Assembly: GCA_903873165.1 (NCBI GenBank) | Contig: CAIQNQ010000084.1 | Location: 1 to 37,458 of the forward strand | Reading direction: 5' to 3' | Length of the DNA: 37,458 nucleotides | Source of the DNA: an uncultured Methylococcaceae bacterium | GTDB taxonomy: Bacteria > Pseudomonadota > Gammaproteobacteria > Methylococcales > Methylomonadaceae | In this document: positions 1 to 37,458 of the stretch, piece by piece | Position numbering within the stretch: the first letter of the stretch is position 1 | How the letters are laid out: every line of letters begins with the position of its first letter | Program-made: the position numbers and the translations under genes | The notes under the pieces: model-generated | What the model was told of the DNA's origin: nothing | Databases searched by the model: none | Seen by the model: the letters and a program-made list of their open reading frames with translations, nothing else

Positions 1-100
1 TGATGTCGCGGTATTTACCTCTGACGAAAACATCTCGTAAAATATCATCGGCAACACTCCAAATAAAACTAACGATTTGATTATGGACTTTTGGGTTCAT
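1..100 (-). CDS. hsdM: Type I restriction-modification DNA methylase HsdM, N-terminal fragment cut by the window edge
   Basis: Reading the minus strand from an ATG at 98-100 gives 33 codons that run off the left edge. The protein starts MNPKVHNQIVSFIW and continues with SVADDILRDVFVRGKYRD. That is the characteristic start of the N-terminal helical domain of HsdM N6-adenine methylases, the modification subunit of type I restriction systems. The catalytic NPPF/Y and SAM motifs lie outside the window. No strong ribosome binding site is visible upstream of the ATG. The call rests on recognising the conserved N-terminus only, so whether the gene is intact cannot be judged. The rest of the system (hsdS, hsdR) would be to the left. 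Confidence 0.75.
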   Translation of the reverse strand, partial: MNPKVHNQIVSFIWSVADDILRDVFVRGKYRDI

Positions 101-248
101 TGGCGGGATGATTTTAGAATTAGTGTTTTAGGGTTGTAATAGGGTTTGCTAAGTATATCAATCTACCAGTCTTTATCGGGCACAATTCTTTTCATAAAAT
201 CATCAAATAAAAGCAGTATCACCATGAGTTGAACTCCAAATCATACCC

Positions 249-476
249 TTGGCAATTAGACTGCTTCGGCATGTTTACCCCACTCTTGCAGAAAATACGG
301 ATAGCCTTTTGTTTTTAAATTATTTATTGGGGCATAATAAGGCTCTACCCTCATTATTTGACCTACATCGATTACAGTCGGCTATTTATCAAGAGTTACT
401 AAATCCAAAGCGGAACAATTTGATTAAAGCCCGATTAAAAATAGGTCAACCGATCAGTTACTTTTCTATTATCTGA
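249..476 (+). pseudogene. Possible relic of a hemolysin-type lysophospholipid acyltransferase (C-terminal piece)
   Basis: This is a 75-codon open frame whose only usable start is a TTG, with no convincing ribosome binding site. The translated end, with YQELLNPKRNN followed by KARLKIGQPIS, resembles the C-terminal end of PlsC-like hemolysin-type acyltransferases, where an RELLN stretch is followed by an IRIGxPI motif. The acyltransferase catalytic HX4D motif is absent, so no activity is expected. I read it as a decayed gene end rather than a functional small protein. It sits between the hsdM fragment and another short frame, in a stretch with no well-formed genes. The family assignment is tentative and could be chance similarity. 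Confidence 0.3.
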
Positions 477-547
477 ATATTAATGATGTAGATACCGACA
501 TTCAACCGACACATAATGCCGTTGGAATTCCCAAAAGCTCCTTAAAA

Positions 548-745
548 GTGGGGGCTAAAGTTGGATTTAAAGATAAAAACAACAATGACCTGTTTGGTGA
601 GGTGATTCGTCTTAACCCTAAAACAGCCACCGTTAGAATCAATGAACATTGCCGGTGGCTAGTCCATTATGATAATTTGTTTTACGTGATTGAGGGAGAG
701 CTTGGCGATACAAGAGAACAGACTTTTATCCCGCGTGATTTGTAA
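548..745 (+). CDS. Small uncharacterised protein or C-terminal relic (KTATV motif)
   Basis: This is a 65-codon frame from a GTG. The same frame is open further upstream to about 428 without an ATG in good context. The readable core is VGAKVGFKDKN, then GEVIRLNPKTATVRIN and a W-x-VHYDNL segment. This small beta-rich pattern is common at the ends of larger proteins (for example SprT-like proteins), where a G-x-V-x-R-x-N-x-KTATV strand pair is followed by a W-x-V-x-Y strand. No function can be assigned. It may be the remaining 3' end of a longer gene, because the recognisable pattern starts right at the first usable start codon. The plus-strand terminator at 936-983 is the next signal downstream. 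Confidence 0.35.
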   Translation: MGAKVGFKDKNNNDLFGEVIRLNPKTATVRINEHCRWLVHYDNLFYVIEGELGDTREQTFIPRDL

Positions 746-935
746 CTTTACCTTAACATCCAAATAAACGTTATAGATTATGATTGGCTTTAAAAAATGG
801 CCCTCGTCAGTTAGTTTCTTTAATAATAGTCAGTGCCTATTGCTTGCGCAACAAGGTAATCGAACCGCTTTAATGTATAACTCAATTTGACAACACCTAT
901 AATCGAGTTACACTCATCAGCGGAGATAGTTATTT

Positions 936-983
936 ACCGTTTGGCCTTCTTAAGACTTAAGAAGCAACCAAACGGTTTTTTTT
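936..983 (+). terminator. Strong intrinsic terminator reading rightward
   Basis: The arms ACCGTTTGG (936-944) and CCAAACGGT (968-976) pair perfectly. The inner arms CTTCTT and AAGAAG (946-951 and 959-964) extend the stem, and a run of eight T follows at 976-983. The T-run is on the plus strand only. It therefore terminates rightward transcription, not the mtn operon, which comes from the other side. The nearest upstream plus-strand frame ends at 745. A TATAAT hexamer at 898-903 lies just upstream without a good -35 partner. Confidence 0.8.
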
Positions 984-1010
984 GCCTAATAATTATAATA
1001 ACTGAAGTAA

Positions 1011-1685
1011 TCAAATGTTGATGGCATCAAAACTAAGCACTTGTTGATGCTCACTATGTGCATCGGTAATACCCTCTCTTGTTAACCAGATAGTTTGCAT
1101 ACCTACTGTTTTTGCCGCATCTAATTCTTCTTTAATATCTGATAAAAACAAGCACTGCTCTGCGGGTAAACCAATTTGCTCTACTATGTTGGCATAAGAT
1201 GCCGACTCTCTTTTACCGCCGATATTTGTATCAAAATAACCTGAAAATAAAGGATTTAAATCGCCGCATTCAGTATGCCCAAACAATAATTTCTGCGCAT
1301 ATACTGATCCTGATGAATAGATGTATAAGCTTAAACCGTTCGTATGCCAAAGCTGCAGGTTATCGACAGCATCTTGATAAAGATGGCCTTTAAAATCACC
1401 TTTTAAATAGCCTGCTTCCCATATTAAGCCTTGCAGAGATTTTAACGGCGTGACTTTTTTATCTTCATCTATCCATTGAATCAGCTGATCTATCAATTGC
1501 TCAATATTGAGTGCTTTACCTACCTCTTTTGAACTATCAGCCTGCACTGCCAATATTGCTTCATCCTGCGCATGTGTATGCACATAGTCGGCTAAATGCG
1601 TTCTAGCATACGGAAATAACACCTCTTTAACAAAAGAAAGGGAAGACGTCGTACCCTCTATATCAGTAATAATCGCTTTAATCAT
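1011..1685 (-). CDS. mtnC: Enolase-phosphatase E1 (2,3-diketo-5-methylthiopentyl-1-phosphate enolase-phosphatase)
   Basis: This HAD-superfamily enzyme of the methionine salvage pathway enolises and then dephosphorylates diketomethylthiopentyl phosphate to give acireductone, the substrate of MtnD. At 224 aa it has the usual length. The HAD motifs are visible: DIEGT at 8-12 (nucleophile Asp8, Glu10), SSGS at 124-127, Lys158 in GGKRES, and SD at 182-183 in LSDIKEE. The first aspartate pair is D-x-E, the MtnC signature, rather than the D-x-D of most HADs. Its ATG overlaps the mtnD stop by four bases (ATGA), so it is translationally coupled as the last gene of mtnB-mtnD-mtnC. No T-tailed hairpin follows it on its own strand. 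Confidence 0.96.
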   Translation of the reverse strand: MIKAIITDIEGTTSSLSFVKEVLFPYARTHLADYVHTHAQDEAILAVQADSSKEVGKALNIEQLIDQLIQWIDEDKKVTPLKSLQGLIWEAGYLKGDFKGHLYQDAVDNLQLWHTNGLSLYIYSSGSVYAQKLLFGHTECGDLNPLFSGYFDTNIGGKRESASYANIVEQIGLPAEQCLFLSDIKEELDAAKTVGMQTIWLTREGITDAHSEHQQVLSFDAINI

Positions 1686-2242
1686 GCTAACGCAGCCACA
1701 TAACCATCAAAACTAGGGAAGTCTTTCGCTATCTCACTCCCTGTAAAATTAGCCACCCAACCGTCTGGGGTAGTAAACAATCTAATACAGGTAAACTTAG
1801 GATTTTCACCCATATCAAACCAATGTGGCGTATTGGCTGGTACACTGATTAAATCGCCCTGCTCACAAAGCACCGCATAGACTTTATTATGCACATGCAA
1901 ATAAAACAAACCTCGCCCTTCTACAAAGAAGCGCACTTCAAAATCTTCATGAATGTGTTCCGCTAAAAACTTTTGTCTAAATACGGCTCTATCGGGATGA
2001 TCAGGATTTAACTTCATAACATCAACAGACTGAAAATGACACTCAGCCTTTAACTTTTCTATTGATGTCGCATAAGCCGATAACACACTGGCCTGATCCG
2101 CATCAGCCGCTAAGTCATGTTCACTCGTCCATTGCTCAAACTGCACGCCTAAAGGCTTTAATTGATTTTGGATATCGGTATAGTCTGTAAAAAGCTCACC
2201 TTGTTGAGGTTGATTATCGGGGTAAATAGTGAGAGCTGTCAT
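1682..2242 (-). CDS. mtnD: Acireductone dioxygenase (cupin family)
   Basis: This cytoplasmic metalloenzyme of methionine salvage cleaves acireductone with O2. With iron it gives the keto acid precursor of methionine; with nickel it gives the off-pathway product. It is 186 aa. The metal ligands are His96 and His98 (EHIHED), Glu102 (FEVRFF) and His140 (NTPHWF), the same numbering as the well-studied Klebsiella enzyme. The cupin core around FFVEGRGLFYLHV is intact. Its start shares one base with the mtnB stop (TAATG), and its stop overlaps mtnC, so the three genes form one translation-coupled unit with consecutive pathway steps. Confidence 0.97.
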   Translation of the reverse strand: MTALTIYPDNQPQQGELFTDYTDIQNQLKPLGVQFEQWTSEHDLAADADQASVLSAYATSIEKLKAECHFQSVDVMKLNPDHPDRAVFRQKFLAEHIHEDFEVRFFVEGRGLFYLHVHNKVYAVLCEQGDLISVPANTPHWFDMGENPKFTCIRLFTTPDGWVANFTGSEIAKDFPSFDGYVAALA

Positions 2243-2859
2243 TAATTTTTAACTCCATATAGGCGTAGTTCACATTCAAATAAAAAGTCCAAGGCTTCAA
2301 GGTAACGCAAAGTTTCGTCTATTGAGCGTCCCCACGTATACAAGCCGTGGCCAGCAATAATATAAGCATAACACTGAGGGTACTCTTGCAAATAAGCTTC
2401 GACAACACTGGCTAATCGGGCAATATCTTGATCATTAGCAAAGATAGGCACCACAATTTGAGTTTCGTGGGTATCAATGCCATTAAATGCTTTTAACAAC
2501 TCATAATCTTTTAAAACAATTTCTGTTTTAAAAATCTTGGAAATCAAGGTGGCATTCAACGAATGGGGATGTAATATTGACTGAATGTCTGAATAATGCT
2601 TATATAAGGAAGTATGCAACAATGTTTCAGCAGAGGGTTTTTTACCGTCTAATGATTGGGCGGCCGCATCAATCAACATAATATCGGCTATTTCTAAGCG
2701 ACCTTTATGTTTACCTGAAACGGTAATCGCTATCGTGTCATTAGGTAGACGTATAGAAAAATTACCGCTGGTTGCAGGCACCCAGCCCTTACTGTCAATA
2801 AAACGGCCTGCTGCGATTATTTGTTGAGCAGCATTAAAAAATGCATCATTATTATTCAT
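2242..2859 (-). CDS. mtnB: Methylthioribulose-1-phosphate dehydratase (class II aldolase fold)
   Basis: It dehydrates methylthioribulose-1-phosphate to the diketone used by MtnC in methionine salvage. The 205-aa protein has the class II aldolase/adducin fold. Visible active-site features are TSGNFSIR at 30-37, SGKHKG at 49-53, SAETLLH with Glu78, the zinc pair His97 and His99 in HPHS, and the third zinc histidine His171 in AGHGLYTWG. It is the first gene of mtnB-mtnD-mtnC. mtnA, mtnK and mtnP are not in the window. Its start faces the DUF475 gene across 64 bases, which must hold both promoters. Confidence 0.95.
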   Translation of the reverse strand: MNNNDAFFNAAQQIIAAGRFIDSKGWVPATSGNFSIRLPNDTIAITVSGKHKGRLEIADIMLIDAAAQSLDGKKPSAETLLHTSLYKHYSDIQSILHPHSLNATLISKIFKTEIVLKDYELLKAFNGIDTHETQIVVPIFANDQDIARLASVVEAYLQEYPQCYAYIIAGHGLYTWGRSIDETLRYLEALDFLFECELRLYGVKN

Positions 2860-2923
2860 TTAAATATTTCAATTACATAGTTTTAGTTTGCACCACAACA
2901 TCACTCATTAAATAAGGTACTTT

Positions 2924-3937
2924 ATGCAGCATTTTCGTCTTTCTTTTATCATTACTACCGTTTGTTTAGCGATCGCCATTTATTGGGGCGGCATGATGGG
3001 CGCATTTATCGCACTTATTTTGGGTGTACTTGAAGTGAGTTTATCATTTGATAACGCTGTTGTGAATGCTTCCGTCCTAAAACGCATGGATGAGCGTTGG
3101 CAACAATACTTCTTAACTTGGGGTATTTTAATCGCTGTTTTTGGAATGCGCTTATTATTTCCTATTTTAATCGTAAACCTTGCGACAGGCCTCGATTTTA
3201 TCGGTGTTGTTAATATGGCTTTACATGATCCTAATACTTACGCACACCACCTTGAAGAATCACATACTCAAATTGCTGCCTTTGGCGGTATGTTCTTGAT
3301 AATGGTCTTTTTCTCCTTCATTTTTGATGCGGGTAAAGAGCTACACTGGCTAGGCTATATTGAAAGAAAATTATCTAACTTCGGAAAACTAGAATCCATT
3401 GAAGTTATATTTGCCCTAAGCATTTTATTATTTGGTCAACATTGGTTACCTGAAGATATCCGTTTCAAAGCCTTAATTGCCGGTATTTCTGGGGTGATTC
3501 TTTACGTTATCGTTGGTAGCTTATCTGCGTTATTTGAAGATGAAGAAGAAGGTGAAGAGGTTTCAGATGCCATTAAAAAAGGCAGTGTCATGAGTTTTTT
3601 ATATCTGGAAGTTTTAGATGCGTCCTTCTCGTTTGATGGTGTCATTGGCGCGTTTGCCATTACTCAAGATGTTGTTATTATTATGTTAGGTTTAGCGATA
3701 GGCGCAATGTTTGTCAGAAGCTTAACTGTGTATTTAGTGCGTAAAGGCACTTTAGACGAGTATGTGTTTTTAGAACACGGCGCTCATTATGCGATTGGCT
3801 GTCTTGCCGTCATTATGCTGCTCAGCATACAAATTGAAATCCCTGAAGTGATCACTGGCCTTATTGGCGCCGTTCTGATTGGACTATCCGTTATCTCCTC
3901 TATTTTTTATAAAAGAAAATTAGCAAAATTAGCTTAA
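2924..3937 (+). CDS. DUF475 / TerC-like integral membrane protein
   Basis: This is a 337-aa multi-span inner-membrane protein of the DUF475 group within the TerC/LysE-type superfamily. Two inverted acidic membrane motifs stand out: SLSFDNAV at 39-46 and SFSFDGVIGAF at 234-244. Such paired Asp-bearing segments are thought to line a metal or cation path in TerC relatives, some of which export manganese. A charged loop rich in Glu (EDEEEGEE, about 205-212) separates the two halves. No substrate can be assigned from sequence. An AAGG lies shortly before the ATG. The start is divergent from mtnB, and rpiA follows on the same strand after a 78-base gap. Confidence 0.88.
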   Translation: MQHFRLSFIITTVCLAIAIYWGGMMGAFIALILGVLEVSLSFDNAVVNASVLKRMDERWQQYFLTWGILIAVFGMRLLFPILIVNLATGLDFIGVVNMALHDPNTYAHHLEESHTQIAAFGGMFLIMVFFSFIFDAGKELHWLGYIERKLSNFGKLESIEVIFALSILLFGQHWLPEDIRFKALIAGISGVILYVIVGSLSALFEDEEEGEEVSDAIKKGSVMSFLYLEVLDASFSFDGVIGAFAITQDVVIIMLGLAIGAMFVRSLTVYLVRKGTLDEYVFLEHGAHYAIGCLAVIMLLSIQIEIPEVITGLIGAVLIGLSVISSIFYKRKLAKLA

Positions 3938-4015
3938 ATATTTAAACGCTTTATTAGAAATCGGCTGTAAAATGCCACTTTCAAAATTATCACTTTTATT
4001 CAATACGGAAACATC

Positions 4016-4669
4016 ATGACACAAGATGAATTAAAACAAAAAGTAGCACAAGCGGCCATAGAATATGTAAAAGATGTTGCTATTATCGGCGTAGGGACTG
4101 GCTCAACTGTTAAACATTTTATTGATTATTTAGCCGACATTAAAGGCAGTATAGAAGGCGCTGTTTCTAGCTCTGAAGTCAGTACCGCCCATCTTAAAAA
4201 AGTGGGTATTCCAGTATTTGACTTAAACGCTGTAGGCACTTTAGATGTGTATGTTGATGGTGCTGATGAAGTCAATCCACACAAACACATGATTAAAGGC
4301 GGTGGTGGAGCGTTAACACGTGAAAAAATTATTGCTGCGGCCAGTAAAAAGTTTGTTTGTATTGTTGATGAAACAAAAACAGTTGATGTATTAGGTGCTT
4401 TTGCACTTCCTGTTGAGGTTATTCCTATGGCAAGAAGTTATGTCGCTAGAGAGTTAGTAAAATTAGGGGGTCAACCCGTATGGCGTGAAAACTATATTAC
4501 CGATAACCATAATGAAATTCTTGATGTACATAATCTTTCAATTTTAGACCCAACTGAATTAGAAAGAATCATTAACAATATTACAGGGGTAGTGACTAAT
4601 GGTCTTTTTGCTATTCGCCCCGCTGATGTGGTATTAATTGGTAAAGGCACTGAAGTTATTACTCGCTAA
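4016..4669 (+). CDS. rpiA: Ribose-5-phosphate isomerase A
   Basis: It interconverts ribose-5-phosphate and ribulose-5-phosphate in the pentose phosphate pathway. The 217-aa length is typical. The phosphate loop VGTGST is at 26-31. The active-site residues Asp81 and Asp84 (DGADEV), Lys94 (IKGGGG) and Glu103 (the catalytic base in TREK) are all present at the numbering of the E. coli enzyme. A GGAAA stretch precedes the ATG. The gene ends just before a bidirectional terminator that also serves the convergent gsp operon. Confidence 0.97.
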
Positions 4670-4700
4670 TTTAGCACTGTTAATTTCTTAAATTAGCCAC

Positions 4701-4737
4701 AAAAAAAGGTGGGATATATTAAACATTCCACCTTTTT
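4701..4737. terminator. Bidirectional terminator between rpiA and gspD
   Basis: An A-run leads into GGTGGGAT, which pairs (one G-T wobble) with ATTCCACC, and a T-run follows. On the opposite strand the A-run becomes the T-tail. This convergent site ends both rpiA (plus) and the gsp operon (minus). Confidence 0.8.
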
Positions 4738-4765
4738 ACTCACATTAATTACCAACTGAAAAAAC

Positions 4766-7066
4766 CTACCGCTGCCTTGGTGATACAAAAGCCTTATCGT
4801 TATCCTGATAAATTCCGGTTAACTTACGTTTAAATTCAGCTGAAATAACCCTTGAATCCTGCTTACTTTTTACTACCCTAGGTGTAATTAAAACCACAAG
4901 TTCTTGTTTGTTCTTTTTATTATCAGTACCGCTAAATAAAGAACCAATTACGGGCATATCATATAGCCAAGGCATACCATTTTTACTGTTATCATTACTT
5001 TCATCGATTAATCCTCCTAATACTATAGTCTCTCCATCTTGCACGGCAACCGAACTATTAATTTCTTTTTTATCAATTGTTGCAGAAGTAGTTACTCCCG
5101 TAGTCGTTGTAATTGGTTTACTGACTATTTGGCTTAACTTCATAATGACCATGCCATTCGCATTAACTCTAGGCGTTACTTCTAAAGTCACTCCCGTATC
5201 TTTATATTGAATAGTGTTAGCCGTTGCTAAACCAGTCGATGTGGTAGGAATAGAGGTTGTGCCTGTCTGTATAGGAATCTGTTGACCCACATTAATTTTG
5301 GCCTTTTGGTTATTCAAAACCATTAATGAGGGTGAAGAAATCACGTTCACATTACTTGTTGTCGCTTGAGCATTTAATAGTGCTTGTATCGCCCCTGATG
5401 TGTATAAAGTACTCAATCCACCCGTAGCAACCGCAGCTGCCGTAGAAGACGCAGCGGTACTTAAAGAACTTGCTGTAGGGGATCCAGGTGGAACTGATAT
5501 TTCACCTCCTGAAATACGATTATGAGATAAATACCAAGATATACCATATTTTAATTCATTTGTTAAAGTTACCGACACCACGGTTGCATCAATCAAAACT
5601 TGCAAAGGCATCACATCCAATTGCGTAATAACGGGTAATACAATGTCATAATCCTGAGCAGAAGCAACAATAATGATTGAATTATTTGCCTCATCCGCTA
5701 TGATTTTAACTTTACCAATATTAGATATTGAACCACCGCCACTTGAATCTTCCTTTGTTTTATCCGACTCTAAATCTGAATTAACTTCATTAGCTGCCAA
5801 TACGTCTAAATTTGCCAAGACAGCGTTGCTTTGATTACTGTTTTGCATCCCATTTGTATTAGATGAATTATTTAAATCAGAAGAAGATGATCCGCCGTTA
5901 TAACTTGAGGAACTAGTCCCGCTACTTGAAGAATTGCTACCTGTACCAGAATTTGATGAATCCTGATTTGAAAGTGTATCAGCCGCTTCTCCGGGCGCTA
6001 CCTTAGCAGAACTATCCGTACTTTTTGAACTAGAAAATATTTGATTTAAAGTAGCAGCTAATTTTTTTGCATCAACATGTTGAACTTTATAAACATTAAC
6101 CCCGCCACTCGAAGCATTATTAACTTTATCTAATCGGGTAATCCAACTATCTACATCATCTAAATATCTTGCTTGATGAGTAACAGCTAATATGGCATTT
6201 AAGCGTTTAATGGGTATAAACTGAAAGAATCCACCGTCACTTTCTTTGCCTTTTTGAGCAAAGATGCCTTGTAATTCTTTAATGATAGTGCCGGGATCAA
6301 CATGAACTAAAGTAAACAAACCAAACGAACGGCCTTTTAACACATCAATATCAAAAGTATTAATAATATCAACAACTCTTGCAATTTCATCCGCTGAACC
6401 AGCTACCACTATTATATTTCGCTTAACATCCACATTTAAAATGGTTTTTTCTTGCACTAGTGGCTTAATAATATCAACAACATCTTGTACGGCAACATTC
6501 TTGACTGGAATGACTCGCGTTTGATAACCCGCTACTTTAGCTGATAAATCTGAAGTAAATAATGCATCAGCACTGGGTTCAATATGATAAATTTTTCCAT
6601 CTTTCACTAAAGCCGCATTATTCATCCTAAGCACCATTTCTAAGGCGGGCAATAATTCTTCTTTAGTTAATGGCTCAGTAGTTTGCAATGTTACTTTTCC
6701 AGTTACTTTAGGACTTAAAACGTAACTTTGCCCTAAAATATCACTCAACACTACTTTAGCTACTTCGCCTAAATCTGCTTCGTCAAAATTTAGACTATAA
6801 GAACCCGTTCCTTTAACAACAGTTGCGCGACTTTTTTGGGGCGTAGCTGAAACGTATCTATCTGTACCTGGATATATCTCTTTACTGCCCTCTAGCACAG
6901 GAGTTGTATTTTCTAATTGAGGAAAAACCTCATCTGACACATTTTCTTTTACTGAATTTAAAGGCTGCTTTACTTGCTGTCTAGGAGATAATAATTCACA
7001 GCCAATAAGTGAAATACTTATCACCACAATATGAGTTAATTTAATTATTTTCGATGTCTTATTCAT
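4766..7066 (-). CDS. gspD: Type II secretion secretin GspD with its own lipoprotein signal
   Basis: This is the outer-membrane secretin channel of the type II secretion system, 766 aa. The N-terminus ends its hydrophobic stretch in LIGC, so Cys23 is a likely lipidation site with Glu at +2. This resembles HxcQ-type liposecretins, which reach the outer membrane without a separate pilotin. Next come the N0 domain (from about 90), the N1-N3 ring domains, and a long Ser/Asn/Gly-rich insertion at about 345-420. The C-terminal secretin barrel includes the VPPGSP gate region and a conserved end near VVLITPRVV. The gene is last in the operon. Its ATG overlaps the gspN stop in ATGAATAA, suggesting coupled translation. 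Confidence 0.95.
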   Translation of the reverse strand: MNKTSKIIKLTHIVVISISLIGCELLSPRQQVKQPLNSVKENVSDEVFPQLENTTPVLEGSKEIYPGTDRYVSATPQKSRATVVKGTGSYSLNFDEADLGEVAKVVLSDILGQSYVLSPKVTGKVTLQTTEPLTKEELLPALEMVLRMNNAALVKDGKIYHIEPSADALFTSDLSAKVAGYQTRVIPVKNVAVQDVVDIIKPLVQEKTILNVDVKRNIIVVAGSADEIARVVDIINTFDIDVLKGRSFGLFTLVHVDPGTIIKELQGIFAQKGKESDGGFFQFIPIKRLNAILAVTHQARYLDDVDSWITRLDKVNNASSGGVNVYKVQHVDAKKLAATLNQIFSSSKSTDSSAKVAPGEAADTLSNQDSSNSGTGSNSSSSGTSSSSYNGGSSSSDLNNSSNTNGMQNSNQSNAVLANLDVLAANEVNSDLESDKTKEDSSGGGSISNIGKVKIIADEANNSIIIVASAQDYDIVLPVITQLDVMPLQVLIDATVVSVTLTNELKYGISWYLSHNRISGGEISVPPGSPTASSLSTAASSTAAAVATGGLSTLYTSGAIQALLNAQATTSNVNVISSPSLMVLNNQKAKINVGQQIPIQTGTTSIPTTSTGLATANTIQYKDTGVTLEVTPRVNANGMVIMKLSQIVSKPITTTTGVTTSATIDKKEINSSVAVQDGETIVLGGLIDESNDNSKNGMPWLYDMPVIGSLFSGTDNKKNKQELVVLITPRVVKSKQDSRVISAEFKRKLTGIYQDNDKAFVSPRQR

Positions 7067-7658
7067 TTATATTCTCAGGGTCGGCCTCTGGAAGTTCCGA
7101 ATTATCTACTGGGGGATTATCAGGTGAATCTTGTAATTTATTTTTTAATGAATTTTTATTCTTTACTTTCCTTAATAACAATTCTTTTGACTGGCTACCT
7201 TGCATGAAAATAACTTTATCAAGATAAATTTCGGTTAATTTCCAACCATCAAGATCTCCATCCTTGCTTAATCTTCTATATTTATCTTTAACTGTCTTGG
7301 AAGCTGTACGAGAAAGAAAGGCTGATAAACCATTTTTTGTAGAATAAACACCATTTAATTCCCAATCAAAAACAACAGGAGTGAGGGAAGAATTTTGAAT
7401 TTCTTCTGGAGTTGGCTCATCAATCGGTCTACGACCTTTTATGAATAAAGGCCTAGCAACTAAATCCGCATAGCTTTCCTCTGATATTTTATGTAGATCA
7501 ATATGAGGCATTTCATCTTGCACAGTTTTATCTTCTGTTGAATTAAGGGAATCTAAAACAGCCGATTGCGACCACATCGCGAACAACCACTCACCCAAAA
7601 TTATCAAAATACAGGCAAAACAAATAGACGCTAATAAGGAAATTAATTTTGTATTCAT
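7059..7658 (-). CDS. gspN: Type II secretion GspN/GspC-type inner-membrane connector (XpsN-like)
   Basis: This 199-aa bitopic protein has one N-terminal membrane span (about 7-28). A periplasmic homology-region-like domain follows, with the stretch ARPLFIKGRRP, then VVFDWELNGVYS, a beta-rich core up to about 165, and a charged Pro/Asn/Glu-rich tail. In type II systems this position is filled by GspC, which links the inner-membrane platform to the secretin. No PDZ domain is present. The place between gspM and gspD matches XpsN of Xanthomonas, which does the GspC job there. Its start shares one base with the gspM stop (TAATG). The exact subfamily name is inferred from gene order and size. Confidence 0.8.
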   Translation of the reverse strand: MNTKLISLLASICFACILIILGEWLFAMWSQSAVLDSLNSTEDKTVQDEMPHIDLHKISEESYADLVARPLFIKGRRPIDEPTPEEIQNSSLTPVVFDWELNGVYSTKNGLSAFLSRTASKTVKDKYRRLSKDGDLDGWKLTEIYLDKVIFMQGSQSKELLLRKVKNKNSLKNKLQDSPDNPPVDNSELPEADPENINE

Positions 7659-8260
7659 TAAGCTGGGTTTCTCATAAAACTAACCGCCTGAAAATTAACA
7701 TTCAACTCATTACTTGACTCCATTTGCTTGGTTACTCGATTTCGAGTGCCTCGCATAGGTCTTATATCAATCTGATTAATTATAATTAAAGGCTCTGATG
7801 TTTCAATTTTATACAACACCTTACGTAATACATCACTGTTTCCGGTCATTCTAACGCTTACAGTTATACGCTTAAAATTTTCTTTATTACTTAAGGGTAA
7901 AGCTTGCGTACTACTTAATTGTCCACCTGCTTCAATGATCGCTTTTTTAATAAACTCCTGCATATCTGCTGAAGCCAAAGCATCGGTATCTTGCAAATTA
8001 AAATAGCCTTGCATATCTTGTTGCTGATTAATAGTTGCCACGCTTTTGGTTATAAGATCCGCCTTAGCCAAAATACGTTCATATTTTTGCAACTTAAAGA
8101 CCAGATCATTTTTTGTATTATGCAACTCCATTGCCTCACTCATTAAAGGCATAATAATGACTAAAAAAATAATTATAATTAAGCTAAATAAAATACCCAG
8201 CGCAATCGAACGCTGCTGAATCTCAGGTGATGAAAAGTCTATTTTTTTAAAGTTATTCAT
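7658..8260 (-). CDS. gspM: Type II secretion inner-membrane protein GspM
   Basis: This is a component of the inner-membrane assembly platform that pairs with GspL. With the ATG at 8258-8260 it is 200 aa: a short cytoplasmic start, one membrane span at about 17-40 (ALGILFSLIIIIFLV), a coiled-coil-like stretch, and a periplasmic ferredoxin-like domain ending in NFQAVSFMRNP. Longer starts exist (ATG at 8272, TTG at 8290). I prefer 8260 because it overlaps the gspL stop in ATGAATAA, exactly as gspD overlaps gspN. The family (T2SSM_b type) is recognised by size, layout and position rather than a catalytic motif. Confidence 0.88.
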   Translation of the reverse strand: MNNFKKIDFSSPEIQQRSIALGILFSLIIIIFLVIIMPLMSEAMELHNTKNDLVFKLQKYERILAKADLITKSVATINQQQDMQGYFNLQDTDALASADMQEFIKKAIIEAGGQLSSTQALPLSNKENFKRITVSVRMTGNSDVLRKVLYKIETSEPLIIINQIDIRPMRGTRNRVTKQMESSNELNVNFQAVSFMRNPA

Positions 8261-9359
8261 GCTCTTTAGCATCCGATTTGGCCAGATCAACTGTTATTTG
8301 AAATCTCTCCATTGAACTCACTCTATCCTGAGTAACGGGTGATGCAAAACGGGCATTTATAAATATTTCCGAAGCCTCCAGTGTTGCTAATAACGCTGAT
8401 GCTGTTGGTGACTCACCTTGTATCTGTAGATGCCCCTCTGAATATTGAACATAGCTCAATGTAGTATCATCTTTTAGAAGTGAACTTAAAGTGTTCAGCA
8501 TATCCACTAAAGCTGGAGCTGCACTTTTTTCTTTAATTAATTGATTTGTTTCATCGATAACAGCATCTATGGATGCTTGCATCGCTTTAACTTTTTTTGC
8601 ATCCTTTTCCAAATCAGCCGCTTTTACACTTAATTCATTGACCGCTTGATATTCAAAAAAAACCGGCATAGCAAACACTAATAACAATAATAAACATGTC
8701 AAGCCTATTAATGCCCCATGCACTAATCTAGGCAAACTGGCCTTTTTTTGTCTCAATCTTTCAGGTAATAAATTATACCCATCATCGAGATCAGAAAGGT
8801 TATTCGGAGTACCTTGATAATCCACATAGGACGGTGATAAACCTATTGCTTGAACATCCTCAAACAAACCATCTAGCAATTCACGTGTTGTTAAAATCAT
8901 CATAACCCTAATCTGGCCTGATTCATCTACACCTGACAAGGGTTTAACTGAGAAATACACTTGCTCTTGCTTAAAGGGTGTATATCTGTCGAGTTCATAA
9001 GCTACAACTTGAGCAAGATTTTCCTTAGCCGCTGCGGGTAAACTCAATTCTTTTTGAATAGCGTCTTGCCCTAACAACCTTAAAAGCACACTTGCCTTGC
9101 TTAAGCGCTCATCTTTTTCATACAAACTTTGCAAATCAACGGATTTATCAGCACAGGCAATACTTAAGAGATATTCTTCTTGGCCTGCAGAATAATAAGT
9201 TAATTCAAAATGCTCATCATTTTTAATAATAACTATGACACCTTGACTATCATTAATTATCTGATTAATCTTTTGAGGTATTAAAAAATCAAGTTCTCTC
9301 TTCCACCAACGAAAAAACTGCTTAATATTTACATCAATTGTTGAGTTCAGGTTCAGCAT
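8253..9359 (-). CDS. gspL: Type II secretion platform protein GspL (PilN-like periplasmic part)
   Basis: This 368-aa bitopic protein links the cytoplasmic ATPase GspE to the inner membrane. The N-terminal part (1-200) is the actin-like cytoplasmic domain, including AYELDRYTPFKQEQVYF, a segment typical of GspL/PilM. One membrane span lies at about 215-240 (rich in Leu: LTCLLLLLVFAMPVFF). After it come a coiled coil and a PilN-like ferredoxin fold ending FQITVDLAKS. Its start lies 26 bases inside gspK, so the pair is probably translated in coupled fashion. No clear ribosome binding site precedes the ATG. Confidence 0.9.
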   Translation of the reverse strand: MLNLNSTIDVNIKQFFRWWKRELDFLIPQKINQIINDSQGVIVIIKNDEHFELTYYSAGQEEYLLSIACADKSVDLQSLYEKDERLSKASVLLRLLGQDAIQKELSLPAAAKENLAQVVAYELDRYTPFKQEQVYFSVKPLSGVDESGQIRVMMILTTRELLDGLFEDVQAIGLSPSYVDYQGTPNNLSDLDDGYNLLPERLRQKKASLPRLVHGALIGLTCLLLLLVFAMPVFFEYQAVNELSVKAADLEKDAKKVKAMQASIDAVIDETNQLIKEKSAAPALVDMLNTLSSLLKDDTTLSYVQYSEGHLQIQGESPTASALLATLEASEIFINARFASPVTQDRVSSMERFQITVDLAKSDAKEHE

Positions 9360-10293
9360 ATTGTTTTACTAATAATTCACTCATAACATCAGAGAATAAT
9401 GATTTGTTATTTGGCGTTGCATGCTGCCACTTTAATACTTGGAATGAACTCGCATCATTACCTTCAGGTTTCTCAACGACCACATGCAATCTGGCTTTAG
9501 AGTCTCCCGCTAGAAAAGCCTCTGAGATAATTGTCACAATATTATTTTTACCCGAAGCAGTTCTTTGTAGCCCAGAAGCCAAAGGAAGCGGTGGGGGCGG
9601 CAAATTGTTTCTAGCATTATCTATTCTTGCCAAAACAAAAGCCTCTATCATTTCTGCATCCATTCCAGAAATTGTTTTAAGTACTTCTTTAGTTGCAAGC
9701 TGTAAATCTACTTGAGGTTGACCCGAATTTACAGTGACTAAAGGCTCAAGCCATGAAAAGACCGTTTTATCCATACCTAAAACAAGCTGTAATTCTTCTA
9801 CAGATTCAAATGGCTTATTTCTTGGTTCATAAGATAAACCAGCATCTTGATATTCTGCTTTTTCAGCACCATTAAGATTGACCAAATCATCCGCATCACG
9901 CCAATCAAGAATAGCACCAACTAACTTACTTTGAAATTCTTCATCAACAGGTGCGTTAACCATTAATTTTTGTAACAAAACTGGATCCGCCTTATTAAGG
10001 TCTATTTTACCTGTTTCGGCTTCTAGTCGTATTCGTATTTTTGCATGATTAGCCAAAATCTCATAAATACTACCATCCGCTTTCCAAGCTTTATTAATGT
10101 CAGAATTTAATAACATTTTTTCGGCTATCGCTATTCCCGATTCAGCTACAGCCTTTGCTTCAGCATTATTTTTAATAACAGCAGCAACCGTAGTTTCTCT
10201 ACGCATAGTTAATGCAAAACTTCCTGCCATAATCATCAGTAAGCTAAGCACCCACAGCACTAAAACTAAAGCAACACCCTTTTGATTTTTCAC
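9334..10293 (-). CDS. gspK: Type II secretion minor pseudopilin GspK
   Basis: This is the large minor pseudopilin thought to cap the pseudopilus tip. The 319-aa protein starts at a GTG (10291-10293) with GGAG well placed before it. A short charged leader (MKNQKG) is cleaved before VALVLVLWVL. Position 5 of the mature protein is not Glu, as is usual for GspK and unlike the other pseudopilins. The alpha-domain insertion includes GKIDLNKADP and ILDWRDADD, the calcium/SAM-like region seen in the family. The start overlaps the gspJ stop (GTGA). Confidence 0.94.
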   Translation of the reverse strand: MKNQKGVALVLVLWVLSLLMIMAGSFALTMRRETTVAAVIKNNAEAKAVAESGIAIAEKMLLNSDINKAWKADGSIYEILANHAKIRIRLEAETGKIDLNKADPVLLQKLMVNAPVDEEFQSKLVGAILDWRDADDLVNLNGAEKAEYQDAGLSYEPRNKPFESVEELQLVLGMDKTVFSWLEPLVTVNSGQPQVDLQLATKEVLKTISGMDAEMIEAFVLARIDNARNNLPPPPLPLASGLQRTASGKNNIVTIISEAFLAGDSKARLHVVVEKPEGNDASSFQVLKWQHATPNNKSLFSDVMSELLVKQYAEPELNN

Positions 10294-10964
10294 TGCCCCG
10301 CTCCGTGCCCATTAATACCTACACTGTCAACGGGTGGAGAGGTTACTTTTAAATCAATAATTATCTCAGGCCAATAAATACCGTTCATCAATTCTATGTT
10401 TATTTTTACTAAATGCGGCAGTGTTGATTTGCCCACCCAATCATCTGCCCAAACACCTTGACTAGCAGGGTCATCAGCACCAAAGTACGCAATTTTAAAA
10501 GCTTTTACATGTTTAATTAAGGTAACTTCTTCTATTGAAGCTTCATCTCGTTCCATTCCAGTAGCAAACGGTTCAAGCGATACATTAATAAATCCCTCTT
10601 CGCCATCTTCATATAACGTCACTGAAAACATCTGTAGACCCGCGCGACCAACACTGGCAGGAAACGCTGATACAAAATGTAAAGTCTGTGAACCTCCTTG
10701 AAAAGAAAAGATTTTTTCTTCAGTTCCAGAGTCATTCCATAAGGGTCTTGCTACAGACAAATGCTGTTGAAAAAAATTATAAACAACCGCCATTTCATTA
10801 ACGTTTGTTATTTTTCTTTCACCTTTTTCCCAACTATCCGCACAAATTTTTAAACTCGTAAATAACAAAACAACCATTATGCTTAATAACGTCAAGCCAA
10901 TAAGTACTTCAATAAGCGTGAAGCCTTTCAGCTTATTGTTAGTAACGACCTTATCAACAGACAT
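10290..10964 (-). CDS. gspJ: Type II secretion minor pseudopilin GspJ
   Basis: This minor pseudopilin of the tip complex (with GspI and GspK) is 224 aa from the ATG at 10962-10964. An in-frame TTG at 10970 would add two residues but is less likely. The prepilin signal is KLKG followed by FTLIEVLIGL, with cleavage after Gly14 and the conserved Glu at mature position 5. The rest is a soluble beta-rich domain without cysteines near its end. It follows gspI with almost no gap and overlaps gspK at its stop. Confidence 0.92.
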   Translation of the reverse strand: MSVDKVVTNNKLKGFTLIEVLIGLTLLSIMVVLLFTSLKICADSWEKGERKITNVNEMAVVYNFFQQHLSVARPLWNDSGTEEKIFSFQGGSQTLHFVSAFPASVGRAGLQMFSVTLYEDGEEGFINVSLEPFATGMERDEASIEEVTLIKHVKAFKIAYFGADDPASQGVWADDWVGKSTLPHLVKINIELMNGIYWPEIIIDLKVTSPPVDSVGINGHGAGQ

Positions 10965-10966
10965 GA

Positions 10967-11377
10967 TCAAGAACCATTAACCATTTTGATAGTCGTCAAT
11001 TCAAATTGCCTATTGTTTAATTTATTAACTTGCCAACTAACAATAACTTTTACTTTAAATAAAGCTACAACTGTAGAAGAGGGTTCATTACTTGCTGAAT
11101 CAAAAAAGTACGGTGACACAACCACTAACCAATCATATTTATCATTCTCTTTACCTGATTCTTCGCCTTCTCGCAAAGACGATTCAACTCCTGTTCTTGT
11201 CATTAATCCTTCTGCCAATTGAACTGCAGCAGTATAGTCCTCTGAAACCATTGCCGTATTAACACCACCAGAAAAAATCTTCAGCAAAATACCTAACGAC
11301 AAGGCCAAAATAGAAAAGGCAATGACAATCTCCAGCAAGGAAAAACCCTGCTGCTTGCTAACGGACATTTTTATCAT
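10967..11377 (-). CDS. gspI: Type II secretion minor pseudopilin GspI
   Basis: This 136-aa minor pseudopilin nucleates the pseudopilus tip with GspJ and GspK. The prepilin signal is QQG followed by FSLLEIVIAF, with cleavage after Gly11 of this start and Glu at mature position 5. A second in-frame ATG three codons later (11368) is an alternative start. Both starts lie inside the 3' end of gspH, an overlap of up to 20 bases. The compact C-terminal part ends in QFELTTIKMVNGS, matching the family layout of one long helix and a small sheet. Confidence 0.92.
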   Translation of the reverse strand: MIKMSVSKQQGFSLLEIVIAFSILALSLGILLKIFSGGVNTAMVSEDYTAAVQLAEGLMTRTGVESSLREGEESGKENDKYDWLVVVSPYFFDSASNEPSSTVVALFKVKVIVSWQVNKLNNRQFELTTIKMVNGS

Positions 11378-11822
11378 TTAAATCTATTTGCCCAGTTAAC
11401 CAATTAATGTCAATTTGCCAAGACAAGTTACCTTGTTTTAAGACAACTCTTCCACCCGTTGAAGAACCATCTGCAAAAAATCGCACTCCAGCCAAACTCG
11501 TTCCTTTAGTTTGGCTTTTTGCTGTAACAACAGTAACACCTATAGATTTTGGAATTTGATACAGTTTATCGCGTCGACTTACGCTATAAGTATTGGCCTC
11601 CAGATCAATAATCACACTCATTTCTTGATGAGAAATTAAAGCTTCACCTCTTGCAAAACGTAAAGCTGAAACCAAATCTCTAGCGGCAATTTTAAGCTTA
11701 GTCGCCTCATTTCCCGATGATAAATTAAGACTAACCACCGAGAACCCCAAGACAATAATAAATAACACAACTATTAACTCTAATAGAGTAAAGCCGTTAT
11801 TCCGTGTAATGGGGCCAGACAT
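11358..11822 (-). CDS. gspH: Type II secretion minor pseudopilin GspH
   Basis: This minor pseudopilin sits between the GspG fibre and the tip. It is 154 aa. The prepilin signal is RNNG followed by FTLLELIVVL, cleaved after Gly10, with Glu at mature position 5. The hallmark GspH segment RDLVSALRFARGEALIS lies at about 42-58, and the GSSTGG region near the end is typical of the C-terminal sheet. A GAGG ribosome binding site lies just upstream. It is separated from gspG by 36 bases, the largest gap within the gsp cluster. Confidence 0.93.
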   Translation of the reverse strand: MSGPITRNNGFTLLELIVVLFIIVLGFSVVSLNLSSGNEATKLKIAARDLVSALRFARGEALISHQEMSVIIDLEANTYSVSRRDKLYQIPKSIGVTVVTAKSQTKGTSLAGVRFFADGSSTGGRVVLKQGNLSWQIDINWLTGQIDLNDKNVR

Positions 11823-11858
11823 AAAGGCCTCTAGTTAAATAATTTAATTAACTGAAAA

Positions 11859-12287
11859 CTATTCCCAACTAAGAACATCCTGATCTTCACCTTTACCACC
11901 TTCTCTTGCATCCGAGCCATAAGAAAAAATATCAAATTTGCCATGCTCACCAGGAAAAACATAATGGTATTCATTTTGCCAAGGATCTAATGGAATTTTA
12001 GCTTTGCCTAAATAGGGACCATTCCAGTGCCTTGCATTATCAGGAGCTTCAACCAAAGCTTGCAAACCTTGCTCTGAAGTTGGATAACTACCCATATCCA
12101 ATTTATACATATCTAAGGTAGCTGATAAATCTTCAATTTGCACTTTAGCCGCTTTAGTCTTAGATTCCCCCATATGTTTCATGACTTGGGGGCCGACAAT
12201 ACCCGCTAACATGGCAATGATACCTAATACCACTAATAACTCAAGTAATGTAAAACCCGCCTGCCTACTATTTTTTAAATATTTCAT
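11859..12287 (-). CDS. gspG: Type II secretion major pseudopilin GspG
   Basis: This is the main subunit of the pseudopilus, 142 aa, the usual size. The prepilin signal is RQAG followed by FTLLELLVVLGII, cleaved after Gly11, with Glu at mature position 5. The family's diagnostic C-terminal half is intact: YKLDMGSYPTSEQGLQAL, then NGPYLGKAKIPLDPW, then FDIFSYGSDAREGG with the calcium-binding acidic residues. It follows gspF after 13 bases. Confidence 0.97.
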   Translation of the reverse strand: MKYLKNSRQAGFTLLELLVVLGIIAMLAGIVGPQVMKHMGESKTKAAKVQIEDLSATLDMYKLDMGSYPTSEQGLQALVEAPDNARHWNGPYLGKAKIPLDPWQNEYHYVFPGEHGKFDIFSYGSDAREGGKGEDQDVLSWE

Positions 12288-12300
12288 TATTATATTTCCA

Positions 12301-13512
12301 TTAAAAAGCTAAATCATTAACACTCAAAATTGCTAACAGAATTGACACTATAATCCCCGCAATCATTAGTCCTAACGTAATGATTAACATGGGTTCAAGA
12401 AACGCCAATAAACGCTGAATAGCCACTCTAAGCTGTTTATCGTATATCGTGGCTATTCTAAGTAGCATTTCTTCAAGCCGGCCTGTTTCCTCACCCATCT
12501 TGATCATTTGCAAGGCCATTTTAGGTAATAACGACTTTTCTAGTAAAGCCTCCGATAAATTCTTACCTTGCTTTAACTGTGCCTCAGCATTTGAAATTGT
12601 TTCAGCCAGAACCAAATTATCAACTGTTTCTCTGACTATAACCAAAGCTGAAATAATTGACACGCCATTACCTAATAATGTTCCCAGTGTTCGGCTAATA
12701 TTAGCGGTTTCTTTGTTAGTAATAATCGTACCAGCTAAAGGTAATTTTAAAAAATAACCATCCCAGACTTTTTTTCTTACAGGATCAGCCATTTGATACT
12801 TCATATAACTAGAGATAATTAAAAACCCCAATAATAATGTCCACCAATAACTTTGTAGCCACTCTGCCAATCCCACCACAATTTGCGTTGATACGGGTAA
12901 AGCTTTACCTGCACTTTCAAACATCTCGGTAAACTGGGGAACCACAAAGGTCAACATTATAAATAATGATGCTAAAGACATTATTAACAAAATAATAGGA
13001 TAAATTAATGCGGTACTAACAGTGTCCTTTAACTCCTGTGATCGCTCTAAATATTCAGCTAACCGCGTTAGCACCTCATCTAAACTACCACCCGCCTCAC
13101 CCGCACGGATCATGTTTAAATAAAACTTGGTAAACACGCCTTGTTGTTGCTCCAAGGCATCCGCCAAAGACACTCCGCCCTTTACCTTTTCAAGAACCTT
13201 AGCGATTAATTTTGTTAATTTTTCATTATCTTCAGTCAAATCCATTAACACAAATAACGCTTTATCAATAGGTAATCCAGATTCTAATAATGTCGCTAAT
13301 TCACCCGTAAAAAACCCAATGTCTTTAGGAGATAATTTAGCTTTTTTGGAGCCAAATCCTAAAAAAGAACCACTATTTGCGAGTGCAACCTTAATTGGAA
13401 TATATCCTTCAGACTGAAATGCACTAATTAAGGCTTTATCATCAAGGGCTTCCCTTATCCCTTCTTCTGTTTCTCCAACACTATTAATAACTTTATATGA
13501 AAATAATGGCAT
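12301..13512 (-). CDS. gspF: Type II secretion polytopic inner-membrane protein GspF
   Basis: This central platform protein is 403 aa. The N-terminus MPLFSYKVINSVGETEEG is the family start. Two GspF cytoplasmic helical domains (about 70-190 and 270-395) each carry the repeated hallmarks of a TLLESGLPI/TLLGNGVSI loop and a MIRAGEAGGSLDEVL/MIKMGEETGRLEEML loop. They are separated by membrane spans near 165-190 and 215-240, with a last span near 375-395. The start lies one base after the gspE stop. Confidence 0.96.
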   Translation of the reverse strand: MPLFSYKVINSVGETEEGIREALDDKALISAFQSEGYIPIKVALANSGSFLGFGSKKAKLSPKDIGFFTGELATLLESGLPIDKALFVLMDLTEDNEKLTKLIAKVLEKVKGGVSLADALEQQQGVFTKFYLNMIRAGEAGGSLDEVLTRLAEYLERSQELKDTVSTALIYPIILLIMSLASLFIMLTFVVPQFTEMFESAGKALPVSTQIVVGLAEWLQSYWWTLLLGFLIISSYMKYQMADPVRKKVWDGYFLKLPLAGTIITNKETANISRTLGTLLGNGVSIISALVIVRETVDNLVLAETISNAEAQLKQGKNLSEALLEKSLLPKMALQMIKMGEETGRLEEMLLRIATIYDKQLRVAIQRLLAFLEPMLIITLGLMIAGIIVSILLAILSVNDLAF

Positions 13513-13513
13513 T

Positions 13514-15199
13514 TTACGACTCCGTAGTCACACGCATAACTTCCTCTAAAGTCGTAACGCCCTCGACAACCTTAACTAAACCATTCTCATAAAGTGTTTG
13601 CATACCTTCAGCAATTGCTAATTTTTGAATAGCTCCTGCCTCTTCGTGGGCCATAATCAATTTTCTGATTGGATCTGTCATTGGTAAAAACTCGATAATA
13701 GCCAACCTTCCTCTATAACCTGTACCAGAACAGGAGGCGCACCCGACCGGCTTGTAAAGCAAAATGTCAGGCTCAGAGGTAAATCTTTCTAAACGTAATT
13801 CCCTAACAACTTCACGTGTAGCCACACTACTGACTTTGCAAGATTGGCACAATCGTCTAACTAAACGCTGAGCCAAAATGCCGTTAACAGTAGAGGTTAA
13901 CAAATACTCTTCCAGTCCCATATCCAATAACCGCGTAACACCGCCTGCAGCGTCATTCGTATGCAGGGTCGATAACACTAAATGACCCGTCAATGCTGAT
14001 TGCACAGCAATTCTTGCCGTCTCTAAATCTCGCATTTCACCGATCATAATAACATCAGGATCTTGACGAACAATTGAACGTAAAGCTGAAGCAAATGTTA
14101 AGCCTATTTGTGGTTTTGCTTGTATTTGATTAATCCCTTCCATTTGATATTCAACGGGATCTTCTACTGTAATAATTTTGCGTTGAGGGGTATTGAGTTG
14201 CTTCAAGGCTGCATACATAGTGGTAGATTTTCCACTTCCTGTTGGGCCTGTAATTAATATAATTCCATGCGGCATTGATAGAACATCAATAAATTGTTCT
14301 AAATGTCGACCAGCAAAACCCAACTGCACAAAATCTAATACGGTATTTTCTTTATCCAATAAGCGGATTACAACGCTTTCTCCGTGCATCGTTGGTATTG
14401 TTGATACCCGCAAATCTAATTCTTTACCTATCATCTGCACCTTAATACGACCATCTTGAGGCAAACGTCGCTCCGCTATATTAAGTTTAGCCATAATCTT
14501 GATACGAGAAATAACGGCTGCAGTTGACTTAACGTTAGGCGCATCAATTTCTTGCAAAACCCCATCCACGCGCAATCTAACTTTTAATGATTGCTCAAAA
14601 GGCTCAATATGAATATCTGATGCTCGTGTTTCAATAGCACGTTGCATAATCAAATTTACCATTTTGATGACAGGTGCTTCACTCGCCAAATCTTTTAAAT
14701 GCTCTAAATCTTCTTCACCTAAATCATCAATAGTCAAATCATCAATTAATTTATCCATTTTTGAACGATCTTCACCATATTGAATATCAAGCGCGGCGTC
14801 AATTTCTGACAGCAAACCCACCTTGACGACAATTGATTTCCCAATCATCAAACTTAAAGCATTAATTGTAAAAGCATCCTCTGGATCCATCATTGCGATA
14901 ATTGCTTGATCTTCAGTCGCACTTAAACCAATAATGTGATAATTTTTCAAAAATCGTAAAGAAACATCTTCTGGTAATTGTCTTTCAATCGGATATTGAT
15001 CTGAACTTATTTTTTCAAATTGTCCTGAATCAACAAACGCATCAGCGACATCTAATTCAGAACATAAGCCTAACTTTACCAATAATTGCGGCAGACTCTC
15101 TGCTACAGATGTTTTTTGGACGCGCTCAACTTTTTTTAACTCCGAAGCAGAAAGCTTACCCCTTTCCTGTAAAGTTTTTAGTAAAGACTGATAAATCAT
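13514..15199 (-). CDS. gspE: Type II secretion cytoplasmic ATPase GspE
   Basis: This hexameric ATPase drives pseudopilus assembly. It is 561 aa. An N-terminal GspE/MshEN-like domain (about 1-140) is followed by the ATPase core. The core shows Walker A GPTGSGKST at 318-326, the Asp box near EDPVEYQ (346-351), Walker B DPDVIMIGEMRD at 380-391, and a His box around TLHTNDA. The zinc-binding tetracysteine motif is complete with Cys451, Cys454, Cys487 and Cys490. It is first in the operon gspE-F-G-H-I-J-K-L-M-N-D. The 196-base gap before it probably holds the operon promoter. Confidence 0.97.
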   Translation of the reverse strand: MIYQSLLKTLQERGKLSASELKKVERVQKTSVAESLPQLLVKLGLCSELDVADAFVDSGQFEKISSDQYPIERQLPEDVSLRFLKNYHIIGLSATEDQAIIAMMDPEDAFTINALSLMIGKSIVVKVGLLSEIDAALDIQYGEDRSKMDKLIDDLTIDDLGEEDLEHLKDLASEAPVIKMVNLIMQRAIETRASDIHIEPFEQSLKVRLRVDGVLQEIDAPNVKSTAAVISRIKIMAKLNIAERRLPQDGRIKVQMIGKELDLRVSTIPTMHGESVVIRLLDKENTVLDFVQLGFAGRHLEQFIDVLSMPHGIILITGPTGSGKSTTMYAALKQLNTPQRKIITVEDPVEYQMEGINQIQAKPQIGLTFASALRSIVRQDPDVIMIGEMRDLETARIAVQSALTGHLVLSTLHTNDAAGGVTRLLDMGLEEYLLTSTVNGILAQRLVRRLCQSCKVSSVATREVVRELRLERFTSEPDILLYKPVGCASCSGTGYRGRLAIIEFLPMTDPIRKLIMAHEEAGAIQKLAIAEGMQTLYENGLVKVVEGVTTLEEVMRVTTES

Positions 15200-15271
15200 A
15201 ATAATTCCACAACTAAGGATTACTGCTTGTAAGTTGATGTTCGGTGCGCAAATATGTCTGAATAACCATCG

Positions 15272-15300
15272 AATATAATCTATGTTTGATTCAAAGTCTA
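15272..15300 (-). promoter_or_regulatory. Candidate sigma70 promoter for the gsp operon
   Basis: On the minus strand TAGACT (15295-15300) and TATATT (15272-15277) are spaced by 17 bases. This would place the transcript start about 65-70 bases before the gspE ATG. The match is moderate and was picked by eye in an A+T-rich stretch, so chance is a real possibility. Confidence 0.3.
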
Positions 15301-15327
15301 TTACGGTTATGTGAATATTAGTGGATA

Positions 15328-15357
15328 CATTAGTTAAGTAATATCATTTAACTAATG
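15328..15357. repeat. Perfect 10-bp inverted repeat between gluP-like gene and gspE
   Basis: CATTAGTTAA (15328-15337) and TTAACTAATG (15348-15357) are exact reverse complements around a 10-base spacer. No T-run follows on the minus strand, where both neighbours are transcribed. It is therefore a poor terminator for the transporter gene and could instead be an operator or a processed 3' hairpin. Confidence 0.5.
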
Positions 15358-15395
15358 ATTTTAATATTTAAATTCTCAATATTAATTAGGTTTGG

Positions 15396-16652
15396 TTATT
15401 GTTTATGTCCTTGCCAACCATAATAACTAATATATAAATAGCCCAATGCCGGTACAAAAAAAGCACTTTGAAGTCCAATACTATCTGCAAAAACTCCTTG
15501 TAAAACCGGTAGAACTGCGCCCCCAACTATTGCCGCACATAAAATGCCAGACCCTTGCCCAGTATGTACGCCCAACCCCTTAACAGCCAACGAAAAAATA
15601 GTAGGAAACATAATAGAATTAAATAACCCAATGGCAAGAATAGCCCACATAGCGATCGATCCACTACTCAATATCACCACTAATACCAAAGTCATTGCCG
15701 ATAACGCATTAAACAACAATGTGTTTTGGGGTTTAATTTTTTGCATAATTAAAGCCCCTGTAAAACGACCCAGCATGGCTCCGCCCCAATAAAAAGACAC
15801 ATACCGCCCCGCATCTTGCGCACTTAAATTTCCTATGAAAGCGTCACCCAAAAAGCTAATCAAAAAACTACCAATAGAGACTTCACTACCCACATAAAAA
15901 AAAATAGCCAGTGCACCTAATACTAAATGCTTATAAGACCAAACACTTTCATGTAATTCAACATGATGATTATCAATAGGATTAGAGGACGCTCGTTCAA
16001 TTTCCCGTATTTTAGGTAATTTGAGAATAACAAAAATAACGGCGAGTCCAAATAGTACCGCCGCCAACAATAAATAGGGCGATTGCACGACTAATGCTTG
16101 GGCAATTTTATATGCGGATAACTGCTCAACACTAAGCACTTGAATTTCTTCAGCCGTTTTAACAGCTGTTGATAAAATAAATAAAGTCCCCAAATAAGGC
16201 GCAAGAGTAGTGCCCAAAGCATTAAAAGCTTGTGTCATAGTTAAACGACTCGATGCTGTCTCTGAAGGACCTAAGATAGTGACATAAGGATTTGCAGCCA
16301 CTTGTAATAAACAAATACCTGCGGCTAAGACAAAGAAAGCAGTTAAAAATAGTGGATAAGAATGTAAGCCGGCCGCTGGATAAAACAGCAAACAACCAAC
16401 GCTAGCAATTAACAAGCCCGTAATTATCCCACCTTTGTAATCGATCTTATCGACTAAATAACCACTCGGTATAGAAAATACAAAATAGGCGATAAAAAAA
16501 CAAAACTGCACCAACATCGCTTGGGTATAGTTAAGTGTGAAAACAGCTTTTAAATGCGGAATAAGAATATCATTTAACGCGGTTATAAATCCCCAAATAA
16601 AAAATAAGGCCGTTAAAACTGTTAAAGAACCTGTATAACTATTTTTAGGCAT
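15396..16652 (-). CDS. MFS sugar transporter, GluP/FucP (fucose-galactose-glucose:H+ symporter) type
   Basis: This 418-aa, 12-span inner-membrane transporter belongs to the FHS group. Typical features are LTALFFIWGFITALNDILIPHLK at the first span (here broken by family-conserved Asn-Asp residues), SIPSGYLVDKIDYKGG after span 2, and the long motif around LQVAANPYVTILGP. These match the glucose/galactose transporter GluP subfamily, with FucP the more distant model. It lies 11 bases behind the beta-glucosidase gene on the same strand. A role in taking up the monosaccharide released by that enzyme is a reasonable inference; the actual sugar is not readable from sequence. Confidence 0.87.
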   Translation of the reverse strand: MPKNSYTGSLTVLTALFFIWGFITALNDILIPHLKAVFTLNYTQAMLVQFCFFIAYFVFSIPSGYLVDKIDYKGGIITGLLIASVGCLLFYPAAGLHSYPLFLTAFFVLAAGICLLQVAANPYVTILGPSETASSRLTMTQAFNALGTTLAPYLGTLFILSTAVKTAEEIQVLSVEQLSAYKIAQALVVQSPYLLLAAVLFGLAVIFVILKLPKIREIERASSNPIDNHHVELHESVWSYKHLVLGALAIFFYVGSEVSIGSFLISFLGDAFIGNLSAQDAGRYVSFYWGGAMLGRFTGALIMQKIKPQNTLLFNALSAMTLVLVVILSSGSIAMWAILAIGLFNSIMFPTIFSLAVKGLGVHTGQGSGILCAAIVGGAVLPVLQGVFADSIGLQSAFFVPALGYLYISYYGWQGHKQ

Positions 16653-16663
16653 AAAACACCTTA

Positions 16664-18886
16664 TTATTCTGTCACTAAAAATTGTGCTGTCTCAGATCCC
16701 ACCATGACTTTAAAGTCACCTGGCTCGACTAAGCGTTTTAAATCAACGCCAATAAATGACAAATCATTTGGTGTCAGAGTGAACGTTATATTTTCTTTTT
16801 GCTGTGGATTCAGTTCAACTTTTTTAAATGCCTTCAACTGTTTATTAGGGCGGGTAACAGTGGCAGCCATATCATTAAGATAAACTAAAACCGTTTCTTT
16901 ACCTTTTATTGATCCCGTATTAGTCACATTAACGCTTATGTGAATTGGCTCTCCCATTTTGTAATGCGGCTTATCTATTGTTAAACCTGACGTTTTAAAC
17001 TGACTATAACTTAAGCCATGTCCAAAAGGATACAATGGGGTATAAGAATTAGTATCAAAGTTTTCTATCGGCTTATGATCATACAGCACAATATCATTAG
17101 TATTTCTTGGATATGAAATCGGCAATTTACCATTTGGATTGTAATCACCATACAAAATATCTGCGATAGCAACACCGCCTTCCATACCCGGTAAAAAACC
17201 TAAAAGTACAGCAGAGGCATTTTCTGCTTGCTCAGTAATAATGCGCGGACGACCACCTAAAATGACCAGTACAACGGGTTTACCTGTTGCAAATAGGGCA
17301 TTTGCCAACTCAACTTGAGCTTGGTCAATATTTAATGAAGGAATATTACCCATCGTCTCTGTATAGGGTTTTTCACCTAAACATAACACAATAATATCTT
17401 GATCTTTTGCCGCCTCAACCGCTTTTTTAATATCTATTTTGTCACCAAAACTAGCGCCACCTATATAAGTCACTTTAGACGTAGACTTTTTCTGTAAGGC
17501 GCCATAAACCGTCAATTTATCTTTTGGCAATAAGCTATCATTATCGCCTTGCCAACTAAGAGTCCAACCGCCATTTAATACACTCAATGAATTAGCCGTC
17601 GGCCCTGTAATTAAAATCTTTGCATCTTTTTTAAGTGGCAAAATATTCTGACTATTCTTAGCAAGTACAATAGATTCTCTAGCCGCTTGCAAATTAGTGG
17701 CAGTTGATGCCTGTGTTGCAAAATACTCATCGACTGATAACGGCAATGGAGTACCTTTAAATAAACCTGCTTGATCCTTTACTGTCAGAATTCTACGGAC
17801 AGCTTCATCAATACGAGCCATCGGTACTTCACCTGATTTAACCAGCTCTATCAATAAGTCATAAAAAGAGTAATCGAAAGGCACCATACTCATATCAACA
17901 CCAGCCATTACCGCAATTTTCACGGCTTCTTTGGGTGATGAGGCCAATTTATCACGCACATAAAGACGCTTTATATCTTCCCAATCTGATACAGCAACGC
18001 CTTTAAATCCCAATTCGCCTCTTAGTATCGTGGTTAAATAATGATAATTAGCGTGCCCAGGAATACCATCTACCTCACCCGAGTTAACCATAATAGTCGG
18101 TGACCCTGCCTTTATTCCCGCCTCAAAACTCGGTAAAAAATACTCCCGCAGCATCCGCTCACTAATCCATGCGGGCGTTCTATCTTTACCATTATTGGGT
18201 ACGCTATAACCCACATAATGTTTCAAACAGGTTAAGCCTTTATTAGGTGCCGAAATATCATCACCTTGATAACCTTTTATGTAGGCAGATCCCAACACGG
18301 ATGCCAAATGCACATCTTCACCATAGGTTTCCCACAAGCGTGACCACAACGGTTGACGACCAATATCCATTACCGGTGAAAAATTCCATTGCAGACCAGA
18401 TACTCTTATTTCTTGAGCGGTGATTTCACCCTCTTTACCACTTAGCTCAGGATTAAACGTTGCCGCCATATTGATGGCTTGCGGAAACAAAGTGGAATTT
18501 TTAGTATATGAAGCCCCATGAATGGCATCAATACCATACAACACGGGGATTTTTAACCGAGACTTTTCAGTAACCGAATTAATTGTGTGAATTACTTTTC
18601 GCCAATCTTCAACTGATTGGGCTTTGTTATTGGGCGTGTTTAAAATTGAACCGACATGGCGGGTTAAGATAGCGTCAATTAATTTAGCTTGATCTATTAA
18701 CTCATCACCTTGACCCGCAATGACTGAAAAATCAATTTGAGTCATCTGCCCTACTTTTTCTTCCAGCGTCATCGTTGCTAAAAGCATTTCTACCTTATTA
18801 GATTGCTGACTAGACTCTAGATTTTTCACTGAACACCCCACCATCGCAATTGACAAAGTCATTATAAAAATAGTTCTTATATGCAA
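16664..18886 (-). CDS. bglX: Glycoside hydrolase family 3 beta-glucosidase, lipoprotein (BglX-like)
   Basis: This 740-aa GH3 enzyme releases terminal beta-linked glucose (or related sugars). A lipoprotein-type signal ends in MVGC with Cys18, so the enzyme is probably anchored in the periplasm or on the outer membrane. The (beta/alpha)8 domain includes VLYGIDAIHGA (about 116-125), KHYVGYS and the nucleophile Asp301 in AVSDWEDI. The beta-sandwich domain follows (GPTANSLSVLNGGW near 420), then a fibronectin III-like C-terminal domain (VTNTGSIKGKETV). It is the first gene of a pair with the sugar transporter. Other GH3 specificities (xylosidase, glucan hydrolase) cannot be excluded. Confidence 0.92.
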   Translation of the reverse strand: MHIRTIFIMTLSIAMVGCSVKNLESSQQSNKVEMLLATMTLEEKVGQMTQIDFSVIAGQGDELIDQAKLIDAILTRHVGSILNTPNNKAQSVEDWRKVIHTINSVTEKSRLKIPVLYGIDAIHGASYTKNSTLFPQAINMAATFNPELSGKEGEITAQEIRVSGLQWNFSPVMDIGRQPLWSRLWETYGEDVHLASVLGSAYIKGYQGDDISAPNKGLTCLKHYVGYSVPNNGKDRTPAWISERMLREYFLPSFEAGIKAGSPTIMVNSGEVDGIPGHANYHYLTTILRGELGFKGVAVSDWEDIKRLYVRDKLASSPKEAVKIAVMAGVDMSMVPFDYSFYDLLIELVKSGEVPMARIDEAVRRILTVKDQAGLFKGTPLPLSVDEYFATQASTATNLQAARESIVLAKNSQNILPLKKDAKILITGPTANSLSVLNGGWTLSWQGDNDSLLPKDKLTVYGALQKKSTSKVTYIGGASFGDKIDIKKAVEAAKDQDIIVLCLGEKPYTETMGNIPSLNIDQAQVELANALFATGKPVVLVILGGRPRIITEQAENASAVLLGFLPGMEGGVAIADILYGDYNPNGKLPISYPRNTNDIVLYDHKPIENFDTNSYTPLYPFGHGLSYSQFKTSGLTIDKPHYKMGEPIHISVNVTNTGSIKGKETVLVYLNDMAATVTRPNKQLKAFKKVELNPQQKENITFTLTPNDLSFIGVDLKRLVEPGDFKVMVGSETAQFLVTE

Positions 18887-18940
18887 TTTATTTTCCTACC
18901 CAATCTTTTAAAATCATTAAATATTAATTAATACCAACTG

Positions 18941-20080
18941 TTATGACTGTGGATTAACCAAAAGATTGACCAAGATTTGCTCATAAATGGCACTTAAAAT
19001 TTCTAAATCCTCTACAGCCAGATGTTCATTAATTTTATGGATACTTTCATTCAATGGCCCCAACTCAAGCACTTGGGCTCCTGTCGGCGCAATAAACCGC
19101 CCATCTGAAGTGCCACCACCCGTATCATCTGAAGTTTCAAATCCAGTCACTGTTTTGATAGCAGCATGCGTTGCATCAATCAATGCGCCTTTTTCTGTTA
19201 AAAACGGATTACCTGACAAACGCCATTGCAGATCATATTTAAAATCGTATTTATCTAAAATCGCACAAGTACGTTGCTTAATGATCTCTTCATTTAATTC
19301 TGTACAAAAACGTAAATTAAATTGCACCTCTGCAGTCCCCGGAATAATATTTTCAGCACCCGTACCTGAATTAATGTTAGACACTTGTAAACTGGTAGGC
19401 GGAAAAAATACATTGCCATAATCCCAAACTTCTTCCGTTAATTCTTTTAAAGCAGGCGCAAAACTATGAATTGGGTTATCTGCTAATTCTGGATAAGCAA
19501 CATGTCCTTGAATACCAATAACGGTTAACTTAGCGCATAAAGAACCTCTGCGCCCAACTCGAATCACATCACCTATTTTCTTGTCACTTGAGGGTTCTCC
19601 AACTAAGCACCAATCAATCTTTTCTTGACGCTGTTCAAAAACCTCCATCACTTTGACCACCCCGTTTGTGGCAGCTCCCTCTTCATCACTCGTTAGTAAA
19701 ATACCAATTGAACCCGCATGATCGGGATATTTAGTGACAAATCGTTCAACAGCAGTCATGAAACAAGCAATACCGCCTTTCATATCAGCCGCGCCTCTGC
19801 CGTATAATTTTCCATTTCGGATTGTGGGTTCAAAAGGAGCCGAGATCCAAGCCTCTAGTGGGCCAGGGGGAACCACATCTGTATGGCCTAAAAAAGTAAA
19901 CAACGGTTTTACATTGCCACGTTTTAACCATAGATTTTGTGTATCATTAAAGTTAAGTCGTTCTTCTACAAAACCTAAACCCCGTAAACGATCAACAATA
20001 TAATCCTGACAACCTGCATCTTCAGGTGTGACCGACGGTTTTTTTATTAAATCTTTAAGAAGCTCTAACGTATCACTCAT
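18941..20080 (-). CDS. dapE: Succinyl-diaminopimelate desuccinylase
   Basis: This is the zinc-dependent hydrolase of the succinylase branch of lysine/diaminopimelate synthesis. It is 379 aa. Metal and catalytic residues are visible: His66 and Asp68 in GHTDVVPPG, Asp99 in AADMKGG, and Glu133-Glu134 in SDEEG. The C-terminal histidine ligand sits in NESIHKINE. The numbering is one less than in the Haemophilus enzyme. The start codon overlaps the upstream YffB/ArsC-family gene by four bases, a pairing often seen in gammaproteobacteria. Confidence 0.97.
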   Translation of the reverse strand: MSDTLELLKDLIKKPSVTPEDAGCQDYIVDRLRGLGFVEERLNFNDTQNLWLKRGNVKPLFTFLGHTDVVPPGPLEAWISAPFEPTIRNGKLYGRGAADMKGGIACFMTAVERFVTKYPDHAGSIGILLTSDEEGAATNGVVKVMEVFEQRQEKIDWCLVGEPSSDKKIGDVIRVGRRGSLCAKLTVIGIQGHVAYPELADNPIHSFAPALKELTEEVWDYGNVFFPPTSLQVSNINSGTGAENIIPGTAEVQFNLRFCTELNEEIIKQRTCAILDKYDFKYDLQWRLSGNPFLTEKGALIDATHAAIKTVTGFETSDDTGGGTSDGRFIAPTGAQVLELGPLNESIHKINEHLAVEDLEILSAIYEQILVNLLVNPQS

Positions 20081-20421
20081 AATAATTCTGTACTATAAGA
20101 CTCAGTTTTAAAGCCAACAATAAGCTTTTTGCCAGTATCTAAAAGTGGTCTTTTGATTAAAGTAGGGGTTATCAGCATTAAGCTTAAAGCTGTTTCTAAA
20201 TTGATATGAGTACGTTGCTCATCGTTTAATTGTCGCCAACTGGTACTACTGCGATTTAACAGCGTATTCCAATCCACACGTGCCGCAAAGTCTTGAAGTT
20301 GTTCTGATGTTAGCCCATCAACTCTAAAATCATGAAATTGATAGACTACTGAGTTTTGATCAAGCCAACGCCGTGCATTTTTAACCGTATCACAGGCTTT
20401 TATTCCGTACAGCGTCACCAT
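20077..20421 (-). CDS. ArsC/Spx-family thioredoxin-fold protein (YffB-like)
   Basis: This 114-aa thioredoxin-like fold protein starts MVTLYGIKACDTVKNA, with Cys10 in the single-cysteine position of ArsC/Spx proteins. The conserved LIKRPLLDTG element follows near residue 90. YffB-type proteins are commonly encoded next to dapE in gammaproteobacteria. They are proposed to be glutathione-dependent thiol reductases rather than true arsenate reductases. The overlap with dapE supports that subgroup. No arsenic-resistance genes are nearby. Confidence 0.9.
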   Translation of the reverse strand: MVTLYGIKACDTVKNARRWLDQNSVVYQFHDFRVDGLTSEQLQDFAARVDWNTLLNRSSTSWRQLNDEQRTHINLETALSLMLITPTLIKRPLLDTGKKLIVGFKTESYSTELL

Positions 20422-20423
20422 GT

Positions 20424-20666
20424 TTATAACTGACTGTTTAACAACTCATCAATGCTGGGTAATTGCTTGTCAACTTTACAGCGGTTTTTATAAACATCAA
20501 CAAACTCCATAAAAGCTTGTTCAAGATCGGCAAGAATCTCTTCTTCGTTCTCGCGCTCTTCATCGGGTACATCTTCTGATTCTAAATATTCACGCTGTAA
20601 ATCCACTTCACTATTAAGAGCTAATGTGGCGTATATAAGGGCATTATTTGATATTTTATCGCTCAT
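20424..20666 (-). CDS. Small acidic protein of unknown function
   Basis: This 80-aa protein is very rich in Glu and Asp (SEVDLQREYLESEDVPDEE and a following acidic run) and predicted to be mostly helical. It has no signal peptide, membrane span or cysteine pair; it has one Cys near residue 63. It ends two bases before the YffB-like gene starts, so it is co-transcribed with that gene and dapE. I do not recognise the family. The close packing and clean frame argue that it is a real gene. Confidence 0.75.
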   Translation of the reverse strand: MSDKISNNALIYATLALNSEVDLQREYLESEDVPDEERENEEEILADLEQAFMEFVDVYKNRCKVDKQLPSIDELLNSQL

Positions 20667-20745
20667 AATATTTAGTAGGATAATGTTAAGGAAAATTACA
20701 AATGCGCATCATAATACTGACAAAGGCAGTATTGAATTAGGCACA

Positions 20746-21222
20746 TTATTCAACCGGTTTTCTATAATGTAAAGTCACACCTTGTAAAAAATTTCTTATA
20801 ATTTGATCGCCACATTCTCTATAATTCTTATGGCCTTTTTGTCTAAAAAAAGCACTCAACTCACCTTTAGAAATATTAAAATCCGCTAACTTTAAAGTAT
20901 TGAGCATATCATCTTCTTTAAAATTTAAAGCGATACGTAACTTCTTTAGAATACTGTTATTTGTTAAAGATACTGCTGGCTTTTTATCTTGCTCGGGCTT
21001 TTCTTCTAACTTACCTCTTTTATAAGCAATTAATCCTGTTAAAAAATCATCCATATACTGATTAGTTAAGGCAACAAAACCTTCTTGATCATCTTTTTTT
21101 AAATAACTTAATAACTCATCACGAGTTAGCGTTAAATCGCCTAAAGAAAATATTTCTAGCATCGTTACATCATTTAAATCTAGCGCATACCGCACTCGAC
21201 GCAATACATCATTGTTAATCAT
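20746..21222 (-). CDS. yehS: DUF1456 protein (YehS-like), tandem domain
   Basis: This 158-aa cytoplasmic protein consists of two copies of the DUF1456 domain. The first starts NNDVLRRVRYALDLNDVTML with a second half ending in LTGLIAYKRGK. The second starts NNSILKKLRIALNFKEDDML and ends in FLQGVTLHYRK. The internal duplication is plain when the two halves are aligned. The function is unknown. It is separated from dapD by a 133-base gap containing a long inverted repeat, and from the small acidic gene by 79 bases. Confidence 0.92.
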   Translation of the reverse strand: MINNDVLRRVRYALDLNDVTMLEIFSLGDLTLTRDELLSYLKKDDQEGFVALTNQYMDDFLTGLIAYKRGKLEEKPEQDKKPAVSLTNNSILKKLRIALNFKEDDMLNTLKLADFNISKGELSAFFRQKGHKNYRECGDQIIRNFLQGVTLHYRKPVE

Positions 21223-21263
21223 TTATGATCCCGTTTTAAGATAGTCTTAAATATTTCAACCAA

Positions 21264-21316
21264 GCGACGAGAGACTATACCTGATTGATAACTACTTGAT
21301 AAAACACTCTCGTCGC
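21264..21316. repeat. Perfect 10-bp GC-rich inverted repeat in the dapD-yehS gap
   Basis: GCGACGAGAG (21264-21273) and CTCTCGTCGC (21307-21316) are exact reverse complements around a 33-base A+T-rich loop. It is unusually G+C-rich for this window. There is no T-run after the stem on the minus strand, so a simple intrinsic terminator is unlikely. RNA processing, attenuation or a protein site are possible. Confidence 0.7.
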
Positions 21317-21355
21317 ACTTGATTACATACCCACTTAAAACTTAAAGTAAACCTC

Positions 21356-22180
21356 TTAATCTCTTAATAACTCATTAATACCTGTTTTGCTACGCGTTCT
21401 TTCATCTACTTGTTTAATAATAACCGCACAGTACAGGCTATATGTACCATCTGGAGAAGGTAAGTTACCTGAAACAACGACTGAACCAGCAGGAATACGA
21501 CCATAAGTAATTTCACCGGTCATACGGTTAAATATTTTAGTACTTTGGCCAATATATACGCCCATTGAAATAACGCAACCGTCTTCTACAATCACACCTT
21601 CAACAATTTCAGATCGAGCACCAATAAAACAATTATCGCCAATAATGGTAGGACCCGCTTGTAAAGGCTCTAAAACACCACCAATACCCACGCCACCTGA
21701 TAAATGCACATTTTTACCAATTTGCGCACAAGAACCTACCGTTACCCATGTATCAACCATCGTACCACTATCTACATAGGCACCAATGTTAACGTAAGAA
21801 GGCATTAAAATAGCACCCGGTGCAATATATGAACCATGACGAGCGACGGCATTAGGCACTACACGTACACCTGCTTTAGCAAAATCTTCTTCCGTATAGT
21901 TAGAATATTTACACTCAACTTTATCGTAATAACGCGTATTACCGCCATCCATTAAACGGTTTTCATTAATCCTAAACGATAATAAAACTGCTTTTTTTAT
22001 CCATTGGTGCGTAACCCAATCACCATCAATTTTTTCAGCAACTCTTAACGTACCGTTATCTAATAAATTTAATGTTTCAGTAACAGCCTGACGAATCTCA
22101 GCCGATACATTTACTGGTGTAATTTCGCTACGTTGTTCAAAAGCATTTTCTATAATATTTTTTGTATTGTTCATCATCAC
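21356..22180 (-). CDS. dapD: 2,3,4,5-tetrahydropyridine-2,6-dicarboxylate N-succinyltransferase
   Basis: It transfers succinyl from succinyl-CoA in the lysine/diaminopimelate pathway, giving the substrate of DapC. It is 274 aa. A left-handed beta-helix of hexapeptide repeats is visible from about 110 to 220 ([21 protein letters not shown] in short units, then [21 protein letters not shown]). The start is ambiguous: GTG at 22180, then two ATGs at 22177 and 22174. It lies directly behind dapC, so the succinylation and transamination steps are expressed together. Confidence 0.97.
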
Positions 22181-22182
22181 AT

Positions 22183-23379
22183 CTATAAAGTTTGAAGAAA
22201 GTTTTTAATTCGATGGGCTGCCGTAATGCAATCCTCTAATGGCGCAACTAAAGCAATTCTTACATGATTAATACCAGGATTTATTCCCGCAAAATCACGT
22301 GACAAATAACTGCCAGGTAACACAGTAATATTTTCTTGGGCAAATAGTTGTTGGGCAAAATCTGTATCTGCTATCGGTGTTTTTAACCACACATAAAATC
22401 CAGCTGAGGGTTTATTAATCTCACACACATCCCTAAGAATCTCTATAAATGCCGCAAATTTGTCCCGATACAAACGACGATTTTCAATCACATGCGCTTC
22501 GTCCTGCCAAGCTTTAATACTGGCCTGTTGGGTGGGTAAAGGCATTGCACAGCCTTGATAAGTTCGATATTGAAAATATTGCCCTAAAATATCGGCGTCC
22601 CCCGCCACAAATCCAGATCTTAATCCAGGAGCATTGGATCTTTTGGATAAACTATGAAACACCACACAACGCTTAAAAGAAGTATTACCCATACTATAAG
22701 CGCTTTCTAATAAACCCACAGGCGGATTTGCTTCATCATCGTACAGTTCGCTGTAACACTCATCAGAAGCAATAACAAAGTCATATTTTTCCGCTAAGCA
22801 CAATAATTTTTCATGATTTACTTGTGACATTACTGCGCCACTTGGGTTACCTGGCGAGCAAATGTAAATCAACTGACAACGTTGCCATATTATTTCTGGC
22901 ACAACATCAAAATCCGGTAAATAATTATCTGTTGCTAAGGTATTTAAAAAATAAGTTTCCGCGCCTGCCAATAAGGCCGCCCCTTCATAAATCTGATAAA
23001 AGGGATTAGGCATAATAACAATAGGTTTAAGCGTTGCATCAATCAAGCATTGTGCAAAAGAAAATAAAGCCTCACGCGTACCACTGACTGGTAAAACCTG
23101 AGTTTCAGGATTAATAAAGTTGGCAGGAATATTAAAACGCTTAACTAACCAAGCTGAAATACTCTGTCTTAATTCAAAAATACCTTTAGTGGTTGGGTAA
23201 TTAGATAATCCCTTTATGTGGTCGAGCAACGCTTGTTCAATTAAAGGTGGCGTGACATGAGCTGGCTCACCTATAGATAAAACAATAGGAGATTTATTCT
23301 CCGGTGGCGTAATACCCTGCTTTAACTGCGCTAACTTTTCAAATGGATAGAGGTGTAAATATTTTAAGTTAGGAGTCAT
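22183..23379 (-). CDS. dapC: N-succinyldiaminopimelate aminotransferase (class I/II PLP enzyme)
   Basis: This PLP-dependent aminotransferase forms N-succinyl-diaminopimelate. I chose the ATG at 23377-23379 (398 aa), because the protein then starts [16 protein letters not shown], the usual DapC start. A longer frame up to 23442 adds 21 residues without family support. Visible motifs are [26 protein letters not shown] and DECYSELY. The PLP lysine is Lys246 in HSLSKRSN, and the substrate Arg lies near the C-terminus (HVRIALV). dapD follows within two bases. Confidence 0.93.
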
Positions 23380-23400
23380 TGCCAATATCAAAATAACAGT

Positions 23401-23406
23401 ATTATA
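23401..23406 (-). promoter_or_regulatory. Candidate -10 element for dapC
   Basis: A perfect TATAAT reads on the minus strand, 21 bases upstream of the chosen dapC ATG. It lies in the right half of a short inverted repeat (TTATAC and GTATAA around five bases). No good -35 is seen at 16-18 bases. A transcript starting here would begin inside the longer dapC frame, supporting the shorter start. Confidence 0.35.
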
Positions 23407-23558
23407 CCTATAGTATAACATTGATCCGTTTAGGCTCGGCACACCTACTTATTAATTTTCTTTATGTTAAATGTATATTGAATTAGTTTGTAATTAAAAG
23501 CTCTTGAGCCAAACTAACAATTGAAGTACTTTTTAGGGGATTCAATGATGTGTATCAA

Positions 23559-23592
23559 CCCTATCAGGAAGCTTATCAACTTCCCGACAGGG
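23559..23592 (-). terminator. Imperfect hairpin downstream of the small exported protein gene
   Basis: The arms CCCTATCAGGAAG and CTTCCCGACAGGG pair with two mismatches around an eight-base loop, 13 bases beyond the stop of the minus-strand gene at 23605. No strong T-run follows, so termination efficiency is doubtful. Confidence 0.4.
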
Positions 23593-23604
23593 TAACTAAA
23601 ACGA

Positions 23605-23991
23605 TTAGATTAAGCTTTTTAATTTTGCAAAATCTTCTTTAGCGCCTCTTAATTCTTGCTCTGCTTCTTGTAATGCTGATTCTTTAGCATGAGCTGCAGC
23701 TGATTTTAATTTTCTGTTAGCTTTAGCGCGTGCATTATCAACCTTATCATTCGCATTGATTTCTTTGCTTAAATCACTTGCTGCTTTAATAAGAGCTGCT
23801 GCTTCATCACCAGATGCACCTTTAGAAATACCCTCAATTGCAAGCTGGATTTTACTCACGACTAAATCGATTGCATCTTCTGGTTTATAGGTAACTCTGC
23901 CAGGATCAGTTTCAGCCAAAGCTGCTGCTGAAAAAGTACCTGCAGATGCTGCGATCACTAAAGATAGCAAGATTTTTTTTAATGATTTCAT
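23605..23991 (-). CDS. Small exported alpha-helical protein, paralogue A
   Basis: This 128-aa protein has a Sec-type signal peptide (MKSLKKILLSLVIAASAGTF, predicted cleavage after ALA near residue 26). Two or three long Ala/Lys/Glu-rich amphipathic helices follow, with no cysteines and one histidine. It is probably periplasmic. It aligns with the protein encoded at 24192-24575 over its whole mature length: same signal style, EDAI/EEAV start, KAxSDLSKE-like centre and a Lys-rich end. The helical layout is reminiscent of SmbP-type small metal-binding proteins, but the histidines that bind metal in SmbP are missing. No function can be assigned. GAGG precedes the ATG. Confidence 0.85.
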   Translation of the reverse strand: MKSLKKILLSLVIAASAGTFSAAALAETDPGRVTYKPEDAIDLVVSKIQLAIEGISKGASGDEAAALIKAASDLSKEINANDKVDNARAKANRKLKSAAAHAKESALQEAEQELRGAKEDFAKLKSLI

Positions 23992-24032
23992 ATTTTACTA
24001 GACCTCAAGTTGTTGTAATTTATAATTATAAA

Positions 24033-24060
24033 GGTAAGCACATTAAAAAATGTGCTTACC
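24033..24060. repeat. Perfect 11-bp stem-loop upstream of paralogue A
   Basis: GGTAAGCACAT (24033-24043) and ATGTGCTTACC (24050-24060) pair perfectly around a six-base A-rich loop. On the minus strand the stem is followed by TTTATAATT, so it may act as a leaky terminator after paralogue B or as a leader hairpin of paralogue A, whose ATG lies 42 bases downstream. Confidence 0.65.
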
Positions 24061-24143
24061 AATAATAATTCTATCACATTTAATATGCTTTTAACTTAAG
24101 AATGTTAAAGAGTCGCTATTAGGTGATATTTATTCGAGTCATT

Positions 24144-24180
24144 GATTGGTTCAGTCTATACAATAAAAACCGAACCAATC
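24144..24180. repeat. Perfect 9-bp stem-loop just after paralogue B
   Basis: GATTGGTTC (24144-24152) and GAACCAATC (24172-24180) are exact reverse complements around 19 bases, starting 11 bases beyond the stop codon of the gene at 24192. No T-run follows on the minus strand, so it may be a transcript-protecting 3' hairpin rather than a terminator. Confidence 0.55.
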
Positions 24181-24191
24181 AGAATCTTTTA

Positions 24192-24575
24192 TTAATGTGA
24201 TAAATCGTATTTTGCTTTCATTTCTTTAAAAGCAACCAATGCTTTCTCTAAACCTTCAGAAGCGGCAGCTGTATCGCCTGAATCAAGAGATTTACGTGCT
24301 GCTTTTAGAACATCTGTAGCTTTTTGACGTTGACGTTCAGTTAATTCAAAACGAAACTCTTTAGATGCTTGAGCCGCTTCTAGAATGTCTTTAGAAGCAG
24401 TTGATAAATCACCACCTTTAACAGCAGCTTGTGCCGTTGCAATTCCTGATAATGTGTTTTCAATTGCTTCTCTTACCGCTTCTTCGCCTTTAGGCGCAGC
24501 AATAGCAGATGAAGAAACCGCAGCGATAGATGCTGCCATTGCAAAAGAAACTAAAACTTTTTTTAATACGCGCAT
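24192..24575 (-). CDS. Small exported alpha-helical protein, paralogue B
   Basis: This 127-aa protein has a Sec signal peptide (MRVLKKVLVSFAMAASIAAV, cleavage predicted after AIA near residue 26). The helical mature part is rich in Ala, Lys and Glu, with repeated A-x-x-GD-x-x-x-A units (VKGGDLSTAS and LDSGDTAAAS). It has no cysteines and a single C-terminal histidine. It is the upstream partner of the paralogue at 23605-23991. The leaders of both genes carry a TTGAGGT-type ribosome binding site. Its upstream region has a CCCAG/CTGGG palindrome next to a candidate -10. The protein is presumably periplasmic; its role is unknown. Confidence 0.85.
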   Translation of the reverse strand: MRVLKKVLVSFAMAASIAAVSSSAIAAPKGEEAVREAIENTLSGIATAQAAVKGGDLSTASKDILEAAQASKEFRFELTERQRQKATDVLKAARKSLDSGDTAAASEGLEKALVAFKEMKAKYDLSH

Positions 24576-24669
24576 TACTTGTTAAACCTCAAAGTTAATA
24601 TTTTAATAAATTTTAGAAGCAAATCATTAACCCAAAAAACCTATCAACTTAAGGCTTTAAAGTTAATAA

Positions 24670-24692
24670 CCCAGCTACGGACTGGGATTCTA
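24670..24692 (-). promoter_or_regulatory. Candidate -10 with overlapping palindrome upstream of paralogue B
   Basis: On the minus strand TAGAAT (24687-24692) follows a TTGCCT 19 bases upstream. It is immediately followed by CCCAG, seven bases and CTGGG (24670-24686), placed where the transcript would start. The palindrome could be an operator or the first hairpin of a roughly 100-base leader. Spacing is longer than ideal, so the promoter call is tentative. Confidence 0.3.
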
Positions 24693-24742
24693 ACACAGAA
24701 AAATAAATTTAAGGCAATAGATAATGCAAGATTCTTACTTTA

Positions 24743-25573
24743 TTAAAGTTTTTTGAGGATATAATCCAACCAACATAAGGGCAAAACTCGCTTTAAAAAA
24801 ACAAACAAATAAGTTGGAAATGTCACGTAGTAACGTATTTTAGGACGTTTAGCCTCAATAGCATGAACCACCTTATCGGCAACAGCACTAGCCGGCAGAG
24901 TAAAAACAACCGTAGGACCTTCCTTTTGCAAACGAGCTTCCATCGCCTCATAAGCCGCTTTATGATAACTATTAGTTGGATCAATATGTTGTTTATATAA
25001 AGCGTAAGAATTGGTTCTAAATTCACTTAAAATAGGGCCAGGTTCAATTAAAGAAATATAAATACCTGAGCCATACAATTCAAGACGTAAGGTATCAGCC
25101 AAACCTTCTATTGCAAATTTGCTGGCGTTATAAGCACCGCGATAAGGCATAGCGACCAAACCTAATATAGAACTATTATAAATAATCCGACCATAGCCTT
25201 GCTGACGCATCACTGGCAATACAAGATTCGTCAATTCATGTGTTCCAAAAAAATTAATTTCAAACTGTGAAGTCAATACTTCACGAGTTAAATCTTCTAC
25301 CGCTCCTGGTTGCCCATAAGCACCATTATTAAACAGCACATCAATTTTTCCTTCCGTTAATTCCAGCATCTCTTGCACAGCTTTTTTTATACTGACACTC
25401 TGCGCTAAATCTAATTGCAAAGCCGTAAAACCTTCATTTCTTAAACGCTCTACATCAGCCAATTTCCTTGCTGATGCAATAACATGATGACCCCTCGCTT
25501 TCAAAATACCCGCCGTGGTGTACCCAATTCCAGAAGAACAGCCTGTAATCAAAATTGTTTTAGATAAACTCAT
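24743..25573 (-). CDS. Short-chain dehydrogenase/reductase (SDR family)
   Basis: This 276-aa classical SDR has the dinucleotide motif TGCSSGIG at 10-17, NNGAYG at 82-87, a catalytic Ser near 134-135 (YNSSILG), and Tyr148 and Lys152 in YNASK. A PG motif (EPGPI) follows the active site. The C-terminal part extends into a hydrophobic segment (YVTFPTYLFVFLKRVLPLCWL) that may touch the membrane, as in lipid- or retinol-type SDRs. Substrate is unknown. It is transcribed away from the small membrane-protein gene at 25739, sharing a 165-base intergenic region. Confidence 0.9.
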   Translation of the reverse strand: MSLSKTILITGCSSGIGYTTAGILKARGHHVIASARKLADVERLRNEGFTALQLDLAQSVSIKKAVQEMLELTEGKIDVLFNNGAYGQPGAVEDLTREVLTSQFEINFFGTHELTNLVLPVMRQQGYGRIIYNSSILGLVAMPYRGAYNASKFAIEGLADTLRLELYGSGIYISLIEPGPILSEFRTNSYALYKQHIDPTNSYHKAAYEAMEARLQKEGPTVVFTLPASAVADKVVHAIEAKRPKIRYYVTFPTYLFVFLKRVLPLCWLDYILKKL

Positions 25574-25634
25574 TTTATTGCTCTATAGATAATAGTGAAA
25601 AATTATAACTCAAAGCTAATCAACAAAACATTTC

Positions 25635-25648
25635 TTGATGTGGCTCAA
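25635..25648. promoter_or_regulatory. FNR/CRP-type binding site candidate
   Basis: TTGAT-GTGG-CTCAA matches the FNR consensus TTGAT-N4-ATCAA in nine of ten defined positions. It lies 61 bases before the SDR start and about 90 bases before the small membrane-protein start. An FNR-family gene is only 360 bases away. Confidence 0.45.
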
Positions 25649-25678
25649 TTTTCTTAAACGATATTTTGTTTTAATAAC

Positions 25679-25704
25679 AAGCTGTTGATGCCATTCAACA
25701 GCTT
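25679..25704. repeat. Perfect 10-bp stem-loop in the leader of the 55-aa gene
   Basis: AAGCTGTTGA (25679-25688) and TCAACAGCTT (25695-25704) are exact reverse complements around the loop TGCCAT. On the plus strand CTTAAAATT follows, so termination would be weak. It ends 24 bases before the GGAG of the next gene. Confidence 0.65.
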
Positions 25705-25738
25705 CTTAAAATTAGTATTAAAACACTGGAGAATAAAT

Positions 25739-25906
25739 ATGAGTACTGACGTTCAAGAAAAAGATAATTTTTGGCTTTGGGTAGGTGGTGCTGTTTTGGC
25801 TGTAGTTGTTACCGTTGTGATAATTAAATCTAGTGAGCATGAAAAATTTGAAACATCAGCAAAAGCAATTGCTGAAGATCCAGCCAATTCAGCTTACAGA
25901 AAATAA
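25739..25906 (+). CDS. Small single-span membrane protein, 55 aa
   Basis: The ATG at 25739 is preceded by GGAG at 25728-25731, a good ribosome binding site, so this start is preferred over an in-frame one at 25685. That longer start would begin inside the leader hairpin. The protein has an acidic N-terminus (MSTDVQEKDNF), one membrane span (WLWVGGAVLAVVVTVVII) and a charged tail ending AEDPANSAYRK. I do not recognise a family. The size and layout resemble small accessory subunits of membrane complexes. It stands alone on the plus strand between minus-strand genes and has an FNR-like site upstream. Confidence 0.75.
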   Translation: MSTDVQEKDNFWLWVGGAVLAVVVTVVIIKSSEHEKFETSAKAIAEDPANSAYRK

Positions 25907-26009
25907 TTGACTCTACCTCATAGACGATTATTTCGTTTTAATGTTTTAAAGCACACATATAAAGCCAAACATCGATTTGTTATGTGCCGCTGTTCTAAAT
26001 AAATCCTCG

Positions 26010-26759
26010 TTATTTTAGGCTGTTTAATGAATAAGTTGTATAAAAGTTAAACAGCTCTTTTTTATCAATGATTTTAAATTGCTTAGACTTAACTTCAATC
26101 AATTTTCGTGATTGAAATAAATGAATAATTCGACTGACCGTTTCATGAGCAATTCCCAAATGATTGCCAATTTCTTCTCTGGACATACTCAAACGAAACT
26201 CAAGCTCCGAATAGCCACGCACTCTTAAGCGCTCTGATATATTTAAAATAAAACTAGCTACGCGCTCTTCCGCAGATCGTCTACTTAATAGAATCATTTG
26301 CACTTGTGAATCTAATTCATTACAAGATCTCTGTAACAACAGATGACTTAAATTAGGTGTATTAATAGTCAACTGTTCAATTTTATGAGCCGGTAAATGA
26401 CAATAATTAACTGTTTCCAGAGCGACTGCCGAACAAGTATGTAATTGTGTCGCCACGCCATCAAAACCAATAATTTCTCCTGGTAGCATAAACGCCACCA
26501 CTAATTCATTTCCATTTTGATCAAGACTGACTAATTTGGCACTACCCGACCTTAAAGCAACCATGCCTCTAAACGGGCTGCCCGAATGATAAATCGCCTC
26601 CCCTTTTTGGCGAATATTATCTCGACTCACCAATAAAGCCAACGCGCCTATTTCTTGCCTATCTAAGCCCTTAGGAATACATAAATTATCTAAGTTACAG
26701 TTTTCACAGGTAACTGGTTGATAGATTGTTGAAACCTTTGAAACATTAAGATTTGACAT
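26010..26759 (-). CDS. fnr: FNR-type [4Fe-4S] oxygen-sensing transcription regulator
   Basis: This Crp/Fnr-family regulator is 249 aa from the ATG at 26757-26759; a GTG one codon earlier is possible. Four cysteines fit an oxygen-labile cluster: Cys18, Cys21 and Cys27 in CENCNLDNLC, and Cys109 in LHTCSA. The cyclic-nucleotide-binding-like beta-roll spans about 35-140, followed by the dimer helix (LLSRRSAEERVASFIL). The helix-turn-helix EEIGNHLGIAHETVSRI carries Glu206, Ser209 and Arg210, the residues that read TTGAT half-sites in FNR. It lies 59 bases after fabV on the same strand. Confidence 0.92.
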   Translation of the reverse strand: MSNLNVSKVSTIYQPVTCENCNLDNLCIPKGLDRQEIGALALLVSRDNIRQKGEAIYHSGSPFRGMVALRSGSAKLVSLDQNGNELVVAFMLPGEIIGFDGVATQLHTCSAVALETVNYCHLPAHKIEQLTINTPNLSHLLLQRSCNELDSQVQMILLSRRSAEERVASFILNISERLRVRGYSELEFRLSMSREEIGNHLGIAHETVSRIIHLFQSRKLIEVKSKQFKIIDKKELFNFYTTYSLNSLK

Positions 26760-26779
26760 CACTTTAAATAGAAAAACAT

Positions 26780-26798
26780 CCTATTAAAAAACAATAGG
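26780..26798 (-). terminator. Weak hairpin between fabV and fnr
   Basis: CCTATT and AATAGG pair around a T-rich loop on the minus strand, followed by ATGTTTTTC. The six-pair A+T-rich stem would terminate only weakly, so read-through from fabV into fnr remains possible. Confidence 0.3.
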
Positions 26799-26818
26799 CA
26801 TGAGTTATAAATAATTTA

Positions 26819-28009
26819 TTAAAAAAGAGTTACATCGCTAGGGTTAATATCAGCATCATAATCGATACCATCAATACCAAAACCAAATAGTTTTAAGAAA
26901 TCAGAGCTATACGCTTTATAGTCAGCTAACTCTGCAATGTTTTCTTCGGTTACGGCTTCCCAAATTGCTTCAACTCGGCTTTGAACATGCGACTCTAATT
27001 CTTTTTCATCCACACGATAACGGTTTACAGCATCTATACGTGGCGTATCGGTATATAAACATTCTGAAAATAAACGCTCGATTTGCTCAATACAATGCTC
27101 ATCAGTGCCTTCTGCCTTCATAATCTTAAACAAGATCGACAAATAAAGCGGCATCAATGGAATTGCAGAACTTGCTTGTGTCACTAAGGCTTTTAATACG
27201 GCAACATTAGCCGAGCCGTGTATAGATTTTAATTTTTCATTAAGCGCTTTAGAAGCACGATCCAAATCTTCTTTCGCTTTACCGATCGTCGCTTGACCAT
27301 AAATAGGCCAGGTTAATTTATCACCTAAATAAGTATAAGCTACCGTTTTTGCACCCTCTGCTAATAAATCAGCTGCTTGTAACGCTTCTATCCATAACTC
27401 CCAATCTTCACCACCCATCACTTTAACGGTATTAGCAATTTCTTCTTCAGTTGCTGGCGCCAAGGTTAATTCGTTAATGGTTAATTTGTCGGTATTTAAA
27501 TTCTTAGAAGTGTGAGCAGAACCAATCGGTTTTAAAACAGAAGAGTAAACTTGTCCAGTGACTGGATCAGTCCGACGCGGCGATGCCAAACTGTAAACCA
27601 CTAAATCAATCTTACCTAAATCGGCTTTAATTTTTTCTATCGTTTGATCTTTAATTACTGTAGAAAACGCATCACCGTTAATAGTGTAAGCATATAAACC
27701 CGCCGCAGCGGCAGCATCATGAAAAGCTGATGTATTGTAATAACCTGCAGAAGCGGTTTTTTCTGATGGTGCTTGTTCATAACAAACACCTAAGGTTTTT
27801 GCACCACTACCAAAAGCCGCAGTGATACGAGAAGCCAAACCATAACCTGTTGAACACCCAATCACTAACACATTTTTTGGCTGAACTTGATTAGCATCCG
27901 TATTTACATGCGCCTTAACATACGCAATCTGTTCTGCAACATTGGCTTTACAGCCTTGTGGATGTGCATTAGTGCAAATAAAACCTCTGACTTTGGGCTT
28001 AATAATCAT
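26819..28009 (-). CDS. fabV: Trans-2-enoyl-ACP/CoA reductase FabV
   Basis: This NADH-dependent enoyl reductase performs the last step of each fatty acid elongation round and is a triclosan-tolerant alternative to FabI. It is 396 aa. The N-terminus [20 protein letters not shown] is the family start. The cofactor loop [11 protein letters not shown] is at 51-61, and the catalytic pair is Tyr237-x8-Lys246 in [12 protein letters not shown], the spacing that distinguishes FabV from FabI. The C-terminal NAD-FAH-like part ([19 protein letters not shown]) is intact. Any link with the PKS 2.3 kb away is speculative. Confidence 0.97.
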
Positions 28010-28088
28010 AACTCGACCTTATTAAAAATTAGCAATTTCTGTTAAAACAACAGACAAAATAGTGTGGCGGAATTATACACTAATGGAG

Positions 28089-29411
28089 TTAAGCTGTTGT
28101 AACTGCATCTTCTTGATAATAATGGCTCACTATTCTAAACAGAACGGCTGTTATTAACATTAAGCCAGTAAAAAACCAAAAATAACTAGCACCCGCTAAC
28201 TTAGTTGAACCATCTGGATTTTGAATAATAAAATTAACCGCACTGGTAAACAAATTACCCACTGCAACGGATAAAAGATAAAACGCCATCACAAGCGACT
28301 TCATCGTTTTAGGTGCTTGAGTATATGAAAACTCTAAACAGGTAATGGAAACCATCACCTCCGCAGACGTTAATAAAACATAAGCCAATAATTGCCAAAT
28401 GATAGAGGGTGCATAACCCGCATCTAATTGCATTTGTAAAACACTCGGAATTGCAAAAGCTAACGCCGTTAAAAATAAGCCTATGGACATTTTTGTCAGT
28501 GCTGTTAACTTTATAAATCGACTTAAAAACGGATACAAGCCATACGAAAACAAAGGTACCAACAGCATAATTAATAAGGGATTCGCCGCTTGAATTTGTG
28601 AAGACAACAACTCCACCCCAAACACCATCCGATCCATTTTTTGAGCCTGCACCACCCAAGAAGACCCTGTTTGATCGAACAAAGCCCAAAACATCGCGAT
28701 AAAGACATAAATTGAAGCCAACTTTGTTAAACGCTTTAAACCAATCTGACTACACAACTCTTTTATAACTTGCATGCCTGCAGGAGGCACATGCACAAAG
28801 CGATATCGACCCGACCAAAAAATGAGCGTAGACGCCAACATTAATAAACCGGGCACAGCAAAAGCAATCGCAGCCCCTTGATGTTGCAACAACCAAGGCA
28901 CTATTAACATAGCTCCAAAAGCACCTAAATTAATAGCAAAATAAAACCAACTGTACACTTTTGACATTAAATGCTGATTATTAGTACCAAACTGATCTCC
29001 TAAATGCGCAGACACACACGGCTTAATGCCCCCCGCACCCAAGGCAATCAAAGCCTGACCCAATAACAAACCCATACGCGTGTTATCTAAGGCCAATGCA
29101 AAATGGCCAACACAATAAACGAGTGATAAAAGAATAATCGTCCGATACTTACCTAGCACCCCATCGGATAATAAGGCACCCAGCAAGGGCATAAAATACA
29201 CACTGGACACAAATAAATGAAAATAGCCTTGAGCCTCATTTTCTGTCATGACATCCAGTTGCCCAGACGCATTCAATAAATATTGGGTCATGAATATCAC
29301 CAAAATAGCACGCATACCGTAATAACTAAAACGCTCAGACGCCTCATTAACTATGATATAAGCAATACCAGAAGGTAATTGCGTTGATTGATCAGGTGAT
29401 GTTTTATACAT
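28089..29411 (-). CDS. Proton-dependent oligopeptide transporter (POT/PTR2 family)
   Basis: This 440-aa inner-membrane MFS transporter of di- and tripeptides has the signature E-x-x-ERFSYYGMRAIL at about 24-37, with Glu and Arg coupling proton and peptide, and ALGAGGIKPCVSAHLGDQF near 123-141. Twelve or more hydrophobic spans can be counted. It is somewhat shorter than typical E. coli DtpA-type proteins. It follows the predicted outer-membrane protein gene after 23 bases on the same strand, suggesting a two-gene uptake unit. Confidence 0.92.
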   Translation of the reverse strand: MYKTSPDQSTQLPSGIAYIIVNEASERFSYYGMRAILVIFMTQYLLNASGQLDVMTENEAQGYFHLFVSSVYFMPLLGALLSDGVLGKYRTIILLSLVYCVGHFALALDNTRMGLLLGQALIALGAGGIKPCVSAHLGDQFGTNNQHLMSKVYSWFYFAINLGAFGAMLIVPWLLQHQGAAIAFAVPGLLMLASTLIFWSGRYRFVHVPPAGMQVIKELCSQIGLKRLTKLASIYVFIAMFWALFDQTGSSWVVQAQKMDRMVFGVELLSSQIQAANPLLIMLLVPLFSYGLYPFLSRFIKLTALTKMSIGLFLTALAFAIPSVLQMQLDAGYAPSIIWQLLAYVLLTSAEVMVSITCLEFSYTQAPKTMKSLVMAFYLLSVAVGNLFTSAVNFIIQNPDGSTKLAGASYFWFFTGLMLITAVLFRIVSHYYQEDAVTTA

Positions 29412-29434
29412 TATAGTGTCATCAATAAAATAGG

Positions 29435-30145
29435 TTAATGATTCGATACCGAAAAACCCACAGTGCCATAAAACTCATTACCTGAGTTTGTCTCAGGCAC
29501 ACCCACTCCAAAATAAACTTGAGTCGTTGGCAGTACTCGAAACCATGTATTCACCATTGCACCCGATAAATTATTAGATCCAGAAAAGTAATCACCAGTA
29601 AAGGTTAAAAAATTGGGCATCGCTTCGATACTAAAACCACCCGTAAAACCTATGTAATCCGTAGTAGTCGTTAGAGCTTTATTGGCCCAAAAAGTACCCG
29701 CATGTAAATTTATTGATTTATTGGGTTGATAAACTAATAAGCCATAATCTACATTATGCAGAGCCTTAGATCCACTATCCAAGGTAATTCCATTCTGAGT
29801 ACCCAGCGTGACTAAGAAACTCTTTGGCAATTGTATCGTTTTAGATAGGTTGATATAGGTATCTGCTTGGTAATTCTGCGCACCACCACCCACTACCGCT
29901 ACATTGTATGATGCTAACTGAATATCCCAGCCATTAGAAGCAGAATAATCAAGGGTCGGGTTAACATAAAGCGTATTAACGGGATCATCAGTATTAATGT
30001 TATAGTAGTTAAGCTCTACAGTGCCTGTAAGTACCTCATCTATTGAATTTGGAGTGGTATCTACCTTAATTTTAGCTTTACCTTTAGCATATAAAGACCA
30101 AGGTAGACTCAAGAAAACTAACAGCAAAATAAATTTACTCTTCAT
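29435..30145 (-). CDS. Predicted outer-membrane beta-barrel protein
   Basis: This 236-aa protein has a Sec signal peptide (MKSKFILLLVFLSLPWSLYA, cleavage near residue 20). A series of short amphipathic strands follows, alternating polar and hydrophobic residues (TLYVNPTLDYSAS, SFLVTLGTQNGI, VYFGVGVPETN), and the protein ends in FYGTVGFSVSNH. Such features suggest a small outer-membrane barrel of about ten to twelve strands. No named family is recognised. It lies just upstream of the POT transporter and starts divergently from the PKS gene across 213 bases. Confidence 0.7.
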   Translation of the reverse strand: MKSKFILLLVFLSLPWSLYAKGKAKIKVDTTPNSIDEVLTGTVELNYYNINTDDPVNTLYVNPTLDYSASNGWDIQLASYNVAVVGGGAQNYQADTYINLSKTIQLPKSFLVTLGTQNGITLDSGSKALHNVDYGLLVYQPNKSINLHAGTFWANKALTTTTDYIGFTGGFSIEAMPNFLTFTGDYFSGSNNLSGAMVNTWFRVLPTTQVYFGVGVPETNSGNEFYGTVGFSVSNH

Positions 30146-30349
30146 TAGTTATTTTATCTATTAGCCAACACATAAATAAAAAAAAATAATGGATTGGTTT
30201 AGTAATATATGAGAGAATTTGGAAAAATGCTTCATGTTATAAATTTTTTAATCAAAATTAATATCAATATTAACTAACTATGATTTAAAATTAAATTGTT
30301 AATCCCCCAATACAATTTATTTATCATAATAACGTCCCCTATTCTACAC

Positions 30350-30354
30350 TAAGG
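30350..30354 (+). promoter_or_regulatory. Ribosome binding site of the PKS gene
   Basis: TAAGG lies four bases before the ATG at 30359-30361. It fixes the start, because the encoded protein then begins MEKKVAIIGFSYRLP, the standard first strand of a ketosynthase with no extra N-terminal domain. The 200 bases upstream are extremely A+T-rich and no convincing -35/-10 pair could be chosen. Confidence 0.6.
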
Positions 30355-30358
30355 CCTC

Positions 30359-33300
30359 ATGGAAAAAAAAGTTGCAATAATTGGATTTTCATACAGATTA
30401 CCTAATTCATCTAACAACTGTTTTTGGAAAGACTTATTAGAAGGCCGAGATTTAATCACAGAAGTTGACCCTGATAGATGGTCAAAAGACATCTTTCAGC
30501 ATCCCAATCGAAATAATCCTGGCACAAGCTACACTTTTTCATCAGGTACTATAGGAGATATCTCAAGTTTCGACGCCGAATTCTTTGGAATATCACCCAG
30601 AGAAGCAGCCATCATGGATCCTCAACAATTACTATTGCTTGAGATGAGCTGGGAAGCATTAGAAAACGCTGGCATCAAACCTTCTAGTATACGCGGCAGC
30701 CAATCTGGCGTATTTATTGGTATTTCAAGCACCGACCACTCTTATCGATTAGCTGACGATCTTGCTGCAATTGACGCGTCAACTGCCACTGGCAACGCCT
30801 TAAGTATTGCGGCAAACCGAATTTCGTTTGCTTTAGACTTATGTGGGCCAAGTTTTGCTGTAGATACTGCCTGCTCTTCTTCCATGGTAGCCTTTCACCA
30901 AGCCTGCAAATCTATACTTAGTGGCGAATGTACCCTAGCCTTAACAGGTGGGATTAGTCTTCATTTACATCCTTTTGGATTCATCATATTCTCAAAAGCA
31001 TCAATGCTGTCACCTAGAGGACGTTGTAATCCCTTTGATGAAAGCGCAGATGGTTACGTAAGATCAGAAGGGGGTGGAATATTTGTACTTAAAGATTACG
31101 ATCAAGCCATGGCTGACGGTAATACTATTCTTGCTATCGTAGCAAATTCTGGTATCAATACTGATGGTCACAAATCTGGCCTAACAATACCGAATCCAAA
31201 TGCACAAGCCACCCTACTGCATCAAGTTTATGATCAAGCGGGCATAAATGCTAACGAAATTGATTATATAGAAGCGCATGGCACAGGCACCTCTGTAGGA
31301 GATCCACTTGAAGCAAAAGCCTTGGGTAACGCACTTGGAAAGCTAAGAACAACTGATAATCCCTTATTAATAGGCTCAGTTAAAAGTAACCTAGGACATC
31401 TTGAACCCGCATCTGGCGTTGCTGGACTTGTAAAAGCACTTTACTGCATTCAAAAACGCATAATTCCAGCTACTATTGGTATTAAATCACTTAATCCAAA
31501 TATCCCATTTGAAGACTTAAATCTTAAGGTGGTCACAGAAACCCACCCCCTTAAAGAAACAGGAAAACTAACTATTGGCATTAATTCATTTGGTTTTGGT
31601 GGAGCAAATGCACACGCAATACTAGAAAGCCACGAACAATCAAACACGACTCCCAAAAAGCACAAAATCAAAAGTTTTCCAATCATCCTTACAGGAAAAA
31701 ATGCAGCAGCACTCAAGGATTCTGCACTCCATTTTGCCGCTTTTATTGAAAACCAAACTGATACTACAATATACGACGTTGCTTACTCAACGGTATTTCA
31801 CCGAGACTGGCATGATCACAGAGCTATTTTTTATGGAAATTCTAAAGAAACATTCATCAATGCCCTTCTTAATTTCGCCAATTCTAATTCAAAACACCCA
31901 CAAGTTGAATCAATTGTAGCGGTTTCCGCCCCATTTGGCCCCGCTTTTATATATTCGGGAAACGGTTCTCAATGGGCTGGAATGGGGAAACTTTTTTTAG
32001 AGGAAGCCCCTGAATTTAAAAGGACTATCGAAGAAATTGATATCCTATTTAATCAATACGCTGATTTTTCACTACTTGATGAACTTTCAGGTAAAAATGG
32101 ATTAGATAGATACCAGTTCACCGAAATATCGCAACCCGCTCTTTTTGCCATTCAAGTGGGTATAACCCTATTTTTAAAACAAAAAGGCATATCACCTTCC
32201 GCTGTAGCTGGTCACAGTGTAGGAGAAGTTGCTGCGGCTTGGGTCTCGGGCGCATTAAGTTTAGAAGCCGCCGTAAAAGTTATCTACCATCGCAGTCAAT
32301 TACAAGGGACAACTAAAGGCAAAGGCGCAATGACGGCTGTTGGACTAGGTCTAACAGCAATGGAAAAGATCTTCACAGACTTGCAACTTTCAACATCATT
32401 AACCATTGCAGGGGTAAATAGCTCAAATGGCTTAACTATTGCGGGTACCGTAGAAGCGTTAGATCAACTTGAAGCTGCGTTAAATGCCCATAATATTTTC
32501 TACAAAAGACTTGATTTAGACTACGCATTTCATAGTCCTATCATGGATGAAATTGAAACAGGCGTTAAAGAAAGCCTCGCTGATTTAAAGCCTAATCAAG
32601 CTAACATACCCTTCTATTCAACGGTAACTGGCGAATTAATAAATGGCAATACACTCGATGCCGAGTATTGGTGGCATAATATTCGTAAACCCGTAAAATT
32701 TGAACAAGCCATCAAGAACATCTTAAAAAGTGGCACTAACATATTTCTTGAAATTGGCCCCCATACCGTTTTACGAAACTACATCAATACCAGCGCAAAA
32801 GATTTAGATATTAACATTCGCATCTTATCTACCCTAACGCGCGACAATGACAGCTTACAAAAAATCACCGAAACGTTTAATCAAACAATTATTACAGGAG
32901 TTACATTCGATTGGTCATCAATTTTTACAACGCCCGGTCGATTTACGCCACTCCCTAACTATCCATGGCAAAGAGAACAGCATTGGCATCCAATTTCATC
33001 CGAATCACTTGGCTTAATTTATCGAGACAAAATACATCCACTACTTGGTTTTCCTCTTAAAACCCATGATTTAACATGGGAAAACCAACTCGATATTTAT
33101 TTAAATCCAACACTAGCAGATCATATTGTTGGTGGAGCAACCGTATTTCCTGGGGCTGGTTTTGCAGAACTTGCGCTAGCCGCTTCTTTCGCATGGAAAA
33201 ACACTGATCTAGCGGAAATAGAAGAACTAACAATACAAACCCCTTTACTCTTAAACAACACCCTAGCTAAACTCATCCGTCTAAATATTGATGCAAAAGA

Positions 33301-36300
33301 TGGAGCATTTGCTATCAAAAGCAGACAGTATGGCAGCAACGAAAACTGGACTGAACATAGTAGCGGTCGTATTTTAAGCGAACCCAATCAATTATTATTT
33401 AAACAAATAGAACCTGCATTACCCACTCGCCAACCAGACTTTACCAGCATTAGCCACAATCAACTCACTAGCGCAAATGACCTAACTTATGGCGAAGCAT
33501 TTCAATGCATTGATTTCGGTTGGATAGAAGAAAACTCAGCCATCGCTGTTTTCAAAATCCCAGAAAATATAAAAATTGAGCTTACACACTATCACTTACA
33601 CCCCAGTCTATTAGATTGCACTTTTCAATTAATCTTTCAGATACTTAAAGATTATGTAGATACCCATGCAGGCGTTACCTTTATCCCAACAAAACTGGGG
33701 AATCTTACTTTCAATTACAAGGCTGGAAAACCAAACTTCGCAAAAGCCACACTTCTACGCCATACGCCTCGCTCGCTCATTGCAGAATTTTGTATTTATG
33801 ATGAGACAGGGTTACCCATCGCTGTTATAAAAGAAGCACGCTTTCGCAGTATTAGACTCAGCAAAAGCCCAACAGATCATTTAGATTATCTCAAATATCA
33901 AAGCATACCAGCACCACACACAGGTATTGATATTAAACCAAACACGATAGTTTGTATTAAAGAAATACAGGCAGTTATGTCTAAATTAGTCAGACGTGCC
34001 GCACTTCATGGAATTTATAATTGCTATTCAGAAGAAGTCGAACCCTTACTTGAATGCCTCTGTAGTCTGTATACAGAACAAACCTTAAGAAGTTTATCTA
34101 CCAACGGCGAAACACTGTCACACCATGATATAGACGCTTATCAAAACGCTAACAACGCACAATTAGCTTATTTTAATTATCTGCTAACCAGTGCGAAAGA
34201 AGATCAAATACTCATTGCATTGAATGATGAATGGAAAATTTCATCAAACCATCATTTTCAAGCGTCAGTTGAAAATATATGGAATAGTTTAATTGCTGAT
34301 TACCCAGATTATTTTCATATCATTCATGCAGTAGGACGCATAGGAATGCATCTTACTGACCTTCTTCAAGGTAAACTAACACTACAGCAAATCTTACCTC
34401 AAGAATCCACACTCAGTGCACTCAATAAACAAGTACTTGGAGCCGAAGGCCAACAAAAAATAGGTCAGAGTCTGAGAGATTTATTGTGTGAAAGTATAAA
34501 TCAACTTCCCGAGGGTCAACTAGTCAATGTACTTGAAATTTGCAACGATAAACCGCTTTTTGCTATTGATATCTGTGCGACTATAGATTCTAGTCTATGC
34601 AATTATGTTTTCGCAGGCACTACACCCGAGGCATTAGAAACCTTATCGGAACTTAAGGAACAATTTCCAAATATTGCAACAACGCTGATTCAAAATGATT
34701 TAGAGGCACCTGAGTACAACGCAATTTATCACATTGCGATCATTAGCCTTAATTTTGACACCATTGAAGAAAGTCATATTGCTTTAAATCAAGCTTATAA
34801 AACCCTATTACCAGGCGGGATTTTAATCATCATTGGTCAACATACCTGCCGATGGATTGATTTTATTTTTGGAGGTCGAAATACCCATTGGTCACAAGAA
34901 GAAAACGGGCAATGGTTATCCAAACAACAAAATGCTTTATTCTGGCAACGCCAAATTGAAGAACTTAACTTCACTAATAGTACAATTTACAGCGTATCAC
35001 CCGAAACCTTATCAGGCCCCTATATTCTGCTAGCCCAACAAAAAGCCCAAGAACCCAAACCCTCTGACCTTTTAAACAATAAACCACGCAGTTGGATTAT
35101 TGTCACAGATGAAGCTGGTTACTCTGTCAATCTAGCGGATGAGTTAACAAAAAACTTACAAATTAACCGTGATATCGTTATACAAACTCAAATCGAAGAT
35201 ATCAAGCAATTTCAAGCATTGTTACTTGAAACCACAACCCATTACGGCGAGCTTGATGGCATTATTTTTTTAGCAGGTCTGACATCACCCTCAAGCAATA
35301 TAACAATTGAGTTAATATTTGAAGAACAAGTCAATCGATGTAATCAAGCGGCTATTATTTTACAAGCCTGTGAAAAAACGCATACCAATACAAACTGTTG
35401 GCTTGTAACAAGAAATGCAGTTAGTCATCTTCTAAAAAAACCAACCAATAAAGACGCGAACATAATCAATGGTGATGCCGCCTTATGGGGGTTTGGTCGT
35501 ACCATGCTAAATGAAACATCTAATTTAACAGTACATTTAGTTGACCTTGAAAGTCCACTACTAATGGAAAACGTAATCACCGCTTTAGAACATGAATTAA
35601 ACAACCCAGATAAAGAACAAGAAATAATTATAAGTTCTACTGGTGCTCGTTATGCACCTCGCTTACATCTAGATACTAATCAAAACGCAAATGACGATAA
35701 AAAAATTGAAAATCCAGTCCTAAAACTTGGATTTCAATTTCCAGGTCAATTACGAAACCTTCGGTGGGAGGCGCAGTATCCAAACCAACCTAATCAAGAT
35801 GAGGTTGAAATTGACGTACATGCCAGTGGCCTAAACTTTCGCGACATCATGTATACACTAGGACTTCTATCCGATGAAGCCGTCGAAAATGGTTTCTCAG
35901 GTCCAACACTTGGTCTTGAGTTTTCAGGATGTATTCGCAGCGTTGGGAGCAATATTAAAGATTTTTCAGTGGGAGACAAAGTCTTAGGTTTTGCATCATC
36001 CAGCTTTAGTAATCGTATAATTTCTCAAGCTAATACCATTACGCATATTCCAGGAAATATTTCGTATGAAGCCGCTGCAACTATCCCAAGTACTTTCTTT
36101 ACTGTTTACTATTCACTCCACCATCTAGCCAGCTTACAACCCGGTGAAAAAGTCCTCATTCATGGCGCAACAGGTGGTGTAGGGCTAGCCGCGATACAAA
36201 TTGCCAAATGGATAGGTGCAGAAATATATGCAACGGTAGGCTCAGCAGAAAAGCGGGATTTCCTAAAACTTCTCGGAATTAATCATATCTATGATTCTCG

Positions 36301-37458
36301 ATCACTTAGTTTCGCCGATGAAATAATGGCACAAACACAAGGCACAGGCATTGATGTGGTGCTTAACTCACTAGCAGGCGAGGCCATTAATAGAAACTTT
36401 CAAGTTCTTAAGCCCTTTGGCCGCTTTCTTGAACTAGGTAAGCGAGATTTTTACGAAAATACAAAAATAGGCTTACGACCTTTTAGAAATAATATTAGTT
36501 ACTTTGGGATAGATGCAGATCAACTGCTAAAAGTTCAATCTGAACTGACTAAAAAACTCTACATCGAAATGATGAGTCTATTTTCAGAAGGTATTCTCCA
36601 CCCATTACCTTACCTATCATTTGAAGCTGATGACATTATTAACGCGTTTAGATACATGCAACAATCTCGTCATATCGGCAAAATTGTAATTACCTATCGC
36701 AACGGAATTAATAAAATTCATTACCCTAAAACAGAAACTCCAGCATCTTTAACGCTCGCTGCAAACAATACCTATATTGTCACTGGCGGATTAAGTGGGT
36801 TTGGTCTTAAAACAGCCGAATGGCTGGCTGATAAAGGTGCCCGCCACCTTGTCCTAATAAGTAGAAGTGGCGCAAATAATGAAGAAGCCAAATCAGTCAT
36901 TGAACAATTAAAAATACGCCATGTGCAAGTACATGTCGCACAGTGTGACATTACCGATAAATGGGCTATTTCAACTTTATTAGCAGAAATAACTTCAGAA
37001 ATGCCGCCACTTAAAGGCATTGTGCATTCCGCAGCTGTGATAGAAGACAGTCTCATTTTAAACACCGACGCAGAAAAAATAAAAAAAGTATTGGCACCCA
37101 AAGTATTAGGCGCTTATTATCTACACGAGTTGACCATCGACATACCTCTAGATTTCTTTATTTTGTTTTCATCAGCCACTACTTTATTCGGCAATCCTGG
37201 TCAAAGCAGCTATGTTTCGGCTAACACATGCTTAGAATCATTAGCAGAACAACGCCGAGTTAATGGGCTACCAGCAACCTGTGTTGCTTGGGGTGCTATT
37301 GATGATGTTGGCTTTTTAGCCCGTAACAAAAACATAAAAGCCGCATTATTAAACAGAATGGGGGGATCCGCACTTAACTCAACAATCGCTCTAAATATTC
37401 TTGAAAATTTATTAATCAAAAACAAATCAAATATAGGCATACTAGAACTTAATTGGCA
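30359..37458 (+). CDS. Reducing type I polyketide synthase, KS-AT-DH-(inactive MT)-ER-KR, 3' end beyond window
   Basis: 2366 codons are visible without a stop. KS: Cys172 (DTACSSS), His307 (EAHGTGT) and His347 (SNLGHLEP). AT (about 530-830): Ser620 in GHSVGE and His725 in YAFHSP; GHSVGE favours malonyl, YAFH is mixed. DH (from 893): His922 in the HxxxGxxxxP motif and Asp1086 in LLDCTFQ, both intact. At about 1210-1550 a methyltransferase-like region has lost its SAM loop (LEICNDKPLF at 1392). A structural KR half (about 1575-1770) precedes ER, whose NADPH loop is GATGGVG at 1936-1942. KR has TGGLSGFG at 2142-2149, Ser2272, Tyr2285 and Asn2289; VIED resembles the B-type LDD motif. No loading module precedes KS. 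An ACP is expected just beyond the edge. Confidence 0.97.
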   Translation, partial: MEKKVAIIGFSYRLPNSSNNCFWKDLLEGRDLITEVDPDRWSKDIFQHPNRNNPGTSYTFSSGTIGDISSFDAEFFGISPREAAIMDPQQLLLLEMSWEALENAGIKPSSIRGSQSGVFIGISSTDHSYRLADDLAAIDASTATGNALSIAANRISFALDLCGPSFAVDTACSSSMVAFHQACKSILSGECTLALTGGISLHLHPFGFIIFSKASMLSPRGRCNPFDESADGYVRSEGGGIFVLKDYDQAMADGNTILAIVANSGINTDGHKSGLTIPNPNAQATLLHQVYDQAGINANEIDYIEAHGTGTSVGDPLEAKALGNALGKLRTTDNPLLIGSVKSNLGHLEPASGVAGLVKALYCIQKRIIPATIGIKSLNPNIPFEDLNLKVVTETHPLKETGKLTIGINSFGFGGANAHAILESHEQSNTTPKKHKIKSFPIILTGKNAAALKDSALHFAAFIENQTDTTIYDVAYSTVFHRDWHDHRAIFYGNSKETFINALLNFANSNSKHPQVESIVAVSAPFGPAFIYSGNGSQWAGMGKLFLEEAPEFKRTIEEIDILFNQYADFSLLDELSGKNGLDRYQFTEISQPALFAIQVGITLFLKQKGISPSAVAGHSVGEVAAAWVSGALSLEAAVKVIYHRSQLQGTTKGKGAMTAVGLGLTAMEKIFTDLQLSTSLTIAGVNSSNGLTIAGTVEALDQLEAALNAHNIFYKRLDLDYAFHSPIMDEIETGVKESLADLKPNQANIPFYSTVTGELINGNTLDAEYWWHNIRKPVKFEQAIKNILKSGTNIFLEIGPHTVLRNYINTSAKDLDINIRILSTLTRDNDSLQKITETFNQTIITGVTFDWSSIFTTPGRFTPLPNYPWQREQHWHPISSESLGLIYRDKIHPLLGFPLKTHDLTWENQLDIYLNPTLADHIVGGATVFPGAGFAELALAASFAWKNTDLAEIEELTIQTPLLLNNTLAKLIRLNIDAKDGAFAIKSRQYGSNENWTEHSSGRILSEPNQLLFKQIEPALPTRQPDFTSISHNQLTSANDLTYGEAFQCIDFGWIEENSAIAVFKIPENIKIELTHYHLHPSLLDCTFQLIFQILKDYVDTHAGVTFIPTKLGNLTFNYKAGKPNFAKATLLRHTPRSLIAEFCIYDETGLPIAVIKEARFRSIRLSKSPTDHLDYLKYQSIPAPHTGIDIKPNTIVCIKEIQAVMSKLVRRAALHGIYNCYSEEVEPLLECLCSLYTEQTLRSLSTNGETLSHHDIDAYQNANNAQLAYFNYLLTSAKEDQILIALNDEWKISSNHHFQASVENIWNSLIADYPDYFHIIHAVGRIGMHLTDLLQGKLTLQQILPQESTLSALNKQVLGAEGQQKIGQSLRDLLCESINQLPEGQLVNVLEICNDKPLFAIDICATIDSSLCNYVFAGTTPEALETLSELKEQFPNIATTLIQNDLEAPEYNAIYHIAIISLNFDTIEESHIALNQAYKTLLPGGILIIIGQHTCRWIDFIFGGRNTHWSQEENGQWLSKQQNALFWQRQIEELNFTNSTIYSVSPETLSGPYILLAQQKAQEPKPSDLLNNKPRSWIIVTDEAGYSVNLADELTKNLQINRDIVIQTQIEDIKQFQALLLETTTHYGELDGIIFLAGLTSPSSNITIELIFEEQVNRCNQAAIILQACEKTHTNTNCWLVTRNAVSHLLKKPTNKDANIINGDAALWGFGRTMLNETSNLTVHLVDLESPLLMENVITALEHELNNPDKEQEIIISSTGARYAPRLHLDTNQNANDDKKIENPVLKLGFQFPGQLRNLRWEAQYPNQPNQDEVEIDVHASGLNFRDIMYTLGLLSDEAVENGFSGPTLGLEFSGCIRSVGSNIKDFSVGDKVLGFASSSFSNRIISQANTITHIPGNISYEAAATIPSTFFTVYYSLHHLASLQPGEKVLIHGATGGVGLAAIQIAKWIGAEIYATVGSAEKRDFLKLLGINHIYDSRSLSFADEIMAQTQGTGIDVVLNSLAGEAINRNFQVLKPFGRFLELGKRDFYENTKIGLRPFRNNISYFGIDADQLLKVQSELTKKLYIEMMSLFSEGILHPLPYLSFEADDIINAFRYMQQSRHIGKIVITYRNGINKIHYPKTETPASLTLAANNTYIVTGGLSGFGLKTAEWLADKGARHLVLISRSGANNEEAKSVIEQLKIRHVQVHVAQCDITDKWAISTLLAEITSEMPPLKGIVHSAAVIEDSLILNTDAEKIKKVLAPKVLGAYYLHELTIDIPLDFFILFSSATTLFGNPGQSSYVSANTCLESLAEQRRVNGLPATCVAWGAIDDVGFLARNKNIKAALLNRMGGSALNSTIALNILENLLIKNKSNIGILELNW

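Follow-up and report, generated by a model that had tools for sequence, protein, structure and literature searches.

A single-module polyketide synthase at the contig end

The window, that is the whole stretch of DNA analysed, is an entire contig (C84, 37458 bases, G+C 35-40%) from a bacterium of the Methylovulum family, which together with the pmoA found in its genome identifies the host as a methanotroph. At genus level, the low G+C, compared with 40-42% in published Methyloprofundus genomes (PMC8788690), allows no more than a guess at Methyloprofundus. Its last open reading frame (30359-37456, forward strand) encodes 2366 amino acids of a type I polyketide synthase (PKS) and leaves the contig with an open 3' end and no stop; as the window is the whole contig, this truncation is due to the assembly and not to a stop codon. 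By comparison with the same-genus genome G011, about 180 C-terminal residues including the ACP lie beyond the contig end. Pfam matches above cut-off were obtained for KS (residues 3-250 and 258-375), AT (530-847), DH (893-985 and 1035-1165), ER (1813-2111) and KR (2138-2315), which bears out the anatomy described in the initial annotation, a protein that starts directly at KS and carries a full reductive loop. Each of the catalytic residues listed there was checked, from C172 to N2289 and including HGATGGVG, and all are as described (Table 1). According to the motif rules for AT specificity the combination of GHSVGE and YAFH is of the malonyl-CoA type, and malonyl-CoA is therefore the predicted substrate.

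Table 1. The PKS gene and its domains (positions in the window)
Feature	Position	Strand	Basis
Single-module fully reducing iterative type I PKS, assigned to the RkpA/WcbR/SgaA type	30359..37458	+	ORF, Pfam domains, residues, KS clade
KS domain	30359..31633	+	C172/H307/H347
AT domain	31946..32899	+	GHSVGE and YAFH, malonyl-type signature; S620/H725
DH domain	33035..33853	+	H922 (HxxxGxxxxP) and D1086
Methyltransferase-like domain, probably inactive	33941..35053 (boundaries approximate)	+	AlphaFold/Foldseek; motif I degenerate
Structural (non-catalytic) KR half	35087..35683 (boundaries approximate)	+	Model secondary structure, FASN psi/KR and LovB matches
ER domain	35741..36694	+	HGATGGVG
Catalytic KR domain	36770..37303	+	S2272/Y2285/N2289

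The genome, with a completeness rating of 99.97%, holds only one type I PKS KS, the other two KS matches being of FabF/FabB size. In the full-length proteobacterial relatives examined, the ACP is marked by a DSLM motif ~77-105 residues before the protein end; a search of the own assembly for the missing ACP segment gave no match. The genes for an outer-membrane protein, a POT transporter, FabV and FNR upstream of the PKS lie on the opposite strand, and the upstream neighbours of the PKS differ among the same-genus genomes examined, so these genes were rejected as members of the cluster. The window further contains type II secretion genes (4766-15199, reverse strand; GspD, GspK and GspE identified), methionine-salvage genes (1011-2859; acireductone synthase and methylthioribulose-1-phosphate dehydratase) and an SDR (24743-25573) that reached 177 bits against a KDSR-model cut-off of 400.

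A probably silent methyltransferase-like fold between DH and ER

DH and ER are separated by 635 residues, in which no Pfam methyltransferase match was found. An AlphaFold model of this interval, calculated with 23 homologues as input (mean pLDDT 83), gave the C-methyltransferase of CurJ as best Foldseek match (E 2.4e-19, TM by target length 0.73), followed by matches to the lovastatin nonaketide synthase (LovB) and to the psi/KR part of human FASN. As modelled, the interval folds like a PKS C-methyltransferase joined to a structural KR half. The domain order would thus be KS-AT-DH-MT-structural KR-ER-KR-(ACP) and truly that of animal FAS and fungal HR-PKS, as had been proposed from the sequence. 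Motif I of the methyltransferase-like domain reads VLEICNDKP in the window, compared with LEIGAGTGG in Nocardia and Verrucomicrobia homologues, and an intact SAM motif is also absent from the proteobacterial homologues that are linked to an alpha-oxoamine synthase (AOS). From this degenerate motif the domain is probably silent. Among PKS homologues without AOS, intact or near-intact SAM motifs between DH and ER were seen in L014, L016, L018, L027 and L034 (Nocardia), L021 (Streptomyces) and L015 (Verrucomicrobia); the C-terminal end of the five Nocardia proteins resembles a thioesterase.

An AOS and capsule genes probably continue the locus

Two genomes of the same genus, G011 and G033, encode a PKS with 77% identity to that of the window, followed by a 449-residue PLP enzyme (the AOS) and by KpsS-like, NAD-epimerase, FemAB/GNAT-like, KpsC-like, glycosyltransferase and Wza-like genes. 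In the own genome, contig C40 opens with AOS residues 162-449, 81% identical to the AOS of these relatives, and continues with KpsS-like, epimerase and FemAB-like genes up to the end of a KpsC-like gene. At their 3' ends, C40 and C206 have 121 21-mers in common in reverse complement, which fits one exact overlap of ~141 bases, and C206 carries on with KpsC-like, glycosyltransferase and Wza-like genes before small transposase-like ORFs close the contig at its far end (L098 51-688). The resulting gene order matches that of G011, G033 and G008. Between C84 and C40 there is no end overlap; relative to G011, the missing PKS residues and ~160 AOS residues, roughly 1 kb, lie between them, and a bridging piece was searched for in the own assembly and not found. 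The join, with the PKS directly before the AOS, is therefore inferred from synteny with the three relatives; in the same-genus genomes that have both genes on one contig, the AOS directly follows the PKS.

The initial annotation had found no nameable cluster in the visible context and had looked to the downstream genes for an answer. The cluster is in fact recognisable and lies downstream, off the contig, in the form of the AOS and the adjoining capsule genes. Of the functions to be looked for there, glycosyltransferase, Wza-like export and two PPTase-like genes are present in the own genome; the ACP was not found in the assembly.

The own locus shares its epimerase- and FemAB-like genes with G008, G011 and G033, whereas many relatives, such as G027 and Methylovulum, carry SDR and LTA-synthase-like genes in their place; the locus of Methylovulum miyakonense HT12 (L010) reads PKS-AOS-KpsS-SDR-LTA-like. 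The own C40/C206 locus has no KDSR-like SDR (SgaC), an epimerase-like protein being found instead. A query with the LTA-synthase-like gene had no match in the whole own genome, though the gene is present in G027 of the same genus. The epimerase-like protein gave structural matches only to general SDR/epimerase structures, and for the FemAB-like protein neither a PDB relative nor a CerS-like structure was found. By gene set, the pair recalls CerR and CerS of the Caulobacter ceramide pathway (spt, cerR, cerS, acpR, aasR; PMC11324152, PMC11087976), where SPT-like, NAD-dependent reductase-like and N-acyltransferase-like genes are likewise close together, and may serve as a lead. The own acyl chain, however, would come from the PKS instead of AasR/AcpR, and the own AOS stays below the SPT family cut-offs.

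The PKS belongs to the RkpA/WcbR/SgaA family

In a quick KS tree, with SH-aLRT support in place of bootstrap and without named WcbR, SgaA or HglE sequences, the window KS fell into a clade of 50 rows (SH-aLRT 100) together with sequences from Rhizobium, Acidiphilium, Roseibium, Methylovulum and Nitrosomonadales, while PfaA-like, modular and Nocardia sequences were placed outside. AOS linkage and KS clade correspond imperfectly, as the AOS-linked PKSs L132 and L136 are outside the clade and the Streptomyces PKS L021, which has no AOS, is inside on a long branch.

In the S. meliloti record CP090106, the order is PKS, AOS, SDR, PF00884 protein, KpsS-like and KpsF. By the expected order, we take its genes to be rkpA, rkpG, rkpH, rkpI and rkpJ. 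The record carries no gene names, so this assignment rests on the published rkp gene order (PMC7902896). The S. meliloti PKS shows about 34-42% identity to the window PKS, depending on the segment; between the RkpJ-position protein and the own KpsS-like protein the identity is 42%. The RkpI position (L143 14391-15929) is occupied by an unannotated PF00884 (LTA-synthase-like) protein, homologous to the LTA-synthase-like protein of the methanotroph clusters (27%). In the literature, WcbR/RkpA is the name of a PKS family tied to capsule clusters, including those of Nitrosomonas (PMC3908369). The capsule-associated PKSs RkpA/RkpG(HIJ) of Sinorhizobium/Rhizobium and WcbR of Burkholderia share with the own system the KS clade, the domain order, the start at KS as a single module, with the ACP seen in relatives, the AOS directly 3' of the PKS, an export gene beside the PKS and adjoining capsule genes (KpsS/RkpJ-like, KpsC-like and Wza-like). 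The own locus differs in having epimerase-like and FemAB-like genes instead of those expected at the RkpH position (SDR) and the RkpI position (PF00884), both of which are absent from C40/C206.

A comparable pair is SgaAB of P. fluorescens MYb115, in which an SPT-like AOS likewise follows an iterative single-module PKS. Both sgaA and sgaB are needed for the formation of C24, C26 and C28 sphinganines, as published in 2025, and 6101 homologous sga clusters were counted (PMC12134224). A pair of the SgaAB kind from Pseudomonas sp. TMW 2.1634, which is not MYb115 itself, shows 47% (PKS) and 64% (AOS) identity to the own proteins; differences of the own locus from SgaAB are the lack of the SgaC-type SDR and the presence of adjoining capsule genes. 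The window PKS is thus almost certainly a member of the RkpA/WcbR/SgaA family. As one finding that would refute it, the initial annotation had named a KS that falls within a characterised cluster of known product, and this is largely what was observed: the KS is in the RkpA-type clade, and a pair of the SgaAB kind has a known product. Rather than a synthase without a nameable product, as initially described, it would be the methanotroph member of an already known family, for which close relatives and C40 point to the AOS as partner and, by analogy with SgaAB, to a probable product.

The generic similarity of the PKS, which among solved structures comes closest to mycocerosic acid synthase, DEBS modules and FASN, would also suit the first module of an assembly line or a lipid synthase of the PUFA, MAS, Pks13 or HglE type. 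We regard this as extremely improbable, since the genome has no second PKS gene, the PKSs of relatives stop ~80-100 residues past the ACP with the AOS next, and the NCBIfam cut-offs were reached neither for Pks2 (1084 of 2400) nor for Pks13 (704 of 2100) or PfaA (336 of 1010). Together with the KS position apart from the PfaA-like and modular branches, the lone type I PKS and these scores led us to reject a modular assembly line, PfaA, MAS and Pks13; the single module stands, and no further PKS modules follow. The mono-modular Swf PKS of sponge symbionts has the same KS-AT-DH-ER-KR-ACP architecture, but carries HATGT and an altered DPQQR and is partnered by reductase/sulphotransferase and radical-SAM proteins (PMC3908369), whereas the window KS has HGTGT and DPQQ and its partner is an AOS. 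Fungal sphinganine-analogue clusters such as that of fumonisin combine an HR-PKS of this domain order with an AOS as well; the own system differs in its degenerate MT, its bacterial origin and its link to capsule genes, and the likeness is one of logic.

Distribution of the PKS-AOS pair

Among proteobacterial PKS loci that were fetched by PKS similarity and had enough DNA downstream, 31 of 32 have an AOS next to the PKS. With all taxa included, the loci fetched in this way comprise 31 with and eight without AOS, seven of the latter being actinobacterial and the eighth being G018; the count excludes loci obtained by way of the AOS, as these are biased. G018, a complete genome of the same genus, is a natural loss mutant: its PKS (L074, G018:C1 6124-10676) ends after 1029 residues and is followed by a transposase-like ORF, no AOS was found, and the broken PKS adjoins a KpsE-like gene. 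In genome samples, the AOS was detected at E <= 1e-100 in 36 of 251 genomes and 11 of 48 genera of the order, and at E <= 1e-85 in 12 of 369 genomes of the class. KpsS-like, KpsC-like, Wza-like or KpsE/M/T genes stand beside the pair in alpha-, beta- and gammaproteobacteria, in differing gene orders. The mobilizable plasmid pL21564-1 of Pseudomonas sp. TMW 2.1634 (L144) carries PKS and AOS with KpsC-, GNAT-, LTA-synthase-like, SDR-, KpsS-, KpsF-, KdsB- and KdsA-type genes; this plasmid-borne set and the variable upstream neighbours fit horizontal spread.

The AOS resembles serine palmitoyltransferase in its motifs

The methanotroph AOS carries DEAHS and GTLSK, and by these motifs it matches the solved SPT 3a2b (DDAHS and GTFSK), not BioF (DDAHG and GTLGK); of the PKS-linked AOS sequences examined, only one lacks the SPT-type DEAHS. 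None of the NCBIfam SPT equivalog cut-offs was reached (295 of 640, 263 of 500 and 199 of 670), and the highest score was obtained with the bioF model (348, cut-off 426). As a separate protein of the own genome is above the BioF cut-off (468 vs 426), the PKS-linked AOS is not the biotin enzyme. The PKS-linked AOSs appear to form a separate subfamily, and with such scores serine as substrate, and hence serine palmitoyltransferase-type activity, is predicted from the motifs.

The bioF model as best score would also agree with the older reading of RkpA as a 'fatty acid synthase', in which the PKS supplies an unusual fatty acid that acylates a conventional glycolipid or phospholipid carrier and the AOS uses alanine or glycine or has a side role. 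Likewise, the anchor of the S. meliloti 1021 KPS is called a phospholipid in the title of a reference cited in PMC5539429. Against this stand the DEAHS motif, the near-universal coupling of PKS and AOS in proteobacteria and the properties of purified SgaB, which converts acyl-CoA and L-serine to 3-ketodihydrosphinganine, prefers serine almost exclusively and makes almost no use of alanine or glycine (PMC12134224); we consider this older reading quite unlikely.

Several AOS homologues deviate in their context. In L128, L133 and L134, AOS genes with the SPT-type DEAHS have no adjoining RkpA-type PKS; in L131 (6476-9820) the homologue is within a 1114-residue open frame and apparently fused to another protein; and in Planktothrix agardhii (NZ_LR882937.1 30533-31738) it is covered by an annotated type I PKS feature and may be part of a PKS-AOS fusion. 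At their N-terminus, methanotroph and Pseudomonas PKS-linked AOSs have a KDKLIQQALERR helix in common, and a short DRIIN/RMIS-like tail closes most of the methanotroph PKSs examined (for example L067, L070, L076 and L144 for the two kinds of termini); helix and tail are possible docking elements.

Proposed pathway and role in the capsule

From its domains and motifs, the KS-AT-DH-ER-KR-ACP synthase would build a long saturated chain from malonyl units, and both the iterative use and the unusual lipid product suggested in the initial annotation appear likely. The ACP-bound chain would, with high probability, be handed to the AOS and there condensed with L-serine under release of CO2 to a 3-keto-sphinganine-like base, a reaction shown for the P. 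fluorescens SgaAB pair and extrapolated to that of the methanotroph; a sphingoid product is likely by this analogy. A cluster reductase, i.e. the NAD-epimerase-like protein in the own locus and an SDR elsewhere, would reduce the ketone, and N-acylation of the sphingoid base may be the task of the FemAB/GNAT-like protein. The lipid would then serve an ABC-exported capsule made by the KpsS-like, KpsC-like, glycosyltransferase and Wza-like proteins, in the simplest form as its membrane anchor or carrier, as the conserved neighbourhood and rkp/wcb genetics suggest. An iterative fully reducing PKS (a bacterial 'type I FAS') acting with the AOS to provide a sphingoid lipid for the capsule is thus the best explanation of the locus and a probable one. 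Taken separately, the role in the capsule is on balance favoured, and the function as anchor, as opposed to another role in the capsule, is a tentative proposal.

Alternatively, PKS and AOS may make a free sphinganine or aminoketone as secondary metabolite or signal, with the capsule genes as mere neighbours. SgaAB indeed yields long-chain sphinganines, both free and with a headgroup, that have an effect on a nematode host, and these were treated as secondary metabolites in a text without mention of capsule, polysaccharide or Kdo (PMC12134224). The capsule genes, however, accompany the pair in three proteobacterial classes despite their differing orders, and rkpA mutations affect the KPS in S. 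meliloti (PMC5539429), which makes a free metabolite unlikely compared with a sphingoid lipid for the capsule.

In capsules of the E. coli type, the Kdo linker is started by KpsS on (lyso-)phosphatidylglycerol and extended by KpsC (PMC7694667). In S. meliloti the KPS is held by a lipid anchor, and the KPS genes with a phenotype include rkpA (PMC5539429); SgaAB species with a mass increase of 154 Da were assigned as phosphoglycerol sphingolipids (PMC12134224). As phosphoglycerol sphinganine resembles lyso-phosphatidylglycerol, it is, in our own synthesis of these reports, a natural candidate acceptor for the Kdo linker. More speculatively, a PKS-derived sphingoid base might be the anchor of ABC-exported Kdo-linked capsules across proteobacteria, with a phosphoglycerol long-chain sphinganine replacing lyso-phosphatidylglycerol as acceptor of KpsS/KpsC; in this view the locus of the methanotroph, where tailoring would be by the epimerase and FemAB-like proteins, represents a variant. 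The LTA-synthase-like gene without match in the own genome counts against such an acceptor. The inner membrane separates LTA-synthase-like enzymes, which act on its outer face, from KpsS, which acts inside; this leaves the order of steps or a flipping unexplained if the sphingoid base is the anchor.

Implications

To our knowledge, the product of RkpA/WcbR-type synthases, and why the capsule needs them, has been an open question since the rkp genes were described in the 1990s. With SgaAB, a product is known for a PKS-AOS pair of this kind, which makes the capsule role of the family testable, and the neighbourhood suggests a testable answer, namely a sphingolipid dedicated to the capsule. If a sphingoid anchor is true, it would join the rkp/wcb capsule and sga sphingolipid literatures, between which we found no link. 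A sphingoid product also predicts sphingolipids in methanotrophs, of which no description was found in the literature. As the same PKS-AOS genes occur in methanotrophs, relatives of nitrifiers, rhizobia, Paraburkholderia and on Pseudomonas plasmids, a result in one host would inform many.
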